From the NCBI GenBank assembly GCA_030272155.1, contig CP126200.1:3782001-3846000 (forward strand): a DNA stretch of 64,000 bases, given 5' to 3'. The position numbers were made by a program, and so were the translations under genes. This stretch comes from Tetradesmus obliquus. Lineage: Eukaryota; Chlorophyta; Chlorophyceae; Sphaeropleales; Scenedesmaceae. Each line of letters opens with the position of its first letter. Within the stretch, counting starts at the first letter, position 1. Of this stretch, positions 1-64,000 are shown piece by piece. The notes beneath the pieces were generated by a model. That model did not search any database, was not told where the DNA came from, and saw nothing but the letters and a program-made list of their open reading frames with translations.

Positions 1-1837
1 ACACAGAATGTCGAGTGGCTGGTGCAGGCCTGTACCGTTTGGTGACCGTCACTAAATTGTTACGTAAAAAGAGGCATTGTTACCGAGGCACTGGTTAGGT
101 TGCAGGGGCAGCAGTGACTGTTACTTTGCCAAAGCAGGCAAGAAAGACGACACAGCCTGCGCAGCACCACCAGGACAAAGCCGCTTGAGTGGCACGTTTT
201 CAATCAGACACCATGCAAAACACGTCATAAAGTAAACACGACTGCGCCACGAACACTTGGGATGCCGCAGCAGGATGTCCTCGCAGGACATGAATTCGAA
301 TGCTTTGACAGCTCAGCCGCAGGCTGTGGCAGCCACCTCCAAAGTTTGAAAGCAGCAGCTGAGGAGGTAGAAGCACACCACCTTGTGATGCGCCATGCCA
401 ATATGCAGCAGTGTGCTGTGCCTCCCTACGCTGCGTGAGCAGCTAGCTGCATGCAGAATGTCACCTTTACAATGTTGACGCAGATAAAAACACTAACGTC
501 AGGTGCGGTGCAAGTCGTTGACCGTAGAGCCGGACACTCTACAAGGCGGAGGTTGCTTCAGTAAAGCCATCGTTTTGTGGCGCCAGGCTTGCTGTGCATA
601 CAGCAAGCCCATGCAGTTATGCATCCTGATTGCAGCAGCAGCAATGCCGCGCGCAGGGGTACCCATTGAAGCATAAAGGCTGCTGTTAGGCAGCCGAAAC
701 ATATGCATGCACGATGCATGCCGTGACACATCTGCAACCGCAGACATGTGTGCAATCCACATGGGTAAATGATGTGCGCCACTACCACGCTGCATAGACA
801 TGCAGCAGTGTTGCTGAAAACCATGCTGATGGCTGGTCATTCAAATGTAGGGCGTTGGCGCTGCATCCCGCAGACTCAAAACGCCAAGCATACTGCAGCA
901 GCTACGAGCAGTAGTACTGCCATCCTCCTCACGTAAAATTGCAGCCTAAGACAGATCGCACGTCTAAGTAAAGCAATGCCACGGCCAACGACAACACGGG
1001 TGAAACATTTTGAGGACTGTTGCTTGTGAAAGCCGCAGAGCGGTTGGGTTCATGGGCATGATGCATGCGTAAGCAAAAGAAGCGCGTCAACCGTGTACAC
1101 ACAGCAACCACCAACAAATGACACGGCATAGACATACAGACATAGACATAGACACAGACCATGACAATAAAGGCAACCGCCCAAGCAGCTGCCTAGCTTG
1201 TCACCTCCTTTGAAGCAATCAAGAGCTGGCATATGCACGATGCCCTCCGTATGAGATTCCTCCCATGTCCGCCTGTGTCTGATGTGTACAGACTCTCAAG
1301 ACAGCATGTAGGGACCCCTGTACTGTATTCAAAGCCACAAGGAATGGAATGAAATGCCAGCCATCAAGAAATGCCAGCCATCAAGAAATGCAATCTCCAA
1401 AACATGAGCGCGCCATGGGTCAACAATGAATGTAGCGTAATGTGACTTGAGCAGCAAATATTGAACGAGGTCGCTGCGAGATGCAGACGCGTGTGAACCC
1501 CGCTACAGTAAATGCTGCTTTTACTCCTACAAGCGTAGCCCAAACACAACAGCTGTGGCGCAGCCACACACACGCTCTCCAATCATGCGAATCCACGACC
1601 CATACAGTTGTCTGCAATGCAGCACAACGGTCACAACATATGCAAAGCATCCACGCGTAACTCCCCTAGTCTGCAATGTGCAGCAGCAGGAGTAGCACCC
1701 AGCCTAGCAGGCTGATACTAGTGCCCAGTCCTGCTGTTATCAAGCGTTGCCTCTGCTCAGCTGGCCGCGTAGCAGGCCAGACAGGCGTGCCGAGCATGGC
1801 AATGTGTACTTGTGCAGTCTCTGTCGCAATCAGCAGC
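1..1837. other. Intergenic, no gene seen
   Basis: No open frame here shows conserved domains or consistent splice structure on either strand. A short GACATA-type simple repeat lies near 1130-1160. Positions 1364-1390 carry a direct repeat of a 16-bp segment. The right part, next to 1838, would be the 3' untranslated and downstream region of the subtilase on the minus strand. Confidence 0.6.
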
Positions 1838-4422
1838 TCAGAACTTCGCCCAAACCAGGTTGCCATAAAACTTGCTGTTGATGATGCTTGCTGTATCCCC
1901 AGCAAAGCCGTACCCAGCAGATAGCCCTAGCCGCTCCTTTGCTGCAGCCTGCAGCTTCGCAAGCTGACTAATACCTGTCGAGCCACTGCTGCACTTACCA
2001 GCCATGAAGCATGTTGCAGCCACTCCCGCCACATGCGGGCTTGCCATACTCGTCCCAGATAGCTCCCGATAACCGGATGCCTCCCTGAAATACGAAACTG
2101 TGCTCAGGATTGCATTGCCAGGCGCAGCGATGAGGCGAGCCTTGTCAGCTGCAGGTGCATCTGTCGGCAGGTAATTTGAGAAGCTGGACGCGCTGTTGCT
2201 TGCAGGATCCATGGAAGTGACAGCCACAACTGTTGGGCACGATGCTGGCAGGTACCCCCGCAAATCAGTGCCATAGTTTCCGGCCGCAGCGACCACCACG
2301 ATACCGGCATCGCTTGCCGCCTTAAACGGCGCGCACACGAGGTCCACCGTTGCCTGATAATCGGGATCCTCTGGCGGCATGTAAGCTGCCAGAGATAAGT
2401 TGATGACTTTGATGTTGGCCTTGGATTGGCCTTCTGAGCTTGCAGCCCACTCCACTGCTGCCATGGCATCTGACAGAGCCCCCACTCCCTCGCCGTCCAA
2501 CACTTTGAGGGAGTACAGTGCGACTCCGGGCGCAACACCAACGACACCAGCACCTGTGGAGATGCATCGAAGGGAGCAGGCAGAAAGGCAGAAATGGGCA
2601 GCATTTGGGGTCAGGCGGGTATTCAAAAGCAGAAACAGCTTGAGCATGCCACTTGACATGGGCTATGAACAAGCAGCAACCAGAAACAATTGGAGCTAGC
2701 ACTCCCTACTGTGTTAACAAACTTTTAAGCAACGTATGCCGAGCACCAAAACAACTACTTTCAAGCAGCGCAACAGCGCTGCGCACATAATGAATACAAT
2801 GCACAGCACTCACCGTTGTTGCGGGCTCCGATGATGCCAGCCACATGTGTGCCGTGGCCATATCTGTCCACGTCAGCATCTGCCACGTCACCAGCAACCT
2901 TGCTTGATGGCGTAACCCAAGAAGATCCTCCCACCAGATTCAGATCCGGGTGAGTGCCGTCAATCCCGCTGTCCACAACCCCAACCGCCACCTGCTGGCT
3001 TGCAGGCAAGCCCGCTGTGTTGAAGACACCAGCAGCAGCGCTGGCCGCTTCAATGCGGGTGATACCGGCTGGTAACTGCTCAGATGCTGCAATGGGGGAT
3101 CTAGGGAGGACTGGGCTGGGCTGGTCGGGAGTGACAGGCGTGGTGACAGTAGTGCCGCCTGTTGCGCCTGGGTTGCCGCCTGTTGCGGTGCAGATGCGGG
3201 TCGGCAGGCTGCCGGCATAGGTTGGGGCAATGCCGCTGCGTGGCGATGAGGCAGCAGGGGATAGGAGGCACCAGGGCAGGAGATGTGTCAGCAGGGGGAC
3301 ATGTGGCTGTGAACACAACACAGCATAGTGACAGTGACCAGCCAGGTATCGCCCAGGCATGCATGACCCACGGCTGCTGTGTTCCTGGCGTGAGTTAACT
3401 GCAACAGCTCGTGCACAGTACATGACATCTGAATATTCAATATCAATCAGCAGATCCAATCAGTGAGGGCTCACCAGCTGCCAAACCTCTGGCGGATGTA
3501 TGTAGCTCCATTCCTGGCGCTGCGTGCCAGCGACAGCACACACGCCACGCCATCCACCCGGATCGGCTTCAGCGTCACTTTGTCGACAGCCTGCACCATA
3601 GTGTACGAGATCTTTCCGCTGCCGCATGCATTGCCGCGCCACACAAGCTTTGTGCGAGGAGTCAAGCAACCCGGCCATGCAAACGCTGCATGAGGAGCAG
3701 CAGCGAGGCCCTTCTGCAGGTCTGTGCGCTGCACACATACTGCGGTCTGCTGGTGGGCGATGCGCCGGTCTGGCACTACTGCTTTGACTAGCTTAGAGGC
3801 CCTGATGTGCTGCACTGCTGCATCAGGGGCACTAATCAAAAGGGATTTGAGGATGGGAGCTGCTGCACTGCCAGTGGCTCCTACAGCTGCAGCTGCTGCT
3901 GCGTCAACCGCAGCGCTGTCACTGCTGCTGCCGCTGCTGCCGCCCATGGCTCGCAGGACAGTGAGTGGGCTTGCCTGGCCAGCCGCTGCTGTTGCTGCGC
4001 CGCTGCTGGCTGCATCAAGTGCTGCTTGCACTTCACTGACCAGCGCTGCGCCTGCTGCTGCTGCATCTGTCACATCCGCAGCCAGCTGCAGGATGTAGCG
4101 GCCCGGGATGATTTGTTCGCTCAATTCTGCAGCAAGTTGCGGAGGCGGAGGCAAGCGTTGAGTCGAGGCGTGCTCGAGGTGGCTTTCACAGTGAAGGCGT
4201 ATATGCTGCTGTTTCGCGGCTGGCGGGAAGTATGCCTGCATCCGCTGCGTCTTGTTTAAGCTGGAATTGCATTGATTGTCAACGAACTAAAGCATTACCT
4301 GGCGTCGCGGCTTCGCTTGCTTCTTGCACCAGCTGGCGATGACTCCTGGCGGTGGGCGCCAGTCTGCCGCTGACTAGAGGTGCAGCCAACAGAAGCGTAA
4401 CAAAGAACAATACTGCTGCCAT
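1838..4422 (-). CDS. Secreted subtilisin-like serine protease (S8)
   Basis: Four-exon model: 4422-4299, 4126-3475, 3235-2814, 2553-1838. It gives 1914 nt and 637 residues, and all junctions are GT-AG with matching phase. The ATG at 4422 opens a hydrophobic signal peptide (about residues 1-19). An inhibitor-I9-like propeptide follows ('GRYILQLA', about residues 45-190), then a Thr/Pro linker and the peptidase S8 domain. The catalytic set is complete: Asp347 in GVVDSGIDGTHP, His386 in GHGTHVAG, oxyanion Asn492 in AAAGN and Ser568 in GTSMASPHVAG. Family knowledge predicts autocatalytic removal of the propeptide and action in the secretory pathway or outside the cell. The C-terminus ends soon after the catalytic domain, so there is no membrane anchor. 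The substrate is unknown. The model is well supported; the exact signal cleavage site is not determined. Confidence 0.93.
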
Positions 4423-5572
4423 CGACGCAGCTCCCGTTCTGCTACTGCATGTGAGAAGGTAGATTCCTAGAGCTCATCTCTGTATTGCGTAGCTATATAA
4501 ACAATCGTCTGTCTAAACGTATGTTTCAAGTGGTCAGAATTCGTGCCAGTCTGGCCGGCAAGGGCCTGTGCTGGTTTATATGGGGGAGGAAATATGGCAG
4601 CCGAAGAGACGGGATGGCCAGTGGTAATCTTTGCTGGCTCGATAGTAGGCGTCACGGTGCTGTTGAAGACATTGAAAACTGTTATATCAACACTTACATA
4701 TTTTCAAGGCTTGACATAGCCTGCGGAGGTGCCGAGCAGCCCACACTCATGTACGAACAGTATATAAACTTGTAGCCAGGTTGAAGGGCACGGGCTCCAA
4801 CATGCTATCGAGCCTGTAGACGTCCTTAAAATAAATTTCTACGTACTTAATACATCATGTGAAGCACGAATCAGGCCGATAGGCACGGCATCCGCACCAT
4901 AGGAATTGATCACCAGGAGGTGCGTGTGGCATGGGACCGACATTCACCATGATGGTCTCGCCTCTAACAGCAGGCGCTCTGCGGCTCTCCTGACACTTAA
5001 CGCATAATATTGTGGCGCGGGCGGTGCTCGCAGGTCAACCAAGTGGTCAACGAACGCATCACAGCAGCTCTGCTTCCAGCTCAGCTTGCTGCCTGCATCT
5101 GCTCGTCATGCCTGCACCCATATGCCAGCGCGCAGCGATGCCTCGCAGGACACCTCTCATACGCGAGAAGTAGTCTATTCGGGCAGGCCTTGCAAGCATT
5201 TGATGGGCCGGCAGGCTTGTCATCATGACAGCCAGACTGCTGCTGTTCCCCTTCTGGCAGGAAAAGATGACCATGCCATGTTCCATGATGGATGACGGCC
5301 ACCACTGACTGCTGCAGGCGCCACGATTAAACGCTTTCACGGTGAGCTACAAGTCAGGTTCACCCATGTTCAACGCCGCGGCCCATACTACAACAACTGC
5401 ATGCCAGCTCCTGCCATCTGCCCATGCTGACATGCCACTGAAGCCATTTCGAATGTAAAGAGTCTTTACATGCACAAAGACCAACACGTGTCACACCAGC
5501 CAACGCGTGTCAACTCAGTAATGCAGCAGCTGTCAAACAACCAAATAGTAACTCCAGGATCACCATGCTGAG
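4423..5572. other. Intergenic between subtilase and cardiolipin synthase
   Basis: This stretch is upstream of the subtilase and downstream of cardiolipin synthase, both on the minus strand. It is comparatively AT-rich at 4480-4870, with a second TATA-like string near 4759-4768. I see no supported gene. Confidence 0.5.
4491..4500 (-). promoter_or_regulatory. TATA-like element upstream of the subtilase
   Basis: On the minus strand this reads GTTTATATAG-like and lies about 70 bp before the subtilase ATG at 4422. The position suits a core promoter with a short leader. The motif alone is weak evidence, and no transcript start is visible. Confidence 0.3.
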
Positions 5573-5804
5573 CTAAGCCTTGCTGCTGGCAAGCAGTCGG
5601 CCCGTCCAATGCAGGCGTGCGTACGCAGCAGCAGACGCAGCCGTCGTTGCTGCCACTGCTGCCTCCAATGCATCGAGCACCTCCTGCCCTGGCAGGCCCT
5701 GCCACTGCTGCGTCATGCAGCCAGCCACCAGCACCAGCACCAGTGCTGTGTTGACCTTGCTCACCATCAGCGGCTTGATGGCAGGCAGGCCAGCCTCTGC
5801 ACCA

Positions 5805-5848
<44 letters not shown>

Positions 5849-6898
5849 GCCTGTGGCGTCACCTGCACTGCTGCTGCTGCTGATTGTGCTGCTTGGCGGC
5901 TCCCCTGCTACATCTTCATGAGATGTAACCACATCCTGCTGCTGCTGCTGCTGCTGCTGGGGCACCGCAGCATCCACATCAAAGAATGCAGCCGCGCCCG
6001 GCCACCGCCCGCCAAACATGCGCAGCCGGTACACAAACATGCCAACCACCTGCGCACTGTCCCTACATACTATCAGCACTGCCAGCCAAGCAGGCAGCAT
6101 TCCGCTCCAGCCCATTGAGCCGACAACAGATGCAATCAGCACTTTGTCTGCCAGGGGATCCAAATATGACCCAAGCTTGGAGGTGTGACCCAAGCGGCGG
6201 GCTAGGTAGCCATCCGCCCAGTCGGTCACCTGCACAGCACAGTGCAAAGTGCATTGCAATGCGCAGGCATCAACAGAGAGTACAGGATGGGAGCATTATA
6301 ATTGACAAGCAGTGTGGGTGTCAGGCGCTGTGTAGGTACCCGTCTGCCCAGTCGGTCACCTGCACAGCGTGGTGTGAGGCGCATAGCGATTGCGCAGACG
6401 TTAGCAGAGAGTACATGGGTGAAGCAGGCATGCAGAGACAGCTGTGTGGGTGTGGGGAGCTATGTAGGTGTGAGTGTGGGTGTGGTGGTTGGTACATGCC
6501 TATGCAGGAAGGGCACTCCAGAGGACTTACACGGCGCCATCAGGAGCAGTGTGGCGACTTCCTGTGCTGAAATGCGAAAGAAAAGCAGGCAACCCTGGCG
6601 CACGTTCAGCAGGTGGCCTGCGCTACATACCAGGTAGCCACCACTAGCATGGCAGCGCAGCATGGCAGCGCAGCATGCCGCACAGCATTCAGCACAGCAT
6701 GCCGCACAGCACGCCGCGCAGCATGCCGCACAGTGATCAGCACAGCATGCCGCACAGCATGCAGCACAGCATGCAGCGCAGCATGCAGCGCAGCGCGGCG
6801 CGCATTGCTGCAACGCAAGATGCAGGACATGGCAGCAGTAGTGTGTCTGCTGGCCAGCAGACGCATGCCTAAACAGTCATTGCCTAAGCCTCAGGGCC

Positions 6899-6961
<63 letters not shown>

Positions 6962-7273
6962 CCCCACTCACCCCTGCAGCTGCTGTCAGTGCAAAGGCCA
7001 GGGGCCACTGCTGAGTCAGCACCAGGTGGGCAGCCACGGGCCCTGACAGCACCCGGGACAGCGACAGCAGATTGGGAAGGCTGGTCCAGGAGGCACCTGG
7101 CACCTGCTGCTGCTGCTGCTGCTGCTGAGGGGTAGCTGGTGTGTGTTTGCTAGGTGCATCGGGCTGCTGCTGCAGGTGCTGGAGCCGCACCCGTTGCTGC
7201 TGGTCCTGGTGATAGCAGCAGTGCTGCTGGTGCAGGTGTGGACGTCGTTGCATCAGCATTGTCCAAGATGTTC

Positions 7274-7308
<35 letters not shown>

Positions 7309-7426
7309 TATGCTTTGTGGCCAGCACAAAGAGCTGGTGCATGGTGCATCTGCTGCTGGCAGCAGCTCCAGGCAGCGCTGCTGCGCCAGCGTTGCTGCTG
7401 CCAGTGAGGCAGGTCAGGCACGGCAG

Positions 7427-7457
<31 letters not shown>

Positions 7458-7901
7458 CTGGTGGCCAGTGCAGTGCGACCTCTGCTCATTAGGGATGCTT
7501 CCATTGTTCTTGATGCCTGCAAACCGCACAGCGCATGGGTTGCACACTCGATTGAAGTTGAGTGTCGTGGCCGATTGCGCAGGAGCTCACTGCATTCCAA
7601 CAGCTGGGCTGGCCAAATGGGTGCTTGTGCTTGTGCAGCAATAAATAAATATGTTTTAATAACATCAGTGAGTTATGTGGGGTGGTGTCTGTGACTCACT
7701 TGCACCAGCATTGAACCAGGCCCTCCAGCTGCTGCTGCTGTTGCTGCTGCTGCTGAATGCAGCATTGCTTGCTTGCTGCAATTGGGACAGGGCTACGCAC
7801 GTAGCTCCTGGGAAGTGGCTGTGAGATGCACCGTTGCTGCTTCGCGGCAGACGCCCGAAGATCTGAACGCCTCGTATCAACAGGCGTGTCTTGGGCGCCA
7901 T
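5573..7901 (-). CDS. CLS: Cardiolipin synthase (CMP-forming), mitochondrial
   Basis: Three exons, 7901-7700, 7516-6972 and 6229-5573, give 1404 nt and 467 residues with all phases matching. It joins CDP-diacylglycerol and phosphatidylglycerol to make cardiolipin in the inner mitochondrial membrane. The first exon (ATG at 7901) is basic and Ser-rich with no acids near its start, like a mitochondrial presequence. The membrane core starts with SLPNLLSLSRVLSGP. The CDP-alcohol phosphatidyltransferase signature spans residues 252-277, with the four metal-binding Asp at 252, 255, 273 and 277 (DWADGYLARR then GSYLDPLADK). The C-terminal SKVNTALVLVLVAG matches plant CLS. Oddities are a Gln-rich stretch of about 150 residues between presequence and catalytic core, and a 13-Ala run before SKVNT. 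A PGP synthase would be the alternative, but the SYLDPLADK and SKVNT motifs favour CLS. Confidence 0.92.
6331..6360 (-). repeat. Echo of the CLS exon 3 acceptor edge
   Basis: On the minus strand this repeats the acceptor and first codons of exon 3 (ctgtgcag then GTGACCGACTGGGC), 130 bp upstream of the genuine junction at 6229/6230. Translation from the echo continues VTDWADGY and then meets a stop within four codons, so it cannot replace the real exon. The surrounding 6360-6420 also resembles the intron at 6230-6290. Confidence 0.8.
6651..6802. repeat. GCAGCATGC-type minisatellite in a CLS intron
   Basis: Imperfect tandem copies of a roughly 10-15 bp unit built on GCAGCATGCCGCACA and GCAGCATGCAGC fill most of the middle of the second CLS intron. 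Confidence 0.85.
6900..6961. repeat. (CAG)n tract, about 20 units, in a CLS intron
   Basis: A near-perfect trinucleotide tract reads (CTG)n on the gene strand. It begins about ten bases after the exon 2 donor (GTGAGT at 6971-6966). It is intronic in this model, although the frame could read through it as poly-Leu. Confidence 0.95.
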
Positions 7902-10678
7902 GCTCGCCGACTCTGCCTTCGTGTGCAACCGGCAACGACAACAAGCGCACAAGTTGCTGATTGACGCAAAGCACTGCAAATCGTCGTGCTTGTTGAAGTA
8001 CCAGCGAGTTTGCTGTGACTCGCAGGGTTGTCAGCACAGGGTGCTGACCTGGCGAGGTTCAAACTTTGCAGCTGGCAGCGACTGCTGTCTTGTTGGAAAA
8101 GCGAGCAGCAAAACTGCACCAAACCAGCTGTATATGTATACGGGTGCTCTATATCTGTACAACAGTTACAGGCACGCCATGCAACACGCCACACTGGTTG
8201 CTGCTAAACGTCACCCCTGTTGCGTGCATGCACACGGACGCATTCAGCAGCCATCACAACACTGACCATCGCCGGGACTGTTGTTGAGCCAAGTGTACAA
8301 CGAAGCTGGATGCTCCACACCGTGTGCTGCACGTGCGGCATCGCATTTGGCCATTCTGGAAGCAGCAGTGAATACGAAATCCAAACCCAGGGCAGCTGAC
8401 ACCCTTGCGCCGCAAACACAGAGGAGACACTGTACGCTCCTCGCCTGACCGACCCTCCTAATACATGCAGCAGCATCCAGCAGATGCCTCTGACAAACGA
8501 TGCCATGCTTGCTGCATTAGCCCCGAATGTTATGGTAAAAAAATGCACCACCAGAACACAACACATATTGTGGGTGTTGTTGCATACACAAGGCCGGCAG
8601 GACTGCTTGGCAGCTGGCAGCACTTGTGATGACGACATCGCAACACACGGGCCTTACATGCCAAGCAGCAGCAGCATATGTTATCCGCACTGCTTGCCGC
8701 AAGCCCTCATGCAGCCCCTTTTCATTGTACAAGAAGCACGCTGAGCAGAGCTTTTGATTCACCCGCCACCAGCACCCGCAACAGCCGCGATCAGCACAGC
8801 AAGAGCTGAATGCAGGGATCCGCAGCACCTCGCAACGTTGTTAACATCACACGACTGTTGTGGTGCTGTGGCGTCTGGCCGTTCTGCAGGCAGCACGGCA
8901 ACGCCGTTGCACATCGCCCGTAACACTGCGTTAGTAACAACCAAAGTAACAACCAACATGCTGAGACGACATTCGCGCCACACCAACCATCCCAGCGTAG
9001 TACATGCTTTGTGGGATAAATATGCACACACCTATGGCTATGATATTGATTAACCTGCGTTGGAAATGTAGCTGTGCTGCATTGCTAGACTGTCCATCTT
9101 TGCATTGCAGCGCTGCGCACCCAAAGCAGTACATACCACTGTTGCTTCAGGAGCACCAGCACACCACCCCCTCAGCAAGCATCGACAGCTGCTGTTGTAA
9201 AACACAACACACAACAGTTGAATGGTGTGAGCCTCAAGTCTGCCAAGGGTGCACGCCATTGCTGTGTGTAGATAAAGATGCCCGTACATGCAGCGCAAAC
9301 ACAATGCTAAAATACGGCCAGTCCTCGCGTCAGTGCTCCCTTAACATCCTGGTTCTGTGCGCGCCATGCATTTCTCTGGCAGCGCGTAAAGCCCTCTCAA
9401 ACAACAGACACACAGCACAACTAACAGCTGACAACACACCAGCGCTGCAACAAGAGCACGTTGCAACAAGGGTGAGCATCAGTGCTGCTGTAGCTGAACA
9501 AACAGCGCTACATATTGGCACTGACGGTTGCAGCAATGTGCTCCTTCATTCCTCCCTCCCAGCCAACCTGACAACACTGGTCGCCACGCATTACTGCCGC
9601 TGCTACCATCTACCATCCAAGGTTGTGTTGCGTGACGACTGCGCAAAGTGTGAGAAAGGGCCTTTCCGGGCATGGTGTCAGTGCAGGTGGCAATTATGCG
9701 CGCCGCCACTGGTGTAATCGAAATGCAGGATGACGCCCAAGCAGTGCAACCAGGGGGCAAAGCACCAGACAAAGAAACGCGAGAGGTGCCGCCTGGACAA
9801 CCAGGAAAAGGCTGACAGGACAACTGGAAGAGGGCTGACAGAAAAGGTTTGCGCGCAGGGCGGGTATGACAAGACGGTCTGAGGCCAGCAGATGCAATGC
9901 AAGGCCATATATATGCAAGTCACAGTGTCTGCTTCAGTGGATACGGTGACAGACGCCGCCTGCTGCATCCAGCATGCAACCACAGCGGTCCAAAAGGCAG
10001 CTGCGGTAACACCGATCAGCTCAAACACCCACCACTACACTAAGCAGACAGCCACGACCCAGTGAGCCTAGCCAAGTGCAATGCAGTCCTCACTACAACA
10101 AGTGCCACCGCTGCCGATTGATGCCTCGCGCATTCTATGTGCTGTCTGGAGAACTGGCACATACACATACATACACAAACTGTGAACACAAACACAAACA
10201 CACACAAACACACGCATGCACAGCTCGCCACAGCACCTGGGGTGTGTGTCCAGTCAGCAGCCACACAAGCACCCGCAGAGCCATCCTGCAGCATGTAAGC
10301 ACATACCCGACAGCCGCAACCAAAAAAATGCAAGAACACGCAGCATCAAACGCAAGCCAATCCAGCCACTGACTCTCGCTCTCGTGGCTGGTTTCACGAG
10401 CCTTTGACTCCAAAATACAACGGCCGCATATCGTACCGCAGGTGAAGTGCTGCAGTACAGAGATCCTGACGGCGTAACGCACCACGTGAAGGCGTGCTCT
10501 GTACTGCTGAAAGTGTGCGCTGCCAACAAAGCAAACAAGTGTGGTGCTGTTGACGCGCATCGCCGCAATAGCTTGGCCAAAGCGCCAGCAACATAAGCCA
10601 AGCGGAAAGACTCTGAAAGCACACATCATGTTCCGTCAAGCAAGTGCAACCCTCGCATGCAGCACCGCAATAACAAGA

Positions 10679-10709
<31 letters not shown>

Positions 10710-13700
10710 CGTCAGCATTGTGACTGCTCTCCTGGTCCTACGGTCAACCCTCGTCATCCTTCGATTCCTTCCGCTGATGGCTGCGGGGAAGGCAAACAGC
10801 CACACAAAAGCAGTATAATAATGGAGCAGCAACAACAAACCTGCCGGCTCAGCTGTTGCAGCTGGGTGCTTCAAGGGCCCCCAAGTATCTGCTGAACAGC
10901 TCAACCTCTCGTCTCCGCTGCAAGCTGCGCGTTAAAACAAAGCAGCCTCGCGGTACACCACCACACATATGCTGCCGCCATTGCCGCAAGTGTCTCAACA
11001 ACTCACAAAACACAACGCAGGAGGAAGAATGTGGGCAGCTGGGCATACTTGAGCCATAAATATGCAACAGATATACGTGAGCAGCATGATAGATTTGTAT
11101 GATAGATAAAGACCGCTCGCTGGCCGCAACACGCTGCAAGATTTTGCGACGGAACGCAGAGCATTGCCTGCGGAGTCTCACGCTGCACACATGCATGCAT
11201 GCATGCATGCATGCTTGCATCATGCATGGGAATAATGCACCCTACCAGTCTACTTTCACTGGTCCCCGTGAACAAAAACAAGCAAACAACCCCATGTATG
11301 TATAACCTGCCAGCGAAGCACCTAACCCAGAGTAACATGTCATAACATGCTACGCATGTCACGCATGCATGGTACAGCTGCATACACGGCAAGCAGCCGA
11401 GCCGGCAGCGATCGTCCCACGATCCAACACATACACACACACAAACAAAAAGGGATGCCCAAAAGCTGTCAGCGGATGGAGAGTTGAGGCTCTCCATCTA
11501 CCCAGGGGCTGGCAGCCGCAGCAGCACCAACACAACTACAGAAACAACCACCAGCAACAATGCCCTGGCCGTGCCGGTGCCTTTCATTGCCCAGCTAGGC
11601 GAACTGTCAAAACCAACTCCCGATGCTACGCCCTGAAGAGCCGCAGCAGCAGACACAGCGCCCAGATATGTGTAGCAGCCCGCTGCATGCGAGCACACTC
11701 CCCAGCACCCCTGAAATGCAGTCGGAAGGTGTCCTGCCCTCTTTGGAACCTCGGCATTCCAGGATTGGCTGGCCGGCACACTTGACTAGCCCTGCATTGA
11801 ACCCAAAAGAGCAAACACAAAAGGAACGCGCCGCACCCAGCTGTCGCAGCTGCATCCTCGTATGGAATCCAAACAAGATGCATGCGAGATACACCATTGC
11901 TGTAGCCCTGCTGCGCAACAGTGCTGTGCCATGCAAGCACAGTACAGTAACAAAGCGAGCGCAGCACATGGGAAGCTGCACCATCCATGCACCCCAGGTG
12001 GCACCTGCAGCGGCAGCAAGTGCTGTGCTGTGATGCAGCACGCCACGCGGCAAAAACACATCGGCAAAAGTTGCCGCGCATCCAACAGACAACACCCCAA
12101 ATAGATAGACATACTAATGGCTGGCAACTAAACAACGGGATGAGGAGCAGAGCCGCGCAGGAGCACCAGTACGATCCATCAACAGCATCAACCCCCTTAA
12201 ACAATGCCACACCAAACAAGCTCTCTGGTCCCAGGCTGAATGCCTACACTGGATGCAGTGCTCTGACCATCAGCAGCAGCTGCAGCCAGACACACCCTGC
12301 TGCTGCTGCTTGCTGCTGCTGCTGCTGCAATGCAGAGGATCATGATCATGAGACTATTCAGCTGCTGCTGCTGCTGCTGCTGCTTGCTGCTGCTGCTGCA
12401 ATGCAGAGGATCATGAGACTATTCAGCTTCAAGCGGCGCAACTAAGAAGCAGCAGCTCGCCCAGCGTTCAACAGCGAACAACGGCACCCAGCAGCTGCCA
12501 GTAACTGTGTCCAGCCACCCCTCAACTCTAAGGTTGCTAGCTCTCCCAGCAAACAGCAGTTCAAGAGCACAGCAGCCATCACAAAGAGCGACATGTAGTC
12601 CTGGCCACGCGTTCTGAGGCAAGACATGTCACCCTGTATAGCCCTAGCATGGATGCTTTAAGGCTCCAGGGCACAAAAAGCTGCTGCGTTCTACCATCAC
12701 TGACTGCTGCCGTTCACAACAACCATACATCCAACAAATGCGGCAATTCCAAATCCGTTTTGGTGGTTCTGAACAGCACAAGTCGCACGCCAAGCATGGG
12801 ATCGCATGCCCGGCACAGCACGCAATGCAGTTGAATTTGACACCATGCACGGCTCAGAGCACGCAGTGCAACCCACACTACCAAGCAAGCCAGGCTGAGC
12901 AACAACGGCTAGCCACACTATTGGTCGAATGGGCGCTTGCACTGTAATGTGCACTCCCAGTACAGCCCCCACATTGTATCAGCACCATTCCATCAACCTG
13001 TCACACAGCGCCGTTGTTCCGTGATCGGCCCAGCTGGCCACACATAACATGTTATAACAAGCACATAACATGTTAAATAACAACCATACTTTCTTTTGTA
13101 ATTATCTCCCGGAAGATATTGACCCAGCTGTACGAGCATGCAGTGTTGCACGCGCCCAAAGACAGAGCACTACAGCACCACAGTACTGCTAGCACTGCCC
13201 GGTTTTGTGCTGCACCACATGCAGCAGCTGCAGGCTACAGCGCCGCCTGACATACATGCAGCCCCTGTAGTCCCAAAGCCACCCTTGCTGCTGCTGCTGC
13301 TGGCAAGGTCTGGCGGGCCAGAACCGGTGCTGGCAGTCAGAACAACTCCCCAGGATGTGATACGAAATGTAACACATAACGTACAACTAGAGATAGTACA
13401 AGCCTGCTGGCACATGCAGCAAGGTGACGCAAGGCTTCCCTGGCCTGCATGGATGCGCACCCCAAGAATCAAAGCCGGAGCAGCAGCAACCAGCCATGCG
13501 ATACTAGCTGCTGCTGCTGCTGCTGCTGCATTGCAGCAACATGCTGCTGTCCCGTGCCAGGCAATTCATATGCTAGGCTCACACGCAACAACGTGGACTG
13601 AGCAGCAGCTGCAGCTGCTGCAAACCCCGCTGGCAGGTTATGCATTGATGCCGATCAACGGGCATGCAAACACGCCAAGCGGACTCAACCACCGACAAAC

Positions 13701-14923
13701 AAACAAAGAGCCCACTCGCCCCAGCGCAGACACAGCACATAGCACACAGGTGACACAGGCATACATAATCGAGCCCAACAACCTCACACACAAGCAAGTA
13801 TGTGGCCACGACACCTTTCTGGTGCAACATACCACAGCCTCTGCCGCACCACCTTGTGCAAACTGTGTTGCACCGCATTGCACAGGGTGCAGCGCGCATT
13901 CCTGACCCCGTTTGAACCCCGGAGCGATGCAGACGTTCTGCAAAAAAGCCGCAAGCCGCTCCCAGGCGTGCACGTGAACATACCTGCAGCCCTCACCACC
14001 AAAACACATTGGCCTGTGGCCTGCATGCAACCAACCCAGCATGTATAACTGAACATGCAGCAAATACAGCCCTCCTATACAGCTAAGCAACCCCAGGGTG
14101 TTGCTTAGCACCCAGTTTTTCTAGTGTGCATCCCCAGCGCTTCTAACAAGTCTCTAACACACAGGGCATGCGTGCTGATGCAGTTTGTGACACAATGCAC
14201 TAGGCAGCCCTTTCTGTTCACAGCCCGGTTCTGTGCGTGCACAAGCTCGCAGCATCGTTGCATGCTGCTGCTGCAGTTGCCATCCCAAAAACAAACACCC
14301 TTTAGGACACAAAACACCCTCATAACATGCGACAATCGGAATGTGTTTCACAGACTTTAGGGTCCTCACAGCCACAGTCCCGCATAAAACCTCTGAGCCC
14401 AAACCCTGCTAAGTGCCATCGCCCAGTTGCACACTCAGCCCAGCGCATGTTATGTGATGCTCAATAGCATGCGGGACGCATGGGTGATGATAGTACACGC
14501 GCAACACACGAGCGTTGCGCGAATGCTGTGCTTCAAATGAGCACAAGCCCAGACACAACACCCCGGTAGCAAGTAGCTGACCACACACCACAAGAACAAG
14601 TCACATCCAAACCTGCTGACATCTGCTGTGCTGGATGCAATCACACGCCTCATACTGCAGCTGCAGGTCTACATCAGCTCGCGCGAAGCCATCACAACCG
14701 CACTCCAGCGCCTTTCTTTGCGCCTCCTTCAAATCAAGGCCCTCCACATCCAAGCACACAATGGTCACTTGTCGAACCCAGCAAACATGCCAACTACACC
14801 TTCACTGGATCATTGCGCTCCCAGACAAGTCATCAAGCTGCGGCAATCCCTCTACCTCAGCTGACACGCAGCACAAGCCAGCTGCAGGTTAACTGTGAAA
14901 GATCCTCCCATGTCGCAATCAGC
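7902..14923. other. 7-kb region without a supported gene
   Basis: Many short frames exist on both strands but none shows a domain, a credible exon chain or family-like composition. The longest (13138-13905, +, 255 codons) has Ala and Leu runs and no recognisable motif. Visible structure includes an (ATGC)n string at about 11189-11217, a CTG-containing tandem duplication at 12298-12425, short (CTG)n tracts near 10681, 13291 and 13508, and a TAACATGTTA-type repeated palindrome at 13045-13080. It could hold non-coding RNA or a gene too diverged to recognise. Confidence 0.5.
12298..12425. repeat. Tandem duplication of a 60-65 bp unit with a CTG tract
   Basis: Two copies, each a (CTG)n/CTTGCTGCTG run followed by CAATGCAGAGGATCATGA and AGACTATTCAGC, lie head to tail. 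The first copy has an extra TCATGA. There is no coding context, so this resembles the intronic echoes but outside a recognised gene. Confidence 0.85.
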
Positions 14924-16304
14924 CTACCTCAACTGACTTGCAGCGCACGCCTGCGCAGCAGCCGCAGCCGCAGCCGCAGCCGCCGCCACAGCGCCATTCA
15001 TGTTCATGTTCACCAGCGACTCATTACACAGCGCAGACGCAGCAGCAGCAGCCGGCCCCAGCACACCCACGCTACTGCTATCAAGGCAGCCGCTGCCACT
15101 GAACATTTCTGCTGCTGAAGGCACCCCACTATGCTGCACTAGCCCTGTGAAGCTGCTACAGGGCCCTCCAATGCTTCCCGAAGGACTCAGCAGCTGCCCC
15201 GAAGGACTTAGCATCTGGCCAGACGGGCTGAACATCTGCCCGCCTGCTGCTGCTGCTGCTGCCGCGGCAGATCCGCAGGCTTGCATCTGCTGCAGCAGAC
15301 CAGGCTGCAGACATGCATTGCTGCTGGAGACAGACAGGGATCCGCTTCCAGAGGATGAGCAGAAGGGAAGGTACTGCAAGTCCGAGGAGCTCGCCCTGCT
15401 GCCAGTGCTCATGCTGCCCGGCGCGCCTGCTGCAACTGCCGCTGCGGCGGCTGCTGCTGCAGCGGCGGCAGCAGCCGTCACAACCGGACTCAGGCTGCTG
15501 GTGCCTGCTGGTCCTGACAGGCCTGTTAGATCCAGTCCAGCTAAGCTGCTGACTAGCGGTGCTGCGGCCAGAGCTGCAGATGCTGCAGCCATTTGCTGCT
15601 GCTGCTGCTGCAGCAGCATGCCGGCAATGCTGCTGCTGCTGTTGCAGAAGTCTGGGACATACTCTGGCAGCAGCGAGCCCCCAACTGTCATTTGCTGAGT
15701 CAGCGTGTTGTAGGGAGGCAGTAGCGCACCCTGCATTGCTGCTGCACGCGCACGCATTGCCAGCTGCTGCTGCTGCTGCTGGAGTGCGGCAAGCAGCAGC
15801 TGCTCATGTGCTGCAGGTGTGCTTGCAATGGCTTGCTGCTGTGCCAGCTGCTGCTGCACCAGCTGCTGCTGCACCAGCTGCTGCTGCTGCTGCTGCAGCA
15901 TCCAAGCTTTGCTGTACTCGCTTGGAGATGGCATGCCTGCGAGTGACCAAACCAAAAGCAGTGCAGCAGTCGCACAAAGCAGCGGGCACAGTGTAACTAG
16001 GCATCATTCATACAGTGTCAAGTAATACACATGCACATATTGTGTGCAAATACTCCCTTACATGAAGACTAAGACTGACAGCCAGTTGCCTGCTGCTACC
16101 ACGCCAGCCTGTGGTGCCTGCTGCCTATTTCTGCTGATGCATCTGCTGCGCCAGTTGCTGTGGCTGGCCCATCTGTATCAGTGTTGCTATAACACCATAC
16201 ACATACGCAAGCCACTGGTGATGTGCATTGCCACTCACTGACTGGGGGCAGCACCATTGGGTTGCCTGGTGCCTGAAATGGAGTGTGCTGCCCTGACGAC
16301 AGCA

Positions 16305-16336
<32 letters not shown>

Positions 16337-18021
16337 GCAGCCAGTGCCTGCTGCATCTCAGCTGTGCAGCTGGGGAACACCTGCGGGCAGCAGCCAAGCA
16401 GCACAGAAGCATACCGGTGAGGACGGCGTGTCACGCAATAGTGATACCAAGGCTGCAAAAGCAGAGCAGCGGTTAACACACCTGGCTGCAAAGGAAGAGA
16501 ATCAAACTGCTTTGCCTGACCTGTGCCTCGCTAGCCGCCAGGATGTGCTGCGGCACACGTACCACAAAATAACAATGTAACACTGTTAGTAACATTTTAT
16601 ATAACAGCACCCCTCACCTCAATGTAACGCTTGCCCATGGAGCTCTTGTGCTTCTTGAGAGCAGCGAGCAGCTCAGACTCTGTTTGCAGAGCCACATATG
16701 CCTCTCCTGTTGGCCTCAAATCGGGGTGCCTCGCAAGGTGAATACTGCCCAGGCCTTCCGGCAGATCAATAGGCGCAAGGAAAGCAGCAACATCTGCCTC
16801 ACTGGCTGAAAAGGGCAGGCCCCGCAGCCGGATGATCTGGCTGCTGCTGGCAGCGTTGTTGCCGCTGCTGCTGCTGCTGGTGCCGCTGCTGGTGCGGCCA
16901 GGCGTGGGCTTGCTAACAGGCGGGTTGGGCTGCTGCGGCGCTGCTGCTGCTGCTGCTGCTGCTGGCGGCGGCGGGGGTTGTACAGGCGGTAGCGGCTGCT
17001 GCTGCTGCTGCTGCCCCTGGCGCAGCAGCTGCTGGCTCTTCTGCAGGCTCAGGAAAGATTGCATCAGCAGTGGGAGGCTAGGGCTTGCACCAGATGGAGC
17101 AGCAGCGTTGGATGCGCAGGCTCTGGTGCTGCTGTTGCTGCTGGCATTGCTGGTGGTGCGAAGGGGCATCTGCTGCTCGTTTTTGGGGCTGCCTGGCTGC
17201 TTGCTGCTGCTGCTGCTTGCAGGCCTGCGGTCGTCTGACATGCGGCGAGCTGTCTCCATGTCTGACACATTTGAGCCAAACACCCTGCAAAAGCAGATAG
17301 TGGCAGGTTGTTACAGCGCAGGTGGGCTGGAGAGGGTTAGCAGTTGCACTTGCAGGAAAGATCCAAGGTGGGCAGGTGCAGCAAGTGAAGCAGCAGAGCT
17401 TGGCTCATGCTGCATGGCTGCAAGAAGACAGTAGGGAGGATAAGGCTACAAATACGTCCATTGTGCAAGTGAAGATGCTGACTGTGCCTGTTAGAGGTCT
17501 GGGGTGGAGAAAGGCTCGCCATTAGCAATCCACAATACTGCCTTAGCAGGTTGACGAAAGGGGTTGGCGTGAGCCCAAGTGATCCTCGCACACTGGAGCT
17601 CATATCGACATGGAAATAACAAAATCAAACTCACTCGACGTATCTCTTGCCCATGAACTTGTTGTTGAGCTCGGCGAACGCCTTGGGCGCCTGAGCGGCA
17701 TCGATGGCAACGTAGGCCTGGCCGTTAGCCTTGCCTGCAAAGTCATCGAAAACCCAGATTTAAGTTTAAACTGGTTAAGGCCAGGGAAGAGGGGTCTACC
17801 CCTTGATGGGATACGTGCACCTCTCCTCTCCGAGATGCCTGATTTTGCTCCCAGGCAGGGCAGCAGGCGCAGTGCTCACCGTAAGTGCGTGTGATTAAGA
17901 CATCGCGCACATTGAAGCCCTCGAAAAACTGGACAATGTCTGAATGCGTGGCGTTGAAAGGCAGGCCCCGCAGGCGCAGCACTGCTACACCATCCAAGGG
18001 GCTTGCCTGAGCTGCAACCAT
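14924..18021 (-). CDS. hnRNP F/H-like RNA-binding protein, two RRMs
   Basis: Five exons, 18021-17880, 17734-17635, 17284-16618, 16380-16239 and 15936-14924, give 2064 nt and 687 residues in consistent phase. RRM1 (about residues 14-84) has VLRLRGLPFN and KRYVEVF. RRM2 (about 230-304) has IIRLRGLPFS and KRYIEVF. LRLRGLPF plus RYxEVF is the quasi-RRM signature of hnRNP F/H, GRSF1 and ESRP, so a role in splicing or G-tract RNA binding is expected. The linker is Ser/Pro-rich with Q and A runs. The last 340 residues are low complexity: Gln repeats, Ala runs of 10-13, and a tandem SPSGQ(M/L)LSPSG motif. The ATG at 18021 was chosen because it sits 13 codons before RRM1 in the only open frame. A degenerate Gln-rich segment at 16120-16175 was left in the intron because exon 4 joins exon 5 directly in phase. 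The AG/GTAGGC at the stop could be a further donor. Confidence 0.85.
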
Positions 18022-18897
18022 GTTGCAGCCGCTTTTTGTATACAGGCCGCAGGAGGATTGGTCAAGTAGGTGGATTGGCAAGGACAAATCTGCTGCAAGG
18101 GCTACGCGTGGCACAGGTCTGCTTATGATTTGATCTATTGGCAATCGCTAAATGGCACGATCATGGCTCGAGCAGGTATCTTGGGCCCCATATTGGGATA
18201 ATAGAATGGTGTCCAGGTGTAACTCATACCACCCTCGTAACACGACCATTACTCTGTGTGTTCGTGGTCCTCCGCTTTGCAAAAGGCTCATCACAAACCA
18301 TCATTCTTCATCCGTGGCAATGGGGCTCAACGCAGCACCATAACCCCTGTTGCGGGTTGAGCAGGCGTGCGGGTTACACCCTCATTTGCACCTCCAGCCA
18401 CCATTCTTCTGACTGGGTACACCTCAAACTTGCATAAACTTTGATATCACATGCATTTAAAAGTTTCATGGCGGGATCCAGCCCCATTCTGGAGTAGTAG
18501 CGGTTTCATCTCCCGCCGTGCCTTTCGTCAAGGTTGTGTCTTTCGTTGGGTGCTGTCTCCCTTTGAAGATCATGGCATTGCGTAGAAGCGCATGTTTGCA
18601 GCAATGTCTGTGGGCGCCTTCACACACATGCTGCACCACCGCACTGCCAACTGCCGCTGCTGCCACCGCTGCTGCTGCTGCTGCTGGTGCTGCTGCTGCT
18701 GCTGCTGCTGCTGGACCCATGTTGCTACCAAAGAAATCGCAGGAACTTTGCACGTGACTGACGTCACTATACAGAGTTGCACAACACACAATTCTAAACA
18801 CACTGCAAGTACTCTCAGGCATGAACAACACAGTTTTGAGACAGAGCGTGCTGGGCACAGCAGCACAGCACCATGCATGTCTGCCATCAGAGGCCCT

Positions 18898-18928
<31 letters not shown>

Positions 18929-20497
18929 CAGCGCTCACCATCGCAGCCCGACTGTTAGTGGCAGCTATCGCGGGACGTTGCATGCGTCAACTGGCTGCAA
19001 CCTGCTGCACATTGATGTGCACCCTTGCACCGCAGCTAGCACAGCAATGCTGTGCATGTAAAACACAGCACAGCATGCATGCACCGCATGTCTGTGCTTA
19101 CCGCGCACAACAGCACACAGCACCGGAGGGACTCAAACCGTCGCAAACACTCACTGCACAGAGTGAAACCTCCACAAGACACACAGCGCTGTGCTGGAAG
19201 AACAGCTTCTTGCTGCAGGTCGCAGACCCTCATACACATTGTGGTACAACTGTCAGTTGACAAGTTCAGTTGACAACTGTCAGTTGACAAGTTCAGTGAT
19301 TTGCGCATCACGTGCAGACTCTGCTACGGCACTGATAAACAGCACTGCCGGACAAATAAGCACGATTGCAGAGCTGCTGCTGCACATGCCACCACAGCGC
19401 AGCATGTGGTGAAGAACCAGACATGGCCAGGTGCATAACACACAACACAATGTGGTCATTGTTCACCGCTGCTTGATTAGGCAGCGGCAGAGACAGCCAA
19501 AAACTAGTGATCAATGGCTGCATCAGGCGAGGAGTGAGCATCTCTGACCTAATCATGTCGGTTAGCATGTGCAACAGAAACAAACCCAGCTGGCACAAGT
19601 AGCACTACTAGTAGTGCAAGGTGGCTGGCAGTACTGCGTGTGTGTCTGCAAAACTCTGTCATACAACACATGATCTTGAAGCAACAGGCCAAGCAGAGCC
19701 CAAGCTGCAGTGCATGATTGTGTCGGTTTCACTGACTTGTCAAGACTTTGACGCAGCGCTGGATACACAGAGTTCCTCTGTACAGAAAATAACGCACTGT
19801 TTACCGTGCGTTGGCACCTCCTAGCGCATCTTAGGGCATGCCACAACGGCATGCAAACAAGCAAAAGATGACAACTTAACACTGGTGCCAGCGACACAGG
19901 ACAGCTGAAACCAACCACGACAAACAGCGCAATAAGAGCTTGGACATAGCCCTGCTGCTCGCTGCATTAGCTGGCACAACCTGAGACTGTGCCACCTGCC
20001 ACTCTACATGCAAAACGACGGTTATTTAACCTGCGTGCCCATTGCGGGCAAAGAATGCTTCGCCCATCATGCGCGAGCAACATCAGACTGTCAATGCTGA
20101 TCCCTGGTGCTGCCACTGCTGGCAGCTTCCCTCTGTGGCAACATCTGCAGCTGCTAAACGCATGCCGCAAGCAGGTGCGCGTGAAGCCGCTGTGTACAGA
20201 CAAACCACATACCAGCTGTGGGCGCTATGCACAGTCAGAGCTGCAGGGCAGGAGCCACCTGGTTTGTTAGGGATGACCTAAAGGCTTTGACCCACCACCA
20301 CCGGCATCCGCCAAGGATTGACCCACTCTAGCTAGACGCTCCCCGTCCAAGCAAGATACCCTCACACAGGTTGTGCATCGCTCCTGTGCCGCTCCAGCTG
20401 CTGCTGCGGCTGCGGCGGCAGCGTCTGCTGCGGATGGCTATGCAGCCGCAGCACCAGCTGCAGCTGCTGCTGCTGCCGCTGCTGCCGCCGCGGCTGA
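18022..20497. other. Intergenic between RRM protein and transporter
   Basis: No supported gene. It lies upstream of the RRM gene and downstream of the transporter. CTG tracts occur at about 18670-18712 and 18897-18925. A palindromic direct repeat is at 19253-19303. Positions 20395-20497 continue the Ala/Gln-type GCA/GCT-rich sequence beyond the transporter stop and repeat part of its last codons. Confidence 0.5.
19253..19303. repeat. Direct repeat of a palindromic GTCAGTTGAC motif
   Basis: The string AACTGTCAGTTGACAAGTTC occurs twice in tandem. It contains the palindrome GTCAACTGAC/GTCAGTTGAC and an inverted GTTGACAAC. It has no visible coding role. Confidence 0.8.
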
Positions 20498-20700
20498 CTA
20501 TGCAGCCTCAGCACCTGCCGCAGCAGCTGCGCTGACTGCCTTCGGCTCCGCACGCGTCCGGAACAGGAATGCCAGCACAGACCAGCAGCGGCTGCCAACA
20601 GTGCAGCTGCTGCTGCTGCCGCTGCTGCTGTTGCTGCTGCGCCTCCAGGGCTTTGCAGAAAAAACAGTCTGCAGCTGGGCTAGGTCCTGCAGCAACACCC

Positions 20701-20775
<75 letters not shown>

Positions 20776-23548
20776 TGACACGCTATGCCAGTCAACTTCA
20801 CCGCAGGCAGGGTGCAGCAATATGTGAGGCAAATGGATGCAGCTCAGCAACGTCCTGTAACACCAATGTAGAATAGATAAATAGAATAGACATCAGCAGC
20901 AGGAGCATCCCAGCAGGCTACAAGAAGAAAATGTAACTTGCAACGCACAGCTGGGGACAAACAGGAACACACAACGTATATGCAGGGCAGGTGAGGCACC
21001 AACAGTGCTGCTTGAAGCAACACAAAACCACCCCCTAACCACCCCAACACAACGAAGACAGCAGTCTCTCACCTCTATGCACTCAGGCATGTCCTTTCCT
21101 AGAGTCTCAGGCATCAGCAGCACCAGCACACGTATGGTACGGCAAGAGTTTTCAAGCGTATTGAAGGCATTAAGCAAGAGGATTGCGCGCGGTATGTGTA
21201 AATGAGTGAGCACTAGGAAACCAAAGCCAAGCACGCCCTGAACCACCCCAACCTTTTATAGAAAGCAGCAACCTCAACCCACCTCCATGCACTCAGGCAT
21301 GTCCTTGCCTAACGTTTCCGGCATCAGCAGCACCGCCGCGCCCGCCAGCAGGCACACGCAGCCCACAATGACATACGGCATGAACAGCGCAGAGCCGAAT
21401 GCGGCAGCAGTGTGTGTGCCCAGCATAAGCAGGAAGGGTGCTGAGATGCTGCCACATCTGCAGGCCTTGTTGCACATGCCCAGGGCGGTTGAGCGCACTG
21501 GGGTGGGGTAGAGCTCGGCTGTGTAGATGGGTGTGGCGGCCAGAGAGGCTGCAAGCAGCAGCAGCAGCAGCAGCAGCGCAGTTGATGTCCGCCCGCAATA
21601 AAAGCTTGCTGGGTACTGCAGCATGCGCCGATTGGTGTGTGCTAGCTGCCAGCTGCGCAGCTGCGCACTAGCAGATTCCAAGCTCATGCACTAAACATGA
21701 ACTGCACCACCCCGCTACAAGCAAACCATACGCCATGTGAACACCATGACTGGGCTCAAGCGTCTGTACACATCACAGTCTCACAGCGCACCTGTGCAGC
21801 CAAACTGCCCGATGGTAGCAAGCACGATCTGCGCGATCCTGTTGGACGTGTTGGAGCAGCCGAGGCATGCTGCATTTGTTGAAAACCAGCTGCCAGCTGT
21901 GTCACACAGTAGCTGCAAATTAGCATGCATTGCAAGCCCTTGTCACCAACCAGCGCTGGCCTCATCACAGCCAAACCACCCACCTGTGCAGCCAAACTGC
22001 CCGATGGTAGCCAGCACGATCTGTGCGATCCTGTTGGATGTGTTGGAGCATCCCAAGCATGCTGCACCACCAATCAGCAGGCTTGCTGAGATGATGTTGT
22101 GGCGGCCCAGCCGGTCGATCAGCGCACCGGATAGCAGCGTTGCAATGATCTGGCCAGTCACTTGCAGCGCAAAGGTGACGTGGCTGCAGCAGCAGCAGCA
22201 GCAGGTGCAGACACAAGGGACACACTGCTTGTTTGAGGTGAAGCTTTCATGCAGGCGGCAAGCTGCATGCATCATCATCATGTTACCCATCAAGCCATAG
22301 CTCAACGCCATCGGCCCCGCGCCCCAGTGGAGCTGCATGCATGTAGGTACAACAGCAGCAGCAACGCAAGACACTACCCTTCTGCAGCAACGCAAGACAC
22401 TACCCTTCTGCAGCAACGCAAGACACTACCCTTCTGCAGCAACGCAAGACACTACCCTTCTGCAGCAACGCAAGACACTACCCTTCTGCAGCAACGCAAG
22501 ACACTACCCTTCTGCAGCAACGCAAGACACTACCCTTCTGCAGCAACGCAAGACACTACCCTTCTGCAGCAACGCAAGACACTACCCTTCTGCAGCAACG
22601 CAAGACACTACCCTTCTGCAGCAACGCAAGACACTACCCTTCTGCAGCAACAGCAACAGTCGTGCTGAATCCAGCAGGCTTCCCCTGCCCACACAGCGGA
22701 CAACCCTGGGCAACAGTGAATGTTTCGACAACTTTCACATGATTAACACATTACGATCAACATAATACAAACACTCACATGGATCCTGGCAGGCCTCCGC
22801 TGCCCAGCGCGATCACGTAGAAGGAGCTGAAGTTTGAAAACCACACCAGCAGCATCACCAGCGACATCGCAGCCATGCTCGGGTGCCGCCACAGCAGCTG
22901 CCCGAGGCTCGGCGGCTGCACAGGCGGCGCCGCCGCTGCTGCTGCTGTGCTGTCGGCTGTGATGCTGCCAGCGTCATCTGCCATGGGGATTACTGCCAGG
23001 TCTGGTGTGCTGGGCGCAGGTGAGCTGCAGGGATCACCCTCGGCAGGCAAGCCGTCGCTGCTGCTGCTGCTGCTGCCGCTGCTGTCTTCTACTGGATGGA
23101 TGCTGCTGTCATGCAGCAGCACTGGCATACTCTTAGATGCACGCAGCTGCTGCTGCTGCTGCTGCTGCTGCTCCAATGCCGCATCAAACCCCACTATCTT
23201 TGCGCTCTTGCTAGCTCTCAGCGCACGCCCGTCACTGCCGTTCCCACCACTGACGGCCGAAAGAGACCTGCTGCTCTTGCTGCGCAGCAAATGCCTCTCA
23301 GGCATTCTAGATCCATTTCGAATTGATATGTTACGGAGAAGCTCCACGGCCTGATCTTCTTTTCCCTCCTGACCAATAAGCCAGCGTGCTGACTCAGGCA
23401 CAATGGGATAGATCAGCAGCGCCGCAGTGCCCACACAGCCTGCTGCCAAAGTCAGGCTGCGCCAGTTTGGTACCAGCACAGCCAGAGCTACTAGCAGGTA
23501 CTCACCGAAGCAGAACATCACCACCTGAGGCACACCGGCGATGCCCCT

Positions 23549-23627
<79 letters not shown>

Positions 23628-25667
23628 ATGATGCACGGCTGCGTAGAAATAGGCACAATGCCAGCTGTGGCAACTGCTGCTTGTTTGAGCAGCACAAGAC
23701 CATGCTGAACCGCCACGCCCGCAACCAGCAGCAGCAGCAGCCGCCAGCTCACCTGAATGACCTTCCAGTCGTCTCCATGCACAGCAGCACCACGCCCTGC
23801 ACCTGCCCCGCAGCACCACCACAACCAAAACTATCAGCAACAGCAGCAGCAGCAGCAGCAGCCAGCGCACCTGAAGGACCTCCCCGTAGTCTCCATGCAC
23901 AGCAGCAGCACGCCCTGCACCTGGCCAGAACACTACTACCACCACCACCAAAACCATCAGCAGCAGCAGCCAGCGCACCTGAATGACCTGCCGGTCGTCT
24001 CCATGCACAGCAGCACCACGCCCTGCACCTGCCCCGCACACTACCACTACCACCACCACCAAAACCATCAGCAGCAGCCAGCGCACCTGAATGACCTGCC
24101 GGTCGTCTCCATGCACAGCAGCACCACGCCCTGCACCTGGCCAGCAGCGCCGATGCCCACAACAAAGCGCATGGCAGCCACAAACCAGAAGCTTGGCCCA
24201 GCCGCGCTGACAAGCGTGGCAGCAGCAGCCAGTGAGCTGGCCGCAAACAGAGGCACCTTGCGGCCCACTCGGTCTGACCAGGCCCCGAATAGGCCAGAGC
24301 CTGCATTGCAAAAAACAGAAAGAAGACGGTACACAGTGGAAAAGTGCAGAGCGCTGGCCTTGCGCAGCAGCAGCATCAGATGAGTTGATGCAGCAGGCTA
24401 CAGTTTCGCCATGTGTTGGGTATGTAAGTGTGCACAGTGCTGTGTGACGAGGCGCACCTATGAAGCAGCCGACAAACGTTAGGCTCAAGTTGTGTGTCTA
24501 AGTCCCAACCATCCAAACTCACAACCCTGCACCCAAATGCCGCAGAGGTGAGGTGGCGCACCTATGAAGCAGCCCACAAACATGAGGCTGTTGGCAAACT
24601 GCACCTTCCAGCCGTCGCCGCAGATCAGGTTGAAGCGGGACACAAGGCTGTCTGCAGCAGCAGCGGGGGCAGCAGCAGCAGCACGTAAGACTCCCTCCAA
24701 AACTCGCCATGCCATACGCAACACGCATCTTACATCTGCCCAGCCCAACTGCAACAGCAACCACGCACTGTGTGCCACTCAGCAAGCATATGCAGGTCCC
24801 ACACCTCCTGAAAATGCTCATGTCTAAAAAAGACGCTGCATTGGCCTCACTGTAGTTTGTCCACTGCCACGCGCCAGCCGGCAGCTCGCAGAAGGCGTGG
24901 CTGGTTGGCGCGGCCCACACCGCTGCACACGCTGCGTCAGCAGCGCTGTTGCATCGCCAGGCGTGGTTCTTGATGGGGTCGATGGTCACCTGTTGCAACA
25001 TCATCATGAACATCGTCATCACATCACCAATTGTGCCATAGCAAATACTACTGTTGCATGGAGCATCACACTCAAATATACACCGAAAGCGCTCTAAGAG
25101 CTGCTGGGAGGCAGTGTTGCATGACGGCGATTTCTGGCTGTGCTGGCTGCAATTTGAGTGCTTGCGCGACTGTGCTGGTGGCCTCATGCAGGTGTCCGCA
25201 CCGCCTTTGTCACATTTCAATGGCTGTGATGCATCATGTGCATGGCTTAGAGCCCGCCATTACTGATGTCTGTTGAGGAAGACGAGCAATGCAGCTGCAC
25301 CTGGTGCTGTGGCAGAGAGCAAACCATACATAGTCTGGTGATGCAAGACAACTGCAGGCAGAGGGCCGCAGAGCTGCTGCCATATGGCTCACCATCACCC
25401 ACAGAAGGAAGATAAGGCCATTGGGGATGCCCAACAGTGAAGCAGCTCCCACCTAAGAATCAGCACAAAACACAGCGACAGTCAAGGCAGGGTTGAGGGT
25501 TGCCCATTGCTGGGAAGGTCGTCGGTTGACCTGTACCTGTGCTGTGTTGATGAGATATGTGGACACCACCGCCAAGGCTTGCACTGCCATGGTGTGTACG
25601 GCTGCAATGCATGCTGCGTGTCTCAGTCAAGTATGCACCAACGTGAACGGTAAGGCTTGACTGGCTG

Positions 25668-25699
<32 letters not shown>

Positions 25700-25867
25700 A
25701 AGCAGTGCACCAGACACGTGTGCAGCTGCAAAGTCACTCACAATCCTCAGCTGGCCCTTCCCAAACTCTCCAACGTAGTGTGTGAGGGCCTCGTCAAACG
25801 TTAGGCCTTGCTGCGCTGCTGGCAGGGGTTCCTTCTGCTTGGCATGAGTCATGTCTGGATCCTCCAT
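20498..25867 (-). CDS. SLC22/OCT-type major facilitator transporter
   Basis: Ten exons: 25867-25738, 25613-25537, 25452-25393, 24989-24851, 24651-24562, 24300-24087, 23546-22779, 22183-21984, 21548-21283, 20686-20498. They give 2133 nt and 710 residues. Family marks are WKVQFANS then FVGCFIGGSGLFGAWSDRVGRK (TM2-3 loop), PESARWL after TM6 and PETLGKDMPE after TM12. These place it with organic cation/carnitine-type transporters at a membrane; the substrate is unknown. The TM6-7 loop is enlarged to about 170 residues with poly-Gln and poly-Ser. The ATG at 25867 is the first in frame; exon 1-2 splicing (GTGACT donor) is the least certain junction. The last exon was chosen because MPECME joins DLAQLQ in phase; otherwise the protein ends at 21274. 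Introns carry several partial copies of its own exons. Confidence 0.85.
20706..20775. repeat. (CAG)n tract before the last transporter acceptor
   Basis: About 23 uninterrupted units, reading (CTG)n on the gene strand, end about 20 bases before the acceptor at 20687. It occupies the place of a polypyrimidine tract. Confidence 0.95.
21073..21122 (-). repeat. Echo of transporter exon 9 donor edge
   Basis: This repeats the codons for LLMPETLGKDMPEC(I)E and the following GTGAG donor, 210 bp downstream of the genuine donor edge at 21283. Substitutions are few and include Met to Ile. No acceptor directly precedes it in phase, so it is treated as an intronic copy. Confidence 0.85.
21792..21869 (-). 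repeat. Spare 78-nt cassette copy of transporter exon 8
   Basis: This is a second copy of the 3' part of exon 8 (CLGCSNTSNRIAQIV... to the ACA-G donor), 192 bp downstream of the real donor at 21984. It has its own acceptor (aaatgcag) and donor (GTGCGC). Entry and exit are both phase 1, so inclusion would add 26 codons in frame and duplicate part of a membrane segment. The protein sequence matches the real exon with synonymous changes. Confidence 0.85.
22362..22647. repeat. 26-bp minisatellite, 11 copies, in a transporter intron
   Basis: Eleven essentially identical head-to-tail 26-bp units run CAACGCAAGACACTACC to CTTCTGCAG. They fill half of the intron between exons 7 and 8. On the gene strand each unit ends in TTGCTGCAG, an acceptor-like string. 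There is no spacer variation. Confidence 0.97.
23548..23626. repeat. (CAG)n tract at the transporter exon 7 acceptor
   Basis: About 26 units, (CTG)n on the gene strand, run directly into the acceptor CAG at 23547. This intron therefore has a CUG repeat instead of a U-rich tract. Confidence 0.95.
23753..24136 (-). repeat. Four tandem copies of a 50-nt transporter exon segment
   Basis: Copies lie at 24087-24136 (3' end of exon 6), 23979-24028, 23871-23920 and 23753-23802, spaced 108, 108 and 118 bp. Each encodes VQGV(V/L)LLCMETTGRSF, starts after a CAG and ends before GTGCGC or GTGAGC. The three spare copies are preceded by CAG and could act as exons. They enter in phase 0 and leave in phase 2, so only one copy can be used at a time without a frameshift. 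Only the first is contiguous with the rest of exon 6. Confidence 0.92.
24458..24482 (-). repeat. Echo of transporter exon 5 donor edge
   Basis: The codons for LTFVGCFIG and the GTGCGCC donor recur 104 bp downstream of the real edge at 24562. The upstream part of the exon is not copied. Confidence 0.85.
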
Positions 25868-28366
25868 GTGCTCTAGGTGGGCACGCTGCTGCTGCAGCAA
25901 ATGTAGCTGCTGCAGTGCTGCTTGCTGCAGCGTTCACGAGCATGAACCGGTACGAAAAGTGTTCTTTCTGCAAAATGAAGGCAGCCGGATGAGCTCTCTA
26001 CTGCTGCAGGAGGCCTAGCTGAGGCTGCTGGGCGATTTGGTGATGCTGCTGCTGTTGTGCTACTGCTGCTGCCGGGAACGAGACAGCAGGTGCGCTCGGA
26101 GTCGTACGAAACGAGGCAGCTCTGTCTAACACTGGTGCAGTCAGTGCCGCCTTAGCCATTGCGCGAGGCCGTCAGGAGCATGCGAGTAGGGATGAGCAAA
26201 CCGAGTAAGTCCCTCGTAATATTGGCGCTTTCGCTACATCGCAGCAAAAGCCGCCGTTCAAACGACGGTTGTAAGCTGGTTCAAGCTTTTGAATTGCGGA
26301 ACCATGGCTGCATACTTAGTTTAGCAAGTGGCGGGTTGGTTGGCGCTTGACCTTCCGTTCCTGCAGGCACGGCAGCAGAAAGTCACCAAACAGTGTGCAG
26401 TGCGTCGTGCCACAGTTACCAAAGCATACATGCAACATAACACATATAATATTAACCTTCGCAAATGTTGCAAGGCCAGCCCAGCTGCAGCCAGACAAGC
26501 AGCACCATCCCAGCATCAGAATGATGCTGCCAGATAACAATGAGAGGTGCCAGCACGCTACTGTATGCAACAGCATATAGCAGCAACATGCCAACACACC
26601 ATTGCTGAGAGACCAACGCTGTCTGCGGGGAGGCAATGAAACGTGACAGCCGCACTCCTGCTGCGTCAGGTGCAGGTGGAAATCCACGACAGCTCAGCCT
26701 GCGCTGCCATGCAGGTTGAGCGACTTGCTCAAAAGACACACCCAGGCCTACGAATCAAACGGCGCGCAGCACTACTATACGCTTGCTACATAGGCGCACA
26801 CCTGCAGTACTACAGCAGGGCGATGCCAAGCGGACAAAAAAAGACAGACACAGCCTGGCTGCGAGTGCAGTGCAGTGTACACAACAGGATGGCCTCAGTA
26901 CTCCTACACCGCACCAGAAGTGTGAAACAGTTGACAATGCTCAGTGCCAGGGGAACAATCATACGGTAGGGTTCAAATCCAGCACGCGTGCACCACAGCA
27001 GCCAAGCGCTACTGCAGTAAGCCAGCCTCCGCTAAACACCACCACCCTTTGCGGCAGCACCATGCGCCACAGTGCTACATGTGCTAGGTTCAGCATGCAG
27101 TAGTATGACACTGCTGCCAGCTGTCTGTGAACATGAAATCAAACACTGACAGCAGCACCCTGTGCTGCATGCATCAGCCGCCAGCTGATACACAAGTGAC
27201 AGCCAGCTGCCAGCCAGGCAGTGCCTCGAGCAGTGCCTCGAGCACACAGCACACACGCACACACATAAACGTCAGACAACGCAGGCGGCAGCATGCACCT
27301 TTTTAGCACGCGCCTGCTGCCTGCGACAGCTTAGACAGAGAGCCTCCAAGCCTCCAAGCATTCACCTGCTGCTCGGCCAGAAGCGAAGCAAAAGGGCAGC
27401 TGCTGCAGGTACAAGGGCATGCGTTGTTGGCGGCCATCAGAGTGACACGCTGCTGTGCCAGCAGCAGCACACACAATTCAAATCGGGGTCAAGGGACCGC
27501 TGCTGCTCTCGCGCAAGCCCTGGTATGCCTGTTGCAGCATATGCGCACACATCAGTTGCGCCGTGTGGCGGTCTTTTCAGTCACACCTTGAGCCGCAGGG
27601 CCTGTCAAATGCTGCCTTTGTTGCTGCCGAGCGGCTACAGGTGTTGCCCACGCTTGCGCCGCACAGCAAAAGCTCCGCCACACTGCCAGCCACGCACGCA
27701 GCAGCTCCCTCGGCGCGCCGCCAGCAAGCACAATATGCCTGCTGGCGTGCTGCACCTTGCGCGCCACCTTTCGTCATAAGTCATGGGCATATGCCAGTTG
27801 CTGCCATTGCCATTGTGTGCTGCTGGGTGGCGCTAGCAATCCACAATCCACCAGAGTATCCCAGCGTGTTTGGCTTTTGCACGCTCCCATAGTCAAACAC
27901 ACGCCACCTTGTTTCCTGGCCCACACATCAGCGAGCAGCGCGCTGCACAGCGAGAGTCGCATGGCAGCCGATTGTGCTGCTGCGCGCCGCTGCCTGTCGA
28001 GTCTGTCTGCGCTCATGCGTGCTTCTTCTCACCAGTCCTGCAGCACAAAAGCAAGCACGACCAGACAGAACAGCAACTCATTGCAATCGTTTTTGGTTTG
28101 CACTTGGGAAGGGGCTCTTGCACCCTGCTTGCTATCAAGCTGCATCTCCACGGCGCATGCATGAACAGCTCTACATTGATTGCCAGAACAGAATCGGCAT
28201 GCACGCACTGCAGTGTGCACAATCTGTGCCTGTATCAAGCACCACCTCCACTACACTGTTGCAGCTGGCAAAGCACCTTGAGTTGCTGCCACCAGCAGCA
28301 GTCCAACCACATTACAAGCTGTGCTGTGTTTCAAGGCTGCATATGCCATACAGACGTGCCCTTGCC
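25868..28366. other. Intergenic between transporter and sterol isomerase
   Basis: No supported gene. The left end is the promoter side of the transporter, with a CTG-rich leader at 25880-26060. The right end is the 3' side of the isomerase. A short duplicated GCAGTGCCTCGA pair lies at 27221-27243. Confidence 0.5.
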
Positions 28367-30726
28367 TCACCCTGCAATGGCGTTGTTGATCTTCTTGGCC
28401 GCGTGGATCATGCAGGCCATGGGCACCACCAGCCACACGCCGTTCACAATGATGAAGTAGAACCAGAAGTAGATGAACTCCGGGCGAGTGTGGCGGGACA
28501 TGCCTGCAGGAACAGGCAGCAGCAGCAGCAGCAGGACAAGGCATAGGTGAGCAGCCACAACGCATGCAACCGGGGGCAACGGCAGCAGCAGCAGCAACAG
28601 TGCAACAAGATGTGGGTGGGCAGCCACAACAATTGCAAACACGGCAACGAGTGTGGTATGTCAAGTGCGTGTGTCACACCATGCATGGGTGTGTACGGTG
28701 CTCTCTGCATTGCCAGCGGCAGGAGCGACACTTTGACTGTGCGAGTGGAAGCACAACCAAGCGCAACTGCTGCCGCTCACACCAGCTCACCGCCGTGCAG
28801 GCAGGCGCCAAAGTACAGCACATCTCCACAGAACACCCCTGCGACACGCGGTGTAGCCCCGCCTGCCTCACCCCTCCTCACGCCTCTCTTACCAGTGCAG
28901 GCCCAACCCCCACAACACGCACGGCTTCCCGCCCCCTGCAAACTCCATGCTCTGCATGCTTAATTTCTCGCCAGCGCCAGCGCCTGCTATCAAAGCCGTG
29001 CGCAAAGCAACTAAATCCATGTTCAAGCAGAGGCTTGACTTGCGCCGCTCACCGCCGTGCAGGCAGGTCCCAAAGTACAGCACATCTCCATAAAACTGCC
29101 CCAGTGACACCAGCAGCACCGCGGTGTAGCGCCAGGGCTTGGCCTTGAGCAGCCCCCACACGATCAGCAGGCAGCCGGGGCCCTCGATGAAGGCTGTCAC
29201 GGCCTCCATAGAGATGACAAAGTCGTCACGCGTGGCGTAGCGGCTGTCTGCCTTGCTGTACTCCTTCCCTGCAGGGAATGAAGCCCGCGGCATAAATGGT
29301 GAGGTGCAGCACAGAGTAACGCAAAGTAAAATAGCATGCATATAAGTCGTCGCGCGTGGTGCAGCAGCTGTCTGCCTTGCTGTACTCCATCCCTGCAGGA
29401 GTTAGCAGAGCAGAGGGCAGATGGTGAGGTGCAGCGCAGAGTGAAATGGCATGCATCAAGTCGTCGCGCGTGGCGTAGCGGCTGTCTGCCTTGCTGTACT
29501 CCTTCCCTGCAGGAATGGAAGGAGCCCGGGGCAGATGGTGAGGTGCAGCGCACAGTCAAATGGAATGCATAAAGCCGTGGCGCGTGGCGTAGCGGCTGTC
29601 TGCCTTGCTGTACTCCTTCCCTGCAGGAATGCAGGATTGTAGGAACGGAGGGAGCTAGCAGCAGATGGTGAAATGCAATGCAGAGTAAAGAACGGCATGC
29701 ACAGATTGGGTGCCTTGAAGTACCGCTGTTGCCGTACACGAGGCCAGCGGCGGTCTACGAGGTGCCGCACAGCAATGTTGCGACCAAGCTGTCAGCTGCT
29801 GTGATCGCGCTGCTGTTGACAAAGAGTTTCCATTTGTAAGCAGCAGCCTGCATGGCTGTTGGCGCCCCTGCAGAGCTGTCTGCCAAAATTGCCAGCAATG
29901 CGCCACTCTGGCGCTGCTGCTGCTGCTCCTGCTGCTGTAGCTGACCTGCCTCTCCATGCAGCGTTGCTGTTCAGTGCACTGCTGTTGCCATCAGCCAGCC
30001 TGCTCGCTGCAGCAAGGTGCTGCCACTCACAGATTTCGTTGAGGATGTTGCCAGAAGTGTCCTGGTAGAACTTGCTGTTGAGCACCACAGTGCCTGTGCA
30101 GCAGCAGCAGTAGCGATGGCAGCAGGCACATGCAACCTTGGATGCTGCTCTTGATGTGTGAGTCAGGTGAAAGCAGGCAATGGCATGGTCCAGTGCATAT
30201 GGTGTGCGCCTGCATGGGCGAACGAGGTTGCAGCCTACTGGTGTGCATTGTTACCTTGGATGCTGCTGCTGCTGGCAGCAGCCTCTGCATGCCTCACTGT
30301 GTAGCTGATGCTGCGCCTACGCACCTTCAACAAACAGATGAATGAGGCCTGAGCACAGGAACCAGCATGCCATGCTGCGCTCGCCAGTAGACAGGAACTT
30401 GGCACGTCCTGCAGGACAGCAGCACCAGCGCAGCGACCGCAGCAGCAGCAGCTTAGCTTCTCAGGGTGTAGGGCCACCAGAGGTGAAAGAGCCTCGTTCT
30501 ACTGCTGAGTAAACCAATTCGTATTAAGCCTTGCTTGCAACCAAAGACAGGCAGGTCTGCACAAAGCCAAGGACAGCAGCACACCTGTCATGTACCAGCC
30601 AGCTGCCAGCGCCATGCCACATGCTGTGAAGAAGACTGCCAAGATTTTCTCAAAAGGCATCACCAGAGGCTGCACCCCTGGCAATTCCAAGCCCAGCGGG
30701 TGGTAAGGATGCACGTATGCGGCCAT
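28367..30726 (-). CDS. HYD1: Sterol 8,7-isomerase (EBP/HYD1, EXPERA)
   Basis: Five exons, 30726-30585, 30408-30325, 30093-30031, 29268-29053 and 28503-28367, give 642 nt and 213 residues, close to the plant and animal EBP length. The ER membrane enzyme moves the sterol delta-8 double bond to delta-7. Visible marks are an N-terminal HPYHPLGLELPG as in plant HYD1, the four-helix core, His71 and Glu75 in IHLFVEG, WKEYSKADSRY spliced across exons 3-4, Glu118 in SMEAVTAF followed by EGPGC, GQFYGDVLYF and the C-terminal FIYFWFYF with VNGVWLVVP. These match the catalytic His and Glu positions of human EBP. The stop at 28367 overlaps a GGTGAGG donor-like string, so a further exon is possible but not needed. 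It is divergent from the E-Syt gene, with 463 bp between start codons. Confidence 0.95.
29219..29620 (-). repeat. Four copies of the isomerase exon 4 acceptor edge
   Basis: The real edge is at 29268. Copies of the acceptor plus about 50 nt of exon (GGAAGGAGTACAGCAAGGCA onward) have edges at 29392, 29506 and 29620, at periods of 124, 114 and 114 bp. All keep CCCTGCAG. Because all three copies lie upstream of the true exon, each is a potential competing acceptor. Only the copy nearest the rest of the exon continues in frame. Confidence 0.93.
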
Positions 30727-31189
30727 ACTGGCGTTGGTGCGTTGGCGCGCTGCTGTGTGCTGAACAGCTGTCACCAGAACAACTGCAGCCCCGAAGCCGG
30801 TGAACACAAGATACGGTCTCTGATGGCAACGAAAACAGCGTGCGATGGGCAAAGGAGCAAGTCAAGCAAGTCGCACCTTAAAGCCCCAGGCAGTAACACT
30901 TGCCCTCGTCATAAGCCCTGATACTAGCGTGTATTCTTAGACTCGTTCTTGCTGTTTATTTGCACCAGTTGGTTTCTTGGAACGCCGGGCGTGATTGCAT
31001 GCCCAGGCAAGTGTGTCAACTGTCCTTATGGTGATCATAAGCCGTTCTACGTCTTAAACGTGTAATTATATTTGATCGAGCAGCAGACTGTAGCGTGTGA
31101 CCGTCCTGAGGCGTGTCCGAGTTTGCCTCGCTTCCTAGGGTCACTTCGTGCGCCTTAGCCTGCCATCTGTTTCACCTCATTCGGTCGCA
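30727..31189. other. Divergent promoter region, isomerase / E-Syt gene
   Basis: 463 bp separate the two ATGs. The stretch must hold both promoters and 5' leaders. It is more AT-rich around 30920-31080 and has no coding frame or clear TATA box. Co-regulation is possible from the geometry but not shown. Confidence 0.5.
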
Positions 31190-32887
31190 ATGGTGTTTGG
31201 ACCGCTTATAGGAGCTGGACTAGGGGCTTTAGCCGGCGTGGGGGTGAGTCGTGGCAACAGCAGCTGACAAACTGGTGACTGTACCACCAGGCAGCAGCAG
31301 CAGGGCAGCAACGGGCTCAACGCTTTCACACGTCAGCACCGGACGCATTTCACGTTTCTTAAGCCAAGCTTATGCTACTGCAACTGCCACTGCGACTCAC
31401 CCACCACAGATTGGCAGCGCTGTCTTCTCTGGTGACCGCCCCAAGGACTTCAACTTCATCACAGAAGCAGCAGACAAGAATGACAACATCCGAACGCCAG
31501 CGTGTGCCAATGTGACAGATGAGATGCGCGGCATGATCCCACTCACCCCTGAGTGGACCTTCTGGCCTGACTATGACAGAGTGAGTTGGTGCTGCTGCTT
31601 GTCACCTTGACACCCGTAGTATCTCCAGGCCTGCAGGACACTTGCAGGATGCTGTTAGACTCAAAATCAAAAACTCTTGCAGGACAAGTTTTAGGTAGCA
31701 GCAGCAGCGGGTGCTGGCCTTCTGAGTCAGCCGCATAGCTGGCCATGTCAGGAAAACGTGTGCCTGTGGCCAGAATTGCAAGACAACTGTTCGATAAAAG
31801 TTGCTCACAGCACCTGCCCTGAAAGCAGCAGCAGCAATAGTTCCACATGGTTGCAGGCTCATATGCAGAGCAGCATCCGCGAGCAGGTCAGCAGGTGGTT
31901 GTTTGGAAAGCTGTCATGAAAGTATGCTGTTCAGCGCATGCCCATGCACGCTACGTTGCTTGCACAGGCGCCGTGCTGATGCTTTCAGCTGACGCCGTGC
32001 ATCCTGAAATGCCGGTGCTGGTGTCTGCCGTGGTGTTTGCTGCTGCAGTCGATGACCAACTGCATGATTTGGCTGCCGTTGCCCAAGCTAATGCATTGCT
32101 TGAATCACACATGCTGATGTCTTGTTGTTTGCCTACCGTTGTGCTGCAGTGGGTGATGATCAACCGCATGATCCGGCTGCTGTGGCCCAAGCTGACATCA
32201 GCGATTCTGCTGGAGGTGGTCAAAGCGGTCAAACCCATCGTGCAGCAGAACCTGAACGCGGTGAGGGTTTACACGCTGCTCCGCACAGCGCCGCGAGCAG
32301 GCGGCGATGCCAGCAGTGCTTGCTGATTAATCCTGCACCACATCCGCAGCTGCAGAACGTCCGCAACTACTGCGGGAACAAAGGTGTCGTGCTGCAACAC
32401 CGGTGCCTACTGCAGAGGCATCGATTATTTGGAAGCCTGTTCACCTTGCACGACAGCTCATGATTGGAACATTGGCTGCTCTTTGCAGCACTGCTGGCTC
32501 AACTTCTTCATCACCTCTGCCATGCTTTTGCTCTCCCTGTGCTGCTGCTTGATCCATCTTTGTGCAAAATTGCTATTAACTGCAGATCCCTGGAGTGCTG
32601 TCGCTGATTGATGACATCACACTGGGCCCCTACAGCATCATGGACGCGGACCACCTGGACCCACACATTGCAGGTGAGAAAGTAACAACACAACATCACA
32701 ACATAAAAATTTCTGACAGCGTGAATTGCGTGCACCATGGTTTGTGCTGTGCACGTGACAAGGTCTGCCATCACTGCTGCCAATGCTTATCGTTTTTAGC
32801 ACAGCAGGACTCGCATGACGATGTCATCAGTTGCTGCTCCGTATCCGGTCGCTGCTGGGGCTCTGGCTGATCTATGTATCACACATC

Positions 32888-32943
<56 letters not shown>

Positions 32944-34451
32944 TGCAGACAAGTACTTCACGCTGGGCGAGCACCCTGTGCGTGTGGCGGGCATGAAGGT
33001 GTACAGCACAGCGGAGGACACCTGCATCATGGAGATGCCACTCATCTGGGGCAGCAACGCAGTGGTGAGCTGAACGCCAATTGGTGGATGCATGCTGTTT
33101 TTTGCCTGCATTATGCAGATGCCGCTAATGATGGGCAGCAACGCAGTGGTGAGCCTCGGATGTTTTGAGTGCTGGTGTTCACATGCCCGTGCGTTGTAGC
33201 TTCCTTTTGCAAGTTCTGCAATTGTCAGGTGCAGTTTGATGCCGCTCATCAGGGGCAGCAGCGCAGTGGTATCCCGCAGCTATCTGTGTGCGGACACGTG
33301 TTGTGCTTTGCGCTGGGTAGCCCGAACATGTGCAGACCAACACCATCCCGTGCCAAGCTGCCGCTGCTGCTGCTGCTGCCACTGCTGCTGCTGCAGTTTG
33401 ATGTGCAGGTGTACCTGAAGCTGGGCCCAGCGCGCGTGGTCATTCCCGTGCACATCAGCCACATCCAGTACAAGGCGCTGGCACGCGTGGTGCTCAACAT
33501 GGTGGACACCATACCCTGCATTGGTGGGTTTTACTTATTCAATCATTATCACTATCGTAGTGAAGGTTCAAGAGTAAGGCAGGGAAATGCAGCACATCCA
33601 GTACAATACGCTGGCGTCAACAGTACAAAAATAACACGGTCTTGTGTGTCCGCAGGCGGCGCCACGCTGAGCCTGCTGCAGCCGATGCATCTGGACTACA
33701 GCCTGCGCCTGTTGTGCTTGGCCTGCTTACACTGCCACCTGCTCGTCTGAACACTGTCTGTTGTGTCTGCACCGGCAGGCGGCGCCACGCTGAGCCTGCT
33801 GCAGCCGATGCACCTGGACTACAGCCTGCGCCTGTTCAACGGCCCCGACATGATGGCGCTGCCGGGAGTGAAGCAGGCCGTGGACTGGGCAATCGGGGTG
33901 AGCTGGGCAGACAGACAAAAGTCAGTCAGCACAGTTGTAGCTAGGGCTGTGTGTGTTGCATGTGGTGCTGTGCAGCTGCCATGAGTAAGCATACGGTGGA
34001 CTGGGCGGTTGGGGTGAGCAGCAGCAGCGGCGGCGGCGGCGGCAGCCCTACGGCTGCGTGTGTGTGGCTCTCCACGTGCTTGTGTGCATGCTGTTGTGGT
34101 GTGCTGTGAAGCCGGCGGTGGACTGGGCACTCGGTGTGAGCAGCACTTGCTGCACTGAGGGTGTTGCTGCTATAGATGCCTGCCCAAAGCCCCCGATGTT
34201 TGCCCAACACACGGTGTGGCTTCGTCTTTGACAGGTAGTATGGCTTCAGTGCAGGCTGCTCGGGACGCCGCTGCTGCTGCTGCTGCTGCTGCTGCACTTG
34301 TTGTTTTGCTGTTGTACCGCAGATGGCGCTCTTGACCAACTGTTGCTGCTGATGCTGCTGGTCCGCGTGTTTGTTGTTATCTCTTGCAGATGGTGCTCAA
34401 GGACGTGCTGCTGTACCCCAACAGCGTGAGCGAGGCGCTGATGACAAACTA

Positions 34452-34543
<92 letters not shown>

Positions 34544-37500
34544 TCTCACTGCTGCTTCAATGGCTGCAGATGGTGCTCAAGGACGTGCTGCTGTACCTCA
34601 ATAGCGCGAGCGTGCCGCTGATGACCACAAATGCTGCTGCTGCTGCTGCTGCTGCATCTCACTGCTGCTTCAATGATTGCAGATGGTGCTCAAGGACGTG
34701 CTGCTGTACCCCAACAGCGTGAGCGTGCCGCTGATGACCAACTTTGGGGTGCCCCCGGAGCCGCAGGGCATGGTCAAAGTGACGTTGACCAAGATTGAAA
34801 ACCTCAAAACCACAGACCTGCTGACCAAGGGCGACCCCTACGTGGTGTTCGAGGTGCGGTCGAGGAGGCGCTGTTCACGCAGAAATGGACGAGACTGAAA
34901 CAGAAGCAGTCAAAATGCAGAATTTGTAATGTATTGGTGCTGGTGAGCAGGTCCTGCTTCATGCCTGGCCGGCTGTTCTGACCTGCCTCCACCCACACCA
35001 CAATGAACAACTGGCGCAAACACTGTCACACATGTTTTATATTTGTGAGGGCTGCAAGACAAGACAGTCAAGAGCAGCATTTACTTGGTGTCAACTAACA
35101 AGTGTCGTTTGACGGCCACATCGGCTGTGACAAATGTGCTGTATGCAGATCCGCGAGGGCCGCGTGCAGCGCAGCAAGACGGTCAAGAGCAGCAACAACC
35201 CTGTGTTCAACCAGGAGTTCTTCACGGTGGTGGACGACTTCCAGCAGCAGAAGCTCTCCATCAAGGTGCGGCGCAGAAATGGTATTCACCTTTGTTTTGG
35301 GATTTGCTTGTAGTGTTGGGTGTGAGTCATCGAGATGTACAACTATGGCTGCGGCTGGGCCAGAAATGCACCTTGCTGGCTGCTGCTGCTCAATGTAAGC
35401 TGCATGCATTGTGCGTGCCTGTCAGCAGCTGCATGGAACACCTCGGCATGGTAAATGCGTGCCTGCAGCCCCCGCAGGTTCAGCATCAACTGACCGGCTG
35501 CACCCCACAAGCACTATGCTGGTTGTCTCTGCTCTTTGTCTGCATGGAATCTTTGTCGACATTGTCTTCAAAGCACGACGTTGTCATTGTCATTTTGTTA
35601 TTTGGTTTTTTCTGATTGGCGTCATGCAGGTGTACGACTACGATCGGCTGTGCCCAACAGACGACCTGTTGGGCACTGCTGAAGTGTTCTTCAGTGAGGA
35701 GGCCATTGAGAGCGACCCGGCAACAGGCGGAGAGAAGGTGCGGGCGTTCTTAATAACCAGGCCTGCTCTGTTGCAGCCCTGCTTGGCGGCGCAGTTGCCG
35801 GCTGCACACTTGTGTGTGTGAAGGAAGTGTTGCGCTGGTGTGTTCAGTCGCTGTGCTGCATGCGTGTGGCTTGTCGTGTTGTGGTAGCCTGAAGGCCATT
35901 TGAAGCGACCCGGCAACAGGCGGAGAGAAGGTGCGACACGCGTGTGGCGAGTGAGGCTGAAGAGGGGTTGCACAGTGTGCACAGGGGTGGCAAGAGAGCG
36001 GTCTGTCACAGGCTGGGAAATGCAGCGAAGCGCGCGAGAAAGGTCTGTTACAGGGGTGGGCAAGCTATCGCCCTAGAGCGAGTCACTTGCCCCTCTTTCA
36101 GCTCACATATCATGAGAACCCGATAGCAAGCCACAAGATGCAACCAAAGTAAAACTCCAGAGGCATCTTGCAGCCCCTACCTCCCCATAAACCAACAAGT
36201 ACATGCAGTGCAGCATGTGCGAAGTGCAGCACGAAAAGCAGCAGGGTGCTCAAAGCACAGGGCACAAAACGCACAAGGGAAGGCAGGCATGGTCCAAACA
36301 GCAAGCGGGATGCACAATGGTGCTGCTTACCATAGGTGTTTGGCATGATTGCACCAAGGCACTGCTGTACACACCAGACTGCAGCAAGCAGGAGCACGCG
36401 GGACCGACAGGAGACACTGCATGTGACATGCAAACTAAGGTGCTACTGCTTCTGCAATCCTCATGGCTGACAAGCACAGAAGCACACAATGCGACACACA
36501 GAGCTGGAAAATCAAGCACAGTGACACACGACATGCAACATGGCCTTGCCAGAAAATGGAAATTGGACAACTACTGACAGCACATCATGTAAAAGCAGGA
36601 AGGTCAACCAGAGCGGGGCGCCAGTACAATGCGCAGCTGTGCTGGATCAGAACGCAAGAACGGGTGATCTCCAGGCACCGCAACACGCCAATGAGCCGGC
36701 GCAGCCTCCATTGCCACAAAATCAGCAAGCAACTCCCAAAACCGCAAAACCGCCTGCTGCTTCGCCTCCTGTAACACCTGCGCTAGTAGTTGCTGTCGCT
36801 GTTGTTGTTGTTGCAGCAGCTGCTGCTGCCTACGCTGCTCAACCAGCTGGTTATGCTGTTGCTGCGCAGCAGTGAGAGCTGCAGGCTGAAACACATCTGT
36901 AATAGGTACCTGCCATTGCAGCGGCGGCGCAGACGGCCGCGGCGCAGCAGGCGCGGGCGGCGGAATGTGCAGCGTGTTAGCCTGCCGTCGGCCAACATCC
37001 ATGGCATTCAGAGCAGCTAAACAAATAACCCCCCAAACACCCTGGTGGAGCCGCTTAGGGCCGGGAGGCCGCTGCATCAACCAGACATGCCGCATAGCAA
37101 GCGGCGGGCGGCCTGCAGCCCGCGTACACCATGTTGCAGGCAACGCAGACAGCAGGCTGTCAATCACCGCTACCGCAACTGGGCACTCCCAAAAATGGTG
37201 CACCAGACCAGGGCACGCAGCGCCACACATGCAGGTATCATGCTGCTGGTGCATGCGCTGCGACGTAGGCAGGCCATCCATGATCAGCCGCCAATACGTC
37301 TCCTTGTACGCATTATCCCAGCGCGTCTTCCATAGTGCGCCCTGGGCGGCTGCCACACATTGCAAACCACAAGTCAACGCCGCGGGCGGGGCACCCGCAC
37401 CGATCGCAACACTGACAAACCTAGTGCGCCGCTCCTGGCGCTCAGCACGCAGGGGACCAAGCTGCAATGAGGTAGCTTCACGAACAGACAATTGCGCAAC

Positions 37501-40299
37501 AGACACCGTCTTGCCGCGATGATTCCGCCAGCCTAGCCGCGCCACCAACATGGCCTCAACATGCTGCTCTGCTGCAGAAGGCACACATGGCGGGTCTGGC
37601 ACTGCTGCAGGCGGCCAGGGCCGGTCTGCTGCAGGATGCCGCACAACAGCCAAGGCAGCCCGATGCCACGGCATGGGCAGCAAGTTAACCAAGTCTGTCA
37701 AATCTGCCGATTCGTTGTCTGCATTGCTGAAGTTGGAGCCGTACGGCAGCAATGGGTGTGGCAGCTGCTGCCGTGCAGCATGCTGGATCACATGCCAAGC
37801 GCAACAGAGATCGGCCACAGTGCGGATGCGCGGCCGACACTTGCCGCCAGAACATGCATGTGGCCCGCGCACAGAGGGCACGGGATGCATTTGCAGCCCA
37901 CCGGGCACAAACCCAACCATTGCTTGCAAAAAAGGGTTAGCAAAGACAGGAGCCAAACTACACCAAGCCCCGGGCTGCAGCACCGGCGCATCCTGCACAG
38001 CCTGTAGCTGTGCACGCAACTGCTGCACGTCTGACAGCTGCTGAGGATGTGGCGGCGGCAGTGCAGGGGCAGGCGCCGCAGACGCCAGCGCCTTCACATC
38101 ACAAACTTTGCCTAGCGCTTGAAGACCAGCAATCATGCGGCGCAGCGGCGGGGGAGGGAGGGACTGCTGAGGGAACGCCTGCGACGGCTCCATCGGCGTT
38201 TGCGTGTCTTCAAAGCTGTCAAACAAGGACAATGGGCCCCACCATATATGCTTAGAACGCAATAGCTCCCGCCCAATGCGGATCCAAGGCAGCTCAGTGT
38301 CAGGCGGTGCAGTAGCAAACTGCGCGCCCCACCAAGCATGCCGTGCACGTATGTGTTCAAGCCATGGCAAAGCACCAAAGCCACCTTCAGCCGGCCTGCC
38401 CGCCAAAAAGCGAGCAGCCACACCAGTGAAACGCCGCACAGACGAAGCAGGTGCCAACCCTCTATCCACTAGCTTCCCAACCGCCGCAACAAGGTGCTGA
38501 CGATCAACATCAGGCGGCAAATCAGAGAATTCAGCTGCATAAAGCAAGGTGCTCACACCATAAGCAGCGCTACCCATACCTCTGCCAAACACCGAAAGCT
38601 GCGGAATGTGCGACAGCCGCGCGAGCGCAGCATCCACAGAAGCCAGCTTCTGACCCCAATCCACCGGAGAGTCAGAGCCCACGCACACACCCAACACATT
38701 GGCCTGCAGGACAGGGCTGAGCGGCAACACACCAGCAGCATGCTGCTGAGAGAGCGTCGCGTGCTGCTGCCGCGCAGTAGCACCCAGCAAAAGCAACTTG
38801 GATTTGTGCAGGTTGAGCTGCTGCCCAGATGCGGCTGCCATAACCTGCATATGTAGTAAAAACTGTGCAACCTGTGCTGGGGAGCGCAGGTAGACCTGCG
38901 TGTCATCGGCAAACTGAGTCGCTGACAACTGCACACCTTGCACGGTGACGTTGATGCCTTTACTCTGCAAAAACCTCAACAATGCCTCACCAACAAACAA
39001 GTAGAGCAGAGGAGACAGGGGACACCCCTGCCGCACGCCAGCATCAAACCTGCGCATGCCAGAAACAAAGCCATTCATGCACGCGCACGCATGCGTGTTG
39101 GTGAGCAGCAACTTCACCCACTTACAGAATTCAGGCCCCACGCCCATAGCACTCATGACAGACAGCAGGAAGGGCCTGTCCGAGGTGTCGTACGCCTTGG
39201 CAAAATCCAGCAGCGCTGCCGCCACTGTGCTGTCTTCTGGCAGCGCGTGCAGCAGGAGCTGCATGGTGATGATGTTGTGGCCGATCCTGCGGCGCTTGAT
39301 GAAAGCTGTCTGCGTAGGAGAGATAGCCTGATCTAGCACTGCCTGCAGGCGGGAGGCCAAAATTCTGGCCAAGAGCCTGTAGTCGGTGTTGAGCAGGGTT
39401 ATGGGGCGGTAGTTGGCTGCCAGGGTAACATCGCCAGCCTTGAAGATGCCGATCACCACACCGTCCAGGAAACCGGCCGGTGTCTGCCCCAGCGTGCCTA
39501 CTGCCGTAAACACACGTGCCAAGACCGGCGCGAGCAGCTCCTTGCAGTGCTTGTACACTGCAACAGGCAGGCCATCCAGGCCTGGGGACGTGTTCGGCTT
39601 GGAGTCTGACATAGCCTTGAGCACTGCGGCTGCGGTGACCACTGCGCTGCCATCTGCTGCTGCTGACGAGCGCTGTTTGTTTGTGTTTGTTACACGGGAG
39701 AGGTCTGTTACAGGGGTGGGCAAGCTATCGCCCTAGAGCGAGTCACTTGCCCCTCTTTCAGCTCACATATCATGAGAACCCGATAGCAAGCCACAAGATG
39801 CAACCAAAGTAAAACTCCAGAGGCATCTTGTTACGGGAGAGAGGTCTGTTACAGGGGTGGGCAAGCTATCGCCCTAGAGCGAGTCACTTGCCCCTCTTTC
39901 AGCTCACATATCATGAGAACCCGATAGCAAGCCACAAGATGCAACCAAAGTAAAACTCCAGAGGCATCTTGCAGCCCCTACCTCCCCATAAACCAACAAG
40001 TACATGCAGTGCAGCATGTGCGAAGTGCAGCACGAAAAGCAGCAGGGTGCTCAAAGCACAGGGCACAAAACGCACAAGGGAAGGCAGGCATGTTACACGG
40101 GAGAGAGGTCTGTTACAGGGGTGGGCAAGCTATCGCCCTAGAGCGAGTTACACATGGGGGCCAGGCAATTCCAGCGCTGCAGGTACTTCAACTGCTGCGG
40201 TGACACCACTATCATGCAGCAAACACTCAGCCAGTCCCTGGTGACTGGAGCAGCTTGGCACCTGAATTCTCACTCCTCTGCTGTGAAGTTCAGGGCGAA

Positions 40300-40335
<36 letters not shown>

Positions 40336-41828
40336 CAGGTCCCCAGTTCGATCCTGGGTTTCGCCATTACACTAAGTTTTGCTGGTGTTTGCAGTGTGTA
40401 ATAATAGTGTCGTGAGTGGCAGATGGATCCTGCCACTAGTGAACAGGAAATGGAGAAGCTATGGCAGCTGTGAGACCTCAGTTAGAAGCCGGCACACCCG
40501 ATCAAGGGAGCTTGTGAATGGACCAACTGCCCCATGCAGGAGAATAAGCTGCCGCTGCACATTCTTACGGCTTGATACTAAACACCACACATATCTAAAA
40601 TAAACCGCTGCAGGTGGTGTACCATCGTGCGGACTGGTTAAGAACCCCATGCAGGAGAAGAAGCTGGTGCTGCCGCTGCACATGTTGCTGTGGCTTGCTC
40701 ACCAAGCATGTTCTTTTTCCGCGTTAGTTTCTCTTATCCTTGATCTGCTGCCTGCAGGTGGCGCACCACCTGGCTGACTGGATCACGAGCCCCATGAGTG
40801 AGAAGAAGCTGGTGCTGCCGCTGCACATGCTGCCACACATGACATAACACCTCAAGTACTGCTGCAGGTAGCGTACAACCTCGCTGACTGCATCAAGAGC
40901 TCCATGCAGGAAATGCAGCTGGTGCTGCCGCTGCACATGCTTATGGTTGCATCACCAAAACATGACATGCTTTGAGCTACTGCCGCTGCAGGTAGCGTAC
41001 AACCTTGCTGACTGGATCCAGAGCCCCATGTGACAAAGAAGCTGGTGCTGCCGCTGCAAATGTTGCTGTGGCTTGTCAACTCAACATGACATTGCTTGAT
41101 TCACTGCTGCCTACAGGTGGCGTACCACCTGGCTGACTGGATCAAGAGCCCCATGAGTGAGAAGAAGCTGGTGCTGCCGCTGCACATGTTGCTGTAGCTT
41201 GCTCACCAAACATGACATGATTTGAACTACTGCCGCTGCAGGTGGCTTACAATCTGGCTGACTGCAAACAGCCCCATGCAGGAGCAGAAGCTGGTGCTGC
41301 CGCTGCACATGCTTATGGCCAAAGTACCCAACTCAATATGATCCTTCGATTGCTGCTGCAGGTGGCGTACCACCTGGCTGACTGGATCAAGAGTCCCATG
41401 AGTGAGAAGAAGCTGGTGCTGCCGCTGCACATGGCCGGGGGAGGCCTGCTCAAGGTAGTGAGCAAGGGCATCGCCAAGACAGCCACGGGCGCAACAGGAG
41501 CGGTGGGTTGCTGCAGCTGCTGCTGCTGCTGCGCATGAGCAAGATGGGTGCATTCTGCCAGACCGACCGGAGAGTGCACACACACACACATGCTTGTTTG
41601 TGGGATGGCTCGTGGTGCTCACCTGACATGGGCAGGGAAGTGTTACACAAGCAGGAGCAGCGTGCTGGACGAGTTGGCACAAGACTTGGTAGACAGCCGG
41701 GCAGCAGCAAGCTGGCTGGCAGCCAGGTGTCAGCAGCTTGGGGTGTGAAGGGACACCAATGGGGCTGGCGCTGCTGCTGCAGGGCGGTGCATACCAGATT
41801 ACAATGGGCAACACACAGCCAAATGCTG

Positions 41829-41882
<54 letters not shown>

Positions 41883-44800
41883 AGATGAAGCGGCTGGTGT
41901 CCATGAAGAGCGGCGGCAGCTCCCCTGACATGTCGGGCAAGACAATCATCATGGTGAGCACAATGCTTGCATCAGCCTTGCACAGCCTTGCGCAGCCTTG
42001 TACAGCCTTGTACAGCATAGCGGGAAGAGGATCAGCATGCTACGTGTTACGTTACAGCAAGATCGCCATCATGGTGAACGCGTTCATGACGTCAGCATAG
42101 TCAAGTGTCTCCCTTCTATCTGGCATTGTTAGGCATTTGCGGGGTGGCCTGATCAGGCAGCGGCAGCATGGCAACAGCATATCGGCGATCGCATTGGTGT
42201 GCTGACTGAAGTCATGATCCCGCTGATACATGCGACCTGGTGCTGCACTAGCTAGGGTTGCACATCATGCAGACACTGATACGTTGTGTTGCAGACATGG
42301 TTATGCGCCCTGCATGTCTGCTGATTGATGCTGCAAACATAACAAGCTCTGTGCTGTGTTGGATTAAAACCCAGGTGGCTAAAACTGCAAAGGAGGTGCG
42401 CCTCGAAGAGGAGCGCAAAGCAGCAGCAGAGGCCGCAGCAGCGGCACAAAAGGAGGCAGCAGAGAAGGCAGCAGCAGCACAGAAGGCCAGCACCAGCGGC
42501 AGCAGCAGCGCCGAGGCTGCTGCGGCTGCTGCTGCTGCTGCTGCTCGGGTGCCTAAGGCTGCTGAGGCTTGGAGTGATGAGGATGAAAAGGCCCTGTGGG
42601 CTGAATGGAAGCGCCTGGCAGATGAGAAAAAGGCGGCAGCAGCGGCAGGTGAGACAAGTCCCCCACAAAGGACTGTGCGGGTAGCCGTTTGCGCATGCGT
42701 CTTTCTGTCCCAGTATCTGTCTTTGTGTCCTCAACAACACTATATGTGTGCAACTTGCCACCACAGAGGCAAAGCGCGGGAAGGCTCTCACCAAGGACTG
42801 TTCTCATGGCGTTTCACTCAAGCGTCACACTGCCTTTGTCTCTGTGTGTCCCTCCAACAATCCCGTATGTGTGCAACACTGCCGCCGCAGAGGCGAAGCG
42901 CCGCAAGGCTCTCACCAAGGAGCAGCGGGAGGCGGAGGACGGCCTGCCTAGTTATGCAGACATGCGCTCCTGTCGCTGGTGATGTGCTGCCTCTGCAGCC
43001 TCGTCGCTGCGGAGGTGAAACCTCGCAAGGCTCTCACCGAGCACTGTGTGCTCCTAGCTGTGCACTGACATCAAGTCAGTGGTCTGCCTCTCACTCTGTT
43101 TGTGTGGTGTTTGTGCAACCTTGCCGCTGCAGAGGCGAAGCACGGAAAGGCTCTCACCAAGGACTGTGCTCGCAGCTGTTCACTCAAGCGTCACATTGCC
43201 TTTGTCTCTGTGTGTCTCTCCAACAATTCCGTATGTGTGCAACACTGCTGCCGCAGAGGCCAAGCGCCGCAAGGCCCTCACCAAGGAGCAGCGCGAGGCG
43301 GAGGACGCAGCCAAGAAGGCAGCAGAGGAGGCCGCAAAGAAGGCAGAGGAGGAGATCGTGCTGGTGGAGCAGGAGGTGGTGCTGCGCGGCAACGGCAGCA
43401 CAGCAGTGGAGGGCACAAAGGTGCGCTGGTTTGATTCCCAATCGCGTCAGTTTGGGTTGAGTTGTGCAGTACTACTGTGTTAATCATGCATTGGCATGTG
43501 GTGGGTTGGGCATTGTGCACATCACGCTGCAGTATATGTCATTGGAGCACCCCACATTTGACTGACTGCTGCTGTTGCCGCACCTCTTCGCTGCCTGTGG
43601 GCATGATGCACATCACGCTGCACATCACGCTGCATTATATGCATTCGAGCATCCCAAATTTGACATGTACTGCTGCTGCTGACTGCTGACACCACTGCTG
43701 TTGCTGCATCCTTCTGCTGCCTGCTTGCAGCCTGTGGGTATGATGCACATCACGCTGCAATACATGCCCTTTGAGCACCCCACCTTTGATGATGACATAG
43801 AGCTCACACCAGTCAAGGGCGGCTTTGCGCAGTACGTGCCCTTCACGCCGCCAAAGTGAGTGTGCTACTGGCAAGTGTCATAACATAATTATAACGTTGC
43901 ATTTCAGGCAGCAGCATTGTGAAGCAGCCTGCATTGACAAGTAGCCCCGCTGCTGCTGTGGATTGTATGCTGTGCAGCTGCACGTGCTTGCAGAAGTACT
44001 GCGCGCATATCAGCGGCTGCTGAGTGCAGAGAGAGTGAGCTGGTTGTAGCATGCGCACTGTTGGTATTTGCTTGCCTCACACAAGCTGCAATCTTCCGCC
44101 ACTCCTTCAAACATGACATCCATCCCTCCACACATCTTCAAGGCTTTGCATGTGCTCTACAACACAGCAACCTGAAGCTGCTACAGCCTCAACCTCACCT
44201 GTACCTCATCAGTCAACCTGGCAGTTCAATTTGCTTTAATCAAGTATTACATAACATGTTACAGAACATGTCACAAATGTCGCTGCAGGCCGCGCCAGTT
44301 CATCAGCAACATCAACGACTTCCAGCGCGGGCTGCTGACCGTGACCATCTTCAAAGCCAGCAAGCTGGCCACGCCTGGCAGCCTCACCAACCCGGACGCA
44401 TACGTGGAGATGCTGCTGGTGGACTGCGACCCGCGCAGGTGGGTGGCTTGTTTCAAACAATGTTATGACAATGGTTTGTGCAGTGCAAGGGTTTTTGTTT
44501 GAAGCTGTGCAGGTGTTGCAAAGTTGTTGGCAGCCTCACCAACCCGGACGCATACGTGGAGATGCTGCTGGTGGACTGCGACCCACGCAGGTGGGTGGCT
44601 TGTTTCAGACAATGTTATGGCAATGGTTTGTGCAGTGCAAGGGTTTTTGTTTGAAGCTGTGCAGGTGTTGCAAAGTTGTTGGCAGCATCACCAACCCGGA
44701 CGCATATGTGGAGATGCTGCTGGTGGACTGCGACCCACGCAGGTGGGTGGCTTGTTTCAAACAATGTTATGACAATGGTTTGTGCAGTGCAGGGGTTTTT

Positions 44801-46350
44801 GTTTGAAGCTGTGCAGGTGTTGCAAAGTTGTTGGCAGCCTCACCAACCCGGACGCATATGTGGAGATGCTGCTGGTGGACTGCGACCCACGCAGGTGGTT
44901 GGCTTGTTGTAACAATGAGTCTTTGCAGTGCAAGGGGTTTGTTTAAAGCTGCCTACGGTTTCAACGCTGTTGGCAGCCTCACCATCCTAGATGCATACAT
45001 GGAGATGCTGCTGGTGGACTGCGACTTGCGCAGGTATGAGGTTTGAAGGGCCATTGAGTATCAGGTCTGTGCGGTGGTTGAGGGTGTGTTTGAAGCTGCT
45101 TAGAAGCATTTGTGGAGATGCTGCTGGTGGACTGCGACCCGTGCAGGAACGAGATTTTGAAAGCCTTTGGTGGCTGAGGGTGTGTTTGAAGCTGCGTGGT
45201 GTGTACGTGGAGATGTTGCTGGTGGACTGTGACCCGCGCAGTGCAAGGTATTTTTATTCAAACTGCCTAGGGCGTTTCGAAGCTGTTGGCAGCCACACTA
45301 ACCCAGATGTGTGCGTGGAGATGCTGCTGGTGGACTGCGACCCACGCAGGTGGGGTTCAGCGCGCACAACGAAGGTCATGCGCATTGCAGGGGTTTTCCA
45401 ATCTGCCATGATGCCCTCCTTTTGTTTGAGGTTGGAGATGACAAGAACCTACAATTGCTGCTACTGCTGCTGCTGAGCGTCAAGTGCAATGACAACGCGC
45501 TGTTTTAGTCCTAGAATGCTCTCCTGATCCCTCTTGATCCCTGACATGCTGCTGCTGCTGCCCCTGCTGCCGCCGCAGGCCCAGCGAGACGCAGAAAACA
45601 AGCGTGAAGTTCAACGACAACACGCCGCGCTGGTGTGAGACGTTTGACTTTGTGATGATCAGCGCGGGCAGCGTGCTCACGCTCAGCGTGGTGAACAAGA
45701 CGGGCATCCTGGACGCCACGCTGAGCCTCAAGCTGAGCAAGGTGAGGCAACCTTGCACAGTGCACGTTGTATGCAGGGCGTGTTGTGCTTCCATTAGAGA
45801 AGGGCTTGTTTATGGGAGTTGCGCTGCCAGCTGAGAAGGGCACCCTGGACGCCACAATCAACCTGGAGGATAGAGGGGTTGCATGGTGTGTTCATGCGGC
45901 ATACGCCACCACACTCAGCCTGAAGCTGAGCCTGAAGCTGAGCAAGGTGAGGGATGTCGGCGGCATTTCATCCCGCTGGGTGAATCCCATCTGAGCGTCT
46001 CTCACCTCTCTCACACTTTCTGGTGAAGTATCTCATCACATCTCACTCCTTATTTCCTGCAGAGTCGCTTCCAGGAACAGCTGCAGATCCCTGTCGCTGA
46101 CGTGGCGCCTCCACACTTTCTCACACATCAGACATGCTCTCATACTTCTGCCACATGCTATCACATTTCCTCACTCTTCCTGCAGAGCCGCTTCCAGGAC
46201 CAGCTGCTGGGCAAGCTGCAGATCCCTGTTGCTGACGTGGCACGCAACGGGCACCTGAAGGACACCTGGCCGCTGCTGGAGGCTGAGAGTGGCACGCTTG
46301 AAATGAAGCTGAGCTGGAGCAACTGCCACGTGGAGCAGTACATGGACTAA
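31190..46350 (+). CDS. SMP- and C2-domain contact-site protein (SYT/E-Syt class)
   Basis: Eighteen exons: 31190-31243, 31410-31580, 32150-32260, 32586-32673, 32949-33064, 33397-33523, 33779-33897, 34683-34853, 35149-35265, 35630-35737, 41362-41502, 41885-41953, 42375-42648, 43257-43420, 43731-43855, 44289-44438, 45579-45741, 46186-46350. They give 2433 nt and 810 residues, all phases agreeing. The order is: one N-terminal membrane helix (1-23), SMP lipid-transfer domain (about 75-262; PEWTFWPDYDR, ITLGPYSI), C2A (about 290-400; GDPYVVFE and VYDYDRLCPTDD keep Ca-binding Asp), an Ala/Glu/Lys coiled coil (about 465-610), and C2B (about 665-800; NPDAYVEMLLVD, but loop 3 VVNKTGILD lacks most Asp). 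Such proteins tether ER to plasma membrane and move lipids. The 91-residue-plus coiled coil between C2 domains is unusual. Intron 10 is 5.6 kb and holds a LINE and a tRNA. Most introns contain partial copies of the adjacent exon. Confidence 0.92.
32047..32100 (+). repeat. Degenerate echo of E-Syt exon 3 start
   Basis: CTGCAG followed by a diverged copy of the exon 3 start (ATGATCAACCGCATGATCCG region, then TGGCCCAAGCTGA) lies about 100 bp before the genuine acceptor at 32149. It is more diverged than other echoes and the frame is lost. Confidence 0.65.
32887..32948. repeat. (CTG)n tract at the E-Syt exon 5 acceptor
   Basis: About 20 CTG units, with one TTCTG interruption, run into the acceptor CAG at 32948. 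Confidence 0.95.
33118..33272 (+). repeat. Two echoes of E-Syt exon 5 donor edge
   Basis: The codons for MPLIWGSNAVV plus donor recur with edges at 33148 (donor GTGAGC kept) and 33268 (donor changed to GTATCC), 84 and 204 bp after the real edge at 33064. Near 33226 a CAGTTTGATG also mimics the exon 6 acceptor edge. Confidence 0.85.
33656..33713 (+). repeat. Echo of E-Syt exon 7 acceptor edge
   Basis: The first 58 nt of exon 7 (GGATLSLLQPMHLDYSLRL) recur with acceptor CGCAG, 123 bp upstream of the true edge at 33779, with a single visible change (CAT for CAC). After 33713 the copy diverges into TTGTGCTTGG and stays open only to 33750. Confidence 0.92.
33990..34138 (+). repeat. Two echoes of E-Syt exon 7 donor edge
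   Basis: The AVDWAIG codons plus GTGAGC recur with edges at 34013 and 34135, at periods of 116 and 122 bp from 33897. Both keep the GGTGAGC donor, giving three stacked donors. Confidence 0.85.
34390..34640 (+). repeat. Two echoes of E-Syt exon 8, one with a CTG expansion
   Basis: Copies of the exon 8 start (MVLKDVLLYPNSVS) begin at 34390 and 34570, each after a CAG acceptor; the real exon starts at 34683. Each copy breaks off after LMT(N/T), the first into about 30 CTG units (34454-34543) and the second into a short CTG run. The copies retain about 60 nt of exon with 2-5 substitutions. Confidence 0.92.
35891..35930 (+). repeat. Echo of E-Syt exon 10 donor edge
   Basis: GCCATTTGAAGCGACCCGGC and the following GGCGGAGAGAAG plus GTGCG donor repeat the end of exon 10, 193 bp downstream of the real edge at 35737. 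Confidence 0.85.
36041..36291 (-). repeat. LINE 3' terminal unit of the long copy
   Basis: About 250 bp are virtually identical to 39842-40092. A stem-loop at 36058-36092 (GGGCAAG pairing with CTTGCCC, inner TCGC/GCGA) sits about 20 nt from the element 3' end, where LINE reverse transcriptases of the stringent type recognise their RNA. The same hairpin is at 39718-39752 and in the other copies. Confidence 0.85.
36604..39693 (-). CDS. LINE reverse transcriptase, 5'-truncated
   Basis: An uninterrupted frame of about 1030 codons has no ATG of its own at the 5' end, because the element is truncated and joined to the tail of another copy. The RT fingers-palm motifs are in order: SPGLDGLPV, NYRPITLLN, FIKRRRIGHN, LLDFAKAYDT (motif A), RQGCPLSPLL (motif B), QFADDTQVYL (motif C, catalytic FADD at about residue 262 of this frame) and LNLHKSKLLLLG. 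A C-terminal Cys/His cluster (CMCGAACPGLVHHFWECP) is typical of LINE ORF2 tails. The apurinic-type endonuclease expected in front of the RT is absent. The frame is otherwise intact, so the insertion is probably young. The copy itself should be immobile unless helped in trans. Confidence 0.93.
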   Translation of the reverse strand, partial: VTNTNKQRSSAAADGSAVVTAAAVLKAMSDSKPNTSPGLDGLPVAVYKHCKELLAPVLARVFTAVGTLGQTPAGFLDGVVIGIFKAGDVTLAANYRPITLLNTDYRLLARILASRLQAVLDQAISPTQTAFIKRRRIGHNIITMQLLLHALPEDSTVAAALLDFAKAYDTSDRPFLLSVMSAMGVGPEFCKWVKLLLTNTHACACMNGFVSGMRRFDAGVRQGCPLSPLLYLFVGEALLRFLQSKGINVTVQGVQLSATQFADDTQVYLRSPAQVAQFLLHMQVMAAASGQQLNLHKSKLLLLGATARQQHATLSQQHAAGVLPLSPVLQANVLGVCVGSDSPVDWGQKLASVDAALARLSHIPQLSVFGRGMGSAAYGVSTLLYAAEFSDLPPDVDRQHLVAAVGKLVDRGLAPASSVRRFTGVAARFLAGRPAEGGFGALPWLEHIRARHAWWGAQFATAPPDTELPWIRIGRELLRSKHIWWGPLSLFDSFEDTQTPMEPSQAFPQQSLPPPPLRRMIAGLQALGKVCDVKALASAAPAPALPPPHPQQLSDVQQLRAQLQAVQDAPVLQPGAWCSLAPVFANPFLQAMVGFVPGGLQMHPVPSVRGPHACSGGKCRPRIRTVADLCCAWHVIQHAARQQLPHPLLPYGSNFSNADNESADLTDLVNLLPMPWHRAALAVVRHPAADRPWPPAAVPDPPCVPSAAEQHVEAMLVARLGWRNHRGKTVSVAQLSVREATSLQLGPLRAERQERRTRFVSVAIGAGAPPAALTCGLQCVAAAQGALWKTRWDNAYKETYWRLIMDGLPTSQRMHQQHDTCMCGAACPGLVHHFWECPVAVAVIDSLLSALPATWCTRAAGRPPLAMRHVWLMQRPPGPKRLHQGVWGVICLAALNAMDVGRRQANTLHIPPPAPAAPRPSAPPLQWQVPITDVFQPAALTAAQQQHNQLVEQRRQQQLLQQQQQRQQLLAQVLQEAKQQAVLRFWELLADFVAMEAAPAHWRVAVPGDHPFLRSDPAQLRIVLAPRSG
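39701..40148 (-). repeat. Three stacked truncated LINE 3' ends
   Basis: Units 39701-39830 (130 bp), 39842-40092 (251 bp) and 40106-40148 (43 bp) share the 3' hairpin and GTAACAGACC end and differ only in where their 5' ends are cut. Junctions read CCGTGTAAC or CCCGTAAC. Confidence 0.9.
40294..40366 (+). tRNA. trnF-GAA: tRNA-Phe (GAA)
   Basis: A 73-nt cloverleaf: acceptor stem GGCGAAA with TTTCGCC and discriminator A, D arm GCTC...GAGC, anticodon stem CAGA/TCTG with loop CTGAAGA (anticodon GAA at 40327-40329), and T arm CCCAG-TTCGATC-CTGGG. The internal A box (TAGCTCAGTTGG) and B box (GTTCGATCC) are intact and a TTTT terminator lies at 40377-40380. There is no intron and no encoded CCA, as expected for a nuclear tRNA. 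It sits inside intron 10 of the E-Syt gene in the same orientation, about 145 bp from the outermost LINE fragment. Confidence 0.95.
40480..41361 (+). repeat. Seven echoes of E-Syt exon 11 in tandem
   Basis: Acceptor plus about 75 nt of exon 11 (VAYHLADWIKSPMSEKKLVL) recurs with starts at 40614, 40758, 40868, 40992, 41117 and 41242, with a more diverged partial copy near 40500-40563. The true exon starts at 41362. Periods are 144, 110, 124, 125, 125 and 120 bp. Six copies keep CAG before GTG. All stop matching after CCGCTGCACATG, just where the real exon goes on to AGGGLLKVV. Two copies carry in-frame stops. Confidence 0.95.
41829..41884. repeat. (CTG)n tract at the E-Syt exon 12 acceptor
   Basis: About 18 uninterrupted CTG units run straight into the acceptor CAG at 41884. 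Confidence 0.95.
42767..43256 (+). repeat. Four echoes of E-Syt exon 14 acceptor edge
   Basis: Copies of the start of the coiled-coil exon (AEAKRRKALTKEQ) begin at 42767, 42891, about 43013 and 43133; the real one begins at 43257. Periods are 120-124 bp. The repeat unit includes upstream intron sequence (TGTGTGTC...CAACA...TATGTGTGCAAC). The copy at 42891 matches best and reads through EQREAED; the one at 43013 has lost its AG. Confidence 0.93.
43503..43665 (+). repeat. Two echoes of E-Syt exon 15
   Basis: The segment MMHITLQYMPFEHPTFD is copied at about 43503-43563 and 43594-43665, upstream of the real exon at 43731. The second copy contains an internal CACATCACGCTG duplication, an echo within an echo. 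Confidence 0.88.
44439..45353 (+). repeat. Seven echoes of the E-Syt exon 16 donor edge, 152-bp array
   Basis: The C2B codons GSLTNPDAYVEMLLVDCDPRR plus donor recur downstream of the true edge at 44438. The first three copies (edges 44590, 44742, 44894) are near-identical 152-bp units including intron sequence. Four further, shorter or more diverged copies end near 45033, 45148, 45240 and 45350. The AG/GT donor is kept in most. Confidence 0.95.
45835..45950 (+). repeat. Echo of E-Syt exon 17 donor edge
   Basis: GGCACCCTGGACGCCACAAT and, after a 50-bp insertion, CTCAGCCTGAAGCTGAGC (itself doubled) with AAGGTGAGG repeat the end of exon 17, about 207 bp beyond the true donor at 45741. Confidence 0.8.
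46063..46108 (+). repeat. Echo of E-Syt exon 18 acceptor edge
   Basis: CTGCAG plus AGTCGCTTCCAGGAACAGCT and CAGATCCCTGTCGCTGACGT repeat the start of exon 18, 123 bp before the true edge at 46186, with the LLGKL codons deleted. Confidence 0.88.
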
Positions 46351-49300
46351 GCGATACATTGTACTGCCATGTGGAAGCAGTACATTGGGTGAGCGGCACG
46401 CTGGAGATGAAGCTCAGTTGGAGCAACTGCCACGTTGAGCAGTACATGGACTGAGCGGTACATTGTACTGCCATGTGGGAGCAGTATGCTGACTGCGCGG
46501 CACATTGTTTGTGTGCATGTACGGCGGAACCAAGACAGCAGCAGCTGTGGCAGCAGCTGCTGCAGCAGCTGCTGCCGTCTTGGGCTCGGGCCCTCTGTTG
46601 AGATTGGTTTGCGGCGGTTGTTGTTGGCAATGGTGTGCAATGCGGCGTGTTTTGAGCGGGGAGTTGTACAGTCTGTACTGATGTGCAGGTGACAGTGCAT
46701 TGCTTGGGGAAGCTTTGGCTGTGTGTGTCAATCCGGGTGTACTTCATGCAGAGCACCTAGAAGCATTTGGGTGGCAGGGGTTGGGGCATGTGCATCACAT
46801 GGGCATGAACACAGTCGATTTGTGTTGCTGCTGGGCATGTAGCGAGTGCTTGTTTGGTGCATGCGATAAGCGGCTGCGTACATGTTTATGTGTGATCAAC
46901 ATGTCGCTGTTGCAACCAGCTGCTGGCGCACGCAGCCGTCTTGCTGGCCATGCCAGCCACTGCAGCAGCCTGCAGCGAGTCTTGGCAATGAGTTGTTATT
47001 TGGCTTAAGTCAGGTTCAGCACTGCTGCCATGAGCTGCTAGAGTGCACATGTGCTGCACGTGCTGGCAGATGGTGAGGGGCTCTGCTTTATTTGCATGCT
47101 GGCTGGCTGTCATGGCCGCCACTGCTGCTTGCTGCAGAGTGCATTGACGAACACCACCACCAGCACAGTCATGAGGCCGTCTTGCGCTGTCGTCACGGCA
47201 CGTTTGCACGGTGCATACCATAGCTTTAGGGCTGTTGGCCAAAACTGCTGTGTGCAGGGCGTTGTATGACAGCGCGGTTGGCGCTTGCGCGGCAGCCGCC
47301 GTGGCCGTCGCAGGCACTGCCGCTATTCTAGGCTGCTATGCTGTGACAGCCGATCATGCCTGCTGTTATTGTGCACGTGCCACTAGCACTGCATGCAACG
47401 CATGTCAGTTGCATTGTCTTGGACACGAGCATGTCATTTTGTGCAATGCAGCATACTAGCAGGTGATCAACTGCTGTGCTGGGCCACAGCTGCACACCTG
47501 GCTGGGTGCAGAGCAGCTTTTAGACAACAAATGATGGTTTTGAGGTGATGCGAGTGTTCGTCAATCACAGCATAGGTATGCAACTGCATCTTCTATGTAA
47601 GTCGATACTAGTGCTGCTAACCTGGACATCTACAACTTGTAGACACGGTATGGGGGGCGCCTGGCAGTCGACTTCAAGAATCATCAACATCTAGAAGATG
47701 CTTTTTAGTGCAGCACAGCTAGCTGTATATCTGCAGATATATACAGCACCGGCAGGTGTAACACACTGTGCCTGATCAGGTTGTCTTGGCAACTGCAAGC
47801 GCTTCAGATACGTGTTTGTTACAGCTGCAAGGGCACGAAGGCCATCACGATACTCAGCACCGTACACAGAGCCAAGAAAAATCTGCCCGACACACTGAGA
47901 CAAGATGCTGATGCGGCATCGTTGGCCGGCAGCATTCATCAACTGCTACTCTGACAAGCGTCATCAAAGCCATCACGCATTGTGCCTGACTGCCTAAACT
48001 TGTGATGCTGCGCTCTACACAGCAGGCCCATCCCTAGCGTTGTACAGTTGGTCATGACATGTGGCTGTGGCAGCCGCCCCTGTGCAGATGTAACAAACAC
48101 AGACGAGTCGCGCATGCAGCGCAGCAACGTGCGCGTCACATGGTGATGCGCAGGTCATGTGACCCACGACCAGTGTGCACGTAATAACATGCAGCAGAAA
48201 TTGCAGGATGGCAACTGCCCAAGCCAGCAGATCAACCACATGGGCCGCATGTCATACCACAGCAGCACTCACTGGCGGCACAAGCAGCACCTGAACGATG
48301 ACAGGTGGCAGCTGCTGCCCTCGCTGCTGCTAGTAACTGCGTCATGCAGCACCAGCAGCAGTGGGGACACCACACTTGCTGCATCCACGTACTGTAGCGC
48401 TTGCTCTACTACTTCTCTACTGCATCCCTGTTCAAGGCTGTAGTAACAGCGGGCAACAAAGCCCAGCCCAGCCCAGCTGTGCAAAGAAGCCAAGCGCTGC
48501 CCACTTCGTTGAGATCAGCTGCTGCACTAATAAAACAGCAGTCAACGTGCCACCTATAAACACAACTTTGCAACGTGACATCGTCCTGACAAGCTCCCTT
48601 CTGTGCCTAGATATAAACCAGCTAGAATACACTGCGGAGAGCGCAGACAAACAGGCACACCACCTTCAGCCGTTGGACATGAAACAGGTCAGTCGGTAAA
48701 CGTGAAAGCAAATGCGCCACCAGAGTAACCCGCGACCAAGTTAGGCCAAACAGCCCCCAAACCACTTCCTGGCTCTGTCTGCCGTACTCCGCCGCACTGC
48801 TGCAACCAGCTGTGAAGAACCATGCTATCACAGCTCATCAACACGGCACTTTCTTTGTGTTGGTGTATGGTACACACATCTGCCAATCAATCGGCTGCTG
48901 CCGCCTGTACGGCCGGCAGCCACGCAGCCAGTTACTGTGAAAGAAGAATATTTCTCTGATGCTGCGCTAAGAAATCCTGCACACCCTCGTGATGAGACAG
49001 ACAACGCACACGATGGACAAGACACAAATGCTGCCAAGCTGCTCCACAAGCACACCACAGTCATCCCCTGCCTGTCCCTGCCCTGCCCATTCTGCAGATC
49101 TGTGTAAAACGGTGCGATGCAACCCATGCATCGAGAGGCCGGACACCCCCCACCCCTCAGCACATCAAAAGCCCTTCAGTTGCAAACCAGCCTCTCTTGC
49201 TCAGCCTAGCCACCGCCCTGACTGAACACACATATATGCCCCTGCCTCCAGCCCGCCTGTGCGTGCTGTCCACGATCTGCCGCATCCATCTGCACCCCTG

Positions 49301-51851
49301 ATCTACCGCAGCACGTACCACCATCTATACAAGCAACACAGACCTCCCTCTGCCACCCCACACAGTGCAAGCAATTGCAGCGAAAGAGCCCAAGAGAGCC
49401 TGCTAATGCCCAGCCAGCTGCCTTGATCAAGGCTGGTTGGCACAGATGCCATGAAATGCAACAGGCGCGCTAGTAGACTCGGCCAGGAGCAGCCGGCAGC
49501 CGCAAGCAGCGCTGCCGGCACACCCCAGCCTCACATGCCCAGCTGCGCCTGCCCTCACACACATCCTGCAAGCATCACACTCTGCCTGGGAGATCTGCCG
49601 CCAAAGATCACAGTGCCTACTGGAATGCAGCACCGGTCACACATCTGCCACCTGTGTTGATCATGATATGCAGCAAGTTCAGCTGTTGGCGCATGAGTGG
49701 CTCACAACACTGCCAGCGCGCGGCGCGCGCCACGTGCTGAATGCAACGCCTGCAATGCGCACATGCTCCTCAAACTGTGCTTGTGGCACTGTGGGTTTGA
49801 TGCATTGTCCAATGCTGTACTGTACTGTTTGATCAAACGCACGAACAACCGGCTGCTTGCGTTATCCATCCGCACATACGACAGATATCCAGCAATAGAT
49901 ACTCGCATAGACACAAGAACTGGGTACCTACGCCACACACACAGGCGGGCAGGACTAACGAGCCCTCCACACACGCGCTGTGCCGGCAGTGTGCACGACA
50001 GCGTAAAAAATAGATCAGACTAACCAATTTCACTGGGCGACATGCCGGCGGCTGCGTGCAAAACACAGCAATGCAACACAACCCAGCCGGCAGCTGCATG
50101 CAGGACGCAGCACAGCACAGCCTTGGTTGCAACACTAGTGGCAAGAATGGAACACACAGCATGCCTGGCCGTGGACGAGTGGGCGCAGGCGCCACACTCG
50201 CTTGCCCCGAAAAGGTCAGGATACAGCCACGACACAGGCACACTGGTCACCACAATGAGTCCAACACAGAAAGTAGCTACTATGTGATAGTACACTACTC
50301 CTACTTTAATTGCAATCAGCAGTGCCAGGGTCCAATGCAGACACTCATGCACACACACTCATGGGGATTGAGGTAGAAGCCGCAACGGCGCACCAACAGC
50401 AGTGCACGGAGCCGGCAGAGGCAGCACAGGCATGCACACATGGCAACGCAGGCGTGACAAGCGCAGCGGCAACGCACACACGAGCAGAAGCGCAGTGTGT
50501 GAGGCACGCGCCGGCAGCACATGCACACAGCATCACGACATGATGGTACAGCCCTGCGCCAAAAAACAGCGACAGGGCACGGTGATCAAAGAGAGTGTCA
50601 GCAGTACAGAACAACGGCAGGCAGAGACACCCCACATGAGTGAGAGGCTCTGCGCTTTGCCGCACAGCCTGGCAAAGCCGGCCCTAGCAACACCAGCGCA
50701 ACAGCTAGCGAGTGCAAGAAGGTCTCTCGCAAGCACGCGTCTCCTAGCAGGAGTGCCCCCACCAGGCACAACTGCACTGACAACAACGCTGGCGCATACT
50801 GCCGCCTGCAGCCACGCTTTGTCAGCGCGTGCAACAAGCCAGCAGCAACAGCGCACAGTACGTCCACAAACGCAGAGTGCCCGACAAAACTGGGGGAACC
50901 ACAGTAGCTGAGACGCACACACCGCCACCGCCGCCTCAGCAAAGCGCACCTCTCAACACCACACAGGGATGGTAATGATTAAATGCAACACACACGCAGC
51001 TAGGCGCTTTATGAACGCCACATGCCGCAGCAACGCGTGCTGACCGCTGGAGGCAGCAGCATCCTGCCCCTGCTGATTGCGGGGTGGGTGGTGTGGCCCG
51101 TGCTGCACGTGCATTGCTGCACGCGGGGCATCCTCAAGAGCTGCCCGCCTCACACTGGCGCTCCAGGCCGGCCAATGGGCTTGTTGCCTTTGGCAGCAAC
51201 AGAAGCCTGCAGGAAAGCACAGCAAGCAGGAGCAGGGCAGAGAGACAGCGTCAGCAGAGCAGGGGCAGCAGGAGCTGGCAGCAGGCAGAGTGCTGCAGCG
51301 CAGTCACCTGCCACCATTGCTGCGCAGGTATGCCACTCGAGCATGTAGGGCAGCAAACAATACAAGCATTACACGGCATGTTGTGTGTGTTGGAAGCATG
51401 ATCATCATGATGGCGTCAGCTTGCTGCATGAAGATTAGCTTCACAATTACATGCGAATATACCAGCCTGCTTGCCAGACAGGTGTAACTTAAGACAGGGT
51501 AGCAGGCCCATGAGCTTTCAAACACGCTTTGCAACAGCACGCCAGGCAGGTGCTGAACAATAGCAGAAGATCTATGTGCGCCCCCTGGAAGGCTTTGCAG
51601 CAAGCGCACATGCTGCGCAAGGATAGCGCGCATGGGGCTGCTTGACGCCCCACACGGCCGGTTGCAGGTTTGTTAGCTGCATGTGCCATCTGGGTTTGTG
51701 GAAAAGGGGTGGCAGCCCCTCCTTACGACGATCCAGAGCCGATCACTACTTGCAGGAACCGCCACGCCATGTTGGCGGGCTGTACTGCTTGGTGGCGGTG
51801 TTGCTGGAAGATGAGCCAGGCCTGGCATACTTGTGACAGCCTGATGTGCCG
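46351..51851. other. 5.5-kb region without a supported gene
   Basis: Apart from the terminal echo at its left end, I see no domain or credible exon chain on either strand. Frames are short and Cys/His/Thr-rich, typical of shadows of GCA/TGC-rich non-coding DNA. It may include the 3' UTR of the E-Syt gene. Confidence 0.5.
46395..46454 (+). repeat. Echo of the last 20 E-Syt codons after the stop
   Basis: GTLEMKLSWSNCHVEQYMD plus a stop is copied 104 bp downstream of the genuine end, with TGA in place of TAA. A shorter piece (GTACTGCCATGTGG(A/G)AGCAGT) flanks it on both sides. It lies outside the coding region and outside any intron of the model. Confidence 0.92.
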
Positions 51852-52846
51852 TTAGGCTGAGACAGCCTGCTTATCAAAGCCAGCCGACAGGCAGCTGGTT
51901 TGGAGGCGGGCGACGCCTTGCAGGAGAGTTACTGCCGCAAGCAGCAGCAGCAGCAGCTGCGCTGCTGTGTGCTGGAGGCAACTAGCAGGGGCGCCATGCA
52001 GCGATCGGCGATTACACATGCCCACAGCAGCAGGGACGCATACCGGCTTTAGTACGAGCGCAAAGCGCACGGGGTGTTGGGAGCCCCTTAGTACATCATC
52101 AGCCATTGGCAGCCATCCTGCGCCGTTCCGGCCCACCTGCTTGCTCTTGGCAATGCTTTTGCTCATCATGCGCTCCGCCTCCAGCTGCTGCTGGTACCAC
52201 TTGCGCTTCTGGTTGAGCTTCTCCAGCGCTGCTCGCTGCATCTCGTCCTTGAAGTAGCTGCAGGAACAGGCAGGCACAGCAGTAAGGGCAACTGGTCAGC
52301 TGAGGTCCCGGAATGGCAGGCGCACGTGCGGCTGCTGCTGCGACCAACCCCAGACACGTCGCAAACACGTTCTAAGGCAAAAGCTCGTGCATGCAGTGCA
52401 TATTCTGCCGCAGCGGGTGTAACTGACTCGTTAAGCACCCACCTGTGGGTGATGGACGGGATGGGGACTGGCTGGCTCTTCGCAGAGCAGGTGTCACTCT
52501 CGCCAGATCCCAGCGTGCTATCTGTGAGACGCTCCAGCCTCTCAACCTCCATATCCCGGCAGAAGGACCCCCACCCAAGAGACGCGTCATCTTCCTCGGT
52601 GTCTGAGCTGCACGCGTCCATGCTGCAGCAGCTGGCCTCCTCGAAGTGACGAGAACCTTCTTCTTTCAACAGTAACTCTGAGAGCAAGCTGCGGCCGCGC
52701 GCCACGGCCGAGCTGGGCTGCTCTTTGCCATGACTGTCCCTGCGCTGCTGCGCCTGGTGGAAACCCACCACTGTTGGGTGCCCCGGGTGGGGCCCAAAAT
52801 GATTATCATGGTGTGCAAACGGTATGTGGCAGACAGGACCGGCCAT
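51852..52846 (-). CDS. Small protein with C-terminal coiled coil, unrecognised
   Basis: Exons 52846-52443 and 52257-52137 join in phase (THR/S junction), followed by a tentative 15-nt terminal exon 51866-51852 coding AVSA and a TAA. The sum is 540 nt and 179 residues. The N-terminal half is polar and His-rich (HHDNHFGPHPGHP). The middle is acidic/Ser-rich (SSDTEEDDASLGWGSF). The second exon is a strongly helical charged segment (FKDEMQRAALEKLNQKRKWY, then QQQLEAERMMSKSIAKSKQ) that should form a coiled coil. I do not recognise the family. Codon use and composition look genuinely coding. The terminal exon is uncertain: without it the frame runs on into the intron to a later stop. Confidence 0.6.
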
Positions 52847-55311
52847 GGCTTCTCATTCTCTGGATGCGGCGGCTTGCGAAATGCAGCCCGTTGGGTACCA
52901 ACGGACACTTTAGAAGCACTTAAACAATAATCTTATCGAACCGTAGCCACGGACGCTCATGAATGCACGCAACACATTTTGGCGCCCGCTGCGGTTTTGG
53001 GGCTTGATGCATGGGTGCTGCGCACAGCGCTTGACGCATAAACAAATGTTTCAAGTGTTGTCGATCGTCGACTCGAATGGTTTATCGAAGGCAGCCGTCG
53101 CGCTGACGGTGTGGCTGAACCTGGCTGGGCATACATTTTCTGAAACGCTTGCCAGCTTTGCAGGACGTTCTCAACTGCACTTCATTTGCGTCACTACGTC
53201 GTTAAGTGTTCTGAAGGGCGTGTTAGTGCCTGCAGGATAGCGTGTGGCTCTTAGCATCGCTACCTGTGGAAGTTCTGATTACGTCTGCGAGCAGCCTTGC
53301 ACTGTCTGCAATGTTGCGAACCTTGATGAAATATCTGATTTTGTTGTTTGTATACAACCACAGCGACAACATATCCTGAGCCAACAGCCTGACTGCAACA
53401 GCAGCAGCAGCTGTTGGGGACTGGTACATGTCAACCAGCTGGCTGCAGCAGTGCTGTGGATGTGTTCTGCGTGCATGTTTGCACCGGCAATGCGCTCGAA
53501 ATGTCCAACCGCCTATGGGGCTTGTCTACAGTTTCAAGCAACGTTTTGAAACATCCCACACGCAGTGCTTTGACACAACGGTGCTTCAAAGCAACGGTTT
53601 GATACATTCCACATGCAGTGGAAAGCTTCCACACCTATGAATGTGTACAGTTGGTTGCGTTGCCACTGTGTTACCTGGCAGAACTGTGTATACATATACT
53701 AAATGGTGGAAGCGTCAGACGCTTGATGCAGCCTGTCCACACCTTGCAATGCTGTGGTACCATACCCAGGTGTCACCAGGGTACACGCATCAGCAGCTGT
53801 GGCCCGGGGTTTCCTGGTCCAGCCTTGCCGTTCCCGTCGTGCTTGAAGGTGCGTGGATAGGCAATCACCTGAAGTCCAGGAGCCGTATACTTGGTGCAAA
53901 ACCTTTACATCCTGAAGGTTCAAAAGCCTGGGGGCATGCAAAGTCACATTGGTGAGGACTTCGCATGATGCTACAGGTGAGAACTTTGAATGATGCTATG
54001 GTGCCGGGCAGCCGTGCCTACATGAACAGCCCCACTTGGAGTGCCAGGAGACTTTGGTGGGGGTCTTCTGGCTCAGCATTGCTTGAAGGGGCACAGCTGT
54101 GCATGACCAGCGTACTTCGGTATCCTGACTTTGTCTAGAATTCGTCATTTTACATTGCGCACGGTGTGCTGTCAGCAGATCAGCCTCATGAGGAGCAAGC
54201 ACCCGGCTGGGCTGCCAGTGCACACATGTGCAGTGCCAGTGCATTGCTCTTACACAAGCTTTGCACACCGACACAGCATTGCGCGTCGCAGCCTTGCTCA
54301 CCCACTTCAGGCAAACAACGCTGTACGGTCTCATTTTGCCAGTGCTGCACACTGTATGGCATGCAAGGGCCCTTCCCTGGCCAGGGCAAGGGCCCGCTCA
54401 TGGGAGCCTCCCGCCGAGCGCTTCCGAAGCCTAAGTGCTGTGCAGCCTGCCTGCCACTGAGTGGGAGCATGCCAACAAACAACAACAGGGCCGCCCTGTT
54501 GCGGCAACCTCATTGAATGAGTGCAAGCTGAACTCGTCGTGGAGGACATGCACCTGGGTTCCACCAGTAACGCAAATCACGCTGTACAGCGCTGTACTAG
54601 CCTGCGCTCGCAACGGCTGCGGTTAGATTCATTCAGCCCCACAAGACGCACCATCATTGAGCGCACTACTGCAATGATTGACTGTGCACAGCGCGCATCA
54701 TTCAACTGAAGTATCTGCAGACAAAGGAAATCAGCGCACCGAAACATTAGCGCTTCAAAATGTACACTGCCTTTTGCAATCATGCCATCAACATAGTATG
54801 CGCGTCAGCACATAGCCGCACCCCACACCAAAGTGATAATGATATCGTTCCAATCGAGCCACAGTAACGACATACACCGTCAGGTGTAACAGGCCGCTTA
54901 AGTAATGCAGCACCACTGAAACAGTTCTGTCAAAACAGAACAGCCACACAGCAGGCAGATGTGCAACCTGCAACACATCACACCCAGTAGCAGATGTGAT
55001 ATGCTGTCACCAGTGCACCTGCTTCACGCAAGCACCCAGAGTCTTTCACAATGATACCGCATGCGGGCGAGAGCACAATGTACCGTCACCTGCATATGCC
55101 CGCCCTCTTGATGTGTACCGTACCTTTTGCACTTCAGCCAACAGCCTCATCATTCAAACATCATTCACGCACTACAGTGGCATTTCCACACAGCCGTAGC
55201 CTCAGACCATGGTGAACTAGCATGCATGCAACAAGTCCTGGCAACAGCATCACATCACATCACCCACGTGCAACACGGCACTCAAAATGAGGCCCTCGCG
55301 CAACACGGCAC
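52847..55311. other. Intergenic, one dispersed repeat
   Basis: No gene supported. It holds the promoter side of the small coiled-coil gene and, at 54058-54150, one copy of a dispersed repeat shared with 60494-60590. A 30-bp tandem pair (CAACACGGCACTCAAAATGA and CAACACGGCACTCAAATGAG) lies at 55270-55320 and overlaps the stop of the next gene. Confidence 0.5.
54058..54150 (+). repeat. Dispersed repeat, copy 1
   Basis: About 90 bp (TTGGTGGGGGTCTTCTGG, then CAGCATTGCTTGAAGGGGCA and CAGCTGTGCATGACCAGCGT) match 60494-60590 at roughly 85%. In one frame both read SGSALLE-AQLCMTSVL, but this copy has a stop soon after. Confidence 0.75.
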
Positions 55312-58300
55312 TCAAATGAGGCCCTCCAAAAGATCAGCCCCACCACCCACACCCGTCCATGCTGCATCAGCATTCATCGTAACAAGCGGCTTCTTGCAGT
55401 TGCAGCCAGCCGCCGGCAACATGCGCGCCTCCATGTCAAACCCTAAAACCCTCACAGGATACGAACCCAACTGAACCCCAGGCTGCACACCCATGGACAC
55501 AGGCAGGCCTCCACCAGCACTTGCACGGTAGTCGCCACGCTGCAGCCAGGGCTTGCCTCTCCATGTAGATCCACTCCTGGGCTGCTCGGCTGGCACCGCA
55601 AACAGCGCGCTGTCGCCAGTGACGCGGCTGTTGAAGAGGTGCAGGCCTGAGAAGCGCTCCAGAATGATCTGCGGCAGCAGCAGCAGCAGCAGCAGCAGCA
55701 GTGATTAGAGGTTGCAGTGGCAATGTGCTGCAGGAGCTTGCCAACCTCTGCAGTAGCATTTGCTGCTGATGTGTGTCCTGACCAGATCACATTGTTCTGT
55801 CATTATGCACGACCACCGCACCAGGTGCAGAAGTGGTTGATTACAGCGTTCAACACAATTGCCGCCTTCATCTCAGCAGACACTGACTGCAAGCCCCACC
55901 AGCAGCAGCACCAGCAGCAGCAGCAGCAGCAGCCGCTCACCTCGGAGCCGCCCTTGACCTCCAGCGTGCTGTTGATCAGCGTGATCGTGCTGTTGAGCAG
56001 CCGCAGCGTGGCCCCAGCCTCCAGAATGAGGCTGCTGTCAGTGATGAACACCCTGCTCTGGTCGTACAGCTCCCATGTTGAGGCGCTGATTGTGATGCTG
56101 CTGCCGCCACGCACCACGAGCCTGCAGGTGCAGCACAATACCACGAGGATTAGTTAGGACTCGCGTCGTGGCAGTGTTTGAGGGCCGTAGTGGGCTGTCA
56201 CGTGGTGTATGGCTGGCAGGGGCTGCATGGCCAAAACATCTACTGTGGCAAAACAGACATGCCACGCAATGCAGGCCTTGCTGCCACTGCTGCTAGCATG
56301 TCCTGTAAAGCACCCTGCAACACATGCCATCAGCAGCCCCAACAAACAGGCTGCCTGCAATGCAATGATCAGCTGTACACAGCCGCGCATCTCACCCATA
56401 GTAGTTGAAGGCCCTGAAGGGCGGAGCATCACACAGTGTCTCCCCATATGGTCCCTCTCCCCACTCTGGATCATATCCAGCCCCATCCAATGTATCCTTT
56501 GCATTCACTTCCGTGCTGATGACGCCCGGAGTGTCATTGTCCTCGTCACCAACCCTAGCTGCAGGAGCTGCAGCTGTAGCCGCTGGCGTACTGCTGCTAT
56601 CACTATCTGTGTCAGTTGAGTTGTTGGCTTTGTCAGTGTCGTTGTCGGCAGTGTTGCTAGAGTCCGTCTCTTTGTCAGTGTTGCTATCCTTGCTGTCTCC
56701 TGCTTTGTCAGTGTCGCCGTCCTTATCATCTCCTGCTTTGTCAGTGCTGTTGGTGCTGCTGCCGCTTGCTGCTGCTGCTGAAGGCGCAGCGACAGCAGGC
56801 AGGGGGGCAGGTGCAGGAGCAGGGGCAAGCAGGGAGCGCCGCTTGCCAGCACTGCTGCTGCTGCTGCTGCTGCTGCTGGCTGCTGCTGCTGCTGGCTGTC
56901 CGCATACATCACTACCCAGGCACTCCCCAGCTTCAAACTGAGGCTCAATGTAATCCTGGTCATAAAAGTCATCATATACATCCTGCAGATCGCGCAGTAC
57001 GCCGGGCAGAGGCATCACACATGAGTCAAAGTGCAGTTTCAATAACAGGTGATGCTGTCCTGGCAGATCTTGGGGTTCCCATCTGCTGCTGCTGCCGCTG
57101 CTGGGTGCTCTGCACAAGATCTTGAAAGCTATGCCTGCGCAAACCATACCGTCATACCAGCAGGACAGCTACATCCTTGCTGCTGCTTCTTAGCAACAAC
57201 CCACCAAACTTGGTCCCCGGCACGCAGCTACCGACAAACCCTACCAGCAAACCCTACCAACAAACCCTGCCAACAAACCCTACTTACATCGTCCGCATAG
57301 TCAAACGCCTGGCGGCCCCATCTGTCAGTCTTGGGCGGGTACTGCAGCATACCCAAGGCCTCTTTTTCAGGGCCGATCAGTAGGCCTTTCGTGTGACGCT
57401 TCCAGCATGCCTCCTTGTCCCCAAAGCATGCCTCAGCCAGTGCGTTTGGCTCAAAGGGCTTGTTGCAGGTGGCAGAGGCTGTGGTAGCACACAGCGGCGG
57501 CAGCAGCAGCGGCACATGCATTGTCGGACGAGCCGGCATGCCGCCCATGCAATTGGGCATGGTATCTAACGCATTTGTTGCAGGTTGTAAGTGGCATACA
57601 TAAACTCAAGCCGCATATAACTTTGCTTGATTACGAGTGCTTACTTGTTGCTGTCTGTTGCCTAATTGTGCACTGCTGCATCTGGCAGCACCAGTAGGCC
57701 ATGTAACTCTGCATCAAATACGAGTGCATACTTGTTGCTGCATGTATCTGAATTGTGCACTCTAAGACCTGACACCTGGCAGCAACAGCAAGACAGCAAC
57801 ACCACTCCATCCTGCTGCAGCGCACCTTGTGCTGGCGTCAAGTCAAACTCCTGTGTCACCATCCATGATGAGTTTGACTGGATGCTGATGCTGCTGCCGC
57901 CCTCCACCAGCACATGTGCTAGCTGTGTCTGGATGTTGCTGGACTGTGCTGCGACAACCTTGGACTGGCCAGACAGCCACAGCGATCCGGCATCCTCGAC
58001 CTCCAGATCTCCGTCATCCAAGATATGCAGCTCAGATCCTTCCAAAAGATCCAGATGAGATTCATCTAGCTCAAGATCATGGCCGGCTTCTTCACCAGCC
58101 GCTCCTTCCGCCCTGGTGATGGTCTGTGTATAGTGATTGTTGTTTTTGTTTTGCACGGGTGGTGGTGTTTGTTAGTGACATGCAGCAAGAGGCAGAGCAC
58201 GTGCAGTGACAGCATATCTGTGTTTTAATTTATCAACGTGCAAGCACTGTAGCCTCCACCATCTGCCACATGTGTTTTCTACAATGCCTGTCTTGAAAAC

Positions 58301-58943
58301 GCAGTGCCATCCAGTGCTGTTGTTGTGACAAACGCTGCAATGTTTGAATCTTGCAACCTTTACCTTCACCAGTGACAACATGCTCCAATAGCCTGCTTGC
58401 GATACGTGAACTGAAAGTGGGGCAGGTGACTCACTCTAGGGGGATAGCTTGCCCAGCCCTGTAACAGACCTCTCTCTCCGCTTGCATGCAACTAATGCAA
58501 TTGTTGTCAACAACACAGCAGGAAGTCTGCAGGGCACTCACCAGCTTGCTTCCTATGAAGCGCACAGTAGAGTTGAAGTTGGCATTGCTGCCTCCCTTGA
58601 TTGTGTTGTCCTCCCCAACAGCCTCCACCAGTACCCTGGCCAGCTCAATGCCATACAAGCTGGAGTTGAAAAACTGCGCGCCAGTAAGCTTGCCACTGCA
58701 ACTGCACCGAGTTTTGTTGCCTGGGGCAGCACATGTGCAGGGGGGTGCATCTGCCGGAGCTGCTGGTGCACACAGGGTGCACTTTGCATCATCCTGTCCT
58801 TTGCTGAGTTCAAAGTTGAAGATGGGTGTGCGCAGGGACAGCTTCTTCGGGTTGCCGTCGCAGACGTGTTCATCAAGGCGGCCGTTGCAGAGGTTGTTGA
58901 CACCATCGCTGTGCATGTCAGCAAGCAGGGCATCCAGCCTGGA

Positions 58944-58993
<50 letters not shown>

Positions 58994-59476
58994 CAAGCAA
59001 AGTTGTCGCAGCAGCAACAGACGGTGGCAGAGCACCATCAAGATCGGCTGCGCCCCATGGCCAATGGTTGTCGTGCTGCTACTCATCTTGCCAACCCTCT
59101 GCAATCATCCTGCTCGGCAGTGCGTGCAACTGCACTCGTCTAACGCTGCCAGCTGGCACGGCAAGCATGCTCAGCCCGCAGTGCCATGGAGCGCAACAGC
59201 AACACTGTTGCGCAGCAGGGCATGCAGCCACATCACTGCGCAGCAGGGCATACAGTAATGTGCAGTAGTTGGCTCGTTACCACAGCTGCGGCTGGCCCAC
59301 ATGTTCAAGCTGACCCACCTGGCTTGCACATTGCTGGGAGTGCTGCCTGGTGACACAATCAGGCTGGAGGAAAAGTCGACTGACAGGCGACTTGGGGCAG
59401 CAGCATTCGCTGCTACGGCAAGTACCAGTAGCACTGCTGCCAGAAGCGGCAGCTGCTGCCGGATGAGGAAAGGCAT
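55312..59476 (-). CDS. Secreted protein with beta-helix-like segments
   Basis: Seven exons, 59476-59319, 58938-58542, 58123-57826, 57478-57288, 56982-56396, 56121-55941 and 55668-55312, give 2169 nt and 722 residues, all phases matching. The ATG at 59476 starts a clear signal peptide (LPLLAAVLLVLAVAANA). Segments such as LEVEDAGSLWLSGQSKV, VEGGSSISIQSNSSW, VVRGGSSITISASTWEL and LEAGATLRLLNSTITLINST have the alternating short-strand pattern of parallel beta-helix or right-handed-repeat surface proteins. Cys-rich stretches (residues about 100-125 and 290-320) suggest disulfides. A central Ser/Asp/Lys-rich tract with repeated DKAGD(D/S)KD is disordered. I cannot name a family; an extracellular or cell-wall role is inference. 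No membrane anchor is visible. Confidence 0.8.
57626..57800. repeat. Tandem duplication in an intron of the secreted protein
   Basis: A block of about 75 bp (TACGAGTGC(A)TTACTTGTTGC..., AATTGTGCACT..., CTGGCAGCA) occurs twice, about 95 bp apart, between exons 3 and 4. The copies are moderately diverged. Confidence 0.75.
58432..58487 (+). mobile_element. LINE 3'-end fragment
   Basis: About 55 bp match the terminal hairpin and GTAACAGACCTCTCTC end of the LINE at 36036-40150 (GGGCAGGTGACTCACTCTAG, GGGGATAGCTTGCCCAGCCC). It is in + orientation, antisense to the host gene, inside the intron between exons 2 and 3. It is an extreme 5' truncation carrying little beyond the 3' hairpin. Confidence 0.88.
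58945..58989. repeat. (CAG)n tract before the secreted-protein exon 2 acceptor
   Basis: About 15 units, (CTG)n on the gene strand, end six bases before the acceptor at 58939. A similar shorter tract (55675-55700) precedes the last exon of the same gene. Confidence 0.95.
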
Positions 59477-60039
59477 GATGGACTGGAAGCTGTGTCACCA
59501 GCACCCTGGCTGCACAGCAAGTCACCAGCAGCTATTCCGTTGGCAAAGTCCCCAATGGCGCCCATACAGCAATGTATCAACATAATTTTTACTTGTTGAT
59601 CACGCTGCGAGATGTAGCGCAGCTGGATTTGGAGCATAGTGTGTCGGTGCCTGTTCTGCACGTCAAGCTGCTGCATCCACGGCATGAGATCTGCTGCAAA
59701 CTCACATAGAATTACTATCATTAAACTTATTGTTTCAAGCCATTCAATCTCACCTGCAACTTCAGAATAGCTCGCGCAATGTTTGGCCTGAGATTAGCTA
59801 ATCGAGAAGCCGCCTGTAGACGACCTCGGGCTGGCACGCAAAACTATTCAATCGATCTATACAATAAAAACGCTTGTTTCCGGAGCTAAGTAGTCCAGGC
59901 GGGAGACATGATAAGAACAGCCTGGCCATGACAGTGTTACCCAGGGCTTCAGGCTGAGCCCTCAGGGCTGCCAGTGGCAACGAGCCATACAGCCGATATC
60001 TTGCAGCCAGCAACGATTGTTGTCAATTATGGACCAGAT
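59477..60039. other. Intergenic, upstream of the secreted protein
   Basis: No supported gene. This is the promoter side of the secreted-protein gene. A short frame at 59779-59886 (+) and one at 59798-60013 (-) overlap each other and show no family features. Confidence 0.4.
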
Positions 60040-61151
60040 ATGTTGAAGATGACGACCTGGTTTCGGACCCTGGATCGCAGAGGCATTCAAGGTGGCAAGC
60101 TTCAACAGACATCCGACGTCAGAGTCTGACGTGATTCCTGTAATTGTCCACGGAACTCAAAGGCATGTTTGCCGTGCAACTGCTCCAGGAATTGCAGCTA
60201 CATCACTTCCCACGCAGTCTGCAACAAATGCTGACACATTTGACGATGGCAAGCCCAGCAAGCAGCAAGGTTGAGAACGGAAAGTTGACGCTGAAAGCAG
60301 ACGTGGCAGCACCTCATGAGCTCATGAGACCTGATCAGGCAATGCCAGTTTCAGTCTCTCAATACATTCAGTACAAGTAAGGTACACACAACATCAAGAA
60401 GTTCAGCTTCAGGGCTCCCAGCTTGGTTGCGTCTTGAAGGAGGTTCCAAGGTTGCTGGCTGCACACGCATGGGCTCACTATTTTCTGTAGGTTGGCGGGG
60501 GCCTTCTGGATCAGCATTGCTTGAAGATGCGCAGCTGTGCATGACCAGCGTCCTTTGGGATCCTGTCTTTTGTCTTCAGTTCCTCATTTTACAACTCCCT
60601 CAGGCGGTAGGTTGATCATGGTGCTGTTTGAAACGTCAAAATTTACGCGGGTACGGGCGGACAACCACAGTGTCAAATGGACTGGTGCCTGCCACAAATC
60701 ACGCTTACAAACCCAGGAGTCAAGCCAGTTTGTATTCTTGGCCACGCAACCAATGCTCTAAACGAGTTGCTGCTGGTCCTGCACCGTGCGGCGCTGAGCG
60801 CCAGAGGCAACACCTCAAGGTAACAGCATATACTACTGATACTGGTCATTCAACAAACAGAAAACAGCAAGCAATTAAGTTACGAAAAGCAGCAGCATGC
60901 AAGCATTGCACAGCAACAGCCGTAGGCTGAGGTTGAAGTGCAAGTGCACCCGCTGCAAATGCTGGCATCTGTGCATGCTTTTGCTGCCTAATGAGCTTGC
61001 AGAGTGTCTTACAATACTTGTAAGGGTAAAAACAGCTACCTGCAGAGCCAACATACCAAATCATGCAGAGGCTCGCAGCCCAGAGGAAGTTGGGTTCAGC
61101 AGCTCCCGAGGTTCTTGGTCGAGGTGTGACAGACCGGGCCCAAAGGTCTGA
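60040..61151 (+). CDS. Tentative small gene, unrecognised
   Basis: A phase-consistent chain can be built: 60040-60091, 60163-60376, 60549-60606, 60671-60819 and 61046-61151 (579 nt, 192 residues). The second and fourth exons look most coding (VAAPHELMRPDQAMPVSVSQ; CQMDWCLPQITLTNPGVKPV). Junctions are GT-AG but several are weak (GTGGCA donor, AAAG acceptor), and other acceptors would also fit. No domain is recognised. The third exon overlaps a dispersed repeat also present at 54058, which lowers confidence. Transcript data would settle it. Confidence 0.35.
60494..60590 (+). repeat. Dispersed repeat, copy 2
   Basis: Partner of 54058-54150. It begins just after a TTTCTGTAG acceptor-like string. 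Confidence 0.75.
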
Positions 61152-61372
61152 TGGTACTTATGCAGCCAGTTCCGCCACTCCCATCAGCTTACTTTGAAGG
61201 TAATCGACTATTATCTGTGCTGTTTTGCCCCGTATGCTTTAGTGTCTGGCTGGCATATACGTCAGCACCTCTAGCCTGTCTCGGCTGGCCCCTGAATTTG
61301 GCTGATTGTCACACATCGTCGGTTTAAGCTTGTCAGCCGTATCACCGTAGCTGTACCAAGCGACAAGCAGCG

Positions 61373-62810
61373 ATGGAGTTCTCGCTTGAATCCACGCCCC
61401 TTGTGGAGCTGCACAGCCGGCACGCTACAGCATACAAGGAGAGACAAAGGTTTGTAATATGAATACAACACCTTGGCCTCTGATAGCTAGACTACACTGC
61501 ACACCGCACACACCCGCCCACCTGGCAGGTGCATTGCGTAGGCAGTTGTCATTTAGTTTGCTTTTATTGCACCTGAATTTCGTTCTGGTGAACTTGCGTG
61601 CTGCGATAGAGGTGACAGCGGCCTTGCACAGCGCTGAGAGCGTTTTGGGCTTGTTCTTGAAGCAGGCCGCATGCAGCATGTCACAGCCGCGCGCATACAT
61701 CTTGTTCAACGCTCTATGATCTGCTTGCAATGACGTGGGGCCAGCTGTGGTCTCCACCGCCAGTCAGACATCGATCCTTCTGGGACCTGCAGCAGTGGCT
61801 GGATGTCTTGCATGAGCAGCACTCCCCTGGCAGCCGAAAATTCACGAGCAAGCATATGCCAGAATCTCCCTACACCCTCAACCACTGGCTCCTGCCCTCA
61901 CTCATGCCTCTTCATGTTCTGCTGCTGCGCCGCTGCTGGCTCTGCGACCTTGACCACGCTGCTATTCCACTGCAGGACGCCACCACGCAGCCTCGTCGTG
62001 CATGCAGTTGCCTTCAGCTGGTTTGCATTCGTGTGGTGCTGGCACCTCACCCCCGCAGCATCCCAGCTGCCAGGCAACCAGGGCTTTGGCTGGTTCTTCC
62101 GCTTCCTCACCTTCTACAGCTTCAGCCTGCAGACGCTGCAGCTAGGCATGGCTACAGTCGATGACCTGCAGCGCACCTGGTATGGCAAGTCCCGCTGGAC
62201 CAAGCCAACCGATGACCTGGCATGTGCCATCTTTGCATTCACACACGTCGTCAGCATCATGTTTTACACAATCCAGGGAACTACCAAGCTGGCAGTAGAG
62301 GGAGGCCACGTGCAGCGCCCGCCCTGGCTCGATGTCAGCGTGCACGCCTTTAACACGCTCACAGCATGGGCCGATCTGATCTCGTCAGATCGCCGCAGCT
62401 TCAGCAGAACCTCGGAGCGCCTCAGTAGCGTGCTGGTGGTGGTCTACCTCAGCTACCTCATGCTGTGCAGGCACATGAACGGGCGCTTCCCGTATCCTGT
62501 GCTGAATGCGCTGTCATTCCCCTGGGGCTTCAGCATGCTGATTGCAGCAGGGCTTATCATCTTTGTGCTGGCTTTCCGGGCAGGCAAAGTGATGAACAAG
62601 AAGCTCCGGCACATCAACTTGTCCATCCGCATCACAGAGCGCGTGGAGCGAGTCAGCAGCAGCAGCAGCAGTGACAGCGAAGGAGAGGGTGGCAGCGCCA
62701 GCAGCGACGATGGCAGCAGCAGCGGCAGCGCGGGGCAGCAGCCGCGGCGGCGGCAGTACCTGCAACTGGGCCTCACCCGCAGCTGCCGCAGCGCTGCTGT
62801 GCGGCAATAG
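61373..62810 (+). CDS. FAR-17a/AIG1-like membrane hydrolase
   Basis: Two exons, 61373-61449 and 61976-62810, join in phase 2 (QR/T) to give 912 nt and 303 residues. The ATG at 61373 is preceded by stops and starts MEFSLESTPLVELHSRH. The family (AIG1, ADTRP) are multi-pass membrane threonine hydrolases that cleave fatty-acid esters of hydroxy fatty acids. The expected nucleophile Thr71 lies in FRFLTFYSFSLQ and the catalytic His149 in VSVHAFNTLTAW. Several hydrophobic helices follow, including FPYPVLNALSFPWG, which matches the WxYPxL-type motif of the family. The C-terminal 55 residues are Ser/Glu/Asp-rich and then Arg-rich and probably cytosolic. The donor GTTTGT is non-optimal, so an extra small exon in the 526-bp intron cannot be excluded. 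Confidence 0.85.
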
Positions 62811-64000
62811 ATCTGCTGCGCGACGTTATTTCTGCTGTCACTTTGTCTGCAGCTAGCAGCAGCAGAGTGTTGCAGCTGTAGATTGGTGGAGGTGTGAGTG
62901 GAGATTGGTGCTGGTGTGGCAGGCTGGCAAGTGCAAGCTGCAGCAGTGTTGGGTGTGCACAGGGTGTTCGCGCCTGTGGCTTTGACCCAAGCTGGCTGCT
63001 GCTTGCTGTACATCGGTGTTTTGGTGGTGATGCAAGAGGCTTCCTGCATTGCTTTTGTTGATGCTTTGTTGGGGATCCGGCGTTGAGGATTGCCATTGAA
63101 GCATATGGCAATGCTGCAGAGTGGCGCATGGCAGTGAGTGCCGACTTGACTAAAGTGCGACACAGGACTGGTAGACAGAGGTGGCTTGGTTGGACGTGCT
63201 GCTGCTGCTGTGGGTGAGCTTCAGTGGTTAGAGGACAGAGTTCCCCTGCAGCTGCAGCCCCAGCTTTGTGAGGTTCTGATGCTGCATGCTGCTGTCCTTG
63301 TTGTGCAGAATGCTGCAGTGCAGCAGGGGTGTAGTATAGGCAGCACCGTTGGCCCTGACTGTGTGATGTGGCTGTGTGCCCTGCCTGGCTATGTGCCTGC
63401 CTGGCTGCCCTTTGGCTGTGGATCTGAAGTTTGAATGCTACAGATCTATGAGTTAGAGGTGTGCCATGACAAAGTTCGAGCTTGTGGCTCATCAGAGCTT
63501 GGGCAAGCCAGGCAGCCAAGCTGCTGTGCCCAGACTTCTCATTTCACACGTGCATTGCGTACGACAGGCAACGCATGCAGCAGGCTGCACCTGCTGCGGC
63601 CGCTAGCTGCACTGCATTGCGGGCTGCTGCTGGTTTTGTCTGCTGGAGAGCATCTGACAGGAGGGTATGGACTTGCTAGGTACTGCTGAGCAGCAGGAGA
63701 TGCTGCGTCACTTGCCCGGGCTGCTTGCTGCGACAGTCAACGGTGCTGTTGCAGCCGCCCTGGCTGTAAAAGAGGGTTGCATGCAGGCTGGTTGTGCATG
63801 CAGTTGTGCATGTGTTGGGAGCGGTGAAATGCTGCTGACACGCCGCGATGTTCTGGTGACACGCGCGGGCACCTGCAAGAGTAGCCGGTGCAGTTGGTTG
63901 CACTGCATTCCTCTCTTGGCTTGCTGCACTGCTGCACCGCTGCGCTAGATTGCAGTGAGGGCATGCGAGATGACAACACAAGAGTGGCAGGCAATGCTCT
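62811..64000. other. Downstream of the AIG1-like gene, no gene seen
   Basis: TGC/GCA-rich sequence without a supported exon. A + strand stretch at 63667-63780 has a protein-like frame (MDLLGTAEQQEMLRHLPGLL) but no splice context within the window, so it may be part of an exon of a gene running off the end. Confidence 0.4.

Follow-up and report, generated by a model that had tools for sequence, protein, structure and literature searches.

Partial copies of exon edges in the introns of an algal E-Syt-like gene and of other genes in a genome sample

Results

An E-Syt-like gene and neighboring coding pieces in the window

The window is the whole 64,000-nucleotide stretch of DNA that was analyzed; it contains an E-Syt-like gene as well as sterol isomerase-like (EBP) and transporter-like coding pieces (Table 1). 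The E-Syt model (2433 nt, 810 aa) has zero internal stops and reads through when all of the copies described below, here termed echoes, are omitted. Pfam searches matched its two C2 stretches (4e-31), while the SMP-type matches were under the curated cut-offs. A gene finder whose splice matrices were fixed on E-Syt, and in which CTG/CAG tracts were neutralized, gave exact matches at the chosen setting to 17 of the 18 E-Syt exons, on which it had been trained. Some echoes were called exons by this gene finder, and the hand-made E-Syt model was used instead. Two self-trained gene models, which ran to a great excess of exons or to CAG-type acceptors, were dropped. Among the other predicted genes, Pfam matches were obtained for 9 of 10 protein pieces, the miss being the piece from locus L023.

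The original prediction that the pattern extends to the transporter and sterol isomerase genes agrees with the repeat arrays that overlap both coding pieces. The EBP piece had a Pfam match of 7.8e-16, and the transporter-like piece had Sugar_tr matches of 1.5e-5 and 8.1e-4, of which the second was below the cut-off.

Table 1. Features of the window (d, distance to the exon border)
Feature	Positions	Strand	Details
Repeat array overlapping edge of transporter-like coding piece	23743..24151	-	
Repeat array overlapping edge of EBP (sterol isomerase-like) coding piece	29219..29634	-	
E-Syt-like gene, 18 coding exons, SMP-type region and two C2 stretches	31190..46350	+	hand-made model and Pfam
Exon 3 5' edge (acceptor), one echo	32049..32090	+	d -101; 81% over 52
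Exon 5 3' edge (donor), echo 1; second ends at about 33268	33105..33154	+	d +84, +204
Exon 7 5' edge, echo	33633..33713	+	d -123; 87%
Exon 7 3' edge, echo; weaker one ends at about 34013 (by eye)	34106..34141	+	d +238
Exon 8 5' edge, two echoes	34384..34627	+	d -293, -113; 94-96%
Exon 10 3' edge, echo	35893..35935	+	d +193; 93%
Exon 11 5' edge, six echoes, three with frame-breaking gaps	40515..41361	+	
Exon 14 5' edge, three echoes	42656..43256	+	
Exon 15 5' edge, echoes (one by border search, two pairs by self-BLAST)	43507..43730	+	
Exon 16 3' edge, six to seven echoes	44439..45354	+	
Exon 17 3' edge, echo	45925..45952	+	d +205; 96%
Exon 18 5' edge, echo	46035..46106	+	d -123
Coding end and stop codon, echo past the stop, not a splice site	46391..46503	+	period 104

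Echoes along the E-Syt gene

Exons 3, 5, 7 (both ends), 8, 10, 11, 14, 15, 16, 17, and 18 of E-Syt have echoes, which recovers exactly the 11 exons for which partial copies on the intron side had been predicted. These echoes involve 12 of the 34 splice borders and, by hand count, 9 of the 17 introns. The expected one to seven copies per edge were found, with the maximum at exon 16, where six were located by border search and a seventh, at +803, by self-BLAST. After masking of microsatellites, self-BLAST of the window returned 59 direct and 0 inverted pairs at distances below 2 kb. In the exon 11 array, the exon parts are better preserved than the intervening intron parts; its echo at -245 has 1 difference in 72 exon sites next to an intron flank that is, by eye, strongly diverged. 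The duplication at the exon 18 stop spans 46287-46503.

Frequency, side, and spacing of echoes in a wider sample

The wider sample joined the window with 19 random stretches of 10 kb and provided 22 genes with 278 splice borders. Loci L001-L008 came from a pattern search and not from random sampling; they are absent from the two array counts, the array density, the counts of 49 neighboring young pairs and of 40 real pairs, and the border-frequency count below, and are present, less the exclusions named with each result, in the direct/inverted, side, GT/AG, codon, PWM, and intron-similarity counts, in those of exon-part lengths, copy ends, and fillers, and in the set of 94 young pairs. By eye, L008 resembles a leucine-rich repeat gene.

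Echoes occur at 50 of the 278 splice borders, with 12 of the 22 genes having echoes and 10 lacking them. This count and that of spacing cover genes with at least four borders, with L011 omitted. The echoes are distributed over seven contigs of 4.5-11 Mb, and the random stretches have a GC content of 53-61%. Near repeats formed 231 direct and 6 inverted pairs. Over all sources, donor echoes lie downstream in 63 cases versus 9 upstream, and acceptor echoes lie upstream in 46 cases versus 11 downstream, in keeping with the intron-side position originally described. The copied edges are mostly splice sites, as had been supposed, but not exclusively, since the exon 18 stop and, over all sources, 3 of 30 stops and 1 of 12 starts are copied also.

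By contrast, a predicted clustering of periods at about 110-125 bp gave way to a broad spacing: the quartiles of the nearest-echo distance are 115, 145, and 213, and 19 of 56 distances fall within 100-130 (L007, L008, and L011 omitted). The exon-derived part of the echoes, with medians of 54 nt at donors and 44 nt at acceptors, is much shorter than the median spacing of 145, implying that the intron is not simply a copy of the exon and arguing against the earlier suggestion of intron birth by AGGT duplication. Likewise, the suggested hot spot at CTGCAG reduces to a mild enrichment of this motif near copy ends (104/860, or 0.121, versus 0.075 at random nearby positions). Comparison of 31 fillers with the sample of about 290 kb revealed no dispersed family such as introner-like mobile elements would form; 4 of the 31 had matches of 21-50 bp elsewhere in this sample, the strongest being from exon 17 (50 bp, 86%).

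Repeats are hard to assemble, and the data analyzed here are one assembly. Nevertheless, an assembly artefact or chance similarity is hardly credible as the source of the echoes, given that copies and exon are several per cent apart, that the differences among copies are structured, and that the inverted controls are nearly empty.

Exon-edge position of arrays compared with simulated neutral duplication

Arrays inside genes lie on an exon edge in 44 of 58 cases, a figure that ignores reassignment by eye and becomes 49 of 58 with it. Inspection of 12 intron-only arrays by eye showed that 7 are without an exon-like piece and that 5 are echoes of missed exons. Sorted by class, the 22 genes contain 44 border arrays, 16 intron-only arrays, 3 exon-only arrays, and 2 mixed arrays. 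L011, which has repeats within a protein, and L018, in which no gene was found, are omitted from the array counts.

Plain neutral tandem duplication would involve random units of about 50-300 bp, of which the protein-sparing ones survive and decay uniformly in all of their parts. An edge bias would result because duplicates with a conserved exon edge stay recognizable longer, and the one-sidedness of echoes and the copies of stops and starts would follow naturally. Across parameter sets, simulated protein-sparing neutral tandem duplication placed 46-78% of arrays on edges, and at one setting it reached an array density of 0.51 per kb compared to the observed 0.54 (0.30-1.62 across settings). 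Since the rates were guessed and each set consisted of 12-60 genes of random sequence, these simulations are bounds and not fits. Position alone is thus no proof of a link with splicing, and an argument for such a link from position alone was dropped. On the other side, an analytic null that is free of detection bias puts the expected number of edge arrays at 14.3 of 44 for the random loci, where 32 were seen. Before the simulations, this null had seemed decisive. The view that the pattern is too regular for chance rests on the edge position and, given the simulated edge share, is not supported; the part that stands is that plain neutral duplication is not fully sufficient, as the following comparisons also indicate.

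Similarity limited to the exon-derived part

Among young neighboring pairs, 37 of 49 (unmasked; L010, L011, L012, and L018 omitted) have similarity over less than 0.75 of their spacing, compared to 9/105, 10/85, and 16/67 (9-24%) in neutral simulations. In a wider set of young pairs (≥85%), 77 of 94 are short copies. Similarly, an exon-part divergence of at most 8% combined with no intron similarity was found in about 13 of 40 real pairs (L023 and L026 omitted), versus about 15/167 over eight simulated sets, where one small set gave 2/6 (simulated counts back-calculated from shares). Uniform decay does not account for this exon-limited similarity unless introns change much faster by unmodeled means. 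However, an intron-only border search yielded 13 flush cases in which intron and exon parts are kept about equally (intron, 0.84 and 0.87; exon, 0.875 and 0.917). Equal preservation in such intron-first detection is a prediction of plain duplication, which overall we regard as unlikely, and it counts against the reading that we prefer, which is protein-sparing local duplication after which the exon itself renews the exon half of the copy.

The short copies would also be expected from edge-directed templated insertion, in which 20-90 nt of exon edge with its splice signal would be placed 90-270 bp into the intron, free of flanks, with arrays growing later by slippage. Consistent with this possibility, 34 of 59 donor-side pairs lose their intron similarity within 15 nt, and the flanks of edge-only pairs are mostly unrelated. 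But such an early end is seen in just 16 of 42 acceptor-side pairs, the exon 11 and exon 16 arrays have homologous intron parts, and some edge-only nearest pairs have flanks that are alike: by global score 9 of 26, and by local score 6 of 26, are at or above the 95th percentile for unrelated introns. The division of pairs into edge-only and intron-homologous classes is itself noisy, in that 23 of 28 intron-homologous nearest pairs pass the same percentile by global score. Moreover, copies of exon interiors are nearly absent (2 mixed versus 44 border arrays), so that insertion would require a splice-site-aware mechanism. No such copying mechanism is known to us, and we consider edge-directed insertion unlikely. 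The intron similarity in these 9 (global) or 6 (local) of 26 edge-only pairs suggests that at least some of the copies arose in tandem, whereas the 17 of 26 below the 95th percentile count against duplication with renewal.

For exchange between copies, conflicting site pairs in 8 arrays numbered 15 compared to 5.5 expected on one tree (P=0.04), and all 15 come from 3 of the 8 arrays. Simulations that included conversion gave a share of short copies of only 0.20-0.33 versus the observed 37/49, implying that the renewal step as modeled is insufficient. Slippage-type exchange failed to yield exon-limited pairs in simulation.

Decay of copies and of their splice signals

As the original prediction stated, echoes usually retain the exon/intron boundary with its GT (52 of 61 donors) or AG (42 of 45 acceptors; all sources except L011), although detection required coverage of the border and biases this retention upward. 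In the PWM set, 41 of 42 acceptor echoes still have their AG, which is above the expectation from divergence and subject to the same border-coverage bias. This retention is what selection on functional echoes, as decoy splice sites or alternative exons, would produce, and some echoes are taken as exons by the gene finder. By contrast, donor PWM scores are 3.96 in edge-only echoes versus 8.04 in the real sites, and 5.97 versus 7.58 in the intron-homologous class. In the edge-only donor echoes that keep GT (n=27), a common base occurs at only 11 of 31 changed positions from +3 to +6, indicating that the consensus is lost. Donor decay and kept AG point in different directions on constraint at echo splice sites, and the proposal of decoy splice sites is not supported.

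Except where said to include them, codon and class counts omit L007 and L008, and also L023 and L026 where stated. Overall differences by codon position are 82:72:242. An interpretation of this bias as coding constraint on the echoes was rejected, because the bias is mostly gone outside L007, L008, L023, and L026 once private and exon-lineage changes are separated. Private echo changes are 23:25:25 with these four loci, L011, and echoes inside predicted exons omitted, and 30:30:52 with the four loci included (L011 and predicted-exon echoes omitted). Changes that separate the exon from all of its echoes are at third positions in 11 of 14 cases, and changes shared by a subset of copies in 59 of 70 (four loci included). 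With L023, L026, and predicted exons omitted, the ratio of third to first-two position differences is 1.69 in edge-only pairs (n=22), compared to about 1.8 that we estimate for a neutral echo and a constrained exon, and 3.43 in intron-homologous pairs (n=46). For the nearest echo per border (n=38, without L023 and L026), the third-position share is 0.58 (0.50-0.68); this share and the ratio of 3.43 exceed the neutral-echo expectation. The echoes of L026, the pyruvate kinase locus, differ by 11:12:69 and are an exception to the neutral pattern. The ratio of 3.43, the share of 0.58, the AG retained in 41 of 42 echoes, and the L026 differences count against duplication with renewal.

Thus, most copies look dead: outside the four loci their private changes are neutral, and their donors are decaying. 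Selection on functional echoes gains from the L026 copies, but it has to contend with these changes, with the three of six exon 11 echoes that are frame-broken, and with the 10 of 22 genes without echoes, and we consider it improbable. Tandem exon duplication and mutually exclusive exons likewise give several similar exon-like pieces within one intron. Unlike those pieces, the echoes are mostly partial, decaying edges, some with broken frames; L026 comes nearest.

Discussion

A proposed model of local duplication and renewal

Local duplication with renewal of the exon half, in which we place about as much belief as doubt, would proceed as follows. Short local direct duplications would arise in and around genes, with the nearest copy mostly 90-270 bp away. 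Duplications across one exon edge would be tolerated as long as the original outermost splice site (or stop or start) is still used; with that site in use and the copy outside the coding sequence, echoes would come to lie on the intron side. Copies would be born from the real exon at differing times, and most would be untranslated and decay without visible selection on codons. The exon-derived part would be renewed repeatedly from the real exon, through short-tract conversion or through template switching from one copy to the other; the intron-derived part would meanwhile diverge and vanish, until the exon edge and splice signal are the sole similar stretch left. The comparisons above establish the exon-edge copies, the side on which they lie, their spread over the sample, the neutral private changes outside the four loci, and the mismatch between exon and intron parts. 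That every copy arose in tandem, that the outermost sites are the ones in use, and that conversion renews the exon part is inferred. The idea of repair templates raised earlier would be close to this reading, as would conversion. A further, quite unlikely possibility is that exon edges are self-renewing sources, such that a DNA process tied to transcribed gene edges, for example RNA- or exon-templated repair, would print or refresh copies and introns would grow from their borders in this lineage.

Relation to exon stuttering and to AGGT intron gain

The closest known system is avian exon stuttering, or sequence stuttering, described in passages of a report on the dot chromosomes of birds, including chicken (Genome Biol Evol 2026; PMC12954441). 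According to these passages, stuttering is found mostly on dot chromosomes, where 190 of the 236 introns lie, and is linked by the authors to high GC; the exon part comprises 20-187 bases (median 36), length polymorphism is shown, and gerbil genes are also mentioned (PMC12954441). In both systems, as far as those passages go, a lateral exon part with its splice site has one to many copies in the adjoining intron, the source is at the exon border, the reading frame of the gene is intact, the exon part measures tens of bases (median 36 there, 54/44 here), and tandem clusters (up to 7 copies here) occur alongside purely intronic arrays (PMC12954441). Unlike the stuttering in these passages, echoes are found here in 12 of 22 genes on seven contigs at 53-61% GC with no dot-chromosome focus, and the comparison of exon and intron parts and the test for neutral changes are absent from them (PMC12954441).

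Exon-edge echoes are therefore real and not confined to birds: being common in the sampled part of a compact algal-type genome with moderate GC, they are peculiar neither to birds nor to dot chromosomes. Searches of open-licence PMC papers turned up no report of exon-edge copies in algal introns. Gene finders will mistake echoes for exons, and echoes may offer a route for introns to lengthen from their borders. In a clonal line of the organism, provided that one can be cultured and sequenced, it could be measured directly how often new copies arise and what form they first take.

Echoes also share with intron gain by AGGT tandem genomic duplication, as described in a review, a local tandem duplication next to splice-site-like sequence (PMC3443670). 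In that process the duplicated exon segment turns into an intron (PMC3443670), whereas the introns here pre-exist and exon-derived sequence makes up only part of the spacing.

Prevalence of exon-edge copies

The window lies on contig 10 of the 17-contig, 104.66-Mb genome; GC content is 56%, introns are long, and acceptors are CTG-rich. Such features would suit a scenedesmacean green alga: for Tetradesmus obliquus, a published table puts GC content at 57% and the average intron length at 462 bp (PMC5966456). The E-Syt model, built by hand from the sequence, exon by exon and with every copy excluded, has 18 exons and 810 codons with 0 internal stops, and its protein contains two C2 stretches in Pfam, with SMP matches below the cut-off. 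Other gene models came from a home-made gene finder, and 9 of 10 protein pieces from its predicted genes had a Pfam match.

Self-comparison of the window, with microsatellites masked, gave 59 direct pairs ≤2 kb apart and 0 inverted pairs. Near pairs from all sources (the window, twenty random 10-kb stretches of the same genome, and eight pattern-selected 3-kb loci) were direct in 231 cases and inverted in 6. Each E-Syt exon named in the original prediction indeed has at least one echo (a partial copy of the exon edge and its splice site), always on the intron side. The end of the E-Syt coding sequence and its stop codon also recur 3' of the stop (46287-46503); therefore, a duplicated edge is not necessarily a splice site. 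By eye, an interior piece of exon 6 lacking a donor is apparently copied in intron 6 (33590-33616), which differs from the edge copies.

In the window and the random stretches other than L011, 50 of 278 splice borders, in 22 genes, have an echo: 38/238 in the random stretches and 12/40 in the window (E-Syt, 12/34; the other gene, 0/6). The spread over genes is more uneven than chance (P=7e-5), with 10 of 22 genes echo-free. A few genes have echoes at one third or more of their borders. Echo load did not clearly follow the median length of a gene's introns (Spearman 0.26, P=0.25, 22 genes). Across all sources, with the random stretch L011 included and either direction counted, echoes occur at 38/175 donors, 28/193 acceptors, 3/30 stops, and 1/12 starts.

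The closest known system is exon stuttering on chicken dot chromosomes, where exon edge fragments and splice sites are repeated in the adjacent intron (PMC12954441). Its authors count 115 genes with 236 such introns, of which 190 lie on dot chromosomes, and give exon parts of 20-187 bp; they describe birds, refer to gerbil genes without showing the data, and link the pattern to high GC. In contrast to this mostly dot-chromosome, high-GC setting, the algal echoes occur on seven contigs at moderate GC. This makes the algal case a variant of exon stuttering and not a separate kind. Searches of the open-licence PMC literature listed no report of exon-edge copies in introns of an alga.

Position of arrays

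Counting in-gene arrays that touch an exon edge and those confined to introns, 44/58 were edge-placed, and 5 of 12 inspected purely intronic arrays looked, by eye, like echoes of exons that the finder had missed. In the random stretches, 32/44 arrays fell on edges compared to 14.3 expected from a simple count of allowed positions. However, simulated genes undergoing random protein-sparing tandem duplication and neutral decay, with detection as for the real data, placed 46-78% of arrays on edges, varying with intron length and rates. A conserved exon edge keeps a copy recognisable for longer. We conclude that array position by itself does not demonstrate a link with splicing.

Similarity limited to the exon part

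Tandem duplication copies the intron part along with the exon part, and the two are expected to remain similar for about equally long times. Yet 48/106 exon-echo pairs showed no significant intron similarity past the splice signal, while their exon parts were as alike as those of the remaining pairs (0.877 compared to 0.883; first 20 bases, 95 pairs). Intron similarity stopped within 15 nt in 34/59 donor-side and 16/42 acceptor-side pairs. The exon 11 echo at -245 has 1 difference in 72 exon sites next to an intron flank that, by eye, is strongly diverged. In young neighbouring pairs with no masked sequence between them, similarity spanned <0.75 of the spacing in 37/49 cases, compared to 9/105, 10/85, and 16/67 under simulated plain duplication. 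Thus, the exon-limited similarity does not fit plain duplication. A contrary result came from an intron-only search of borders, which found a copy at 18/307; in its 13 flush copies, exon and intron parts were kept about equally.

Origin of the copies

Homologous intron parts in 58/106 pairs, together with flank similarity in edge-only pairs (those alike in the exon part only), argue for a tandem origin: 9/26 nearest edge-only pairs reached at least the 95th percentile of unrelated introns by global score (6/26 by local score). The other 17/26 fell below it by the global score. In the preferred reading, copies would arise by tandem duplication, and their exon half would be renewed from the living exon; insertion of short segments directed to exon edges is a serious rival. 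Such renewal would explain why just the exon edge and splice signal stay alike, why the copies themselves show no selection at the codon level, and why they seem to differ in age. Simulated gene conversion gave similarity over <0.75 of the spacing in 20/101 pairs (0.25-0.33 under other settings), short of the observed share. Conflicting site pairs numbered 15 compared to 5.5 expected (P=0.04), all within 3/8 arrays. Because of this shortfall and the weak direct support from conflicting sites, we give duplication with exon-half renewal an even chance of being correct.

Fate of the copies

Echo-private changes were counted in arrays with at least two echoes, excluding echoes within predicted exons. 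By codon position they numbered 30:30:52 with four loci (L007, L008, L023, and L026) included, 23:25:25 without them, and 12:18:17 in the window; the last two patterns are as in untranslated DNA. By contrast, third positions held 11/14 changes separating the exon from all echoes and 59/70 changes common to a subset of echoes (all these loci, including those four). Echoes therefore split from the living exon at differing times and drift afterwards. Donors of edge-only echoes have lost the consensus (matrix score 3.96 compared to 8.04 for real donors); GT is kept in 27/34, and these 27 hold a common base at just 11/31 changed positions. Frame-breaking gaps occur in 3/6 echoes of exon 11. AG is present in 41/42 acceptor echoes, and this retention may count against plain decay; detection favours AG, perhaps not as the whole explanation. 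The third/first-two ratio of 3.43 in 46 intron-homologous pairs points against dead copies.

In the random stretch L026 (pyruvate kinase by Pfam), two short exons each have several copies (1685-2911 and 3733-4230), with AG and GT mostly kept. Differences among these copies fall 11:12:69 by codon position, and from their sequence they may be real tandem or alternative exons.

Other features of the window and of one random stretch (L018)
Feature	Location	Strand	Remarks
tRNA-Phe (GAA) gene	window 40294-40366	+	within E-Syt intron 10, sense orientation
1039-codon frame, reverse transcriptase domain (RVT_1, 1.3e-28)	window 36604-39723	-	antisense in E-Syt intron 10
~141-bp repeat copies	window 39687-40151; further copy near 36040 by eye		adjoin RVT_1 frame
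26-bp minisatellite	window 22358-22656		11.5 nearly identical copies
Direct repeats	L018 3519-7070		smallest spacing 531 bp, identity up to 100%; no gene predicted in stretch
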